This document shows positions 1 through 64,000 of a stretch of DNA of 64,000 nt, piece by piece. Position numbers and translations under genes: made by a program. The notes under the pieces were generated by a model. That model was not told the origin of the DNA. It saw nothing but the letters and a program-made list of their open reading frames with translations, and ran no database searches. The stretch's first letter is position 1. Each line of letters starts with the position of its first letter. Origin of the DNA: Dacryopinax spathularia (lineage: Eukaryota; Basidiomycota; Dacrymycetes; Dacrymycetales; Dacrymycetaceae); the NCBI GenBank assembly GCA_037974965.1, contig JBBPFI010000010.1, forward strand, positions 1,160,342-1,224,341. The letters run 5' to 3'.

Positions 1-187
1 AAGCGTGAGAGACGGGTATATGCGTATTTTCTGCGGAGAGGCAGTACTTTAAGCAACATCTGTGAGATTGAGATGGAATTTTCTTCTGGGAGGAGTTCGA
101 GCTGCAGGCGGATTCGTACATAGCACGGGCGCTGGCTGGTCTAAGCGCGGGACGAGACGTCGAAGTCTGGATCTGTTAAAAGCAGGG

Positions 188-1668
188 TCAAAGCCAGACG
201 CATGAAGGGGATGTCAAAGGTGCATACAGGTATTCGTTGGTCACGAACGTCCTCATCTGAGCGTAATTTATCGGCGCTGACGCCTCATAATGCTCGAGCC
301 AGCCACAAATGTCCCGATAAGTCTCTGTATTCTCCGGGTCGTCCTCTTTGAAATGCAGATTGACAAGTGTACCAGATTCATAGCACGAGAAGCCATGATA
401 GAGCTGCATACGTGTTAACTCAAAGCGTTTCAGGAGAGATGCGTGCGTACCCCAGTCACTGCGGCAGCGATTAGTCGCGGGGGTATGGACAGAAATATTT
501 CCGGAATTGGCTCAGCGTTGGTCGAGCTTTCCGCCAGCGTATAAGCCACCAATCTTGCGCAGAGTTCAATGACGCCAGAATGACAAAAAGCATCCTCGGC
601 AGAGAGGGGCGGGCTGGGCTGCAGGATCATTGTAAGTGCCCGCACGAGAAGCTCCTGTCAGACACGGACCTGGCGGCAATCGAAACCACGATATATGAAA
701 TGAACGTTTTCGCGTAGGTTGGAGAAAGCTGCCTTCGAGGACTCGGTGGAAAAGCGGAGCTGCTCCCCCAGTTCTTCCTTGCGCTTTTTCCTCTTCTCTT
801 CTGAGTAGGCCGATGCCAATCTGGAAGTCTCGTCCGCGAGTTTCACCGCATCTTGATATTCAGACAGTATGACGTGTTGAGCCTTCGTCTTGAGGATTCC
901 GCGAGCTGAGGGGCGGACTCGCTCGAGCTATGCCTGTCAGTCCTGCACACATGGCAACTCACTACAGCAGCTTACGAGTGCCTTTTGCCCTGGGTATATG
1001 TGGAAATCTATCTGGGGTGCTTCCGGGTCTTTCTGACGAGCTTCTTCGTTGGCGGTAATCCTGACTCGCTCCATAATCTCGTCCATCTCTAGAGGAGAAG
1101 GGAAAAGGTTTTCCGTGAAGAAATAGGTCCGCATCAGTCGTTTGGCGATCTGCAACACACGGCGCATCGGGGGTTGATAGCTTGCAAGGTTCCTACCCTT
1201 GAAGTCTCTGGAAGGAGGAGGCCAGATCATCCAGGGGCCGTGTTTTTCTTCGTGTACGGGAAGTGTCCCAACGCCCAGGGATCGCTCAGTGACTGCGTCT
1301 GCCAGGATAGGCGTGACTGTAACCATCTCATCGTGGGCGCTGCGCTCAGGCAGCTCAATGGCACTGATTGCAACACGCCGGCGCTTGGTTTGCTCGACCG
1401 GATAGTTGGACGTTGGCGCAACATTTCGTTTTCGGGGCTGGGCTGATGTCAGGCGCGAGGAACATCGACGTAGGCTGTTTACGCACACGACTTCGGCTTA
1501 CACGACCGGGCTCAATTCCGATCTCTTCCCGACTCCCGCGCCTCACAGATATTTGACCAGAACCATTGTTCGATGCACCTTGAGCGGTCGCCGTGGTTAC
1601 TCCAACTGGGACGAGGTACAATACGTTGACAGACTCATCGGCTAGCTCCTTCGTGGGCTCCTGACCGC
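188..1668 (-). CDS. DUF6532-like protein, multi-exon, 5' end unresolved
   Basis: I do not know the function. The reading joins at least five exons on the - strand: about 1668-1489, 1450-976, 937-685, about 630-440 and about 395-188, with GT..AG junctions that keep frame. The N-terminal part is basic and low complexity (KRRRVAISAIELPE). The conserved-looking part starts with RRVLQIAKRLMRTYFFTENLFP, split here by description only: a hydrophobic helix followed by an NPFP-like turn. It continues through VRPSARGILKTKAQ, a charged helix, and ends near ETYRDICGWLEHYEA. This order resembles the DUF6532 family common in agaricomycetes (family memory, not a search). The first inferred intron is only 38 nt. 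No ATG fits the 5' end, where an in-frame stop precedes a possible acceptor near 1668, so a further upstream exon is likely. The 3' end may continue through another intron toward position 1. Confidence 0.5.
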
Positions 1669-2515
1669 TCTGCTTCTAGGACCCGAAGCGCACCATCAGG
1701 ATGATGAATAGTACGTTCTATGGTGCATTGACCTACCGCACGTCGTCGCACACGTGAGCCGCCTGTCAAGATGTTAGTAGCCTATTTCTGGGCATATCAA
1801 CGCGTTCCTTACTGGCAAACTCATATCGTCGGCCGTGACTAACGTCGGAATCTGCAGCAAGTTTCGGCAGACGAGCAAGATGTCGGCCATTCCACATAGG
1901 TAGCGAGGTTGGGATCTGTAGAGCCATAGGTGTACACTCGCGTTGAGTTGAATCAAAGGCCAGGCCTAGGTGTCATAACTGACCAACCGCATCTCCTGAG
2001 AAACGAAACTTCTCAGACACGCAACAAACGGTCTTAGGTGGACGCGCTGACCCAATTTGCCTCCGAGCATCATGACTTTCGGATTACTGCAGTCCGGTCG
2101 AACCGGCCATTGGGCTAACGACAGTACGGGGAAGCCACATTCCTAGCAAATTTGGCTCGAATCCACCTGCGAGAGGAGATACGCTGTCAGCGCACTATTC
2201 AAGTTAGGTTTAGAGCCTCGTCTGCGCTTTCAGGACGTCAAATGGGGCGCTCATAGTGGAACCATAGCGGCGGTACCCACTACATAGAAAGCAGGTGGAC
2301 CCTATAAGTGAACAGCCACTATGGACACCGGATAGCGCGTTTTCGGGGTACCCACTATGCGTAGCAGGGAGGGTTTTACTGATGGCATAATCACGTGACT
2401 GGCCGGCCCCGCATCGATGTGCACGTGAAATAATGTGATAGCCGACCAAAGTGCGGCTCCGTCTCATCGCTCGTCCCTTCCCATCCACCGCCCCCTCAAA
2501 TCGCTCACACCGCTC
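1669..2515. other. Intergenic, no gene seen
   Basis: About 850 bases between the divergent DUF6532-like gene and PEX13. Short open frames here lack start context and introns, and I support none. The stretch may hold the 5' exon of the DUF6532-like gene (1670-1800) and the upstream control region of PEX13. Confidence 0.5.
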
Positions 2516-2606
2516 ACCGGCGCTTCACTTTACGTCCTCCTCGTCGTCCCTCATTCTTCCATCGTCGCCATCGCTTTCTCTCCTCTTCTCCACCATCACT
2601 TATCGT
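2516..2606 (+). promoter_or_regulatory. Pyrimidine-rich tract upstream of PEX13
   Basis: An almost pure C/T stretch on the + strand (ctcctcgtcgtccctc and similar) ends just before the PEX13 ATG. CT-rich tracts near transcription starts are common in filamentous fungi. That this one sets the start of transcription is inference. Confidence 0.4.
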
Positions 2607-2610
2607 AATT

Positions 2611-3738
2611 ATGGCAGCACCTCCAAAACCATGGGAACGGCAAACTCCTGTGCCTACCACTTCAGCACCAGCACCAGCAGCGACAATGACACCGTCCTCA
2701 ACGTCTGAGACATCAACCGTCGTCGACCCCACACCTTCACTCCCATCCCGGCCATCATCCATCACAGCACCCACAGCAGCGCTTGCATCCACCTCGCAAG
2801 CACTCGCACAACCATTGGCGTCGGCCTATGGTCAGCCATACTCGGCTTATGGATCAACATACGGCGCACCATACTCATCACCGTACTCGTCCTTTGCCTC
2901 ACCATATTCACGGTTTGGCACCTATGGAGGCGGCTATGGAGGATATGGAGGGTACGGAACTGGGTACGGCAACCCATACAACCCCATGCTGCCCGGCCAA
3001 CCCGGCTACGATCCAAACAACCCCTCCCTCACCCAGCGTATGGAAGCGTCGACGTCGCAAACCTTCCAGCTCCTCTCCTCCCTCGTGCAGACATTCGGCT
3101 CCTTTGCCCAGATGCTCGAGTCGACATATATGGCCACTCACTCCAGCTTCTTCGCCATGATCGGCGTCGCGGACCAATTTGCGAGTCTGAGAAAATACCT
3201 CGGCGAGGTGCTAGGCGTGTTCAGCTTGCTCGCATGGCTCCGAGGCTGGATGCGAGGCGAGCGAACAGCCAGCGGGCTAACACGCGACTTCCGAGCATTC
3301 CTCGAAGGACCGAAAGGCGCCGACGGTCGGCCACTCCCACGCCCAAGCCGGAAACCCCTTGTCATCTTCCTCCTCGCTGCGTTCGGCCTGCCGTATATGA
3401 TGCACAAGCTCATCATTATGCTGTCTAAGCGTCAACGCCTTCCTCCCATGACGGACCCCCAAAATGCCCTCGCTGCCGGGCAAGAGATCATCGACCCTTC
3501 CACACTTACGTTCGCTCGCTCGTTATACCCATTCGATACCACCGACCCTGTCGAGCTGCCGCTGAAGAAGAACGAGATTGTTGCAGTGCTTAGCAAGCTG
3601 GATCCTGTAACTGGTGTGGAGGGAGAGTGGTGGAGAGGAAGGACGAGGGATGGCAGGACAGGATGGTTCCCACGCAAGTGGGTCGAGATCATCAAGAAGG
3701 GGGTTGATGAGGCGCCTGTGCCGAAGCCGTCTGCGTAG
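2611..3738 (+). CDS. PEX13: Peroxisomal membrane protein PEX13 (SH3 peroxin)
   Basis: PEX13 is an integral peroxisomal membrane protein that docks the PEX5/PEX7 import receptors together with PEX14. This 375-aa single-exon frame has the family order. The N-terminus begins MAAPPKPWE, the PPKPWE motif typical of PEX13. A Pro/Ser/Thr stretch follows, then a Tyr/Gly-rich segment at about residues 70-130. The central amphipathic region (SSFFAMIGVADQF) precedes hydrophobic segments near 200-215 and 247-270 (PLVIFLLAAFGLPYMMHK). A C-terminal SH3 domain spans about 303-363, with ARSLYPFD, the EWWRGR core and the GWFPRKWVEI end. Length fits fungal PEX13. The ATG at 2611 is the first in frame after the CT-rich leader. 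The gene is convergent with the kinase-like gene, with about 230 bp between stops. Confidence 0.95.
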   Translation: MAAPPKPWERQTPVPTTSAPAPAATMTPSSTSETSTVVDPTPSLPSRPSSITAPTAALASTSQALAQPLASAYGQPYSAYGSTYGAPYSSPYSSFASPYSRFGTYGGGYGGYGGYGTGYGNPYNPMLPGQPGYDPNNPSLTQRMEASTSQTFQLLSSLVQTFGSFAQMLESTYMATHSSFFAMIGVADQFASLRKYLGEVLGVFSLLAWLRGWMRGERTASGLTRDFRAFLEGPKGADGRPLPRPSRKPLVIFLLAAFGLPYMMHKLIIMLSKRQRLPPMTDPQNALAAGQEIIDPSTLTFARSLYPFDTTDPVELPLKKNEIVAVLSKLDPVTGVEGEWWRGRTRDGRTGWFPRKWVEIIKKGVDEAPVPKPSA

Positions 3739-3968
3739 ATAGCCATATTGCTCTCACCGGTATTTCTTAGGCTCGATGTTGTACGATTCGGTCGATGCTA
3801 CATTGTTACCACACACGGGCAACATCATACGATCCAGGGCACAGTGTGAACCGCATCCATTTGCGCCGAACCACAAAATCATTAATCTACAGATGCAAGA
3901 CGCGTACTAAGATGGCGAGAAGGCAGCTGTCTAGGGGCAGGATAGCGGCCAAGTTCATGCAGAGTCTA

Positions 3969-4859
3969 CTAGTCTGGGGGAAGCGGGAGGTGAACCGTTA
4001 TTTCGTGTAGTACGGCATCTGCATCCCGGATCTTCCCCTGCCAGATTTCGAGTATGAGATTGCCCAGAGGCAATCCAGTTGTATCCGGAAATATGCCCTT
4101 CTCGTATGACTTCGCCCAATCCTCATCCTTTTCGTATCCCTCCGCTCCCTCAAAAGGCCCCCTGCCTTCCAGGATCCAGTACATGGTGCTCGCGAGGCCG
4201 TAGATGTCCACCTGCCGAAACTCGTCCCAGTCCTCCACCTTTGCGCTCCAAAAATCTTTGATGGACAGTCGTGGTTCAAGCGCAGCACGCCCGTGGTAAT
4301 TGCCGGGGTATGACGCTTCCTCAAAATCGGCGAGCTTGACGTTGAGATCGTCATCGAGCAGGACGTTACGTGGATGAAGGTCCGCATGGATGACACCGCA
4401 GGAGTGTAGGGTGCTCAGAGCATACGCCAGTTGGGCACACCACTTGATGCGCTGGAGGTTGGTGGGATACGTCCGGTAGATCTCGGCCCGCCTGAGGTGC
4501 CCAACAACGTCGCGGTGGCTCATCTTGGGCAGATATAGAGCGCACGCCTGACGATCGAATCCCAGTGGACGGAGGACATATGGGCATTTTGCTGTCGGCA
4601 AGGAGTCGGCCAGCACCATATAGCAGTTGTATTCGCGCTCAATGGCCTCATGGCAGCTCTTCCAGTCCGGATTTCGGGGCTTCTTGACCACCCACCCATC
4701 TTCTGGGTTGCTGGATGCATAGATGAAACCGGTTTGTCCCACTCCCATTGGATGGATCCGATGGTCGGTATGGAGGTTACTGAGCAGAGTCAGTAGCATT
4801 CCGATGGGAAGAGACAGCCGCCAAAATAGTGCTTACGGTGGAGAATTTGTCGAGCTCAT
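3969..4859 (-). CDS. Atypical protein kinase-like protein, copy 1
   Basis: A two-exon gene: a 23-nt first exon (4859-4837), a 57-nt intron (donor GTAAGC, acceptor CAG) and exon 2 (4779-3969), about 277 aa. The frame joins as MSSTNSPPNLHTDH. Kinase motifs are visible in order: glycine loop GVGQTG, a VVKK lysine, an EREYN helix that could supply the alpha-C glutamate, catalytic loop VIHADLHPRN and KLADFE in the DFG position. HAD replaces HRD and DFE replaces DFG, so activity is uncertain. It could be an active lineage-specific kinase or a pseudokinase. Two relatives lie at 30,880 and 43,298 and share the 23-nt first exon. The substrate is unknown. Confidence 0.8.
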
Positions 4860-5534
4860 TGCAAAGTGATAATAAGTTTGGCGATAAATGGTATTCGTGG
4901 GTTGTAGTACAAACCGTGCCCGCGTTTCAACCCACCGCGGCACGGTCGACCATGAGGGAGGGGTTCATTGCGGATATCCCCATGCCAACCTGAGAAGACA
5001 TCGCGCCAACGTGTTGTCCCTTTCTGCAAGTTGTCTGTGCGGACAAGCTTACGTTGTCGCCATCGCTGTATAGTGGAGAGAATGAGTTGCTTGCAATGGC
5101 GGTCGTTCGGTTCCTACTCCAAGTTCATCGTAAGAGAGCGCAGGTAATCGGAGTGAAGCGGTGATGCATGCATGGGTGGCCGAAGTGGACTGCCGAGTGG
5201 ACGATTATGTGAGGGTGGAGGTTACGTGGCTCAATGCGGGGAATGCGGGGATTACTGCGGGGTTGGCTAAACGTCCGGGCCGATGTCGCATTTGCTCGGG
5301 TCGACGGTGCTGTCCCTCACTGTCCAGCGCGTTGAGGGGAGAGAAGCCGCACGCCGTACACGCGCTTCTGCCTGAACTCATTCCCCTGTCATCGTGCGGT
5401 CGCCGTCGTTGTCCACGTCGGCTCGCTACCGAACACCCCTTGTACCCCAACGACGTGTCGCTCGTCCGACCCAGTTGATGCGCAGAGCTCGTTAGGAGGT
5501 TAAGACGCGGTGTTGGACACATCCAAACCCGACC
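4860..5534. other. Intergenic between divergent kinase-like gene and NNT
   Basis: About 675 bases with no supportable gene. It should hold the promoters of both divergent neighbours. No clear TATA box or repeat was recognised. Confidence 0.5.
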
Positions 5535-8500
5535 ATGAGTGCATTGCTCCACCTCAGAGCTGCACAGGGGGCGCGACCCTTCCATTCTCAGCGAGGTGCG
5601 CATAATACATTCATTGTACAACTTCCTCAGTCCACTGACGCATCATCTTCCAACAGCAGCCGTCATTCTTCGTGCCTTCCATCGCTCCACCCGCTTGAAC
5701 GCCGATGCTGCAACACCAGTGGGCACGCCCTACTCCAAGCTCACCGTCGGTGTCGCACTCGAGACCTTTCCGAATGAACGACGTGTCGCCCTTACACCCC
5801 AGAACACGGCTGCTCTTCTCAAGAAAGGTTTCGGTCGCGTCCTAGTCGAATCCGGCGCAGGTGCTGAAGCGCAGTTCTTGGACGAACATTACAAGGCAGC
5901 AGGTGGCACAATCGTGTCTAGAGACGAGCTATATGCTGGTACCGACATCCTGCTCAAGGTCCGACCGCCTCTGCTCGAGCAGAACGCGACCGAGATCGAC
6001 AAGCTCAAACGGGAAAGCACACTGATTAGCTTCCTATATCCCGCGCAGAACAAACCTCTCATCGAGGCATTGGCAAAGAAGGAGATCAATGCATTGGCAA
6101 TGGACTGCATACCGCGAGTGTCGCGGGCACAGGTATTCGATGCCCTCAGGTGCGCCTCATCCTGACCTCTGTGACTCTAGGCTTGTTGCTGATGCGTGCC
6201 AGCTCTATGGCGAACATTGCTGGCTACAAGGCGGTCCTAGAAGCGGCAAACCATTTCGGCCGATTCCTTACGGGTCAAACCACTGCTGCTGGCAAGATCC
6301 CTCCCTGTAAGGTCCTTGTCATCGGCGCTGGTGTTGCCGGTCTCTCCGCTATTGCCACCGCTCGACGGATGGGTGCCATCGTCCGCGGCTTTGACACCCG
6401 CTCGGTCGCCAGGGAACAGGTCGAATCCCTTGGTGCAGAGTTCCTGGAAGTTACCGGTGTCTCCGAAGATGGTGCTGGCGCTGGAGGCTATGCCAAGGTC
6501 ATGAGCAAGGAGTTCATCGAGAAGGAGATGGAACTCTTCATGGACCAATGCCGGAACAACGTCGACATCGTCATTACCACCGTAAGCTGGTTCTAATTCT
6601 CGCATATGCACCTATACTGATTGTCCCTGGCTAGGCTCTTATCCCTGGCAAGCCCGCCCCGAAGCTGATCACCAAGGAGATGGTCGCCGCTATGAAGCAA
6701 GGATCTGTCATCGTGGACTTGGCCGCCGAGTCGGGCGGGAACTGCGAGCTCACTCAGGCTGGCAAGGTCGTTCAACACAACGGCGTCACGATCATCGGTG
6801 AGGCGCAAGTCAACTCCCTCGAGAGGACATCGCTGATACTCCCGCAGGATACACTGATCTTCCCTCTCGTCTGCCCACCCAGTCCTCAACGCTCTATTCC
6901 AATAATATCACCAAGTTCCTCCTGTCCATGAGCAGCACACCTGGCTACTTCCATATCGACCACAATGACGACGTCGTTCGGGGGGCTCTCATCCTGGAGA
7001 AGGGCAAGCTGATGTGGCCGCCTCCCCCAACCGCCGTTGCTGCACCTCCACCCGCTCCACGCAAGATCGAGGAGAAGAAGGAAGAGGTCACGGCGATCAC
7101 CCCATGGCAGAAGGCCACCCGCGAAGTTGCTGTTACCACTGCCGGAATGGCTGGTGTGTTGGCCCTTGGGAAGGCCACCGGCTCCGCGTTCATGGACAAC
7201 TTCTTCACGTTCGGTCTGGCATCGCTCATCGGCTATCGTGTTGTCTGGGGTGTCACACCCGCGCTGCATTCGCCACTCATGAGTGTGACGAACGCAATCT
7301 CCGGCATGGTTGCTGTTGGTGGTCTCTTCGTCATGGGAGGTGGTTACTTCCCAGGGACCATTCCCCAACTTCTTGGTGCAGCTTCAGTGGCACTGGCCTT
7401 TGTCAATATCTTCGGTGGTTTCGTCGTTACCCAGCGAATGCTCGACATGTTCAAGCGGCCCACAGATCCACCAGAATACCCATGGCTGAACATCATTCCA
7501 GCTGCTGTCTTCGCAGGAGGCTTCCTCGCATCTGCAGCCACGGGCATGTCAGGCGTTGTACAAGCGGGTTACTTGGCGAGCAGCATTCTTTGCATCGGTA
7601 CGCGACAATTTAGACCTGTGAAAACCTAAGCTTACACTGTCGAAGGCGCTCTATCGGGTCTATCCTCTCAGGCTACCGCTCGTCAGGGCAACGCCTTCGG
7701 TATTCTCGGTGTCAGCACTGGTATCCTCGCGTCGCTGGGCGCCGTGGGTTTCTCAACCCCGGTTCTAGCTCAATTTGGCGCTGTTGCGGGTATTGGTGCG
7801 GTGGTTGGGACTTGGATCGGTCGCCGCATCACCGGCACCGATCTTCCTCAGACTGTGGCAGCCCTTCACTCCGTTGTCGGTCTCGCTGCGGTCTTGACCT
7901 CCATTGGCAGCGTTCTTTCTGATCTCAGCCATGTCTCCACGCTCCACATGGTCACAGCTTATCTCGGTGTGCTCATCGGTGGCATCACGTTCACCGGTTC
8001 GATTGTCGCTTTCCTGAAGCTCGCCGGTAAAATGAGCTCAAAACCACTTCAACTTCCTGCTCGGCACTTTATCAATGGTGGCATGCTTGTCACCAACCTG
8101 GGCCTTATGGCTCCCTTCCTTTCCGCCGGTCCCGCTGCCCCGCTTATTGCGGCGGGATGCTTAGCTGCCAATGCGGCGCTCAGCTTCATCAAGGGGTATG
8201 TCGTAACTGGCTTCAGTGAGGCAAGCATCTGACTGTACAGTCTAGATGGACGTTGACGGCGGCAGTCGGCGGCGCCGATATGCCCGTCTGTATTACCGTG
8301 TTGAATTCGTACTCCGGGTTCGCTCTCGTCGCCGAAGGTCTGATGCTGGAGAACCCCTTGCTGACCACCGTGGGAAGCCTCATTGGGGTGAGCGGCGGTA
8401 TTCTGTCTTATATCATGGTGAGTCGGCTCAGCCTACCTTTGACGTGTCTAACATACAGGCAGTGCCGAGCTATGAATCGCTCATTAACAAACGTGTTGTT

Positions 8501-9228
8501 CGGTGGAATACCGCCCATGCCGGCTTCGGCGGACGGACCAAAGATGACTGGAACGGTCGTGCCTACAACGGTGGAAGAGACCGCGGATGCACTCCTGAAC
8601 GCGGAAAGCGTGATCATCACACCAGGTTATGGAATGGCTGTTGCAAAGGCGCAGTTCACAATCGCCGAGATCACCAAAGCCTTGACGGCTAAGGGCGTCA
8701 AGGTCCGCTTCGGCGTGCATCCTGTTGCTGGTCGTATGCCCGGACAACGTAAGCCACATATATTGTTTGCAAGGATCGCGCTAACGCCACTTTTCTAGTG
8801 AACGTCTTGCTGGCTGAAGCATCTGTACCGTATGATGGTATGACTCAGCGCAAACCCTTGCTTCCAATGCTAATATGCGCCTAGTCGTACTGGAAATGGA
8901 CGAGATCAATGATGACTTTTCCGACACGGACGTTGTCCTCGTCATTGGGGCAAACGACACGGTGAACCCGATTGCTCTGGAACCTGGGTCATCTATAGCA
9001 GGCATGCCCGTGCTGCACGTCTGGAAGGCAAAGCAAGTGATAGTGATGAAACGAAGCATGTCGAGTGGTTATGGTAAACCCTTCCACCTAATCTCACAAA
9101 TATTCGCTAATGTTGCCACAGCCGATGTGCCGAACCCGCTCTTCTACATGCCCAACACGCGCATGCTTTTCGGAGATGCGAAAGACACTTGTGACGCGAT
9201 CAAGAAGGCGATAGATGAGAAAGCTTAG
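5535..9228 (+). CDS. NNT: NAD(P) transhydrogenase, mitochondrial
   Basis: Proton-translocating transhydrogenase of the inner mitochondrial membrane, transferring hydride from NADH to NADP+ using the proton gradient. Exons: 5535-5595, 5657-6149, 6203-6581, 6635-6797, 6848-7597, 7646-8195, 8246-8417, 8463-8748, 8799-8837, 8885-9073, 9122-9228. Together they give exactly 1063 codons (1062 aa), close to animal NNT. The basic N-terminus ([20 protein letters not shown]) suggests a mitochondrial presequence. Domain I (about 45-400) has [13 protein letters not shown] and the NAD site [15 protein letters not shown]. Domain II (about 450-800) is a run of membrane helices. Domain III (about 875-1062) has [13 protein letters not shown] and [17 protein letters not shown]. 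Introns are 45-61 nt. AATAAA follows the stop at 9230. Domains I, II and III are fused in one chain, as in animals and protists. I see no defect. Confidence 0.96.
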
Positions 9229-9452
9229 AAATAAATGCTAGACAATCCCTAGACAGCTTCCTTGTCCCAATGGCGGTTTGCGTCTTGCATTCGTAGATCA
9301 ATCAGTCTTTTCTGGGTCTGTAGTCAACCACAAACACATGTAGCTCACCCTATGCATTGCATCGTATGATGTACTGCAAAACTGCCCGAGCGTGGGAACA
9401 ATTCAGCATGTGGTCGTGGGTGCAGACTGGCAAGAATCCGTGCAAAGCTTGG
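9229..9452. other. NNT 3' flank
   Basis: Contains an AATAAA just after the NNT stop codon (about 9230-9235) and otherwise nothing recognised before the LTR edge. Confidence 0.5.
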
Positions 9453-10272
9453 TGTCAGGGGACGGACCTTTTTGTGAGGGTATGAGGCCACACCACAATA
9501 ACAAGGCTACTGCCAGTGAATAGAAAGACAGAGGGGTGTCCAGAGAAAGTGGAAAGGTGTGAGGGCACACCACAATAACAAGGCTACTGCAGGTGACAGA
9601 GAGACGGGATAGCGATTGGAGTAGAGTAGAGGGTGTAGAGGATAAGAGTAGAGTGGATAGTGAGATCGAGTGCCTAGGAGTTACAGTGGTGGAAATCCTC
9701 AGAGACCGGATCTGAGGAGCCTTAGGCCTTACAGGCCGTCTATTTATACCCTACAGTAACTGTGGCAGTGCTGTCTAGAGAACCTACCGGCATAATCCAG
9801 AGGTGTGGCTACGCCCTATGGCGGAAGGTGCCGGCATATATTAGGACCAAGGCTGCACTCGATGAGTAAGTGTCACTTACTACGAGGCTGCGCTCCAGTA
9901 TTCCGGAAGGTACCGGCGGCCCATGGAATGCACCGGTGGTTGCCAGTTGCCGGTGACCCAGGTCCTTGGCATTGGCAGTGGTGGCAGGGTAACCCCATGC
10001 TACGGCAGCGGTAAGGCAGAGAAGCCAATGATCGGTGGCCACAATTGGCACGAGCGGCCACAAGGGCATGGGCGGCATCAGAGGTTGAAACGGAGTGTGC
10101 GGCACGTCATTATGCCGACCATGCTTCTTGGTTCCTGAGCGGCACCAGGGATAGTGCTAACCCCGATAGATCGGTGGAGATAGCCAGGGAGTCTGATGAC
10201 CAGGTGTTCGGGAAGGCATGGAAGCAAGGAAGGGGCTAGGCTCCAAGGCCAAAAAAGGTACGTCCCCTGACA
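9453..10272 (-). mobile_element. Ty3/gypsy-type LTR (probable 3' LTR)
   Basis: An 820-bp unit that starts TGTCAGGGGACG and ends CGTCCCCTGACA, so its ends are inverted copies of each other for about 20 bp with one mismatch and obey the TG...CA rule. Next to its right edge is CCCCCTCAAGG, which read on the - strand is a GAGGGGG polypurine tract, the priming site just upstream of a 3' LTR. A TATAAATAG box lies on the - strand near 9740-9748. A 30-bp sequence (cacaccacaataacaagg...) is directly repeated at 9491 and 9569. No target-site duplication is visible (cttgg versus tcacc), as expected when internal sequence adjoins one side. Confidence 0.8.
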
Positions 10273-10640
10273 TCACCGCCCCCTCAAGGTGCTATGTCCC
10301 AGAGCATGTGGCGGTGGTGGCAGTGTTGATAAGCAGTCGGTGACTGTGTCTTGGCCAGTTGGGTCTTGACACCTCTTGTCCTCTTGACCACCATGGACAT
10401 GGGTGCGTACCCCTCGTCTGTCTTGCTCAGCTTCTGACTGGCCGTCTAGTCCCCTCCTCCTCTTGCTGCTCACTGGCACCCCTGTATTGGAAGGAACGAT
10501 CTCAGGTGGTGTTGGCACGGCTGCCAAACATGGCCTGGTTGCAGCTGGTAATAGGGCGGTTTTTGGCAAGGGGAGAGACGCAGGAGGGGTTGAGTCGATG
10601 TCGCCACTGCGTGGTAGGATGGAAGGTGTGTGTGCATCTT
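10273..10640 (-). mobile_element. Internal fragment of the LTR retrotransposon (3' end)
   Basis: Lies directly inside the probable 3' LTR. It carries a 98-codon - strand frame rich in Pro, Arg and Gln (10,569-10,273) that would correspond to the end of the element's polyprotein. No reverse transcriptase, RNase H or integrase motif is present, and the 5' LTR and most of the body are missing. The element is a remnant cut off where the subtelomeric block begins. Confidence 0.5.
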
Positions 10641-10650
10641 CCTAACCCTG

Positions 10651-10786
10651 GCATCCTACAGGGGTCTATGGGTGAGTACGGATAGGGGTTGAGGGTAGGG
10701 TACGCCAAAAATGCGGCCCAAAACCTCCCTATCTCCCTATCTGTAACACCCATCACCTCCCCGCAGGCGAGCTCGTGATGGGTTGG
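10651..10786 (+). repeat. Subtelomeric module A, internal copy
   Basis: A 136-bp segment starting gcatcctacaggggtctatg that recurs with roughly nine substitutions at 62,463-62,598, beside the telomere-proximal satellite. Both copies have the same orientation. Both carry a short - strand open frame (MG(V/I)TDREIGRF...), but the differences change residues, so coding is not supported. Confidence 0.85.
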
Positions 10787-10831
10787 CACGCATTTGAATC
10801 CATCACGAGCTCGCGCGCGAGGAGGTGATGG
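10750..10831. repeat. Nested inverted repeat at the module A edge
   Basis: Outer arms ccatcacctcc (10,750-10,760) and ggaggtgatgg (10,821-10,831) enclose inner arms gcgagctcgtgatgg (10,767-10,781) and ccatcacgagctcgc (10,800-10,814). The match is perfect in both arm pairs. The terminal copy of module A has only the left half. It may be a palindromic transposon end or a fold-back junction. Confidence 0.75.
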
Positions 10832-10869
10832 AAAAACGCTTACGAACCCATCACCTCCTAGCCCACAGG

Positions 10870-12860
10870 CCCCGTGGGAGCGTGCGTCCATTCTGAGTGC
10901 GTCCATTCCGAGTTAGGGTTGGAGCGCACGTCCCTTTCTCAGGGGTTAGGGTTAGAATGGACGTCCGTTCTGGGTGGGTCGGGCCGCGCGGGTGGGGCTC
11001 ACATGTGCCCAGGTGTGTCCATGATCGGCGTCTGCGCTGTGGGAGGCAGCAAGGAAAAAGCGCGGTCAGGGTGAGAATGTGCCTGCCTTCAGGGTCAGAA
11101 TGCACGTGCCTTTCAGCGTTAGGGTTAGAATGGACGTGCCTTTCAGGGTTAGGGTTGGAATGCACGTCCATTCCGAGGTGCATGCTTGGTGCGGGAGGGA
11201 GGGCCACACCCAGAGCACATGGCGGTTAGGCGCGACAAAGTGTGCACATTGGGTTACAGTGGGTGTGTGTACAGTCAGTGGGCTTTTGCTGGGGCCACTT
11301 GCAATCGATCACAATACCTGGTGCAATGGGGGCCTGCGTGCGCTCACCGCAAGGTCGTGCGAGTTTAGTCCTTTTGTAGAGCGGACCGGAGAGGTTTGGG
11401 TGCACCCCGCTGGTGGCCCTCCAGGTGGACGTCGTCCAATTCGACTAACCTTTCTGCAGACCAATATCTGCCAAGAGGCAAAGGAACACAAGGAGTGATC
11501 CCTGGGTCAAGAGAGATGCTTTGGCTGGGTGGCTTGCCTTTGTTGCCAGTTGCCAGCAACTGGTTTACAGCTCATCAGTTCAGGGCATCTTGTCTTGTAT
11601 GTAGTAGAGGCGAAGAGGAGCGCACGTCCATTCCGGGGCGCCGGCACCTCGGTCGCGTGCTGCGCGGGGGCTTTGCGCATGTGGGGCACGGCATGCAATG
11701 CGGCATTACTTGCGGCATTACTTGGGGTGCACAGCGGCCAACAAAAACACGTGCGCCCCAGTTAGGGTTAGAATGCACATCCCTTTCTCAGGGTTAGGGT
11801 TAAAATGGACGTCCGTTCCAGCTGGGTCGGTCTTAGAATGCACGTCCCTTTCTCGGGTTAGGGTTTAACATGGACATCCGTTCCAGATGGGTCGGTCTGC
11901 ACCGGTGGGTGAGGGGAGGGGGGCACATGTGCCCAGCTTTATCCATGATTGGCTTCTGCATTGTGGGATCCAGGAAAACGCGTAGTCAGGTTAGAATGGA
12001 TGTGCCTTTTTAGGGTGGAAATGCACGTGCCTTTCAGGGTTGAAATGCACGTGCCTTTCAGGGTTAGGGTTAGAATGGACCTGCATTCCGAGAGGAGGGC
12101 TGCTCTGATTGGGTCCATCGCATAGCCATTGGGTTTGCACGTGTCAAAAGGGGTGGGAGCAAACACGTGATCAGGTTTGGTGCCGGCAGAATGGTGAGTG
12201 GACATGCGGGTCTGGACGTGATTGGCGCTTCTGGTCCCGCATGGCAGTGCTGGACCCAATCGTTTGACCCGGAGTCCTGATCTGAGATCTCAATGCGTAA
12301 CCTTGAGGACTTCAGGTTCCAAATCAGAAGTCTCGGCCCCAAAATCCGGCGCAAACTCTCAGCAGGCAACAAAACACGTTGCGCATCCAGTTAGCGTTAG
12401 AATGCACGTCCATTTCTCGGGTTAGGGTTAACATGGACGTCCGTTCCAGCTGGGTCGGTCTTAGAATGCACGTCCCTTTCTCGGGTTAGGGTTTAACATG
12501 GACGTCCGTTCCAGATGGGTCGGTCTGCACCGGTGGGTGAGGGGAGGGGGGCACATGTGCCCAGCTTTATCCATGATTGGCTTCTGCATTGTGGGATCCA
12601 GGAAAACGCGTAGTCAGGTTAGAATGGACGTGCCTTTTTAGGGTGGAAATGCATGTGCCTTTCAGGGTTAGGGTTAGAATGGACGTCCATTCTGAGAGGC
12701 TGGCTTAGGGCTGGGCTGCTTGGATTTGATCCATTGTGTAGCCATTGGGCCTGAGGTGGTGATCAGGTTCTATGCTGTCCGTTAGCAGGGAACATGCAGT
12801 TTCAGAGTTGAAAGGCATGTGCCTCCCTAGGGTTAGGGTTGGAATGGACGTCCATTCTGA
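10870..12860 (+). repeat. Degenerate region of telomere-like stubs and a 16-bp palindrome
   Basis: At least twelve short tracts of one to two and a half TTAGGG units on the + strand, e.g. near 10,912, 10,940, 11,123, 11,148, 11,762, 11,793, 11,855, 12,059, 12,420, 12,485, 12,666 and 12,830. Almost all are followed at once by (A)GAATGGACGTCCATTC or a close variant, a perfect 16-bp palindrome in its consensus form. Unique filler lies between them. No gene is supported here. Confidence 0.85.
11770..12665 (+). repeat. Direct duplication within the stub region (628-bp offset)
   Basis: About 11,795-12,030 recurs at about 12,423-12,660. Both copies run through agctgggtcggtcttagaat, ggggcacatgtgcccagc and aaaacgcgtagtcagg with few differences. 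Confidence 0.8.
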
Positions 12861-13059
12861 GAGGCAGGCTAAGGAGTAGCGGGGGAGACACCCAGTGCAC
12901 ATGGTGGTGAGGCATGGTCGCCAACAAGCACACTGGTTTACAGATCATCACTTTAGCTGTTTCCTGTCTCTGGTCCAGACCGCCGCTGATCAAGTGTATT
13001 GCTGGGCCCTGCGTGACTTGGAAATGTTGAATCCCACGAACAACGCTAGGGATCCCACA

Positions 13060-13185
13060 AACATTGGGCCGCTCCACCGTGCAGAACGGCCCAGCCCCCT
13101 TCGGCACATAGCCCCTCCATTCAGCGGTGCCAAAATCAAACATCAGATTGATCCACCATCCATTCTCAAACTCCATAGGATCCCA
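13060..13185 (+). repeat. Captured flank fragment within the satellite, copy 1
   Basis: A non-satellite insert of about 120 bp starting gtgcagaacggcccagccc and ending caaactccatagg. It recurs at 15,598-15,713, 19,390-19,494 and, joined to unique DNA, at 26,560-26,665. On the - strand each copy reads an open frame with PMEFENGWWINLMFDFG. Confidence 0.85.
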
Positions 13186-14574
13186 CAAACATCTGGCTCC
13201 TCCACCGTGCCGGCCGGGAAGGAAACGGCCCAGCCCGCGTCCCCGCGCAGGAATCCCACGAACAACGCTAGGGATCCCACGAACATCCGTCCCCTGCATC
13301 ATACATACCTCAAAGGCAATAACCCAGCCTGCGTGGGACGCAGAGCAATCCCAGGAACAGCGCTACGGATCCCACGAACATCTGGCCGCTGCACCGTGCC
13401 GACAAGGAAGAGAACAGCCTTGCCTGCGTCCCCGCGCAGGAATCCCACGAACAGCGCGAACATCGGGCCCCTCCACCCAGCCGGCAAGGAAGAGAACAGC
13501 CTTGCCTGCGTCCCCGCGCAGGAATCCCAGGAACAGCGCTAGGGATCCCACGAACATCCGGCCGCTCCACCCAGCCGGCAAGGAAGAGAACAGCCTTGCC
13601 TGCGTCCCCGCGCAGGAATCCCACGAACAGCGCTAGGGATCCCACGAACGTCCGGGCCCTGCATCATACGTACCTCAAAGGGAATGACCCAGCCTGCATC
13701 CCCGCACAGCAATCCCACGAACAACGCTAGGGATCCCACGAACATCCGGCCGCTCCACCATGCTGGCCAGGAAGGAAACGACCTTCCCCGCGTCTCCACG
13801 CAGGAATCCCACGAACAACGCTAGGGATCCCACGAACGTCCGGGCCCTGCATCATACGTACCGCAAAGGCAATAACCCAGCCTGCATCCCCGCGCAGGAA
13901 TCCCACGAACAACGCTAGGGATCCCACAAACATCCGGCCCCTGCATCATACGTACCTCAAAGGCAATAACCCAGCCTGCGTCCCCGCGCAGGAATCCCAC
14001 AAACAATGCTAGGGATCCCACAAACAGAACATCCGGCCCCTGCATCATACGTACCTCAAAGGCAATAACCCAGCCTGCGTGGGATGCACAGCAATCCCAG
14101 GAACAGTGCTACGGATCCCACGAACATCCAGCCGCTCCACCGTGCCGACAAGGAAGAGAATGAAGGCAATAACCCAGCCTGCGTCCCCGCGCAGGAATCC
14201 CACGAACAACGCTAGGGATCCCACGAACATCTGGGCCCTGCATCATACGTACCTCAAAGGCAATAACCCAGCCTGTATCCCCGTGCACGAATCCCACGAA
14301 CAACGCTAGGGATCCCACAAACATTGGGCCGCTCCACCATGCTGGCCAGGAAGGAAACGACCTTCCCCGCGTCTCCACGCAGGAATCCCACGAACAACGC
14401 TAGGGATCCCACGAACGTCCGGGCCCTGCATCATACGTACCGCAAAGGCAATGACCCAGCCTGCATCCCCGCGCAGGAATCCCACGAACAACGCTAGGGA
14501 TCCCACGAACATCTGGGCCCTGCATCATACGTACCTCAAAGGCAATAACCCAGCCTGTATCCCCGTGCACGAAT

Positions 14575-17500
14575 CCCACAAACAATGCTAGGGATCCCAC
14601 GAACATCTGGCCGCTGCACCGTGCCGACAAGGAAGAGAACGGCCCAGCCTGCGTCCCCGCACAGGAATCCCACAAACAACGCTAGGGATCCCACGAACAT
14701 CCGGGCCCTGCATCATACGTACCTCAAAGGCAATAACCCAGCCTGCGTGGGACGCACAGCAATCCCAGGAACAGCGCTACGGATCCAACGAACATCCGGC
14801 CGCTCCACCCAGCCGGCAAGGAAGAGAACAGCCTTGCCTGCGTCCCCGCGCAGGAATCCCACGAACAGCGCTAGGGATCCCACGAACATCCGGGCCCTGC
14901 ATCATACGTACCGCAAAGGCAATAACCCAGCCTGCATCCCCGCACGGGAATCCCACGAACAACGCTAGGGATCCCACGAACGTCCGGGCCCTGCATCATA
15001 CGTACCGCAAAGGCAATAACCCAGCCTGCGTGGGATGCACAGCAATCCCAGGAACAGCGCTACGAATCCCACGAACATCCGGCCGCTCCACCGTGCCGAC
15101 AAGGAAGAGAACGGCCCAGCCCATGTTTCCGTGCAGGAATCCCACCAACAAACAACGGGTCCCCGCGCAGGAATCCCACGAACAACGCTAGGGATCCCAC
15201 GAACATCCGGCCCCTGCATCATACGTACCGCAAAGGCAATAACCCAGCCTGCGTCCCCGCGCAGGAATCCCACAAACAATGCTAGGGATCCCACAAACAG
15301 AACATCCGGCCCCTGCATCATACGTACCTCAAAGGCAATAACCCAGCCTGCGTGGGATGCACAGCAATCCCAGGAACAGTGCTACGGATCCCACGAACAT
15401 CCAGCCGCTCCACCGTGCCGACAAGGAAGAGAACGAAGGCAATAACCCAGCCTGCGTCCCCGCGCAGGAATCCCATGAACAACGCTAGGGATCCCACGAA
15501 CATCTGGGCCCTGCATCATACGTACCTCAAAGGCAATAACCCAGCCTGTATCCCCGTGCACGAATCCCACGAACAACGCTAGGGATCCCACAAACATTGG
15601 GCCGCTCCACCGTGCAGAACAGCCCAGCCCCCTTCGGCACATAGCCCCTCCATTCAGTGGTGCCAAAATCAAACATCAGATTGATCCACCATCCATTCTC
15701 AAACTCCATAGGATCCCACAAACATCTGGCTCCTCCACCGTGCCGGCCGGGAAGGAAACGGCCCAGCCCGCGTCCCCGCGCAGAAATCCCACAAACAACG
15801 CTAGGGATCCCACAAACATCTGGGACCTGCATCATACATACCTCAAAGGCAATAACCCAGCCTGCGTGGGACGCACAGCAATCCCAGGAACAGCGCTACG
15901 GATCCCACGAACATCTGGCCGCTGCACCGTGCCGACAAGGAAGAGAACAGCCTTGCCTGCATCCCCGCGCAGGAATCCCACGAACAGCGCGAACATCGGG
16001 CCCCTCCACCCAGCCGGCAAGGAAGAGAACAGCCTTGCCTGCGTCCCCGCGCAGGAATCCCACGAACAGCGCTAGGGATCCCACGAACATCCGGGCCCTG
16101 CATCATACGTACCTCAAAGGGAATGACCCAGCCTGCATCCCCGCACAGCAATCCCACGAACAACGCTAGGGATCCCACGAACATCCGGCCGCTCCACCAT
16201 GCTGGCCAGGAAGGAAACGACCTTCCCCGCGTCTCCACGCAGGAATCCCACGAACAACGCTAGGGATCCCACGAACGTCCGGGCCCTGCATCATACGTAC
16301 CGCAAAGGCAATAACCCAGCCTGCATCCCCGCGCAGGAATCCCACGAACAACGCTAGGGATCCCACAAACATCCGTCCCCTGCATCATACGTACCTCAAA
16401 GGCAATAACCCCGCCTGCGTGGGACGCACAGCAATCCCAGGAACAGCGCTACGGATCCCACGAACATCCGGCCGCTCCACCGTGCCGACAAGGAAGAGAA
16501 CGAAGGCAATAGCCCAGCCTGCGTCCCCACGCAGGAATCCCACGAACAATGCTAGGGATCCCACGAACATCCGGGCCCTGCATCATACGTACCTCAAAGG
16601 CAATAACCCCGCCTGCGTGGGACGCACAGCAATCCCAGGAACAGCGCTACGGATCCCACGAACATCCGGCCGCTCCACCGTGCCGACAAGGAAGAGAACG
16701 AAGGCAATAGCCCAGCCTGCATCCCCGCGCAGGAATCCCACGAACAACGCTAGGGATCCCACAAACATCCGTCCCCTGCATCATACGTACCTCAAAGGCA
16801 ATAACCCCGCCTGCGTGGGACGCACAGCAATCCCAGGAACAGCGCTACGGATCCCACGAACATCCGGCCGCTCCACCGTGCCGACAAGGAAGAGAACGAA
16901 GGCAATAGCCCAGCCTGCGTCCCCACGCAGGAATCCCACGAACAATGCTAGGGATCCCACGAACATCTGGGCCCTTGCATCATACGTACCTCCAAGGCAC
17001 CCAGCCTGCGTCCCCGCACAGGAATCCCACAAACAATGCTAGGGATCCCACGAACATCTGGCCGCTGCACCGTGCCGACAAGGAAGAGAACGGCCCAGCC
17101 TGCGTCCCCGCACAGGAATCCCACAAACAACGCTAGGGATCCCACGAACATCCGGGCCCTGCATCATACGTACCTCAAAGGCAATAACCCAGCCTGCGTG
17201 GGACGCACAGCAATCCCAGGAACAGCGCTACGGATCCAACGAACATCCGGCCGCTCCACCCAGCCGGCAAGGAAGAGAACAGCCTTGCCTGCGTCCCCGC
17301 GCAGGAATCCCACGAACAGCGCTAGGGATCCCACGAACATCCGGGCCCTGCATCATACGTACCGCAAAGGCAATAACCCAGCCTGCATCCCCGCACGGGA
17401 ATCCCACGAACAACGCTAGGGATCCCACGAACGTCCGGGCCCTGCATCATACGTACCGCAAAGGCAATAACCCAGCCTGCGTGGGATGCACAGCAATCCC

Positions 17501-17890
17501 AGGAACAGCGCTACGAATCCCACGAACATCCGGCCGCTCCACCGTGCCGACAAGGAAGAGAACGGCCCAGCCCATGTTTCCGTGCAGGAATCCCACCAAC
17601 AAACAACGGGTCCCCGCGCAGGAATCCCACGAACAACGCTAGGGATCCCACGAACATCCGGCCCCTGCATCATACGTACCGCAAAGGCAATAACCCAGCC
17701 TGCGTCCCCGCGCAGGAATCCCACAAACAATGCTAGGGATCCCACAAACAGAACATCCGGCCCCTGCATCATACGTACCTCAAAGGCAATAACCCAGCCT
17801 GCGTGGGATGCACAGCAATCCCAGGAACAGTGCTACGGATCCCACGAACATCCAGCCGCTCCACCGTGCCGACAAGGAAGAGAACAGCCT
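14575..17890 (+). repeat. Higher-order duplication, 2451-bp offset
   Basis: About 14,575-15,440 recurs at about 17,026-17,890. The variant half-units appear in the same order, including the unusual ccatgtttccgtgcaggaat unit. The copies part where the first goes on with aacgaaggcaat and the second with aacagccttgcc. Confidence 0.8.
15598..15713 (+). repeat. Captured flank fragment, copy 2
   Basis: Same insert as at 13,060, nearly identical, with satellite on both sides; right junction ccatagg/atcccacaaac. Confidence 0.85.
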
Positions 17891-19379
17891 TGCCTGCGTC
17901 CCCGCGCAGGAATCCCACGAACAGCGCGAACATCGGGCCCCTCCACCCAGCCGGCAAGGAAGAGAACAGCCTTGCCTGCGTCCCCGCGCAGGAATCCCAG
18001 GAACAGCGCTAGGGATCCCACAAACATCCGGCCGCTCCACCCAGCCGGCAAGGAAGAGAACAGCCTTGCCTGCGTCCCCGCGCAGGAATCCCACGAACAG
18101 CGCTAGGGATCCCACGAACGTCCGGGCCCTGCATCATACGTACCTCAAAGGGAATGACCCAGCCTGCATCCCCGCACAGCAATCCCACGAACAACGCTAG
18201 GGATCCCACGAACATCCGGCCGCTCCACCATGCTGGCCAGGAAGGAAACGACCTTCCCCGCGTCTCCACGCAGGAATCCCACGAACAACGCTAGGGATCC
18301 CACGAACGTCCGGGCCCTGCATCATACGTACCGCAAAGGCAATAACCCAGCCTGCGTCCCCGCGCAGGAATCCCACAAACAATGCTAGGGATCCCACAAA
18401 CAGAACATCCGGCCCCTGCATCATACGTACCTCAAAGGCAATAACCCAGCCTGCGTGGGATGCACAGCAATCCCAGGAACAGTGCTACGGATCCCACGAA
18501 CATCCAGCCGCTCCACCGTGCCGACAAGGAAGAGAACGAAGGCAATAACCCAGCCTGCGTCCCCGCGCAGGAATCCCACGAACAACGCTAGGGATCCCAC
18601 GAACATCTGGGCCCTGCATCATACGTACCTCAAAGGCAATAACCCAGCCTGTATCCCCGTGCACGAATCCCACGAACAACGCTAGGGATCCCACAAACAT
18701 TGGGCCGCTCCACCATGCTGGCCAGGAAGGAAACGACCTTCCCCGCGTCTCCACGCAGGAATCCCACGAACAACGCTAGGGATCCCACGAACGTCCGGGC
18801 CCTGCATCATACGTACCGCAAAGGCAATGACCCAGCCTGCATCCCCGCGCAGGAATCCCACGAACAACGCTAGGGATCCCACGAACATCCGTCCCCTGCA
18901 TCATACGTACCTCAAAGGCAATAACCCCGCCTGCGTGGGACGCACAGCAATCCCAGGAACAGCGCTACGGATCCCACGAACATCCGGCCGCTCCACCGTG
19001 CCGACAAGGAAGAGAACGAAGGCAATAGCCCAGCCTGCGTCCCCACGCAGGAATCCCACGAACAATGCTAGGGATCCCACGAACATCCGGGCCCTGCATC
19101 ATACGTACCTCCAAGGCAATAACCCAGCCTGCGTGGGACGCACAGGAATCCCAGGAACAGCGCTACGAATCCCACGAACATCCGGCCGCTGCACCGTGCC
19201 GACAAGGAAGAGAACGAAGGCAATAGCCCAGCCTGCGTCCCCGCGCAGGAATCCCACGAACAATGCTAGGGATCCCACGAACATCTGGGCCCTGCATCAT
19301 ACGTACCTCAAAGGCAATAACCCAGCCTGTATCCCCGTGCACGAATCCCACGAACAACGCTAGGGATCCCACAAACATT

Positions 19380-19494
19380 GGGCCGCTCCACCGTGCAGAA
19401 CGGCCCAGCCCCCTTCGGCACATAGCCCCTCCATTCAGTGGTGCCAAAATCAAACATCAGATTGATCCACCATCCATTCTCAAACTCCATAGGA
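19380..19494 (+). repeat. Captured flank fragment, copy 3
   Basis: Same insert as at 13,060 and 15,598, again followed by atcccacaaacatctggc. It lies inside a long duplicated block (offset 3781 bp from copy 2), so copies 2 and 3 spread together. Confidence 0.85.
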
Positions 19495-21423
19495 TCCCAC
19501 AAACATCTGGCTCCTCCACCATGCCGGCCGGGAAGGAAACGGCCCAGCCCGCGTCCCCGCGCAGAAATCCCACAAACAACGCTAGGGATCCCACAAACAT
19601 CTGGGACCTGCATCATACATACCTCAAAGGCAATAACCCAGCCTGCGTGGGACGCAGAGCAATCCCAGGAACAGCGCTACGGATCCCACGAACATCTGGC
19701 CGCTGCACCGTGCCGACAAGGAAGAGAACAGCCTTGCCTGCATCCCCGCGCAGGAATCCCACGAACAGCGCGAACATCGGGCCCCTCCACCCAGCTGGCA
19801 AGGAAGAGAACAGCCTTGCCTGCGTCCCCGCGCAGGAATCCCACGAACAGCGCTAGGGATCCCACGAACGTCCGGGCCCTGCATCATACGTACCTCAAAG
19901 GGAATGACCCAGCCTGCATCCCCGCACAGCAATCCCACGAACAACGCTAGGGATCCCACGAACATCCGGCCGCTCCACCATGCTGGCCAGGAAGGAAACG
20001 ACCTTCCCCGCGTCTCCACGCAGGAATCCCATGAACAACGCTAGGGATCCCACGAACGTCCGGGCCCTGCATCATACGTACCGCAAAGGCAATGACCCAG
20101 CCTGCATCCCCGCGCAGGAATCCCACGAACAACGCTAGGGATCCCACGAACATCCGTCCCCTGCATCATACATACCTCAAAGGCAATAACCCAGCCTGCG
20201 TGGGACGCACAGCAATCCCAGGAACAGCGCTACGGATCCCACGAACATCCGGCCGCTCCACCCAGCCGGCAAGGAAGAGAACAGCCCAGCCTGCGTCCCC
20301 ACGCAGGAATCCCACGAACAGCGCTAGGGATCCCACGAACATCCGGGCCCTTGCATCATACGTACCTCCAAGGCACCCAGCCTGCGTCCCCGCGCAGGAA
20401 TCCCACAAACAACGCTAGGGATCCCACGAACATCCGGGCCCTGCATCATACGTACCTCAAAGGCAATAACCCAGCCTGCATCCCTGCACAGCAATCCCAG
20501 GAACAAAGCTAGGGATCCCACGAACATCCGGCCGCTCCACCCTGCCGGCAAGGAAGAGAACAGCCCAGCCTGCGTCCCCACGCAGGAATCCCACGAACAA
20601 CTCTAGGGATCCCACGAACATCCGGGCCCTGCATCATACGTACCGCAAAGGCAATAACCCAGCCTGCGTCCCCGCGCAGGAATCCCACAAACAACGCTAG
20701 GGATCCCACGAACATCCGGGCCCTGCATCATACGTACCTCAAAGGCAATAACCCAGCCTGCATCCCTGCACAGCAATCCCAGGAACAAAGCTAGGGATCC
20801 CACGAACATCCGGCCGCTCCACCCTGCCGGCAAGGAAGAGAACAGCCTTGCCTGCGTCCCCGCGCAGGAATCCCACGAACAACGCTAGGGATCCCACGAA
20901 CATCCGGGCCCTGCATCATATGTACCTCAAAGGCACCCAGCCTGCGTCCCCGCGCAGGAATCCCACGAACAATGCTAGGGATCCCACGAACATCCGGCCG
21001 CTCCACCCTGCCGACAAGGAAGAGAACGGCCCAGCCCATGTTTCCATGCAGGAATCCCACCAACAAACAACGCTAGGGATCCCACGAACATCTGGGCCCT
21101 GCATCATACGTACCTCAAAGGCAATAACCCAGCCTGCGTCCCTGCACAGCAATCCCAGGAACAATGCTAGGGATCCCACGAACATCCGGCCGCTCCACCC
21201 TGCCGGCAAGGAAGAGAACAGCTTTGCCTGCGTCCCTGCACAGCAATGCCAGGAACAATGCTAGGGATCCCACGAACATCCGGCCGCTCCACCCTGCCGG
21301 CAAGGAAGAGAACAGCTTTGCCTGCGTCCCCGCGCAGGAATCCCACGAACAACGCTAGGGATCCCACAAACATCCGGCCGCTCCACCGAGCCGACAAGGA
21401 AGAGAACAGCCTTGCCCGCGTCC

Positions 21424-21790
21424 CCACGCAGGACCTTCAGGCTGCCGCACCATGTCTGCTGGGACGGGATATGGCCAACGCTAGCCCCTCTCTGGGAATC
21501 CCACCAAGTACGTGATGTATCCGACAGCCTTCAGGCTGCTGCACCATGTCCGCTGGGGAGGGACACGCCCAACGCCCATCCTGCTCTGGGAATCCCACCA
21601 AGTACGCTATGTATCCCACGACCTTCAGCCTGCTGCACCATATCCGCTGGGACGGGACATGGCCAAAGCTTATCCTGCTCTGGGAATCCCGCCAAGTACG
21701 CTATGTATCTCACGACCTTCAGGCTGCCGCACCATGTCCGCTGGGAAAGGAGATGGCCAATGCTAGCCCCTCTATGGGAATCCTAACCCT
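21424..21790 (+). repeat. Type-2 satellite segment, block 1
   Basis: About four units of a different 94-bp sequence (accttcaggctgctgcacca, gtccgctggg, ctgggaatcccaccaagta) with the same length as the main unit but little sequence in common beyond ggaatccca. It ends with gaatcctaaccctggccctg, where a short cctaaccct resembling the C-rich telomere strand joins it to the main satellite. Confidence 0.85.
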
Positions 21791-22380
21791 GGCCCTGCAT
21801 CATACGTACCTCAAAGGCAATAGCCCAGCCTGCGTCCCTGCGCAGGAATCCCATGAACAACGCAATCCCAGGAACAACGCTAGGGATCCCACGAACATCC
21901 GGCCGCTCCACCCTGCCGGCAAGGAAGAGAACAGCTTTGCCTGCGTCCCCGCGCAGGAATCCCACGAACAACGCTAGGGATCCCACGAACATCCGGCCGC
22001 TCCACCCTGCCGGCAAGGAAGAGAACAGCCTTGCCTGCGTCCCCGCGCAGGAATCCCACGAACAACGCTAGGGATCCCACGAACATCCGGGCCCTGCATC
22101 ATACGTACCGCAAAGGCAATAGCCCAGCCTGCGTCCCCGCGCAGGAATCCCAGGAACAACTCTAGGGATCCCATGAACATCCGGGCCCTGCATCATACGT
22201 ACCGCAAAGGCAATAACCCAGCCTGCGTCCCCGCGCAGGAATCCCACGAACAACGCTAGGGATCCCACGAACATCCGGGCCCTGCATCATACGTACCTCA
22301 AAGGCAATAGCCCAGCCTGCGTCCCCGCGCAGGAATCCCACGAACAACGCTAGGGATCCCACGAACATCCGGCCGCTCCA

Positions 22381-24894
22381 CCGAGCCGACAAGGAAGAGA
22401 ACGGCCCAGCCCGTGTTTCCGTGCAGGAATCCCACAAACAAACAACGCTAGGGATCCCACAAACATCTGGCTCCTCCACCATGCCGGCCGGGAAGGAAAC
22501 GGCCCGGCCTGCGGCCCTGCGCAGGAATCCCACCAACAACTCTAGGAATCCCACGAACAACTCTAGGGATCCCACGAACATCCGGGCCCTGCATCATACG
22601 TACCGCAAAGGCAATAACCTTGCCTGCGTCCCCGCGCAGGAATCCCACGAACAACTCTAGGGATCCCAAGAACATCCGGGCCCTGCATCATACGTACCGC
22701 AAAGGCAATAGCCCAGCCTGCGTCCCCGCGCAGGAATCCCAGGAACAACGCTAGGGATCCCATGAACATCCGGCCGCTCCACCCTGCCGGCAAGGAAGAG
22801 AACAGCCTTGCCTGCATCCCCGCGCAGGAATCCCACGAACAACGCTAGGGATCCCACGAACATCCGGGCCCTGCATCATACGTACCTCAAAGGCACCCAG
22901 CCTGCGTCCCCGCGCAGGAATCCCACGAACAATGCTAGGGATCCCACGAACATCCGGCCGCTCCACCGAGCCGACAAGGAAGAGAACGGCCCAGCCCGTG
23001 TTTCCGTGCAGGAATCCCACAAACAAACAACGCTAGGGATCCCACAAACATCTGGCTCCTCCACCGTGCCGGCCGGGAAGGAAACGGCCCAGCCTGCGGC
23101 CCTGCGCAGGAATCCCACCAACAACTCTAGGGATCCCACGAACATCCGGGCGCTCCACCATGCTGGCCAGGAAGGAAACGACCTTCCCCGCGTCTCCATG
23201 CAGGAATCCCACAAACAAACAATGCTAGGGATCCCACGAACATTGGGTCCCTCCACCGTGCCGGCCGGGAAGGAAACGGCCCGATCCCACGAACATCCGG
23301 CCGCTCCACCATGCTGGCCAGGAAGGAAACGACCTTCCCCGCGTCTCCACGCAGGAATCCCACAAACAAACAATGCTAGGGATCCCACGAACATTGGGTC
23401 CCTCCACCCTGCCGGCAAGGAAGAGAACAGCCTTGCCTGCATCCCCGCGCAGGAATCCCACGAACAACGCTAGGGATCCCACGAACATCCGGGCCCTGCA
23501 TCATACGTACCTCAAAGGCAATAGCCCAGCCTGCGTCCCCGCATCATACGTACCTCAAAGGCAATAACCCAGCCTGCGTCCCCGCGCAGGAATCCCACGA
23601 ACAACGCTAGGGATCCCACGAACATCCGGCCGCTCCACCGAGCCGACAAGGAAGAGAACGGCCCAGCCCGTGTTTCCGTGCAGGAATCCCACAAACAAAC
23701 AACGCTAGGGATCCCACAAACATCTGGCTCCTCCACCATGCCGGCCGGGAAGGAAACGGCCCGGCCTGCGGCCCTGCGCAGGAATCCCACCAACAACTCT
23801 AGGAATCCCACGAACAACTCTAGGGATCCCACGAACATCCGGGCCCTGCATCATACGTACCGCAAAGGCAATAACCTTGCCTGCGTCCCCGCGCAGGAAT
23901 CCCACGAACAACGCTAGGGATCCCAAGAACATCCGGGCCCTGCATCATACGTACCGCAAAGGCAATAGCCCAGCCTGCGTCCCCGCGCAGGAATCCCAGG
24001 AACAACGCTAGGGATCCCATGAACATCCGGCCGCTCCACCCTGCCGGCAAGGAAGAGAACAGCCTTGCCTGCATCCCCGCGCAGGAATCCCACGAACAAC
24101 GCTAGGGATCCCACGAACATCCGGGCCCTGCATCATACGTACCTCAAAGGCACCCAGCCTGCGTCCCCGCGCAGGAATCCCACGAACAATGCTAGGGATC
24201 CCACGAACATCCGGCCGCTCCACCGAGCCGACAAGGAAGAGAACGGCCCAGCCCGTGTTTCCGTGCAGGAATCCCACAAACAAACAACGCTAGGGATCCC
24301 ACAAACATCTGGCTCCTCCACCGTGCCGGCCGGGAAGGAAACGGCCCAGCCTGCGGCCCTGCACAGGAATCCCACCAACAACTCTAGGGATCCCACGAAC
24401 ATCCGGGCGCTCCACCATGCTGGCCAGGAAGGAAACGACCTTCCCCGCGTCTCCATGCAGGAATCCCACAAACAAACAATGCTAGGGATCCCACGAACAT
24501 TGGGTCCCTCCACCGTGCCGGCCGGGAAGGAAACGGCCCGATCCCACGAACATCCGGCCGCTCCACCATGCTGGCCAGGAAGGAAACGACCTTCCCCGCG
24601 TCTCCACGCAGGAATCCCACAAACAAACAATGCTAGGGATCCCACGAACATTGGGTCCCTCCACCCTGCCGGCAAGGAAGAGAACAGCCTTGCCTGCATC
24701 CCCGCGCAGGAATCCCACGAACAACGCTAGGGATCCCACGAACATCCGGGCCCTGCATCATACGTACCTCAAAGGCAATAGCCCAGCCTGCGTCCCCGCA
24801 TCATACGTACCTCAAAGGCAATAACCCAGCCTGCGTCCCCGCGCAGGAATCCCACGAACAACGCTAGGGATCCCACGAACATCCGGCCGCTCCA
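22381..24894 (+). repeat. Tandem higher-order repeat, two copies of 1257 bp
   Basis: 22,381-23,637 and 23,638-24,894 are almost identical tandem copies that both begin ccgagccgacaaggaagag. 1257 is 13.4 units, because some units are truncated (for example gtccccgc joined to atcatacg at 23,540 and 24,797). Confidence 0.9.
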
Positions 24895-24935
24895 CCGAGC
24901 CGACAAGGAAGAGAACAACCTTGCCCGCGTCCCCA

Positions 24936-25490
24936 CGCAGGACCTTCAGGCTGCCGCACCATGTCTGCTGGGACGGGATATGGCCAACGCTAGCCCCTCT
25001 CTGGGAATCCCACCAAGTACGTGATGTATCCGACGGCCTTCAGGCTGCTGCACCATGTCCGCTGGGGAGGGACACGCCCAACGCCCATCCTGCTCTGGGA
25101 ATCCCACCAAGTACGCTATGTATCCCACGACCTTCAGCCTGCTGCACCATGTCCGCTGGGACGGGACATGGCCAAAGCTCATCCTGCTCTGGGAATCCCG
25201 CCAAGTACGTGATGTATCCGACGGCCTTCAGGCTGCTGCACCATGTCCGCTGGGGAGGGACACGCCCAACGCCCATCCTGCTCTGGGAATCCCACCAAGT
25301 ACGCTATGTATCCCACGACCTTCAGCCTGCTGCACCATGTCCGCTGGGACGGGACATGGCCAAAGCTCATCCTGCTCTGGGAATCCCGCCAAGTACGCTA
25401 TGTATCTCACGACCTTCAGGCTGCCGCACCATGTCCGCTGGGAAAGGAGATGGCCAATGCTAGCCCCTCTATGGGAATCCTAACCCTGGC
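24936..25490 (+). repeat. Type-2 satellite segment, block 2
   Basis: About six units of the type-2 94-bp satellite, including a 188-bp two-unit repeat present twice (about 25,020-25,395). The same cctaaccctgg junction closes the block at 25,480. Its left part is the segment that matches the last bases before the telomere. Confidence 0.85.
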
Positions 25491-26545
25491 CCTGCATCAT
25501 ACGTACCTCAAAGGCAATAGCCCAGCCTGCGTCCCTGCGCAGGAATCCCACGAACAACGCTAGGGATCCCACGAACATCCGGGCCCTGCATCATACGTAC
25601 CTCAAAGGCAATAGCCCAGCCTGCATCCCCGCGCAGGAATCCCACGAACAACGCTAGGGATCCCACGAACATCAGGCCCCTGCATCATACGTACCGCAAA
25701 GGCAATAGCCCAGCCTGCGTCCCGGCGCAGGAATCCCAGGAACAACGCAATCCCAGGAACAACGCTAGGGATCCCACGAACATCCGGCCGCTCCACCCTG
25801 CCGGCAAGGAAGAGAACAGCCTTGCCTGCGTCCCCGCGCAGGAATCCCACGAACAACGCTAGGGATCCCACGAACATCCGGGCCCTGCATCATACGTACC
25901 TCAAAGGCAATAGCCCAGCCTGCGTCCCCGCGCAGGAATCCCACGAACAACGCTAGGGATCCCACGAACATCTGGGACCTGCATCATACATACCTCAAAG
26001 GCAATAACCCAGCCTGCGTGGGACGCACAGCAATCCCAGGAACAGCGCTACGGATCCCACGAACATCTGGCCGCTGCACCGTGCCGACAAGGAAGAGAAC
26101 GGCCCAGCCCGTGTTTCCGTGCAGGAATCCCACCAACAAACAACGCTAGGGATCCCACAAACATCTGGCTCCTCCACCGTGCCGGCCGGGAAGGAAACGG
26201 CCCAGCCTGCGGCCGGCCCTGCGCAGGAACCCCATTAACAACTCTAGGGATCCCACGAACATCCGGCCGCTCCACCGTGCTGGCCGGGAAGGAAACGACC
26301 TTCCCCACGTCTCCACGCAGGAATCCCACAAACAAACAATGCTAGGGATCCCACGAACATCGGGCCCCTCCACCCTGCCGGCAAGGAAGAGAACAGCCTT
26401 GCCTGCGTCCCCGCGCAGGAATCCCACGAACAATGCTAGGGATCCCACGAACATCCGGGCCCTGCATCATACGTACCGCAAAGGCAATAACCCAGCCTGC
26501 GTCCCCGCGCAGGAATCCCACGAACAACGCTAGGGATCCCATGAA

Positions 26546-26999
26546 CATTGGGCCGCTCCACCGTGCAGAACGGCCCAGCCCCCTTCGGCACATAGCCCCT
26601 CCATTCAGTGGTGCCAAAATCAAACATCAGATTGATCCACCATCCATTCTCAAACTCCATAGGATAGAGGCTCATTGCGACCATCACCCAATATTCTACC
26701 TGCAACCTGAACAGGGTGCAGAAGGCCTGCACCTCAGGGTGACCTCGAAGCGTGTGGATAAGGAGGAGGAGGGGGCTTCCTCCCGCTTCCCAGAGGGTCA
26801 GCCCGGGAGGGAGGACGATCCTTGTTCCGAACTGTCCTGGAGCAGGGATGTGTGCGGCGACATCCAGATGCCATACAACTATGACTGGCACAAAGGCCCA
26901 CCAGGCTGGGGCAACATCGTAGTTCTGGTTAGCAAGCACCCATTCTAGGTGACAGGTGCAAATTGTCAAATGCATCATCTGGATATGCTCATTGTCCAT
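26546..26999 (-). other. Right edge of satellite block with open frame, origin unknown
   Basis: The captured fragment is joined here to non-satellite DNA. One - strand frame runs from about 26,999 through the unique part (VLPPGLTLWEAGG, LFRLQVEYWVMVAMSLY) and on through PMEFENGWWINLMFDFG into the array. It looks protein-like and hydrophobic but I recognise no family. It may be a gene or transposon fragment from which the captured fragment came. Coding status is unproven. Confidence 0.4.
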
Positions 27000-27276
27000 A
27001 GTATGTTATGCTCTTGCTTCTGATCATATTATATGGTGTCTTTTGCCTAATATAATCAAACCATTACCTCCACCTCCATTCTGGATGACTTTGTAAGTCA
27101 AAATTCCATGTTTTGATAGTCCTAGCATAGTGTTGAACTCGTAGGTCCGAAACCATTTCGCACTTGTGGCCTTATTGTTGATCATATCTTACCATATTGG
27201 TACCCTTAAGATTGATAACAATGCTCCGGGTTGAACTGTTCTCATTACTCGTACTACACGTTTGCTGCTTGCTCGA
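27000..27276. other. AT-rich spacer, no gene seen
   Basis: Lower in GC than the satellite beside it. Contains nothing I can support; it is the 3' flank of the next gene. Confidence 0.5.
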
Positions 27277-30200
27277 CTATATATCTGTGTTTCTGTCCTC
27301 ATCGACCTCCTGGCGCAGCTGTAGAGTTCGCTTTGCGGCTGCCGCCATTCTCTTAGTTAACCTCTGCTCTTCTGCGCGAGCTTTGCTAGCTTGCTTCTCG
27401 ACGCGGTAACTTTGATTGGCGCTCCGTTTATCGTTCCAGCCCGGTGGACCCCGGAGATCCAGTAGCTCGCCAACGAAGGTCATGACCTCGTCGGTGCTGG
27501 GATCAGGGGGTGGTACATATTGCGCTGGTTGGGAGGAAGGCAACAAACGCGTATCCCATTGGCGAGGCGGAACTGGGCAGAGGTCAGAACGTATGCAGGT
27601 GAGGCGCGGCGAATCTCACTGTCTTTCAATGCCTTTGTCCGATGCTTGCAGCCACCGCGATAGGCATACTTGCATCTCCCACAGTTCGTTCCCATGTCCT
27701 CTTTGAGGACGTTGGCATCGAAAAATCCCAAGAAGCGCCAGCATATCTCATCCCACATGGGATCGACGTCTTCAGCTTCGGGCGTGACTCCAGTTCCTTG
27801 GCATCGTTGACAGCGGTAGATACCGTGCATCAACTAGGCGATCTAAGCCGCGCACTATTGAGAAGGAGGGTTATGAACATACCAGCAATACCCAGTCCTG
27901 ATAGGCTACAGCACAGAAACCGACGCGCCGTAAATACTTCATGCCGCCTTTCTGTCGGAGATGCTCTACAGAGACCCTGTGCGGTCGCACAGGACAACTC
28001 CAATCGGTGTCAGCGTCAGTGCTGTTCCACGATTGGAGTTTCCTGTAGACGCCTGGCTGGACTTCGTATTTCTTCTTCGTACTTGGGAATGCCAGGTGCG
28101 GCATGGGCGCCTCGTAATTGCCAGCGGATGCATAGTCGCCCCATTGAGTACCGCTTTCATGCCGTCGCGGATCTTGCTTCACTGGTACAATGCTGAGGCT
28201 AGAATCGATCTTGGTGCAAGGAAATTCGATCGCGCCGTCTGAATCCGACTCTTCACCGCCATCGGACTGTACCTCATTTTCTGAGAGTTTCATCTGATCT
28301 AGAGATGCCCCCATATCGAGTCCTTGACGCGCACGCAGGTCTTCTTCGAGGCCCATGACATCCTCGTCCTGCATAGGCTCAGCATCGAAGTCTCCTTGAT
28401 GCTGATCCTGTGCAACTTCAGCGACAGATGTTGATGAATCTAGTCGTCGGCGCTTCTTGCTACGGAGCGCGTCTCTCCCCGTAGCAGACGTAGGCTTCTC
28501 GTTGTCGATACCTCGTGGTTGGAACCCCAACTGTTGTGGGACATCGTGGGGCGGAAATGACGCTCGCGCCTCGGAGGGTTCAGAAAGCATAAGGGAATTG
28601 AGATAGACTTGGATGTCATTTTCGAGCGGAGGCGATAATTCGAGGAATCGTTGGCGGGCAAGCCTCTGAATGCAGTGTGGAATGCAGGAAGGGGCCGGTA
28701 AAGCATCCACCAAGGCCGGTGAATTGCGGGCATGATGATAGGCCGCTGCCAGCAATGCCCCCATGTGTTTGAGTAGCGAGGAACTGAAATTGCTTATTGT
28801 TCCCCAGTCAGCGGCGGACAAAATAAGGCCCTGGCACATGACTTCAGCGGATGTAGAGACAGAGGCCGTGACTACATACGAGAAGGACACAGGCTTTCAC
28901 AAGCCCGTCAACCTTGTCCTGCTCCTCACACTTCTGGAGTTCGAGGCATCTTTGCTCAAATATCGCCTCGAGCTTTGGGGCAAGAACCCTCCAACTGCCT
29001 TCGGGAAGGTGGTCTAGTAGAGGAAAAGGCCGCACGAATGCGAGGTACTGTCGTTCATTTTCCACTATGGGAAAGAGTTGTACGGGGAACGGGATTATCG
29101 GCCTGCGTTGGTTGACATGGGGCTCGTAGCGATCGATCAAGCCGGATGTGTCCACAACGACCTGTAATAGGACTTGCGTGCATGTTCGGCTGAGACTAAC
29201 CCCATGTGTTAACGATGCCATTAGGACGTTGCTCTGCAAGGACTCAAAGTCAAAGAGTCTCTTCAAGGAAGGTAAGACTGCTCACAATGATGCCAGCGAC
29301 CTTATGGAGATAGGGCAGTAGCGCTCGGTCGCTAGGTAATGTCATCCAGGTGGCTCCCGGAGGCAGCAGCAACTCATTGACGCTCGATAGATATCGCCGA
29401 TCGAGCTCGCGACGCAGGACGTCTGTACGGTTTGGATGAGGCCCGTATGTCCAGAGACTGCCTTGAATATGTTCTGTTGCGCGAGGGTCCCGCTTCCATC
29501 GCTCGGCTTCTAAGGAGAGAATGTAGCGGCGCAGATCTGGCGGGAACCAATCTTCCGAGAGGAGGGTCTCATCGGGAGACAAGCCAGTTCGAAGACAGCA
29601 GTCGCTCAGGAGTCTACTTGACTCACAAAGCCTGGCATACAAGACGCCGTGCATGGAGCCTATTTGAAGGTCTTCCATGCATCTACACGCAGCGGCCTGG
29701 CATTCCCGGACTCAGCTATACTCGCCGAGTGAAAGGAAGGTGGGACGCACCCAAACGCGCCTCAACCTCGCATCAAACTCCCGCGCAGCCTCCTCTTTGT
29801 CTGCGATCCCGTGCTTCCGGTGGTGTAAGTGGTATAAGTTGATGATGTCCTCGTAGAGCTTGAGGTGTGCGTATGCAAGGCGTTCTCCTAAGTCAAACTT
29901 GACGGGGATGTGGGACCGAGAACTGGTTATGAAGAATAGACGAAGGTTCGTATCGCTGACGTCCCATCCGGGGTATTTCTCGACTAGCGGCACAGTGTGT
30001 CGATCGTTGAGAAAGGGGCCAAATATATCGGGATCGAGCGCTTGCCACCGCAATGTAACACGGCTCCCACTCTTCCCGCTCTGCAATAGAAGGATAGCTC
30101 GCTGAATCACCAGTCTCAGATCCTGTGGAGGTTGCCTCACGAGCCCAACGATCTGATACAGCAGCAACCATCGGTTCTGAGCAGCTGTCAGCCGTGCAAG

Positions 30201-30381
30201 CGAAGGGAAAGAAATCAGCACATACGAGTAGGAAGACCCAGTTTTCCAAATCCTCGCCAACCACAACATCAGCAGTCCGGAGGTCCTTTGACACAGCGGC
30301 CAGGAGATTGAAGGAATCCTCGATGTGTTGAGGCATCTTGGTCTTGAACACTTCCTGCATCTCCTCAAGCCTTTGAGCCAT
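27277..30381 (-). CDS. 939-aa hypothetical protein with C-terminal Cys cluster
   Basis: I do not recognise the family. Seven exons on the - strand join without frame conflict: 30381-30226, 30176-29722, 29682-29286, 29233-28880, 28830-27883, 27833-27620 and 27572-27277, totalling 940 codons. The first 600 residues look globular and helical. A polar, acidic stretch with a KKRRR nuclear-localisation-like motif follows (about 590-700). Near the C-terminus come CQRCQGTG and, some 45 residues later, CGRCKYAYRGGCKH, which could bind zinc as a C2-C2 or C2-C2H site. The last 80 residues are charged and likely coiled coil. The ATG at 30,381 is the first that opens the frame. The upstream side adjoins the 21-nt repeat, so a longer N-terminus cannot be excluded. 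A nuclear, DNA-linked role is inference only. Confidence 0.75.
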
Positions 30382-30559
30382 TCTTTGAGCAGACAGACGG
30401 CGATGATCTCTGCAGAGGGGTATACTCTATACCCGAGAATGGACAAGCGCAGCACTTGAGGGGTCCTACCGGCGCTCTCCATTCGGGTCGCAGCTTCATT
30501 TGGGTCCGGTAAGGGATCCCGCTGCATTCCTTTCGCTGCGTAAGGCAGTCCTCTTGGGT

Positions 30560-30765
30560 AGGTAAGGGAGCCCCCTGGCCGCGTAAGGGAGCCCCCTGGC
30601 CGCGTAAGGGAGCCCCCTGGCCGCGTAAGGGAGCCCCTTGGCCGCGTAAGGGAGCCCCCTGGCCGCGTAAGGGAGCCCCCTGGCCGCGTAAGGGAGCCCC
30701 CTGGCCGCGTAAGGGAGCCCCCTGGCCGCGTAAGGGAGCCCCCTGGCCGCGTAAGGGAATTCCTC
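30560..30765. repeat. 21-nt tandem repeat with CCCTTAC core, about 10 copies
   Basis: Unit taagggagccccctggccgc plus g, repeated about ten times with one substitution. Read on the - strand the core is CCCTTACGCG, the motif that also fills other spacers in this zone. 21 nt is a multiple of 3, so it stays open as a GQGAPLR peptide, which I do not regard as coding. Confidence 0.95.
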
Positions 30766-30879
30766 GGGTGTTCCCCATTGCCAGGGCGCCCGCCACCCCC
30801 TGGCCCTCCTTAAGCTGTATGTATATCACTTGTGCTCTTCATTTAGGCATCTGTCACCGAACTCGTCACTCTCTTTACA

Positions 30880-31680
30880 ATGTTCTCGACAACTACGCCA
30901 ATGTGAGCATCATCTCTGACTACTGCCTCTTCCCCTTCGCCCCCTCACCCCCCCGCGGAAACACGTTACCGACTCTTGCCCAGCGAACTTCGAGCCAATC
31001 ATCATCAGACACACCCAATCGGAGTTGGACAAGGCGCTCTCGTCTTTGCATCCAATGACCCCAAAGATGATTGGGTGGTCAAGAAGCCTCGTAAGCCGGA
31101 CGATAAGAGTCTCCGTGAAGGCATTGAACACGAGTTCAACTGCTATATGTTACTGGCGGACACCTTGCCAGGAACGAAATGCCCATATGTCCTGCTTCCA
31201 CTGGGATTCGATCGCCAAACATGCTCCCTGTATCTGCTGCCCCTGATGAGGCGCGGCGACCTTCTTCAGTACCTCAAGCGGGCCGAGCAAGACCCGAGTA
31301 CGTCTCCCACCACCGCCCAGCGCATCAAATGGTGTGCCCAACTCGCCTGTGCCGTGAGAGCGATACACTCCTGCGGCGTCATCCATGGGGTTGTTCTACG
31401 CGCTCACGAAGCTCCCTTCCGCGCGTACAGGGTTCCTTTCCACGCCCAAGGGGTTCCCTTACGCGCTGGAGGGGGTTCCCCTACCAGTGTGCCCTCACTT
31501 GCAGTCAGGGCGCGGGGAATCTTTCTGGCGCGTGAGGACTCCATTGGGCCGCGTGAGGGATCTTCTGGCGCATGGACAAGTTTATTGTCCCGGGCAAGTG
31601 AGAGCATGGGAAGGAAAACGGCTCGCAGTTACCTAGTGAGAGTGGATTGGACTCTTAGTTGGCACGTTCGGGAGAGTTAG
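30880..31680 (+). pseudogene. Kinase-like gene, copy 2, broken at the catalytic loop
   Basis: Exon 1 is 30,880-30,902 (23 nt, MFSTTP), followed by an 81-nt intron and exon 2 from 30,984. The frame matches copies 1 and 3 through GVGQGALVF, VVKKPRKP, HEFNCYMLLAD, the PYVLLPLGFDRQ region and AIHSCGVIH. Directly after that His, where the others read ADL..RN, the sequence changes to repeat-derived DNA (cccttccgcg, cccttacgcg) and encodes unrelated Arg/Pro/Ala-rich residues to a stop at 31,680. The catalytic Asp, the DFE motif and the whole C-lobe are absent. It is most likely a pseudogene formed by insertion or recombination in CCCTTAC-type repeat; a short N-lobe protein is possible. Confidence 0.85.
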
Positions 31681-31901
31681 GGAGGATGGACCGGCGAATG
31701 CATTACAGTGGGCATACAGTTTGTTAGGTACTGCATCATCAAGGTCACTATCTTTGCATGCTTCTACAAGAAGAGGGTAAACGGCAATCTCTCGACCCAG
31801 GAATGATCGCTAGTTATGGACTACAACAGGGGAATCATTGAACCTGTCACGTCGTCAATAATTGACAACAAGATGTTGATGTTGACTGGGGCTGACCTGC
31901 T

Positions 31902-32613
31902 CTAAACGTGCCAATCCTCGACTCTCATCACTACTCTCTCATTGACGAGGCGGGGGCGAGCTGGCGGCACAGCCGGATGCAGGCCCAAGTCATGAGGGTC
32001 GAGTTCTACCGGGATCGGTCCAGTTGGGAACGGATACTCGACACCGCCAAGTTGGAACCGACCCAGTACGTGCATGTCGTTCTCAGGGATCGAGTATATA
32101 TCCAATGCTTGTATAGTTGTAGCGAAGCAGCCTCGGGGCTGAAGAGACACGAGGTGAACTAGAAGGAGATAGAAGTCGCTGGGGAAACCGAGAGCACCGT
32201 ACATGCTCTTCTCGATGCGAACAAGGTTCGCATTATACATTTCGCCGATAAGGACGCGATACCATGATCCTAGAGCAGTTCATTAGACAGGTCTCTAGCG
32301 AATCAAGGATAGGATACGTACCCGAATGAATCCACCAACCATTTGGAGGTGGCAAAGTAAGGTCCAGAGTGTCAAAGTCGTATGACACTCCGTACTCCCC
32401 AAACGGTTGATTGAGTATCGTCAATGGTACGCCGGCTCCTGTGAGGTCCATCAGTCCATTTCCAGAGCAAGTCATATCCGCATAGCGTACCGGGGTTAGC
32501 CATGGTGACTGTAGGTACCGAAAAGAGGGCAAGGTGCTCTTGGACAGCAAGCCGTTTGTGACCGATTGATTGGCTTGTCCTGCACGTGGTTTTGGTGAGG
32601 GAGGGTTTGTCAT
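31902..32613 (-). CDS. Hypothetical protein, 219 aa, two exons
   Basis: Exons 32613-32322 and 32269-31902 with a 52-nt intron give exactly 220 codons. The join reads WWIHSG-SWYRVLIGEMYNAN. The start is the ATG followed by TNPPSPKPRAG. The protein is mixed in character with a Pro-rich C-terminal third (PFPTGPIPVELDP, HPAVPPARPR). No domain, signal peptide or membrane segment is recognised. It is divergent from the next gene, with 167 bp between the two ATGs, so the two may share a promoter. Confidence 0.6.
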
Positions 32614-32780
32614 CGACCTCCACATGATGCTGGTGGAGATAAGGCTGAGTATACGCACTGCCTTTCCAGAAGAGGGGCTGCACGTGCCACAACAAATATG
32701 AATCCGCGTCTGCCAGACACGAAGGCCATCATCCATTCCAGCAAACCACCACCACCAAGAACGACCGCTCCGCCTGCCAG

Positions 32781-33699
32781 ATGGACCGCCTGAAGGCCTT
32801 TGTCCCCAGCATCTCCCTCGACTTGACATGCTTCCAGATCTGGCTGGAAATACAGGCCGACATTTCGAGGGGCTGGCACCTTGATGATCCCACATTCGCG
32901 TCGCAATACGAGACCATGCAGAACGTGTGGGCCATCACAACTGCTGAAGGTGCTCGATGGCATTGGGACGCGAGACGCTCACACGATGGACCCTTTGTGA
33001 CTGGTCTAGCGGTGCAACTTCGCCAGATCATCGTCGAGAATGTGCAGATTGCACTCTACACTCCGGAAGAATTCGACCGCTCTCGGTAAGTCACGTATCT
33101 TCTCATCAAACCCAAGCATGCTAACACACTAACAGCGAGATGATGTGCTACTTTGCTGCTTATAACATCATGCGATTGATCCAAGGTTATCTCAACTGCT
33201 CTGTTGCTGGCCATCAGGGGATTATGGGGATCCTGCGGACAAGGTTCACCCGTTCGGCGCGACGTTCCAGGCGCAAGCTACCGTTTGATGTGCCACAAGA
33301 TGATCTCGACTGGGAAATGTAAGTGCAACCTGCTATCGAGGGCTTCCGATACTAAACCCGTATTGCAGAGAAGGTGATGATGAGAACATCCTTCTGCGCA
33401 CCATTTGCAGGCTCGGCGTTATCGACTACCAAGACCGGAATGGTGGACGAGCTTCCTTCCGTGTCATCGGCCGGCGCAGCACCTGGAACCCCGATCAACT
33501 CAAGATGACGAACGTCATCGTCGTGAAGGACTCCAAGCTTGGCGACATCGAGGTGCCCAGGCATGAGCTGTTCTACATGTTCGCCAACCGCCTGACGACG
33601 CAGGCGGTGGGGCAGACTCGGCCATCAGTACATGTTCCTCGCCCAGGACGCCGCTCTTTTGTTCCCAGCACTACCCGGAAAGCTTACCACATGGCGTAA
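32781..33699 (+). CDS. Hypothetical protein, 272 aa, three exons
   Basis: Exons 32,781-33,085, 33,136-33,318 and 33,369-33,699 sum to exactly 273 codons; both introns are 50 nt with GTAAGT donors. The sequence is helical and charged at first (MDRLKAFVPSISLDLTCFQIW), then has a basic stretch RRSRRKLPFDVP and a beta-rich C-terminal part (MTNVIVVKDSKLGDIEVPRH). No family recognised. It is head to head with the 219-aa gene and lies upstream of the SNF2 relic and the PIF1-like gene. Confidence 0.65.
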
Positions 33700-34009
33700 T
33701 CGTTCCCTTGCGTCCAACATCTTGACATAGCACAGTCTTCTGTACGTCTCTACGAATGCACATCGTTTCATCCTTATACATCAAATGCGGCCTGTAGAGT
33801 GTACTGAGCGTCCTTTGAACAAATACCAACCACGCGCAAAGGCTGCAGCTAAGGTTGCTGGTAGCAGGCAACAATCAATGCCCAGATCTCGTTGATTGAG
33901 AGGCAGATGTGTTGGAGCAACCCCAGGAAGGCGGAGCACGCAACAAATGACAAGCACAACAGGTCCCATTGACAATGGCTCTGTACACCGATCTATAGCC
34001 AAATTGGCG

Positions 34010-34256
34010 AATGAGAGACTACAAGTTCAGCAAGTGGGCGATCACTTGCACCGTCTCACCAAGTCCCCATCTCACCGGCAAAGATACCGCCTTCAAGAAT
34101 GTGAGAGATAACCGGGCGCTTACATCGTTTTCGGGGCACGCACGATGACTCCCTCTCCGTCCGCCCCATCCAATCCGCCGTGAGCGCCTGGTAGGGCAGG
34201 AGCGCGATGCTCATCCCCGGAAAGAGCGTGCCCCTCCGGATCCCTCGTCTCGCCAT
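34010..34256 (-). pseudogene. Decayed SNF2 helicase fragment
   Basis: On the - strand the frame reads GMSIALLPYQALTADWMGR, then, after intron-like sequence, EGGIFAGEMG. This matches GMSVSLFPYQAMGVDWMAR and RGGILADEMG in the intact SNF2 gene at 48,188, i.e. the start of the helicase domain and Walker A region. One extra base after EMG throws the frame; the continuation LGETVQVIAHLL is found one frame over and has Glu where the Walker A Lys (GKT) should be. Only about 250 bp remain, with no helicase motifs II-VI around it. Confidence 0.75.
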
Positions 34257-34690
34257 AGCACGATGGCACTCATCTGGGTTCGTGTGTATTAGTAATGCAC
34301 AAGAGGTAGGCAGGAGTCGACATGCACTAGTGATATCTCGTCCTTCTGGCTCGGGTTGTGGGCTAAAATGGCAGTTTATGCAAGGGTACCTGAGCCATAT
34401 ACGAGACTTTATTGAATGGCGGAGCGGACAGAAGGCCGTACTCGTCCTCTTTGTCCAGCTGCTCGTCCGAGTTCCTCGTCGAAGAGTCCCATTCTCTCAT
34501 ACTTGGGGGCTAGGAGACGGCATCAGGGAAATGTAAGCTTTTGGATGGATGAGGGTGTGTATGTGTACGAGGAGTGTGTGTTCGGTAGTCTAGGATCCCT
34601 ACAATCAGTGAGTGCGTCCGGGGATTCTCCTTAGTATAGGGTTCTGACTTGAACTCTGAGGCAGTCGGGAAGATGACCCTTGTCCTTCGG
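34257..34690. other. Spacer, no gene seen
   Basis: Between the SNF2 relic and the PIF1-like gene. Short open frames lack support. Part of the 5' end of the PIF1-like gene may lie here. Confidence 0.4.
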
Positions 34691-34699
34691 CCACACTCG

Positions 34700-37089
34700 C
34701 CCTTGCTTTGACTCTTCCCTACAAGGACAACTGCGGACCAAGTTTGATGTTCGACCATCTCGTGTGGGGGCTAGAAAATTGCTCCTTGGCGGAGAAAGAG
34801 ATTCTCGAGAAGTCTCGACAGCACCGAGCTTCGTTAAACGTAATACGGACTGCCGAAGTACGCAACGGTCTTCCTGGAGACGATGAAATACCAAAGCTAC
34901 GAACTGTGACTCAGAAGGTGCGCCCCCGTCTCATCATACCAGGTACCTGGTGTCCTCAACTTCGGAGCAGTCACATAAACCAGTAAGCCGAAGAGCCCTC
35001 GAAAGAGCCCTCGCAGCTCAGCCGAACTCCGTGGTGCAGCGACGCGACGATGAGGAAGATCAGCCTACGGAGTCGTCCGATATGGAGGATCTTACCGATG
35101 AGGAGGAAACGACGGAAGATTCGGATGACGAGAGCTCGAGCGATGAATCTACGGATGAGGTGGAAGAGGACGAACGGCGTGCCCGGAACAGGGATGGCGT
35201 CGTCAACGATGCTGCAAGATTCGTAACCTTATTGAACCATAACGACCAACTATACCGATGGCCGGACGGAGAGGTGCTTTCCAAGGAGCAGAGGCTGGTT
35301 TGGCGTTGGGTGATGGACGGGGAAAGTGTGTTCTTCACAGGTTGTGCGGGTGCGTACCTTCCAACGAGAGCTGAATCCGCCTGACCACAACTCCAGGAAC
35401 GGGTAAATCCCATCTCGTGCGACGACTTGTCAATCGCCTCGTGGACATGTACGGCCGCGGTCGAGTAGCCGTGACTGCCTCAACCGGACTTGCTGCGCAG
35501 GGCATACAAGGTCAGACCATGCACGCGTGGGCGGGCATCGGGTGGGGTATAGGAACGGTTGAGATGCACTATAAGCGCCTAAGTAAACGCCCGGCCGTTA
35601 TCGACCGATGGAAGAGGGCGAAATGTCTGGTAATTGATGAGGGTGAGCAAAGTCACTCGCATGCAACAAGCTGCTCATTGAGAAACAGGTTCGATGATCC
35701 ATGCCGATATGTTCGATCTACTAGAACAACTGGGACGCCGATTGCGGAAGAAGCCTGATGCATGGTTTGGCGGTTTACAGGTGCGTCGGGACTTCCAACG
35801 CATGTCCTGCTTGCTAATCTGCAATGTCCTACCAGGTGATCTTCAGCGGTGACCCACTGCAGCTGCCTCCCATTCCGCGGAAAAGCGCCAAAGGGGGGAC
35901 TGCTCCGTTCTTCAAGGCCAACGCATGGTTGCCAACAATTAGAAGTCTGGAGTTCAAGACCGTTCTGCGCCAAGACGATGCGGGTGCGTACCCCTGACGC
36001 GCTGGTGCCCGAACTGTTGTGACTTCCAGAGTTCCAGAATACATCAGCCACCTCAGCAACATCCGAGTCGGGTACGTTCCGCCAGAGACCGAGGACTATT
36101 TCGGCTCCTTCCTGGACCGTGAACCTCCTTGGGGTGAGAAAGAGGAATGTGCGCACTTGTCTGTCTTTCCTCCCAGCATCTGCATGGCGATAGCGTTTGC
36201 TGAGTATTTCCAGATTCTGTACCAGGAAAGAGGTGAAACAGATGAATGAAAGTGCCTTGGATACGCTCGTCGGCACGAACCGCGCTTTGATATGGACGTC
36301 AAGAGCAAGGTTCACCTCTAACATCAAGAATATGGAGAAGATCCGCGCAATGTGCTACGATATCCCAGCTGTTGAACGATTGCAGCTTGCCGTTGGGGCT
36401 GTTGTCCTACACCTCCGGAACGACCAGGAGACGGGACTTGTCAATGGTTCACTAGGCCAGGTCTTGGCGTTTGTGACGCCGTACGAGTGGAATGTAAAGG
36501 GATCCAAAGGTAAATGGAGAAGCACCCCGAGGGATCCCTCCGCACAGCCTGTCGTGCTCTGGTCGATAGGCGGCGAGAGGGTCGTTATGTACATGCAGAG
36601 GCACTCTTGGAAAGCATTTGACAAAGAAGGCAATTCCGTTCTGTTGCGACAGGTAAAGTCCCAGTTATCAGAATTTTAGAGCAGTTACTGAGTTATATCA
36701 TTAGTATGCATTTACACTTGCCTATGCGGTGACCGTTCACAAGGCTCAAGGTATGACGCTGGACCGATGTGTCGCGCACGTGGACCGAGCCTTCGCAGCC
36801 GGTAGGGATGGTTTGCTTTACGATACAGGCTGGCAAGATTGATCGGTGTGCACAGGCCACGTCTACGTAGCACTATCGCGAACTCGCTCGCCGGCTGGGT
36901 TGGTGGTCGATGGGTTCCGAAAGCAAAAGGTCGGTGAGGTACATTTGAGTGAAGGCAGGCGAGCTGATTGCTTCCCAGGTGCGATGCAGCCAAGAGGCAC
37001 TCGAGTTCCTGAAGAAGTTGCCCACCCTGGAATCCTGTCCGTCAGAGTGGAAGCCCGCTCAAACAGAGGAATGTGAGGCCTTGGGATAA
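34700..37089 (+). CDS. PIF1-like DNA helicase
   Basis: Superfamily 1B 5'-to-3' DNA helicase of the PIF1 class (telomere and replication-fork maintenance, or transposon-borne forms). Spliced through introns 35350-35396, 35643-35688, 35781-35835, 35984-36037, 36159-36213, 36653-36704, 36802-36855 and 36930-36978. Motifs in order: Walker A FFTGCAGTGKSHL; VTASTGLAAQGIQGQTMHAWAGIG; Walker B region CLVIDEGSMI (usually DEISM); FSGDPLQLPPI; VLRQDD; GAVVLHLRN..GLVNGSLG; YAVTVHKAQGMTLD; GHVYVALSRTRSPAGL. An acidic, Ser-rich region precedes the helicase. The donor at 36,159 (GTCTGT) is unusual but restores HLFCTRKEVKQMNES. The 5' end is unresolved: the first coding exon may begin near 34,700 or at about 34,950. 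No Rep/HUH domain is seen, so it is not a complete Helitron. Confidence 0.88.
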
Positions 37090-37929
37090 GTTGTCTGAGA
37101 TAAAACGTTGTGCGGGAACCAGATGTGACGATCTCTTGTCCTGCTTGGGCTGGCCCGACACGATATCAAGGAGATCGTGAAGCGGCAGGGAATATGGTCC
37201 GTGTCCCTGAAGACTTCCTCGAGGGTGTTCCCACCTTTCCAATGTAGCTCCGCGACACTGTGCAGGGAGTGCAAGGATAGCGGGAGAATGACATTCTGGG
37301 ATTTTTCAGATGGGCTGCTTCCATGCGGGTGATCATCGTCTACTCTAGGCAGCATTGCGCGATTGGCCGGACCCGTCGTTGTGCCAACCCGGCTGTTGGA
37401 GATCCCTCAAGGCATCTCAATCCGTAAGCGATGTCTCAACATCGCGAGATGCAGCCCAAACATTGTGGGATACAAATCCAACTTCGTGGGATACAAATCC
37501 AACTTCGTGAGATACATAGTGATCGTCTCAACACTGCGGAGAAGGCAAACCTTACTTGAAGCGATAGCTGCTCAGTACCAGCACTCCCAGGATCGCTTCA
37601 GGGCACTTTCCATGCAAATAGCACTTCGGAAGAAGCGCGGTCATTTTCCCATCAAAAGGAAAGTACTCCCGCTCCGCCTTGAAAAAAACTCAGGAGCACC
37701 CTCATCCCACCCCCGGTTTCCTCTTCTGCACCTTGGGTAACTTTTATCATTTTTTAAGGGGTCAACAAGTCCCCGAACGACCTTCAACTCGCCGGCCGCG
37801 TTATCCCCCATGCCGCCCCTTTCCACTTCTACAAGGCACGGTCTATGCTCGCTGGATTGCGTTGAGGTTCCGGCCCTCGCTACTTTAGCCCGAGCAGACC
37901 ATGGATGGCGTCCGTTCTTGAAGAAACGA
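37090..37929. other. Spacer with a short tandem repeat
   Basis: 840 bases with no supported gene. A 23-nt unit, gtgggatacaaatccaactt plus cgt, occurs twice in tandem near 37,470-37,515, with a third partial copy. It could include an upstream exon of the next gene. Confidence 0.5.
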
Positions 37930-40900
37930 ATGCACGGCGAAGTCTGCGATCCAGACTCACGATCGTACCCAACCCGCTCCGCCAGCCCGGGGCAAAGCAG
38001 CGCTCCTAGAAACGAGACCGATCACATCGACAGTCAACAAGCCAAACGTCAGCGCGTTGTAAAGGACCTGGACATTGAAAGGGGACTGGATGGCTCGACT
38101 GCAACTGCAAGAGAGGCAGATATGGGGTGTCCTTCTAAGAAGTCGCGTTATGAGACAGAGCGGTGCGTAGCGGCCGATGTGCGGATGAAATGTCACTCAT
38201 GCCCCCGGGACGATTTAGGGAGTCGAACATTGCCAGGAACCGCGCGATTATGAGACAGCTCTTCGAGCAAGATGTCGAGTTCGCAACGACGCACTCTCGT
38301 ATCAACCCGGTAGAGACGAGCGGCGTATTCTCCAACATGTTCCCGGTCCAAGCCGATCAAGCATTGACGCCGAAAACGGCAGCGTCCGAGCGGTCTGACG
38401 AAAATATGGACGCTGCGCCTACCGCCGTCCCGTCTGACAGCGACTGGACGGATTTTGAAGACGAGGGAGAGGCCATTGAAGAAGACGACGAGTCTCCGAG
38501 CTCGAGTACTGCCATAACCCCAGTGTTCTCCTCCACAGCTGCCCAAGCGCCGAAGTCCCGAAAGCCAGCGATCCAGCTTCCCGCAAAGGAGAAGCCTGGC
38601 GAGCTGGAATGGCAAGCTGAGGAGTTACGTGCCGGGAACCTCTTCGTACTCATTGGCCGCTGGGATCCCACGCGCGAGAAGAACGTCGGGATTCTTGGTT
38701 GCGCAGCCTGCGGGATCGTCGTGACGTTGCATGGCTTGCGCGGTCATCTTCGTAGCAGGTCTCGGCGGGAGCGCACTGCTCGAGAGGAGCAAGGACGATC
38801 TTGCGGCCTCCACAAGAAGAACAAGGCTGATAAGATAATGAACGATGTAGTAAAGTTCTTGGAGGTGAGGGACTGGCTGCCTGTTGGAGGACGCGAGGAT
38901 AAGGCAGAATGGTTGTTCCCAGGGAAGGCATTGTCTCAACGGTTACCCTACCTCCCGGTTGCATTCAAGGAGTGCTGTCATATTTGTCACCGCGGTTTCT
39001 CCACTCAAGACAGTGCAAAGACGCACTGCAACACCATCCACCCGAAGATGGACAAGGCCCAAGTAAGATGGAGCAGTCGACCAGCCCAATGCATGCGAAA
39101 CGGTACGGAATGGAACGAGCTTGCCGACACACCTGAACACCGACAAGCTTGCTTGGTCTCGGAGGGATCAACGTCGAAAACAGCTGCGCTCCCCTTCACA
39201 ACAGCACCGTCGACAGCTCCAGCTCTTCATGAGCCGTGGAATCACCCGATGTATCGAGGCTTTTGTGGCATCGTCGGATGGCGTCAGTCCGACTTCGACG
39301 CCCTGCCAGCCAACAAGTTCGAGATGGCACAGGAAGCGTCCCGCGATGATCTACCCCTCCGTTGGGTACGAACGTGGTTTACCATGTGGAAGAACCAGAT
39401 CAACATGCTATTGGAGAGCCCTGCATGTCACAATGTTCGTACGGCGCTCAATAGCGCCAAAGGGTACGCAAGCGTCAGACACTGTAGGCGGCTAATGTCA
39501 CTAATACCTTTCTCACAAAGAGGACACAGAGACTATCCCCTATGTCGACTGGTGCACTCAGCCAGCGAGCGGCGCTATTTCAGAACCCAGTATCGTCTTC
39601 TGTGCTGGGCACTCCGACTCAGCCGGACATCCGGTGGTAAGCTGGGTACTTCAGAGGAGGCTCGACAGCTCCTCAGCGAAACTTGGCGGCTTGCGGAAGA
39701 GGCAGCATCGAAATCCGCACCCCCCAGTCTCGACCTCGAGCGGGATACTCTTTGCTCGCAAGCCGAAAACTCAAGCGAAACGGAGCGAGAAGAAGAATGG
39801 GCGATGATTCTACATATGCAGCGTCTGCTGTTTGCTCTCCATCAACCTCTGCCTGTTCTCCAGCTAGGGGCGCAACAACGCACTCCCAAGTCGGCTTGGT
39901 CATCATACTCGATGTCGTTCTCGCTGGTGGTCGGTATGGACAGCAATGGGCATCTTCCAAAGGATGCCAACGATTTGTCCGGCAAACTTGCCCAGCTCAC
40001 CAGGCTCATTCGAGAGATCTGCCTGGGGCAGCTTGTACTGCTCAAGGAGAACAGCCCGGACCGCATGTCAAGGTCGGTTTCTAGTTCCAATCTTTGCACA
40101 GGCAACTAATCATCCGCTAGTGCAATTGAAGAGTTACGTCCCCATTATAGCGATGGGAGCGCGACTGCCTATACCTATCCTTTCGGGCTCTACCGACATG
40201 CTATACGATATCTTCGGAACGATCATAATTCCCGGCGTACAATGAAGAACTGGATGGTAGAAGAGAGCCCGGAGGGTGATAAATTTCGCATTGTCGGACT
40301 CCCAGGAGATCAGCTGTCGAACGACTGGAGAAGCTGGAAAGACTGCGGTACTAGAATCATGGCTCGCATGAGGGCCTTGGAGGAAGACTTCTTCAAGAAT
40401 TGTCTTCTCAACGTATCGCTAGACGATCTTGGCTTATCGGACTTGAGCCTTTGCTTCGTGGACTCAACCAGGGAGTCTCAACCGTACTACACCCGCTGCC
40501 CATCTTGGGCGGCGGTTAAAGGAAAGCTTTGGTTGCGCTTTCAGCAGGGGGATTTAGGTAAACGCTTCTTTACGAACGGCCATCCCAATGTTGTGGCGTG
40601 GCAGGAGTGGGTATCGCGTGTATGTCGCTGGTGTTGCGACTGGGCGACCTTGGACTGGGCTACCACCGTACCGTGTCGTTTGTCCGCCACATTCGCGTGC
40701 AAGACCGAGACTGGGGACGCCATCGCAGCTCGCGACATCTTCTGGGTTGAGGATGGACGGCTTTTGAAGATCACACGAGAGGATAAAAGCATGACCACCT
40801 CCGGAAAACGATATTACACTCCCCGAACCAGCATGAAGACGATGTCGAGACTCAAACTACTTTGCGACCTCCTCATCCGCCCTACCATTGTATGCCTCTT

Positions 40901-41360
40901 CCAGAGAGCCGACGTGCCCCTCAAAGATTTCAAGATCAATGAACAGCGCTGGACCCGTGAAAACGTTGTCGAACATCTCCACACGTCTCACAACATGTTC
41001 ACCTTGGTTCCTGGATACGATATCGCTTTGCGGGACTGGGGAGCTGGTATGCTCCAAACGACCGAACATATCACTGGTTATCGTCTAACATCCCAGAAAT
41101 GGCGGCAGTTTTGCTTCGCCGTTATAATGGGAGAGAGAGAGACATCTACCACGAGGGAGCTCGAGCATCAATCCAGGGCGGAAGACGGGCCCATGGAAGC
41201 TGCAAGACTAGCTATGGCCGGACACACAAAGCGGGTTGAGGTGAACTGTTATCAAGGTCAACAGCCGGACTCGTTACGCATGGTTTTGAGCGGTGCCCTT
41301 GCTCAGTATCTGCAGTTATGCGGCGATGTCCGCAGAAAGTGGTGGGTCGAAGATGAATAG
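37930..41360 (+). CDS. 1089-aa C2H2 protein, N-terminal module of RecQ-associated type, possible recombinase-like end
   Basis: Exons 37,930-38,162, 38,219-39,463, 39,521-40,072 and 40,121-41,360 give exactly 1090 codons. After an acidic, disordered N-terminus come two zinc-finger-like units: GCAACGIVVTLHGLRGHL and CCHICHRGFSTQDSAKTHCNTIH (split by 190 residues in all). A helical middle region follows (MQRLLFALHQ, LAQLTRLIREICLGQLVL). The C-terminal part has RDIFWVEDGRLLKITREDKS, then SQKWRQFCF, then AGHTKRVEVNCY. From family memory this order resembles the long N-terminal part of subtelomeric fungal RecQ-type proteins, but here the gene ends before any helicase. The spacing of K, xxR and H-x9-Y recalls tyrosine recombinases, although the His of HxxR is Gln. 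Function is unproven. Confidence 0.72.
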
Positions 41361-41404
41361 ATACGATACCTACTAATTCTGCTGAAGATAATGAACCATA
41401 TGCA

Positions 41405-41620
41405 TTTAGACAGGTGCGCCAAAGTGGTCCCTTACTCTGCCACCAAAACTCTTTCCCTTTCTGCCCAAAGTGGTCCCTTACTCGCTCCAACCCTTCTCCT
41501 TTCCACCCACAGCGGTCCCTTACTCACCCCGATCCGTTCCTTACCCACTAAGGCAGTCCCTTATTCAGCGCAGCTGTTTCCTTTCCACCCAAAAGGGTCC
41601 CTTACTCATTGGCATCGCCT
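41405..41620 (+). repeat. CCCTTAC spacer repeat
   Basis: Five degenerate copies of ggtcccttactc at about 39-45-nt spacing, separated by pyrimidine-rich filler (ctttccacccaa), between two + strand genes. Confidence 0.9.
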
Positions 41621-41770
41621 CACGCCTGTTGGAGCTTGTATCTGCATCCGTACACTGTACACCATTTTTACTCAGCCCAAGTCATCTCTTCCTCTCCGCC
41701 ACCAACATCTGACTTGCGTACACTTACCGTCCCAACAACCCAATCCTCCTCCCCCAGAGTAACATCCACC

Positions 41771-42925
41771 ATGTCTCATGAACACCTTGTTCCTGCTGGG
41801 CAGCCGGACGAAGACGATCAACCTGCCCACTCCCAGCAAACCGGCCCGCAGACTGCAACCTCCTCAGCCTGCAAGCGTCCACGCCCAGCAAGTGAAGAGA
41901 TCGACACCATGTCCGACAAAATGGGAGCAAGCCCCAAGAAGAAGCTTGCAACAGCCATATCGGGTGTCGAGCCGGCCGATAATACCTTTCAGCATCCTGA
42001 TGCATCCTGCAGTCAGGTACTCACCGGTATCTCCTTTGCTCTTCCTGACCGACAAACTTCATCCTCATCTCTACTTTCAGATTTGGATCAACGTCCCATC
42101 GACGTCAACGAGCCCCTTCCTGAAGGCACCACCCTTCACGCCCCCTGTGACACCAGTCGCTCTGAAGATGGCGAGGAGCTGTTGCCTGCGATGCAAGGAA
42201 ACAAGAACTGTGAGTCGACACCCTTGCTCCCTAGACCATCCGCTCATCCACTGTTCAGCTGCCTCAAGCAACGGCACAGGCAAGAAGAGCATTGCAAGCG
42301 CCCCAACCAGCTGGCAGGAAGAAGCCAAGGCCATGAAAGCAAGGATCGAAGCCTTGGGAGAGCAGGTCAATCTGCAAGGCGAGCTGATTGACGGCCTCAC
42401 CACCCAGAACACGCTTCTGCAGCAACAGCTCATTGCTCTTAAGCAAGACAACATGGTACTGGCAGCAGAGGACGGGCAGCTCCGCGAAGACCTTCAAGAG
42501 ATGCAGACATTTGTTTTTGTAAGTCGCACCATTCACGCTATTCACCTGCTCATCTCTCTCACTTGCAGCCTAATGATGCGCTGGCCAAGATCCAACGCCG
42601 GGAGATTATCGTCAAGGGCCGCAAGTACCTCATGTCTCTCCTGGACTGGCCGGACTTCAACTGGACTTCCTTTGTTGCCCAACACCCGCGCAAAGCCACC
42701 GTCATGGACCCGCGGTTCAATACCAATCGAAGGTGGAGACGGCTCACGCCTGAGGTTGCCCACTTCCTCTACGACAACGGGCGGGACATTCGTGATATCG
42801 GGGAGCCTGCGGTGCATGCCTTTAGCACGCCTGCACTTCAAGAGGCAGCACAAGCCAGAGGCGTGCCTGCCCACACCAAGCAATACCTGCTTCACCTTCT
42901 CAACATCGTTCCTTCTTCCTTCTAG
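41771..42925 (+). CDS. Hypothetical coiled-coil protein, 351 aa
   Basis: Exons 41,771-42,209, 42,259-42,518 and 42,569-42,925 total exactly 352 codons. The N-terminal half is polar and low complexity with basic clusters (KRPRP, SPKKKL) that could act as nuclear localisation signals. A heptad-rich coiled coil follows at about 165-235 (MKARIEALGEQVNLQGELID, then LLQQQLIALKQDN). The C-terminal domain has WPDFNWTSFVAQHPRK and KQYLLHLLNI. I do not recognise it. Flanked on both sides by CCCTTAC repeats. A longer overlapping frame starting at 41,778 is a shadow: it needs both introns retained. Confidence 0.7.
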
Positions 42926-43024
42926 TGTCCTTACAGTGATTGTATGATACCTCGCAAGCCTTATGCCCGCTGCAATGCATTCCCGTTCATGCCACATTGT
43001 CCGTGCTGAAACTTGCCATGCGCT

Positions 43025-43200
43025 TTCTGGTCCCTTACCCGCTGCAATGGTTTTCCTTTCCACCCAACACCAGTTTTCCTTTCCACCGAAAGTGGTCCCT
43101 TACCCAGTGGTCCCTTACTCACCACAACTGTTTTCCTTTCCAGCCAAAGCGGTCCCTTACTCATCTGAAACAAGTTCCCTACCGACAGACTGGTGTCCCT
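43025..43200 (+). repeat. CCCTTAC spacer repeat
   Basis: ggtcccttaccc, ggtcccttactc and similar, alternating with ttttcctttccacc, directly upstream of kinase-like copy 3. Confidence 0.9.
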
Positions 43201-43297
43201 TTGTCACCTTCGCCTCCACGAAAAGTCTCAAGTGCATCCGCTAAGCCAGGGACTGTCTCTGCTTCTGCACCACCACCACCTTACTCTGCTTTTGACC

Positions 43298-44187
43298 ATG
43301 ATCTCCACAACCACAACCATGTAAGCATCATTGTGTTCTGCCCATTGAAATACTACTGATGCTTGCTCAGCAACCTTCACATGGACCATTGGACCGATCC
43401 CATTGGAGTGGGACAAACCGGCCTCATCTTTCCATCTAATAATGCAGAAGATGGGTGGGTAGTCAAGAAACCCCGAGATCCGACCCGCACGGGTTGCCAT
43501 AAGGCCATCGAGCGCGAATACAACTGCTATATGGTGCTGGCGGACTCCTTGCCAACAGCAAAATGCCCATATGTCCTCCGTCCACTCGGATTTGATCCTC
43601 AAGCGTGCGCTCTGTATCTGCCCATGATGCGGCACCGCGACCTCCTCGAGTACATTGAACAGGCCGAGCAATACCAAACGTCTCCCACCACCCTCGAGCG
43701 CATCAAGTGGTGCGCCCAACTGGCGTATGCTGTGAGCGCCATACACTCCTGCGGCGTCATCCATGCAGATCTTTCCATCCGCAACATCCTGGTTGATGAC
43801 GATCTCAAAATCAAGCTTGCCGATTTCGAGGGAGCGTCATACCCTGGCAATTTCATGGGGTATGCCGCGCTCAATCCACGACTGTCCATCAAAGACTTTT
43901 GGAGCAAGGAGGTGCAGGACTGGGACGCGTTTAGGCAGGTGGACATCTATGGCCTCGGAAGCGCCATGTACTGGATCCTGGAAGGGAGGGCGCCTTTTGA
44001 TGGGGTCGAGGGATACGAAAAGGACGAGGATTGGGCACGGTCATACGAGAAGGGGATATTTCCGGATACAACAGGGTTACCAATGGGCAATCTCATCCTC
44101 GAAATTTGGCAGGGGAAAGTCCGAGATGCAGGTGACATACTACACGAAATAGCGGCTCACATCCCCCTCCCCTCGGACCTGTCTTGA
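43298..44187 (+). CDS. Atypical protein kinase-like protein, copy 3
   Basis: Exon 1 is 43,298-43,320 (23 nt, MISTTTI), the intron 43,321-43,370 (50 nt) and exon 2 43,371-44,187; 279 aa. Motifs: GVGQTG loop, VVKKPRDP lysine, EREYN helix, HADLSIRN catalytic loop and KLADFE in the DFG place. It closely resembles copy 1 over the whole length, including the C-lobe (VDIYGLGSAMYWILEGRAPF, GIFPDTTGLPMGN). As in copy 1, HAD and DFE depart from the canonical HRD and DFG. Intact here, so this and copy 1 are the likely functional members. Substrate unknown. Confidence 0.82.
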
Positions 44188-44219
44188 TGTAAACCCTTCA
44201 ACCCTCTCTGTCCTCCCGT

Positions 44220-44435
44220 TCATGCTGTTCCATCCGTCTTAGCCGCCTTCTTGTCTGCCTCTGCTTTAATGCAAGTCGGACATTTGCCCTGGTATTGCGT
44301 GCCCTGACTCCGAGAGGAGGCAAAGCTGGTAGCTACTTTGGTAGCCGTTGCGGAGGTACACCCGTTCTGGCAGTTTGGATCTCGAAGAAAGACATCGTCA
44401 GCTGGCGTGGTGTGGCCACAGGTGTGATGATTCAT
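44220..44435 (-). CDS. Small Cys/His-rich protein, 71 aa
   Basis: Single-exon frame convergent with kinase-like copy 3. It starts MNHHTCGHTT and has paired cysteines at DPNCQNGC and GKCPTC, which could hold one zinc ion, then a Lys/Ala-rich tail. No signal peptide. Small Cys-rich frames of this kind are common in fungal genomes, but without homologues the call rests on composition and the ATG alone. Confidence 0.45.
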   Translation of the reverse strand: MNHHTCGHTTPADDVFLRDPNCQNGCTSATATKVATSFASSRSQGTQYQGKCPTCIKAEADKKAAKTDGTA

Positions 44436-44980
44436 GATGTTCGTTAATGTTTTACATCTGCAAGCGGTACTGTTGCATGATCAGCCACCCTGCTTGATAG
44501 CAATGACCAGACAGTATACCTAGCCTCGTCACTCATGTTGTCAAGTTCAGGTGGTCGATTTCAGGGGGGTTTGCAGAGCGAGGCAGGACCAAATGAGTAG
44601 AATATATAGCAGAGTCATGATCGTGGTGGAGTATGCAGAGCATGCTGTCCTGTCGTGATCAGTTGCTTTATGGAGTAACACACATTATATGGAAGCACGC
44701 TGGAACGGTGCAACCATGCGTATACATTGCCCCTATCCATGCTACCTGCCCCGCTTGCACTGGTCATCCGGTCATCCTCCACTAAAGAAGTCCCCATTGT
44801 CATGATAGAAGGCCGCGCTAACACCGCCCTTTATCTGATTGGTCACCCACAGAGATAGGATGATAGTTGCGCCCGGTGCATGGCTTGTGACCATGACCAG
44901 AAGAGTTTCTTACTCACGCTGGAAAGCATCACACAGTTGCCATATACTGAGACAACCGTCCTTGCCTTATGGGGAGTGAG
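44436..44980. other. Spacer, no gene seen
   Basis: About 540 bases holding only short open frames without support. Confidence 0.5.
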
Positions 44981-45245
44981 TCCCCTTACCCACCGTGCCT
45001 GACCCACAGTGCCACAGCAAGTCCCTGACTCACAGCTCCTTACGCGCGGGGAGTCCCTCACCCGAAGTTCCTTACGCGCAGCCAGTCCCTTACCTCCAAG
45101 CACAATGTGTCCCTTACCACCAAGATGTTCCACCCAAGTGGGCCTCTGTTCTTTTCCCACCAAGGACCCTTTCCTTTCGCACCAACTGCTTTTCCTTTCC
45201 CGGCCAACCGTGCCATTTTCGTAAGTCCCTCTCCTTTCTCACAAT
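44981..45245 (+). repeat. CCCTTAC spacer repeat
   Basis: gtccccttaccc, gttccttacgcg, agtcccttacct, gtcccttaccac and related pieces in a row, grading into ttttcctttcc stretches. Confidence 0.88.
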
Positions 45246-45732
45246 CATTGTATTGTCAACAATAGGGTCCGTGTAAGAGTCATTTAGACAAATACGACAA
45301 CCTCCTTTGACGTCGACGTTCTTGCCTTCACTGCCTACTCTTGTCACACTCGCCCACTTCCCACCACTCCAGCCTATGTGTCCCCCCCTGATCGACCAAC
45401 AACTTGTCTACGGCACACTATCACACCCAGAATAGGCAACCCAGCCCATCCAAAGACTCCGGTGCTGCGTACTCTGGCCGATCCTTGCAAGAACGCTCCC
45501 TGTATGGGTCAGAACTCTCCCACCATGGAACGACCTCTACCCAAGTATGCTCGATGCCGATTACTGCGATGAGCACAGAGTTGCTGCTCTGCTCTCTATC
45601 ACCGCGTCACCCCCTCTCTCCTCATCTGTCACCACGTCACCCCCTCTCGCCCTATCACACTCATCCCGCCAGACCGACCATATATTGCACAGGTGAGTAG
45701 CCTTCCCCTCCTCAGTCTGTTTCGTTCTCAAA

Positions 45733-46922
45733 ATGCCCCCCAAGACCTCCGCATTCATCTGCTCCGACTGCCAAACGCCCTTTCCAAACAAGCACCTTCG
45801 AGACCAACACCGAGCAGAGGTACACCAGACGCGTGTTCAGCTGACGTTTTGGAATGGCGAGGTCCGTCACACGCCGCTCCTCAACAACATCTTCCACTGT
45901 CCGGCCGTCAACTGCCCATTCACCCATCGCCTCCCTCCCAATCTGCGCAAGCATTGGAGGAAAGAGCATGAAAACGACCGCCACATCGACTGCGATCCCA
46001 ACTTGCTCTGCAGCAGCAACACCACATGCCCACCCTGCCCCGCTCCGCCCGCGTACAATACGTCATCCGATACAGCCCACGATGAGCCCGGGCTGGGCAA
46101 ACCGCTTGCCGATGAGGGTGAGGAGGGTAAGGAAGATGAGGGCGAGGAGGACAAGGAGGATGCGGAGGGCGGGGAGGACGGGGATGGGAATGAGGACGAC
46201 GAGGAGAGAGATGAGGACAGGGAGGGTGAGGAGGGCGAGGAGGGCGAGGAGGGCGAGGATGAGGGTGAGGATGACGATGAGGACGGGGACGAGGATGATG
46301 AGGATGTGGATGAGGATGGCGATGAGGACGATGATGATGAGGATGAAGTGAGGGCTGGGTTGCAGGAAGACAATGCTTCTGATACTTCAGGTACGTGTCT
46401 TCATGGTGCTGCATATCCTTCAACTCACTGTTCCACGCACAGATGACTTTCCCCCAAACCTTTCACCCGCCTCCCTTCAACAACTCGGTACTGCGACCGA
46501 CCCAGTGCATACAACCACTGAAGATCATCCGGACCTTGTCCCTCACGACCTCACCATCGCCCTGCCGTTTCGTATCGTCGTCTGTCGCCGATGTGCATGC
46601 GGCGTCCCAGCAGAGCACTTGGTCGGCCACTGCCTCAGCCCATCCCACCGCCTTCCAGGCGAGTCTTCACCTGCCCCTGCTCCGTCCCTCATCCAGTCTC
46701 TTGCTCTCATGAGCAGCGACTGTGTGATCCCCGCTATCGTGTTCAAGCCCGTCCCCGGCATCAGCAACCCACGACAGGGTTGGCGCTGCAAGCATCACGC
46801 TCGGCAAGATGCATCCCTCCCGCTGTCGTCGTCCGTACGCATCCAAGAGCGCCTTCACCCGGCACCTCGACTCCCATCATCCGTCCACCCTCCGTCAGGC
46901 CGGTCGAGTCGACGAGTTGTGA
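45733..46922 (+). CDS. C2H2 zinc-finger protein with long Asp/Glu tract, C-terminus in two frames
   Basis: Exon 1 (45,733-46,390) begins MPPKTSAFICSDCQTPFPNK, giving a C2H2 finger CSDC...HRAEVH and a second CPAVNCPF...HWRKEH. A tract of about 75 almost purely acidic residues follows (46,110-46,350). After an intron (46,391-46,441) comes CRRCACGVPAEHLVGHC and GISNPRQGWRC. The last finger (SRCRRPYASKSAFTRHLDSHH in parts, ending GRVDEL) is one frame away from GWRC, and no convincing intron links them, so the gene may be frameshifted near 46,790-46,806, just at the edge of an exact 360-bp duplication. It may bind DNA or RNA. Alternative: the stop of the undisturbed frame lies at 47,041. Confidence 0.65.
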
Positions 46923-47526
46923 ATTGTCGACTTGTTTTCCTTTTACGTTATATAGTCCCCTCCTTAATAAGAATCCAGTTACCAATGCTAAAGTCCTTTC
47001 CCGTTCATGCCCTTGCGCGCACCTGCCCGGCCTTTCCCTAAGGGTCCCCTTGCGCGCCAGGGATAGACTTTGGTGGGAAAGGCAAGCCCTTACCCTTCCA
47101 AGCGGTCCCTTACTCGCCAAGATGATCCCTTACTCGCGCACTGTGCTCCCTTACCGGCCCAAAGGGAGATGCATCCCTCCCGCTGTCGTCGTCCGTACGC
47201 ATCCAAGAGCGCCTTCACCCGGCACCTCGACTCCCATCATCCGTCCACCCTCCGTCAGGCCGGTCGAGTCGACGAGTTGTGAATTGTCGACTTGTTTTCC
47301 TTTTACGTTATATAGTCCCCTCCTTAATAAGAATCCAGTTACCAATGCTAAAGTCCTTTCCCGTTCATGCCCTTGCGCGCACCTGCCCGGCCTTTCCCTA
47401 AGGGTCCCCTTGCGCGCCAGGGATAGACTTTGGTGGGAAAGGCAAGCCCTTACCCTTCCAAGCGGTCCCTTACTCGCCAAGATGATCCCTTACTCGCGCA
47501 CTGTGCTCCCTTACCGGCCCAAAGGG
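46807..47526 (+). repeat. Perfect 360-bp tandem duplication
   Basis: 46,807-47,166 and 47,167-47,526 are identical base for base. The unit covers the last zinc-finger coding part of the C2H2 gene, its stop codon, the 3' flank (including ttatatagtcccctcctt) and the first CCCTTAC repeats. No mismatch was seen, so it is recent or an assembly artefact. Confidence 0.95.
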
Positions 47527-47955
47527 TCTCGTTGCGCGCAAAGGGCTTCCTTGCCCACCCAGAGTGGTCCCTTACTCTCCAAAGCGGTCCCTTACTCACG
47601 ACAACTTTGCTCCTTTCCTTGCAAAGTCGTCCCTTACTCACGCAAAGGGTCCACTGAGAGTACCCGCTCATTGTAGTTGAGTGAATCACCCTCATGATTA
47701 ATCTCAGTATCATAGAAACCCATCATAACTGCTTGTCTTTAAATCCATCACCCAATGCTACCCACCTGACAATGCTTTTTTTTCAAGTCCTTGCCCTTTC
47801 CTGCGCTTGCAAGCACTAGGGAGCGAGGTCCTTACCCACCCACAAGGGTCCCTTTCCCGCCTGAACCTTTTCCTTTCCCACCCAAAAGGGTCCCTTTCCG
47901 TGCTCACCCTTTTCCTTTCCCACCCAAAAGGGTCCCTTTATCACGGTCTGGACTG
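47030..47955 (+). repeat. CCCTTAC spacer repeat, long tract
   Basis: Copies of cccttactcg, gtcccttactc and gtccctttcc in tandem in three bursts (47,040-47,165, 47,400-47,655, 47,830-47,945), the first two partly through the 360-bp duplication. Confidence 0.88.
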
Positions 47956-48187
47956 GAATGTCAAAAATCTTTGAAGGGCACCGACGCCACTAACGGACGC
48001 CACTCGCCGAGGCCAACGACAACGCCAACGACAACGACAAGGACCACCACAACGGCCAAGGCCAATATACCATCACTGCCAATACCAACCTGAGTCGCTC
48101 ATATTCCCTCCCTCTGGTTTTGTCAAGACCCCGCTTGCACTCATATCCCCCAATACCAACCGGCACCCATATCCCCCGACATCGCCC

Positions 48188-51100
48188 ATGCCACCACCTG
48201 AAGGCCCAACTTCCTTGATCAATTGGGATACATACAGCATCGAGTCGGACGAATTCCTGGACGAAGAAGATGAGTGCGGACTTCTTCCCGCTCCGTCATA
48301 CAACCCGGCACCACTGCCGCCTCCTCCTATCGTGGAGGGGACGTGGGACGCGATGCTCCGCGAATGGAAGATCGCGTGCCTGAGGAAGGACCAAGAGAGG
48401 AAGGATAGTCTCGCAGTTGAGATTGAGCTCTTCGAGAAGCAGTTTGGTGTGAGGCGATCAACAAACCACTGGTCACTGTCAGCCATTCGACGAGCACCAC
48501 CAGCAACCACAGCACCAGCAGCGCCAGCTCCCGTTATTGATCTGTAAGTCCTTTTTGCTGGATGTATGCGCCGTTTCTGACCCAGCATCCACGTCAGAAC
48601 GGTCCCCCACGAGGAAGAAGATGAAAGTGAGATAGGGCAGGATCTCACAGGTGAGTTCCTTCTCGGACGACAAGCAGTGAGCTTATCCAATATAGATCAA
48701 TGCCGTCGTGCCCTGGTTAATCTCGGTATCAAGGACAGAAAGGAAACGTTTCGAGGGATGAGCGTTTCTCTCTTCCCTTACCAGGCCATGGGGGTAGATT
48801 GGATGGCACGGGTAGAGAGGTACTCGTCGTGCGTTGTTGTCTTTCAACGAGGAGTTCACTGCTGATTCTGGTGTGCAGTCCCAGAGGTGGCATCCTTGCC
48901 GACGAGATGGGCCTAGGCAAGACGATCCAGGTGATTGCACATCTCGTGCATACGAAGGAGGACTTTACTCCATCGTCTGGGCGCGGGCACACCCTCATCG
49001 TGGTACCTGCCAACCTCATCCTTCAGTGGGAGTCGGAGATCGACAAGCGTGCCCATGGGATCCTCAGCTGTTGGAAATGGTGGGGGGCTGGAATGAGAAA
49101 TAGTGCGGTCCTTACACTGCACGACGTTATCCTGGTGACGTACAACGGCGTGGAGGAGCAAGCTGTCCAACGCTTGCGTTGGCATCGAGTGATTCTGGAC
49201 GAAGCACACAACATCAAGTCGCCAGAGACGAACCGGACAGGGGCGTGTCTCTCTCTCTCTGCTCAACACCGCTGGTGCCTTACCGGCACACCGATCCAAA
49301 ACGACATTGAAGAGGCCTGGACGCTCATTAACTTTGTGCAAGTTCCGTTCTACCGCGATAAGGGATACTTTGACCGCAATCTTGCATGGCTGTCCAAGGC
49401 ATCGAGCGACGACGTCAAGTCGGGAATGTATGACGTCTTCCAGACGTGCATGCTGCGTCGTAGCTACAACGACACGTGCTTTGGCAAGTCGATCACCGAG
49501 CTTGAGAACAAGCAATTTGTCCGTCCGGAACTGCCGCTGTCTGAAAGGTGGCGCAAGGTGTACGACGAGCTGCAGGAGGAGGCTCGGAAACATTTCGAGT
49601 CGCAGAAGACAAAGTACGTGCTGTTCCCCTTGCAAGCGACAGCGGCTAAGCGTGACAACAGGAAAGGCAAGAAAGTGCAAGGAGAGGTCCGCAAGAAGCG
49701 TGAGTCCGGCATGCCTTGTAAGCACATATCCTGATGCTGTTTAGTGTGGGCAAGCTGTCAAAGAATGTGTCGATTTCTGGCTCATCCGGTACTCGGATAT
49801 CCGTACCATCATACCGAGGACTGGGAGGAAGAACTGGAACGGTGGAAAGCGAAGCAGGTGCGGGCGTTTGAAGAGCGCAGACAGGTGGGTCTCACTATTC
49901 AACGTGCGCCTCGACCTTGACCGTTCCGTGCAGACCAGCCGCACATGCAGCGTTTGCAAAGAGCCCGATTTGAAATCGGAAGTCACATATTGCAGTCCAT
50001 GTTGCCATATGTACTGTTATGGTATCGTGCACCATGCTCTGACGTGCCTGTGAGGAAGCTAACACATATTCAGACTGCTGGGAGAAGATGGCCGAGCAAG
50101 AACCGATGAAGTGCATAGCGTTGAAATGCCGCGACCGGGACTCGGCTCGATTTGCGGTTCCCTTGGAGGTCCTGCCATTCGCAGACACCGGCAATGAGGA
50201 CCTCGACAAGCTTAAAGCCAAGCCACATGTCAAGAAGGCGATTGACATGAACGCAATCTGGTCCGAGAAGGTGCGCTCCCTTGACAAGTGCTCTTCGTGC
50301 ATAGCTGATACGTGTACAGTTTATAGTAAGCACGGCACGATGGTCAATGGGGAACGACATGCTCACCGTCTTGTCCAGTTCATCTACGATCGTATCGAAA
50401 AGCATATGGAGGAGGACGCACTCAGGATCTCCGCATTGGAAGCGAAAGGGGAAAAGATCGGTCCTGCAGACGTCGCTTCCAAGTATATTGTCTTTTCCAA
50501 GTGGGTCAAGGTCCTCGACCTTCTTGCTTATGCATTCTCGGAGATCCCATTCTTCTCTGTTGCCCGGTGAGTCCTTGTCCGTCCGCATGTGTCCTCCCAC
50601 TGACTTGAACATCAAGTTATGAAGGTCCCATGTCGCAAGCTCAACGTGCAGAGGCGCTAAAGTCGTTTATGAAGCTTGAAGGGGGCGCAAATATCTTGCT
50701 TGTATCGATCGAGGCTGGTGGAACGGGGTACGAGCATGCTACATCCAGCCTGGCTGGCGTACTCACTCATCTCAGACTCAATCTCACACGGGCTAACATC
50801 ATCTTCAACATCGACCCACACTGGAATTATGCCAAGGAGAGACAAGGTGTGTGAACGTGCGAGCCGTGGGAGGACTCCGTCTGACAGTAACCAGCGTATA
50901 ATCGTGCACATCGCGTGGGACAGCTGAAACGTGCGTGCTTGCATCCCAGCGATGGGATCCTTTGCTGATGATATGCAGGCGTTCTGGTCTATGCCCTGTC
51001 CCACAAAGACACCATTGAAGATCGCATCGTCAAGCGCCAGAGGGACAAGGCGAAAATGATGGCGCAGGCCTTTGGTAAGGGGAAGCCTGAAGATGTCACC

Positions 51101-51190
51101 AAGGCGCTCGAGAATCTGGCCGACAGTGAGTGTCATCGTTGACAAGATAATGCACTCGCTCATCTCTGAACAGTTGTCCTCAATCGCTAA
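48188..51190 (+). CDS. SNF2-family helicase with RING finger (Rad5/HLTF-like)
   Basis: Large ATPase of the SWI2/SNF2 superfamily with a RING inserted between the two helicase lobes, the layout of Rad5, HLTF and SHPRH, which act in DNA damage tolerance as ubiquitin ligases and fork remodelers. About eleven introns join in frame. Motifs: I LADEMGLGKT; Ia LIVVPANLILQW; II ILDEAHNIK; III LTGTPIQN; RING CSVCKEPD...CSPCCHMYCYDCWEKM...CIALKC; V VSIEAGGTGLNL (restored by splicing out an intron at about 50,733-50,780); VI AYNRAHRVGQ. The end reads ENLADIVLNR and stops at 51,190. No HIRAN domain is seen at the N-terminus, so it may be a lineage-specific relative. A decayed relative is at 34,010-34,256. 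Confidence 0.88.
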
Positions 51191-51260
51191 GTCGTTTCCC
51201 TTTGCACTAGTGCATTTCCATCTAGCTGTGCATACATACATGAATGTCAGGACAGTCTAC

Positions 51261-53309
51261 CTACGCCGACCAAGGGGAGAGTGTGATCTGCTCTGGCTCG
51301 AGGCGCCCATGCCGGTTCTGAATAATGTCCTCCAAGTTCTTCTTGGCGATCCTCAACTGTGTGACTCGGGTGTCGTGATTAGGGGGGAGAAAGCTCCCCG
51401 TTGTGTGCGTCTGCCATATGGACTGGATCTTGTCCCTGGCCAGTTTAGCTTGCTCCTCAGTCGGCAGGATGCCTGATAGCTCGACCTCGTGTGCCAGCAA
51501 CCAAAAGGTGAGACAATGGAGGTCCGGATTATGGTCCGGGCTGGCTTCATCGACAGATCCCTCACGCTGGGGCACATAGGCGGTGGGATTCAATAGCATG
51601 CGGCGCAGTGCTTGAACATCCTTCATCTTCATTTTATTGGCCCTTTTGTGGATCTCGCCCAAACTTGCGGCGAAAGTGAGGAAGACGCTGTACCAAGCGT
51701 GTCGTTCGGCGTTGGTCGCCTGCAGGCCGTTTGCCTTCTCTTCCTTCATGCACTGTTCCACACGCGCGAAATCGCCGAGATCGAACAGCTTGCCCGCCGT
51801 GAGGCTTGGTGTGACCGTCCAAACAAAGTGCTTCCACCAATTGGGCTGAAGGCTGGGGGAGCGGTCAGTCATGCGGGAACGGGTTCCAGGCAAGCGACTC
51901 ACATCTGCATCCCCGCGCGGAGAGGGATATAGTACCAATTGCCCAGCGCCTTCCGCGTTTCAGCGTTGTCGGATGTGAGGTCTGTGTGGACGCCAACAGG
52001 GTCGTCGGCAAGCCGTTTGATCGTGGCTTGATTGTAGCGCACGTAGAACCAGTACTTGAGCCCTTTGAGCTGGGCAATGTAGGTGTATCGACCGCCAGCG
52101 TCGTGATGTGCATCGGTGAAGACGAGGCCCATTGAAATAAGCGCCCAAGCGGCTTCTCGCAATTCGGTGCGCTCGACCAACTCGCTCGCATATCCAAGCG
52201 ACGTGATCCGGTATTCGAGCGTTTGGTTGTAGAAGGCGCTGAAAGGACATCAGTGGGTTTCCGCAAACTTTTGCCTGCACGCACCTCAGGTAACGAGGCC
52301 AGCCCCAGGCTGGATACGGACAGTCGAGCAGGTTGAGGTACTGCTTCTTGAGGTTTGGCGGGGGTGTCTTCTTCTGCTTGCTGTTCGTCTTCTGGCTCCT
52401 CTGGTCCTCCTGCTTGTTGAACTTGCTGAAGAACTGGGACATGGTCATCGTGTCGTGCACCTGGGGCTCGGCCTCGTGCTTCTGGCTGCCCTTCTTCTTA
52501 CCAGTTGTTGGCGCGCCAGTACTGCGCAAATAGATCTTTTCCATGTCTGGTCGGCATTGAGCAGGCGGTTCTGAAGAGAGATGAGGACGGACCTAGAAAC
52601 GGATACTTGTGCTCGCTGTCCGGGTCGACCATGCCTCTTGCCGTGACCGTCTTCAAAGAGAACGACTCGGCGTCCCATGTTTCCCCCCCTGTGATGCAGA
52701 TGACATGCTGCTCAGTCATCAATTCGGCGAGTTTGTCGGGCTTGATGGGGAGCGTTTGATTGGCCTGAACTTGCAGGTGGCGAAACTTGGGATCGCGCTC
52801 GGCAGGCGCCGAGATCTCAAAGAGAAGCTCGACCCGCTGGGCGTAGTACCTCTGGAGGGTGGTCAGCAGACGGAGAGAGGCAAGGATGATTGCAGGCGCA
52901 CCATTGCCTCTGTGGCCCGCATCTCCTCCGGGGGATTCATCTTGCTCCAATCAATCTCGGTCGTCTTGGGTCCATCCCTGGTCTCGGAAATGGCACCATC
53001 GTCTTGGTCGTCTGCAGTGCAGTCCTTGTCGTCTGCAGTGCAGTCCTTGTCGTCTGCAGTGCAGTCCTTGTCGTCTGGCAGGTCGTCTGGCAGGATTGCA
53101 CCTGCCACCGGTCGAGGCACGTCGTTGTCGCCGGCTATGACAGCAGCCTTCCAGATTGCCATCGCCAGGCGCATCGCTTCATTGGGGGGATGCGGGCATA
53201 CACCCGTATGGTGATCTTGCGCCGCGCAGTTGAAGCAGTCGTAGGTGCTGGACGGTTTGAATGCGAGGGCGTCAAAGCTGCTGGTGAGTTCTGCAACCTG
53301 GTTACTCAT
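51261..53309 (-). CDS. Zinc-knuckle (CCHC) protein of unknown function
   Basis: Five exons on the - strand join as TEAM-RYYAQRV, PFLG-DMEKIYL, PRYLS-AFYNQTL and AGMQM-PNWWKHF. Near the N-terminus CFNCAAQDHHTGVC fits CX2CX4HX4C exactly, a zinc knuckle that binds single-stranded nucleic acid. Next comes a 7-residue repeat DKDCTAD, three copies (21-nt repeats at 52,996-53,062), then a basic Gln/Lys stretch and a globular C-terminal 350 residues (WALISMGLVFTDAHHDAGGRY, NWYYIPLRAG). No protease or reverse transcriptase follows, so I do not call it a retroelement Gag, though that origin is possible. Convergent with the SNF2 gene, with 70 bp between stops. Confidence 0.72.
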
Positions 53310-53361
53310 GGTTATGGAGTGCAGAAAGAGAAAGTGCTGCGAGGGAAGGGAGATGGGTGGC

Positions 53362-53535
53362 AACGAGTAAGGTAGGGCCCTTGCGGTAAGGACAGGGCCA
53401 GGGACCCCCTTACCCAGAGGGCAAGGAGATAGGACCCTTGGCAGCTAGCGCCCTTACGGTAAGGACAGGGCCAGGGACCCCCTTACCCAGAGGGTAAGGA
53501 GATAGGACCCTTACGGGTAAGGGAGCGGTTCAAGG
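53362..53535. repeat. CCCTTAC spacer repeat, both orientations
   Basis: A 64-bp unit containing ggtaaggacagggccaggga and cccccttacccagaggg is present twice (about 53,394 and 53,458). CCCTTAC and its complement GTAAGGG both occur, here between divergent genes. Confidence 0.88.
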
Positions 53536-53624
53536 TTCTTCTCCTTTCCTCACACAAACCACATCTCACGCCTGCTCCCCTCACGACGCCTTCAATTATC
53601 CATCCGAGTTACGAGCGTTCTACC

Positions 53625-54645
53625 ATGGCGCCACGAATGGCCAGTGAGTGCACGGACTGCACCAGGCCTGCCAAAACTGACTATCTACCCTAGAACCATC
53701 GGACACTCGCAAGAAGAAACAATACAAGGCGCGTTCTGCAGTGGCGGTCCCCTCCTCTATGGATCCGGCGGGCGATGAGGCTGTGGCTGAGGGTGGAGGG
53801 TCGAGCAAGAAACGGAAGAGGAAAACGGCCAACGAGCAAGAAAAAACGGCCAACGAGCAAGACGAGCAAGAATCGGCAACTAAAAGGCTCACAGGCGAGG
53901 CGGTCCTGCGAGTGCGGTCCAAGAGGAAAAACGTTGACCGGCTCTTTGGCGTCCATGATGCACACTACTGGAAGAAGAGAGAGAAGTGGAAGAGGGCGTA
54001 TGACCTGGCGTCGGATGAGATCAAGGCGAGACTGGACCCATATCACATCGTGCGTGTTTGTCCTTCTGCTCTAATTGTAGCGTCCTGATACAAATCCAGT
54101 GCACCGAATGCCTGGTCCGAGTCAAGGTCAACGACGACTTGACGTTTACCTTCCCGCCACAGCCGTGCACGATCACGCGCGATCCTTTGGCAGAAGGCGC
54201 TACTGGTGCCGTTAAGCGCAAGAACAGGCCACCTGGGGTGACATGCGAACGATGTCGGAAGAACCACATGGCCTGCAGCGCACAGGGTATGTGGTCTGGC
54301 CGCCGAGTGGTTGTGGGATCGCTGATCCATCTACCAGTCGTGCTAAAACCGTTCGGTGGAGTTCGACCGCCCATTCAGGTTCTTCGCGGATGGGATCAGC
54401 ATATTCCCCATTACCGGTTTACCTGGCTGGTCATGAAGGAACGTATAGAGGAGGGTAAAGAGCCAGACTCGGACGACGAGGACAAAAAAGGTCAGATTAG
54501 GTTGCGGGTTGGGGGGAAGGTTGTGCATCGCTATCAGGCCAGTGTGGTAGAGCCAACAGAGATTCCCCACGTAGGGCAGAAGCTTCAGAGTTTGGAAGCG
54601 CCCTTAGCGCAGCTAGTACAGGACATGGAATTGTATATGAAGTAG
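53625..54645 (+). CDS. Zn2Cys6-like cysteine-cluster protein
   Basis: Exon 1 is very short (53,625-53,643, MAPRMA) and three introns follow (donors GTGAGT, GTGCGT at 54,051, GTATGT at 54,291). The N-terminal third is Lys/Arg-rich with the duplicated piece KTANEQ. Then CTECLVRVKV and GVTCERCRKNHMACSAQ carry two CX2C units; the second resembles half of a fungal Zn2Cys6 cluster (CxRCRKxxxxC). The C-terminal part (GWDQHIPHYRFTWLVMKERI) is followed by an acidic stretch and a leucine-rich tail. It may bind DNA. I do not assign a regulator class because the six-cysteine spacing is incomplete. Confidence 0.65.
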
Positions 54646-54704
54646 TGAGGCAGCGCGATATTAGAAATGAACCCTGATTTTGCGTGGTGACTTTGTTGAC
54701 CACC

Positions 54705-56903
54705 ATGTACGATCATCTCCCTCCTTTCAACCCTCCCGACGATCCCGACCTGCGAGTTCCCTATTGGTTCAAGTACATTAGCAGTTTTGCATGTCAACCG
54801 GAGACGTATGCATGGGAGAGGCTGGCAGGAGAGGAGCGGGTGCGACGGAACTTGAATGTGCGTGCACGTTGTGAGTTGGGAGGCGGCTAATCGTGCATAC
54901 AGGCCATTGTTCGACAGTACATTACCCAAGATCGTCGCAAGGATCTGCTGGAGATGCCTCCAGCATGCTATGACCTGCTCAATCCCAAAACGGCCAAGTC
55001 GTTGCAAGCGTACTTGACCTCACTGAGGGATGCTCCGCGCTCCAAGCGTGAGAGTCGGCAGCGTCAGCAAACGGTAGAGGAGGGGGCTGCGATGGAACGT
55101 GAAGAGGGAGCGGCAGGAGTGGCAAGCGAGGAGGATGAATCCCCCAACTGTAAGAGCGCCCAGGCAGAGGTGGAGGTGCGCCAAGTCAACTTTCATCATA
55201 TCGCGCTTCATGCTGACTATGATCGCCACATAGTCGCTGGAACACGCGAACTCTGCGGCCCAGGCCGTACGCCCAAGTCTTCATCGCTTGGGTCATTTCG
55301 CTGATACATGGCACAGGCTAAGAAGGAAGCATCACAGGCCTTGGAGAAGATGCGGGCGCGTCTGGAAGAGCTGGAGAAGGAAAACAAGGCGCTGAAGCAG
55401 CCAGTCCCCGCCGACGATCGTGTGCCGGCGAGCGAGGTCACAGACCTGCAAGCAAAGCTCAGGGATGCCATTGACAAGGAATCCAGTACCCGGAAAAGCC
55501 TCGAAGCACAGGTGAAGGAGTTGAACAAGACGAACAAAGCGCTCGAAGAGCAGGCCAAACGAGCAAGGACGGAGGGGGAGAAGGAGTACAAGACCAAGTA
55601 CGAAGAGATCATGGCCCTGCTCCCTGATGTGCAGCAGCTGGTTGCCGATACCGAGGCTGAGGTCGTTGCCAAAAAGACGGAGCTCACCGAGAGGACGAAG
55701 GAGCGCGACACCGCCATGGAGGCGCTCGCCGGGACGAAGACGGAGCTGAAAGCGAAGACGAATGAGCTGAGCGATATGAAGAATGAGCTGGATGCCAAGA
55801 TAATTGAGCTGAGCGAGAGGACGAACGAGCGCGACACTGCTCGGAAGGAGCTCACCGAGAGGACGAACGAGCGCGATGCTGCCAGGGAGGACCTCGCCGA
55901 TATGAAGAAGGAGCTCGACACCGCCATGGAGGCGCTCGCCGAGACGAAGACGCAGCTGAAAGCCAAGACAACTGAGCTGAGCGAGTTGAAGACGGAGCTG
56001 AAAGCGAAGACAACTGAGCTGAGGGAAGCGCGCGACCAGAACGGCGCGCTTTCCAAGGAGATCAAAGACTTACAGCAGAAGGATGAAGCCGCTCAGCAGG
56101 AGACTGCGGTCGGTCATGCCGGCAGTCGCATGAGAGGGAGATCTAGTGCGTCGGCAGTCCTGATGCATGGGCTCATTGACTGGACGAGGGCACCATTGGG
56201 TTGGGCCCCCGAGAGGAGGAGGCCAATCCCGCAGAAACCCGCTGAGGAGCACGGCTTGTTTCAGCTTGGTCTACGGAGCACGAGTAAGCAAACAGTGGCA
56301 CCCGCTTCGACTGTGCGTGTGTTGACGGTGATCTCCAGAGGATTACGCCGATTATTTTGCAGAACTAAGACCTGGCGCGACAAAGGCGTTGGCGGAACTC
56401 AGCAAGGAGATGACCAAACTATCTCGGTGGTTATCAGCATGTGTCGATCACAGCAAGAGCATAGATCTGGAGCTCAGATATTGGGGACAAGACCCCGATA
56501 AGTACATCGAACCAAGTCCGGCTGTGCAGGCAGGGGTCGATGAATTGTTGGGCCTGAAATGGACGAGCGGCGATGGGTTGAGATCTTCAGATGAGCGGCC
56601 TATCCGTTGGTTTTTGCTTCACTGTGATCGCAGGTCATGGGTAGCTAACGATGATCATGGACAGTGACATTGCTTGCAGAGTTTCAGTTCAGACGTGTCA
56701 GGTGTAGAGATCTCCTCCGCCAGATTAACGCGGTGTCGCTCGGTCTAGGGAGAAAAATCCGTGAGGGGATTAGGGCAACGCATGAGAGCCTCGTGTTGAT
56801 GAGGTGGGCCGAGGGAGAGTGGGAGGACGAGGACCGCTTTAAATATATTAAAATCGTGAGACCTAGGTGGGAGGGCCAAGCAAGGAGAGTTGGTGTGTCA
56901 TAG
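54705..56903 (+). CDS. Long coiled-coil protein
   Basis: The ATG at 54,705 opens MYDHLPPFNPPDDPDLR. An intron with donor GTGCGT follows RRNLN, a second (GTGCGC, about 55,174-55,232) joins AQAEVE to SLEHANSAAQA, and a third (GTACGC, about 55,268-55,319) joins that to AKKEASQALEKM. From about residue 150 to 410 it is continuous coiled coil with repeating pieces ELTERTNERDTA and ELKAKTTEL. A further intron near 56,284-56,338 leads to EDYADYFAEL and LSRWLSACVDHSKS, and a last one to FQFRRVRCRDLLRQ. Similar in design to structural or tethering coiled-coil proteins; function unknown. The exact 3' splice near 56,605-56,691 is tentative. Confidence 0.68.
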
Positions 56904-56929
56904 TAATGCCAGACATGTCCATGCTCCTT

Positions 56930-57015
56930 TCGCACCCAAGGGCTTCCCTTCCCCAGAGCGTCCCTTACCCAGAGCGTCCCTTACCCAGCGCGTCCCTTAC
57001 CCAGCGCGTGCCTCG
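56930..57015 (+). repeat. CCCTTAC spacer repeat, short
   Basis: Four copies of a 17-nt unit gcgtcccttacccaga/c in perfect tandem, between two + strand genes. Confidence 0.9.
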
Positions 57016-57124
57016 TGCCTGAGGATGTTACGGGCCCAAAAGTGGCGTCCGACTGGCTGGCTGAACGGGACTCAGCAGGTTCTGTTGTCCCTTTCGCCAC
57101 AGCGATCACCTCGACAACACCGCC

Positions 57125-58128
57125 ATGGCTTGGACTCTCGCAGATCTCCAGGGGGCTAATAAGAGGCTCTACTCAACTCTTGAAATCTGGTACAGTGCCA
57201 AACCCGACGCGCTGCCAACGTTGTTCTCCAACCGCGCTATTCGAGGGGCCAAGGTGGAGGACAGGACCATGGGGGAGAATATCATGGTGGGTGGCACTCA
57301 TTCCATGGTTGCCAGATACCGAGCGCTGAGGGCCACGGCAGCAAGTGTGGTCTATGTCTGCACAGATCCAATCGGCCATTCCTAGGACATGGCGAACGGT
57401 TTTGGGAGAGTCGTCTGAGGATTGGCGAAAAGCGATCGAGGGTTGGGTCGAGGTAGATGAGGACCTGCAACGGGAGATGGAAGAGAAGTTTGGGGCGTCG
57501 TCCAAAAAGGCAAAGTCGCCTGCAGGCGAGCCGAAGAAGAAGGGGAAGAAGGTTGGAGGTGACAGTGGGAAAGCGAGCGGTGAAGCGGGCAATCCGAAGG
57601 AGACCGGTGGAGCGAGGGATCCCAAGGAGAGCGGTGGAGGGGACGATCCCAAGGGGAACACCGAGGGCGATAAGGGTGAGTGACGCGAGCTTTGAGTAGT
57701 GGACTTGGCGCTGATGAGTTATCCAAAAGAGGCAGTCATCGAGGTGGACGATCTTAATGCGACCGAGGCTAGGTCTGTGGCGATCAAGAAGATCGCCAAG
57801 CAAGGTCCGTCTTCCTTTGTGATGGGATGAGGATTCCGTCTCACGCCGATCCACAGGAATCTCTGATCTGCAGAGACTGGCCGCCGAGGTGCAAGCAGTC
57901 CTTGAAGAGCACGCGTCGTTGGCTTCAAAGCGGAGGGATATCGCCTCCAGGGCACATCAGATGTACGTGGAACTGGCACAGCTGCTGCCCAAGTGGCAAC
58001 AGGCGGATGAACTGCTGGAGGAGCAAGCAGCGAAGATGCTGAATCTGCAGGTCATGATCCAAAGGGTGTTCAACGACCTGGGTACACAGGGGGGATTGGC
58101 AGAAGGAGACCAGGATGTTGCCATGTAA
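57125..58128 (+). CDS. Hypothetical protein with Lys/Gly-rich linker and coiled coil
   Basis: Four exons: MAWTLADLQGANKRLYSTLE up to GENIM; an intron of about 80 nt; IQSAIPRTWRTVL through a low-complexity linker rich in Lys, Gly, Pro and Glu (GNPKETGGARDPKESGG); then EAVIEVDDLNATEARS; then GISDLQRLAAEVQAVLEEH, an alpha-helical segment to the stop at 58,128. No domain recognised. The layout (small helical head, disordered linker, coiled tail) suggests a scaffold or nucleic-acid-associated protein, which is inference. Confidence 0.65.
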
Positions 58129-58355
58129 GGCAATTCTTCAGAGACTGCCGATCCGAATCATGTTCTTGTTGATTCCTGTATGTACCGATCTTCAGAATGC
58201 GTACAATGATCGGCTGAGAAGACTTGTCAGCCGATCACTTGGCGCTCGCAAGACTGCTCTGGGCAATGTGCTCCTGGGCGAGCCATGCCGCGTGCCTGAC
58301 CTTGTGCATATTTAAGAGCCCGTCAGTGCGATCGTCTTATCTCCTCGTCGTCGCC

Positions 58356-59898
58356 ATGCCCCCCCACGCTGTTGGAATGATAGACGAGCTGGTCGAGGCG
58401 ATTCTCCGCCAAGTGAACCCCGGAGAGCGCCTCGCTGTTTACTCCACTTTGGCTCTCGTTTGTTCCTCCTGGTACCGAATCGCGAGGCGTCTCCAGATGG
58501 AATGGGTAGGGACGTGGTCGAGCGATCGACTCTTTTCCCAGCTGACCGAGGAGAACATCCACGTGAGTGCACATCACCGTGTCCTGTCAGCGCCCTCTTG
58601 CTCACACCGTGGTCTTATAGCAGTGGCACTTGACCCCCACGTTGTATCCTTCGTCTCGCTTTCGTTTTGTGGTCTCGCAAGGGTACGGCCTTTCGATCGA
58701 TCTTGAGGAAGACCGTGGGCTGCAAGTGCTCGGAATGTGCTGCCTCGTCCCGCGCGGCTTTTTGAACCTGCGCATTTTCCAAGCACGGCTGACGGGCGAT
58801 GCCATGCTGCGTGCGTTAGAGGCCGTTTTGCCTCGCCTTCCCCTGTTACGGAGTCTAGACTTGGATTTATGGCATCCCATCACCGGCTTCCACCTCGACA
58901 GTCCTCTCTCGGTCCGTACGCTTCTGCTCAAGACGTCTGGATTGGCCTTGTGGCAAGGCGCGCTGAGCGTGCTGGAGACATACATGCCCGCCCTCGCTTC
59001 CGTGGATCTGCTCGACCCACCGCTGGCTGTCATCGACGCAGAGCTCGGGCGCGATCGATGGAGTCGTGTATCGATCGCTCGCCTGGATAACACCTTCCTC
59101 GTCACCGGCATGTGGTCAACCCTCAAGCGATTGCAGATTGGGCCCTGGGACCGGGAAGGAGTGATCCTGACGCTGGGTTGCTTCGACTCTAGCCCCCTAC
59201 TTGAATCCCTTACGATCATCGTCCTCGACATGTTGGACGTGGAAATCGAGAGCGACGAGGAGACACGAGTGTGGCAGCCCCTCTTGGCGACGATCGCTCG
59301 GCACCGGCGTCTACAAGAACTGCTGGTCTCTATCTCGACAAGCGTGATGGCGGCTGACCTCACTGGAGAAGACTTGCTCCCACTCGTGGCCTTGAGGGAG
59401 CGGCGATGCTTCATGTTTGGGTTCTCATACGGATCATCCCATCCAGGCACAGTTGCGATGGGTCTAGCGGCGTGGGACGCGCTGCTCACCGCGTGGCCAG
59501 ACTTATACGAGCTGGCCATCTGTTGGCCGACACGCTCCCATTCGGCCCACACCGCGACGGTTCTGGGCGTCACCCTGGAGATCATCCCGATCCTCAGGGA
59601 GCGGGCAACCAGGCTCGTCCGGCTCGAGCTTGTGGTTTGCAGCAACGGTCTGCTGGAAACAGATATCGAACCGGACCGGCGGTCGATGATCATCCGCCTG
59701 CGCACAGGGCCAGTCATAAACCATTGGTCGGCCCGTGGAATCGTCCGTGCTTTCTGGCCCGACAGCGCGGTCTTTTCTGATCCGTTGTTCGAAAATGGTG
59801 ATGGAGGACGACGGGTTCAATGGCAAAACCAGCTGCAGCGCCGGGTGACCGCAGGGCTCCGTCGGTTGAGTGACTGGCATGTATTCGTAGAAGACTGA
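58356..59898 (+). CDS. F-box/LRR-like protein
   Basis: Exons 58,356-58,562 and 58,621-59,898 give exactly 495 codons. The N-terminus MIDELVEAILRQVNPGERLA, then ALVCSSWYRIARRL, fits an F-box (SKP1-binding helix pair), though it starts with DELVEAIL rather than LPxEIL. The rest alternates short hydrophobic beta strands and helices (LPLLRSLDLDLWHP, VLETYMPALASVDLLD, LQELLVSIST), like the irregular leucine-rich repeats of the many F-box proteins in agaricomycetes. The expected role is substrate recognition in an SCF ubiquitin ligase. No substrate can be named. Confidence 0.78.
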
Positions 59899-59984
59899 CA
59901 GGCATAGACACGGCAGGTAGTAATGAATCGTACATACTCGCCAATGATAGACGCGGCCCCAAAATAATGTCATTATCGCAATGC

Positions 59985-60405
59985 CTTTGCCCACCAAAAC
60001 TGGTTCCTTACGCATCTAGCGACTTCCTTACCACTCAAGCAGAGCCCTTACGGGACATTGCGCGTTCCTTACCCTCCCAAACTGATCCCTTACGCGGCAA
60101 GCGTCTTCCTTACCCACCCAAACGGGCCCCTGACGCGTCAAGGGTCTCCCTCCCTCACGAAGACTGGTCCCTTACGCATTAAGCGGTTTCCTTACCCACC
60201 AAAACTGGTCCCTTGCGCGTCAAGCGACTTCCTTACCACTCAAGCAGAGCCCTTACGTTACATTGCGCGTTCCTTACGCGCCCAAAACTGATCCCTTACT
60301 CGCCCGATGTGGTTTTCCTTTGCCACTAAAAATTAGTTCCTTTCCCACTGAAGGAAGGGAAATTCCTTCTCCGTCACAAATAGGCTTCCTTACGCGCCGA
60401 AACTG
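59985..60405 (+). repeat. CCCTTAC spacer repeat, long tract
   Basis: About a dozen degenerate units of ttccttaccmaccmaaactg and gtcccttacgcgtcaagc at about 30-nt steps. A 120-bp block (kcaagcgacttccttaccactcaagcagagccc) occurs twice (about 60,015 and 60,220). Confidence 0.9.
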
Positions 60406-60577
60406 CTTGTGTTATGGGCACACTTGGCGCGCTGTTCAGGATGGGTGAGGGTACATTGACATGGCAGAAATACAATAATGGTATATACAGCGTGTGCTAC
60501 AGGGTAACATTAATTGATGTATGATATTGTCAGAGGGGTAGATATGAAGGGGTTAATTGGGCGGTTGAACGCTGTTC

Positions 60578-61551
60578 CTAAAGCGCGTATGGATCATCCT
60601 CGTCGTCGGAAGCGGACTCGGGCTTGGGAGGTGGCTCCCACCCTTCTTCGTCGTCTGAATCGGACTCGGGTTTCGGAGGGGGCTCCCACCCTTCTTCGTC
60701 GTCCAAATCGGACTCTGGCTTGGGAGGTGCCTCCCACCCTTCTTCGTCGTCTGAATCGGACTCGGGTTTCGGAGGGGGCTCCCACCCTTCTTCGTCGTCC
60801 AAATCGGACTCTGGCTTGGGAGGGGGCTCCCACCCTTCTTGGTCGTCCCAATCGGACTCGGGCTTGGGAGGTGACTCCCACCCTGCTTGCGCCGGGGGGT
60901 CGGTGGGGAGTGCGAGGGGCTCGTCGGCGGAAGGCGACTCGGGTGGTCCATGTGGGCTCCGCGGCTGAGGGGGTGATGGAGACGGGCGGGGAGGCGATGT
61001 GCTAGGAGGAAGGACGTCGGATGGCGCGCGGTTGGCTTGTTGCAGGCGTCGGGGTCTCTTAGTCGGAGGCGAGCATCGTTCAGAATTGAGAGGGGATCGT
61101 CGACGCCGTTTGGGGCGTGGGTATGCCTTGCGCGACGTTCTTCCAGGGTTTGGCGACGAAAGAGGCGATGGAGTTGTCTCGTGTCCCGTACCGTCCATGT
61201 CGACGTCCTCGCTGGACGGCGTGTGCATCATGTCGGGCTGATCGTTGGTCATGTCCCCGAGAGCCGGTGGGTGGGAGGCAGTTGAGGGTGCTTGCTGGAG
61301 CTGCGCTTGTCCATCAGCCATGAGCTCAAAGGATGATAGAGTGGTGCGTACCATGTCATCCGAGGGTGTGAGGCTGTCTCTCTGGACTGCTGTGGCGGCG
61401 AGGGCGAAAGAGGGGAGGTGCATGATGAAGGGTCGCTGTAAGCCAAGGAAGGATAGTCAGGAAGTCGTTAGCAAAGCCCATGGCCTGGAGAGAGAATGGA
61501 ACTTACCGGGTCGAAGCATTCGGGTGGGACGTCGTCAATGTCGTCCTCCAT
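60578..61551 (-). CDS. Pro/Glu/Asp-rich protein with 16-residue repeats
   Basis: Exon 1 is 61,551-61,507 (15 codons, MEDDIDDVPPECFDP) and exon 2 61,435-60,578, with a 71-nt intron; the join reads FDP-RPFIMHLP. The first half is Ser/Pro-rich with basic nuclear-localisation-like clusters (RPKRRRRSP, TKRPRR). The second half is six tandem copies of a 16-residue unit EEGWEPPPKPESDSDD, encoded by 48-nt repeats. It is probably disordered throughout. The opposite strand is also open because of the repeat, but the spliced ATG exon supports the - strand. Confidence 0.68.
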
Positions 61552-62462
61552 GCACCAATGCGGCGTTAAAGGAGAGGCGACCGTTCATGACTGGGTCGCG
61601 CGAAAACGATGAGGGAAGGTGGCGTCAGGACCCTGGCATTGCTATAAAGCGCCGCTTAGTCTACACTTTTGTAGTAAAGTAGCTTATAGTTGTTATAATG
61701 AATTATTTGACATCCAAAGTACACCTCAAACCGACGGATCATCAATAGAATGAGAGCTGGAGTCATCCAGGATATCATAGCGGATTATTTATTGCTGCTA
61801 ATGGGTGGATGCAAGGCCGGTCAGGCAAACTGCATCCAACCAGGCACAGATGATGTAATTGGTCCCGGATTGGATAAGCAGGGGCATGAGGCGCGGGAAA
61901 GCCCGGAGAAGCGCAGTAACTCCCTGGCGCTTCTGGCGCGTCACAGGACCCTTGCACAGCCACAAAAAGCGCGAAATACATTAATTAATGTACACTTTTG
62001 TAATAAATAATAATAATATCATTATATCTCAACAACCTACTTCTAAACCTGCCTTCAAATTGAAATTTTAGTAATAAAACAGGGGTCAATGCATCCAACC
62101 ATGGCTTGATTGTTATCTAATCAGCTTCTCATGAGGTGGACTACATAGCACGCTTACTGATGGAGGACTCATTGCAAGTGGGAATTGTAAGCTTATTGGG
62201 CTGCATTCAATTATGAAGGATTACCATTGCATGTGACCTTAGAAGGTAGATGCCTATGCGAAATACAATGATAAATGGTGGGTGAATGTGATAGGAAACG
62301 TGGGATAATATGGGTAGCCAGAGAGATTAATTAGCTGCATGTGATCCGTAATAGTGCTGCATATTTCACATATCCTAGGGGTGGCCGACCAGCCTTGGTC
62401 ATCGTTTTTGTATCTCCCCTCATTGCTCTCCGCAATCAGATGTTTGATCGGCTGGCAGAGAT
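61552..62462. other. AT-rich subtelomeric spacer, no gene seen
   Basis: GC content drops clearly below the neighbours. tacacttttgta occurs at about 61,667 and 61,989. No gene, RNA gene or known repeat is supported. Confidence 0.6.
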
Positions 62463-62598
62463 GCATCCTACAGGGGTCTATGGGTGAGTACGGATAGGGG
62501 TTGAGGGTAGGGAACGCCGAAAATGCGGCCCGAAACCTCCCTATCTCCCTATCTGTAATACCCATCACCTCCCCGCAGGCAAGCTCGTGATGGGTTGG
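62463..62598 (+). repeat. Subtelomeric module A, telomere-proximal copy
   Basis: Matches 10,651-10,786 over 136 bp with roughly nine substitutions and the same orientation. The satellite array starts about 40 bp further on. Confidence 0.85.
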
Positions 62599-62637
62599 GC
62601 CGCTTTTTCGCTTAGCACAGCCCCTTCACCGGGCCCA

Positions 62638-63765
62638 GCATCATACGTACCGCAAAGGCAATAACCCAGCCTGCGTCCCCGCGCAGGAATCCCATGAACA
62701 ATGCTAGGGATCCCACGAACATCCGGGCCCTGCATCATACGTACCTCAAAGGCAATAACCCAGCCTGCTTCCCCGCGCAGGAATCCCACGAACAATGCTA
62801 GGGATCCCACGAACATCCGGGCCCTGCATCATACGTACCTCAAAGGCAATAACCCAGCCTGCTTCCCCGCGCAGAAATCCCAGGAACAGCGCTACGAATC
62901 CCACGAACATCTGGCCGCTCCACCGTGCCAACAAGGAAGAGAACGAAGGCAATAGCCCAGCCTGCATCCCTGCGCAGGAATCCCACGAACAACGCTAGGG
63001 ATCCCACAAACATCTGGCTCCTCCACCGTGCCGGCCGGGAAGGAAATGGCCCAGCCTGCGTCAATCCCACCAACAACGCTAGGGATCCCACGAACATCCG
63101 GGCCCTGCATCATACGTACCTCAAAGGCAATAACCCAGCCTGCGTCCCTGCGCATGAATCCCACGAACAACGCTAGGGATCTCACAAACATCTGGCTCCT
63201 CCACCGTGCCGGCCGGGAAGGAAACGGCCCAGCCTGCGGCCCTGCGCAGGAATCCCACCAACAACTATAGGGATCCCACGAACATCCGGCCACTCCACCA
63301 TGCTGGCCAGGAAGGAAACGACCTTCCCCGCGTCTCCACGCAGGAATCCCACGAACAACGCTAGGGATCCCACGAACATCCGGGCCCTGCATCATACGTA
63401 CCTCAAAGGCAATAACCCAGCCTGCATCCCTGCACAGCAATCCCAGGAACAACGCTAGGGATCCCACGAACATCCGGCCGCTCCACCCTGCCGGCAAGGA
63501 AGAGAACAGCCTTGCCTGCGTCCCCGCGCAGGAATCCCACGAACAACGCTAGGGATCCCACGAACATCCGGGCCCTGCATCATACGTACCTCAAAGGCAA
63601 TAGCCCAGCCTGCGTCCCCGCATCATACGTACCTCAAAGGCAATAACCCAGCCTGCGTCCCCGCGCAGGAATCCCACGAACAACGCTAGGGATCCCACGA
63701 ACATCCGGCCGCTCCACCGAGCCGACAAGGAAGAGAACAACCTTGCCCGCGTCCCCACGCAGGAC
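62638..63765 (+). repeat. Telomere-proximal 94-bp satellite array, about 12 units
   Basis: Same unit, variant half-units and orientation as the internal array, including the truncated gtccccgc/atcatacg unit at 63,617. Confidence 0.95.
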
Positions 63766-63846
63766 CTTCAGGCTGCCGCACCATGTCTGCTGGGACGGGA
63801 TATGGCCAACGCTAGCCCCTCTCCGGGAATCCCACCAAGTACGTGA
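63766..63846 (+). repeat. Truncated type-2 satellite unit adjoining the telomere
   Basis: accttcaggctgccgcacca through ccaccaagtacgtga, then TTAGGG repeats at once. The internal copy at 24,942-25,022 differs by one base up to that point and continues with tgtatccgac. Confidence 0.9.
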
Positions 63847-64000
63847 GGGTTAGGGTTAGGGTTAGGGTTAGGGTTAGGGTTAGGGTTAGGGTTAGGGTTA
63901 GGGTTAGGGTTAGGGTTAGGGTTAGGGTTAGGGTTAGGGTTAGGGTTAGGGTTAGGGTTAGGGTTAGGGTTAGGGTTAGGGTTAGGGTTAGGGTTAGGGT
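63847..64000 (+). repeat. Telomere repeat (TTAGGG)n
   Basis: About 25.7 perfect copies of GGGTTA with the G-rich strand running 5' to 3' toward the right edge, as at a right chromosome end. It runs to the edge of the window, so its true length is not visible. Confidence 0.97.

What the first reader, a model, noticed from the sequence alone, without database searches (positions are those of the whole stretch)
63525..64000. Telomere begins in mid-unit of a satellite that is continued intact inside the chromosome
The last ~320 bp before the telomere match the internal array at about 24,700-25,022 almost base for base, including a rare truncated unit. The match stops exactly where TTAGGG starts (…aagtacgtga/gggttaggg versus …aagtacgtga/tgtatccgac). 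This is what de novo telomere addition at a break in the satellite would leave, with ga/gg at the junction. The alternative is that the internal block was copied from another chromosome end.
Basis: seen in the sequence. Interest (0 to 1): 0.8.

Follow-up and report, generated by a model that had tools for sequence, protein, structure and literature searches.

The report
Broken, re-capped fungal chromosome ends
This chromosome end looks like one that broke inside a repeat array and was capped with a new telomere, and most other capped ends read in the same (probably fungal) genome show the same kind of scar, a known process seen here at many ends at once.

Summary
In detail: window 63,482-63,846 matches 24,660-25,024 at 363 of 365 bases, and the match stops where TTAGGG starts.

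The window is the right end of contig 10 (C10R) of a 29.2-Mb, 24-contig genome. I read the 40 ends of contigs 1-20: 25 carry TTAGGG repeats. Only C5R and C14L share a junction. For 20 of the 25, the sequence meeting the telomere has a copy elsewhere; in every case read past the junction (not C12R) that copy runs on. C2L is cut inside an open frame that is uncut on C10R. Three different satellites are cut in mid-unit.

Best reading: terminal truncation plus de novo telomere addition, known from Magnaporthe/Pyricularia (PMC7367193, PMC8381367).

Against overreading: such identity is common inside this array (37 of 109 control segments), seed evidence is weak, the genome search misses satellite copies, and no reads or sister strains were available.

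The parts
63847..64000 (+). Telomere, perfect TTAGGG repeat to the contig end; the A at 63,846 fits both the satellite and the telomere phase (1-nt seed)
63482..63846 (+). Last 365 bp before the telomere, 363 of 365 identical to 24,660-25,024, ending inside a B-type satellite unit
62629..63846 (+). Terminal block of the 94-bp satellite; 94-bp pieces are 86-100% like different parts of the internal array
24660..25024 (+). Internal counterpart of the last 365 bp
25025..25461 (+). Intact continuation: further B-type units that the terminal copy lacks
21432..21783 (+). Other block of B-type units, also on contig 10
13178..26548 (+). Internal 94-bp satellite array (A-type units with two B-type blocks)
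62463..62607 (+). 145-bp subtelomeric element just inside the terminal satellite; 94% copy at 10,651-10,795; kin at many contig ends
62380..62466 (+). Fragment 93-94% like part of four subtelomeric RecQ-type helicase frames
60578..61423 (-). 281-aa open frame (no Pfam match), uncut here; its copy on contig 2 left end is cut by that end's telomere at the base equivalent to window 61,097
51009..61097 (+). Block shared with contig 2 left end (95.7-97.6% up to 60,114; 90% with indels over the last 0.9 kb; the last 345 bp identical), running up to the contig 2 telomere
41419..41973 (+). Sequence 89-95% like the end of contig 9 right arm, whose match stops here, 11 nt before its TTAGGG tract

Best explanation
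The right arm of contig 10 once continued through a second, subterminal block of the 94-bp satellite. The end was lost (by a break or by telomere failure with erosion) inside a B-type unit, after ...GTACGTGA, and a new telomere was added there, probably by telomerase from a one-base seed (A|GGGTTA). This is one instance of a pattern seen at most telomeric ends read. Subtelomeric blocks, many of them shared between chromosome arms in one orientation (satellites, RecQ-type helicase genes, a 145-bp element), are cut at scattered points, and each cut is capped by TTAGGG, in a few cases after some irregular bases. Shown: the anatomy, the truncation relative to intact copies, and the scatter of junctions. 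Inferred: telomerase as the agent, and loss of a distal part rather than copying up to that point.
For: The match ends at the telomere and the intact version continues as ordinary B-type units. The unit type being cut was found only on contig 10. Twenty of 25 telomeric ends have a counterpart: 14 at >=97% (C1L, C2L, C5L, C7R, C8R, C9L, C10L, C10R, C11L, C11R, C12L, C12R, C13R, C14R), two that share one junction in mid-unit of a 174-bp satellite (C14L, C5R), one in a 161-bp satellite (C13L), and C2R (88-91%), C9R (95%), C17R (89%, minisatellite). C11L has four intact copies that continue with the same bases, C14R three, C9L, C13R and C7R two (small differences between copies for C14R and C7R). 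Of the counterpart copies that reach the junction, 22 of 22 point towards their nearest contig end, as truncated subtelomeres should; left out are satellites and the C17R minisatellite, the dispersed repeats (C2R, C12R), the unplaced contig 21 and partial matches. C2L is cut inside a 281-aa frame that is uncut on C10R. C14R, C7R and C5L are cut at three points of one block.
Against: No reads, parents or sister strains, so the event was not observed. A seed of >=1 nt is found in 10 of 13 junctions against 43% expected (p 0.014), but summed seed length is not above chance (p 0.34) and three junctions begin with irregular bases. Five of 25 ends (C6R, C8L, C15R, C16L, C18R) showed no close counterpart for their last 250 bp. 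The terminal satellite block is a mosaic, 84% alike over its whole length to the best internal stretch, so later exchange within the array cannot be separated from the original state. The genome search did not return the known internal copy, its own query region or C13L itself, so its silence about satellites is weak.
Confidence: 0.8

Rival explanations
1. Capture from inside: an eroded end that already held satellite invaded the internal array of its own arm, copied about 365 bp (24,660-25,024), stopped, and was then capped.
For: The last 365 bp match one internal place over their whole length, while the rest of the terminal block matches different places piece by piece. Duplication of internal sequence at a decapped end is documented in Magnaporthe oryzae (passages of PMC7367193; of PMC8381367).
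Against: 37 of 109 internal control segments of 365 bp have an equally good copy elsewhere in the array. Counterparts of the other ends all lie telomere-ward (22 of 22 tallied), whereas the Pyricularia paper reports a number of captured pieces deep inside or inverted.
Confidence: 0.12
2. Copying of an entire end from another chromosome together with its telomere, so the junction was born elsewhere.
For: This seems to have happened once here: C5R and C14L share the junction, the last 900 bp before it at 100%, and the same distance (about 11.2 kb, within 1 bp after allowing for tract length) to a shared site.
Against: None of the 24 other telomeric ends has this junction, and none of the 39 other ends read holds either satellite unit type in the stretch held.
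Confidence: 0.03
3. Assembly chimera or misjoin.
For: The assembly has rough ends: C10L runs into 598 bp of almost pure G and A after its last TTAGGG, and contig 3 carries subtelomeric pieces in both orientations near its right end.
Against: Twenty of 25 telomeric ends show a comparable junction against a copy elsewhere, and 24 tracts measure 73-251 bp. The terminal satellite is only 1.2 kb beyond non-satellite sequence.
Confidence: 0.03
4. A telomere-targeted retroelement whose 5'-truncated copies are capped by telomere repeats.
For: C14R, C7R and C5L stop at different points of one same-orientation block; C12R stops about 310 bp past what looks like the LTR of an LTR retrotransposon.
Against: C10R ends in a satellite and C2L in an open frame without Pfam match. 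Twenty open frames, nine at other ends and eleven in the window, gave no reverse transcriptase match in Pfam at E <= 0.01. The C12R element is dispersed over many contigs in both orientations.
Confidence: 0.02

Closest known systems
Terminal truncation with de novo telomere formation in Magnaporthe/Pyricularia oryzae (Rahnama et al. 2020, PMC7367193; Rahnama et al. 2021, PMC8381367; passages seen)
   Same: Telomeres joined to scattered points in subterminal DNA with copies elsewhere; nested truncations; short seeds or none (19 of 24 rDNA events with 1-4 nt seeds there); telomere junctions often private to one strain (331 of 689); telomere-linked helicase genes.
   Different: There shown between strains and in culture; here inferred within one assembly. 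Here three satellites are cut in mid-unit. No MoTeR-like element was sought beyond Pfam scans of 20 open frames.
Chromosome ends of Neurospora crassa (Wu et al. 2009, Genetics; recalled, not held)
   Same: As recalled: telomeres attached directly to mostly unrelated sequences.
   Different: As recalled, no shared subtelomeric blocks; here most ends read share blocks.
Subtelomeric RecQ helicase families (Agaricus bisporus var. burnettii, PMC7473861, passages seen; Ustilago, Magnaporthe and Metarhizium as cited in its reference list)
   Same: RecQ-type frames concentrated near chromosome ends; 19 subtelomeric gene models there, nine likely full length.
   Different: Used here only as a marker of subtelomeric blocks; completeness of the genes was not examined.
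Telomere healing in Saccharomyces cerevisiae (PMC10055226) and Plasmodium falciparum (PMC5550746) (titles and abstract starts seen in search listings)
   Same: A new telomere at a break truncates the chromosome.
   Different: In yeast, hotspot sequences of addition are described; no telomere-like sequence is evident in the bases before the C10R junction.

Membership tests
De novo telomere addition at a terminal truncation | Telomere repeat joined directly to non-telomeric sequence | tested here: met
De novo telomere addition at a terminal truncation | An intact copy continues past the junction | tested here: met
   C10R; continuation read for other ends; not read for C12R
De novo telomere addition at a terminal truncation | Junction position differs between ends | tested here: met
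   299 of 300 end pairs unlike; C5R = C14L is the exception
De novo telomere addition at a terminal truncation | Short in-phase seed at the junction | tested here: inconclusive
   10 of 13 with 1 nt against 43% expected, p 0.014; summed length p 0.34
De novo telomere addition at a terminal truncation | Junction absent from parent or sister strain; telomerase dependence | not testable with these tools
   no reads, no relatives held
Capture of an internal sequence by a failed end | Donor lies internally, in either orientation | tested here: inconclusive
   22 of 22 tallied counterparts of other ends point telomere-ward, against capture as the general route; for C10R itself donor and end share arm and orientation, so it is not excluded there
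Telomere-targeted retroelement (MoTeR type) | Terminal sequence belongs to a reverse-transcriptase element | tested here: not met
   C10R ends in a satellite; no reverse transcriptase in 20 frames scanned

The most novel reading that the evidence does not exclude
In this organism truncation and re-capping is the normal life of a chromosome end. Almost every telomere is a healed scar at an arbitrary base, needing hardly any seed, so that subtelomeres act as a shared, expendable buffer refilled by exchange between arms and trimmed by repeated breaks.
Probability: 0.3. Interest if true: 0.6.

Novelty: new member of a known kind. Interest (0 to 1): 0.48.

Why it matters
Because the arms share blocks, one assembly lets one see what lay beyond most of its telomeres: 20 ends (19 distinct junctions) with counterparts, including three satellites cut in mid-unit and a frame cut on one chromosome and uncut on another. 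If true, it suggests that the chromosome-end turnover described in blast fungus is not tied to one kind of sequence, and it makes seed use by telomerase countable in a new genome.

Tried and rejected
Near-identity of 99.5% as proof of a recent copy: rejected, 37 of 109 control segments do as well. Old shared junction: rejected for the 25 ends read. Donor from another arm: not supported. Strong seed preference: not shown. The genome search proved unreliable for satellites: it did not return the internal copy at 99.5%, its own query region, C13L itself in the typed query (the other 11 of 12 ends were returned at 100%), or C14L itself in a 9.9-kb query meant to measure what C5R shares (uninformative). 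I therefore checked B-type units in the held sequence as well. Species was not identified; a paper search under a guess at Microbotryum found nothing usable. Searches touching earlier reports of such ends gave the Magnaporthe/Pyricularia papers as closest; I claim no absence from print beyond those listings. Pfam scans of 20 open frames (nine at other ends, eleven in the window) named Pex13 with SH3, two kinase-like frames, and below-cut-off matches to OrsD and coiled-coil families. The Rfam scan of window, L057 and L058 found only bacterial-type LSU rRNA, on L057.

Full report
What was checked. The window is G000:C10:1160342-1224341, the right end of contig 10 of a 29,246,034-base assembly in 24 contigs. 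The first 10 kb of contig 19 (146,554 bp) carry bacterial-type LSU rRNA and a frame whose best solved relative is NADH dehydrogenase subunit 2 (entry 7zm7), so I take contig 19 for a mitochondrion. With Pex13 in the window, and frames of contig 20 that I recognise from memory as Serinc and proteasomal Rpt2, I take the organism to be a fungus; that is inference.

The observation. Counting back from the junction, 363 of 365 bases are the same in 63,482-63,846 and 24,660-25,024. Inside, the satellite goes on with B-type units (TGTATCCGACGG...) that recur in the same array; at the end TTAGGG follows at once. The stretch combines a rare partial unit (43-bp period) and an A-to-B unit change. The next best ungapped places in the internal array reach 81% and 66%. 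Near-identity is nevertheless common in this array: 37 of 109 control segments of 365 bp have an equally close copy at least 94 bp away in it.

Where the block comes from. A genome search for B-type units returned four matches, all on contig 10: the two internal blocks (one of them in two matches) and the cut unit at the end. The contig 2 array matches the internal query no further than the A-to-B change. In held sequence, the contig 2 array (C2:32,820-42,515) shows only short or about 70% matches to the B units, and none of the 39 other ends read holds A or B units. The genome search is not a safe proof of absence for satellites: it missed the 99.5% internal copy and its own query region. The terminal satellite (62,629-63,846) is a mosaic of 94-bp pieces 86-100% like different internal places. 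It is preceded by a 145-bp element; of 29 other listed copies on placed contigs, 28 point telomere-ward, the exception being C3:2613752 (short hits on the opposite strand of the same copies left out). Before that lies a fragment of a subtelomeric RecQ-type frame.

Other ends. I read 20 left ends (10 kb) and 19 right ends (1 kb) of contigs 1-20, plus C10R in the window. Of these 40 ends 25 carry at least two tandem TTAGGG in the last kilobase. Twenty-four tracts measure 73-251 bp; at C10L 598 bp of almost pure G and A follow the last TTAGGG. Among 300 pairs of last 60-bp stretches only C5R and C14L agree; the best other pair scores 29.5 of 60. Those two are identical over the last 900 bp. The site homologous to the C8R end lies 11,252 and 11,283 bp from their tips, a difference explained by tract length. 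So one end was probably copied whole; the 11 kb were not compared base by base, and the search meant to do so returned neither end.

Counterparts. C2L matches the window up to 61,097, the last 345 bp identical, then becomes telomere after a few irregular bases; C10R runs on for 2.7 kb, and the 281-aa frame there is uncut. Junctions read base by base against a continuing copy, with the best copy over the last 200-300 bases: C1L, C2L, C5L, C7R, C8R, C9L, C10R, C11L, C11R, C12L, C13R and C14R at 97.2-99.7%, C9R at 94.8% and C17R at 89.2%. Second copies are lower for some, for example 96.3% for C7R and 95.8-97.6% for three of the four of C11L. C10L diverges from a 98% copy on contig 11 at ...CTTGG|GTTAAGG against ...CTTGG|ACCAGAT. 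C14L (and C5R with it) begins its telomere in mid-unit of a 174-bp satellite, C13L in mid-unit of a satellite with 161-bp spacing (other arrays up to 89%). C2R ends at a TTAGGG-like tract inside a dispersed element. C12R ends inside a dispersed repeat with 16 other full-length matches and paired copies 6.5 kb apart, which looks like an LTR retrotransposon; its continuation was not read. That is 20 of 25 ends. For their last 250 bp, C6R, C15R, C16L and C18R gave no other match and C8L only 67-70% kin; C15R and C16L have short partial matches further in.

Direction. Leaving out the satellites and the C17R minisatellite, the dispersed repeats (C2R, C12R), the unplaced contig 21 and partial matches that do not reach the junction (one of them, 82 bp between C7R and C3R, is inverted), 22 of 22 counterpart copies point towards their nearest contig end (lists of that tool are lower bounds). 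So do 11 of 11 RecQ-type matches in frames of 995 aa or more. This is what truncation of shared subtelomeric blocks predicts, and not what capture of arbitrary internal pieces predicts.

Seeds. For 13 junctions one in-phase base precedes the telomere in 10; simulated blunt joins give at least one in 43% (binomial p 0.014), but summed length is not above chance (p 0.34), and C8R, C9L and C2L begin with irregular bases. Not in that count: C9R, C12R, the satellites C13L and C14L/C5R, C2R, which starts at a telomere-like tract, and C10L, which has GG in phase. This fits telomerase starting on almost any end but does not prove it.

Comparison. Magnaporthe oryzae shows terminal truncations healed at 1-4-nt seeds in 19 of 24 rDNA events, and duplications of internal sequence at decapped ends (PMC7367193, passages). 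Across Pyricularia strains 331 of 689 telomere junctions were private and nested truncations were mapped (PMC8381367, passages). The present ends fit that process. I therefore file the finding as a new member of a known kind. The notable part is the breadth visible in one assembly.

Noticed in passing
window 10,908-12,874: Minisatellite-like units of about 30-65 bp, many with GTTAGGGTTAG or close variants, lie just inside the internal satellite: telomere-like motifs about 51-53 kb from the tip.
   Followed up: no
C2R (L060) and C11:149582-150100 (L086): A dispersed element carries its own TTAGGG-like tracts; the C2R telomere starts at one of them, so it may offer ready-made seeds for capping.
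   Followed up: partly
C5R and C14L (L063, L052): Two chromosome ends share the telomere junction and, by equal distance to one shared site, probably about 11 kb; a whole end seems to have been copied. Contig 21 holds a further piece.
   Followed up: partly
contig ends, e.g. C14:32370, C13:1066818, C6:1805564, C18:8358, C12:1105094: Subtelomeric RecQ-type helicase family, eleven matches in frames of 995-1754 aa, all pointing telomere-ward.
   Followed up: partly
C10L (L048, first 598 bases): Almost pure G and A (on the end-oriented strand) outside the telomere: probably an untrimmed sequencing artefact.
   Followed up: no
C3 right end, about 2,577,000-2,613,975: Subtelomeric pieces occur in both orientations near this contig end, which carries no telomere: perhaps an inverted duplication or an assembly error.
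   Followed up: no
window 46,807-47,526: A 360-bp direct duplication at 100% identity inside a 361-aa open frame.
   Followed up: no
window 3,972-4,812 and 43,337-44,178: Two protein-kinase-like frames, 83% alike and inverted relative to each other, on either side of the satellite array.
   Followed up: no
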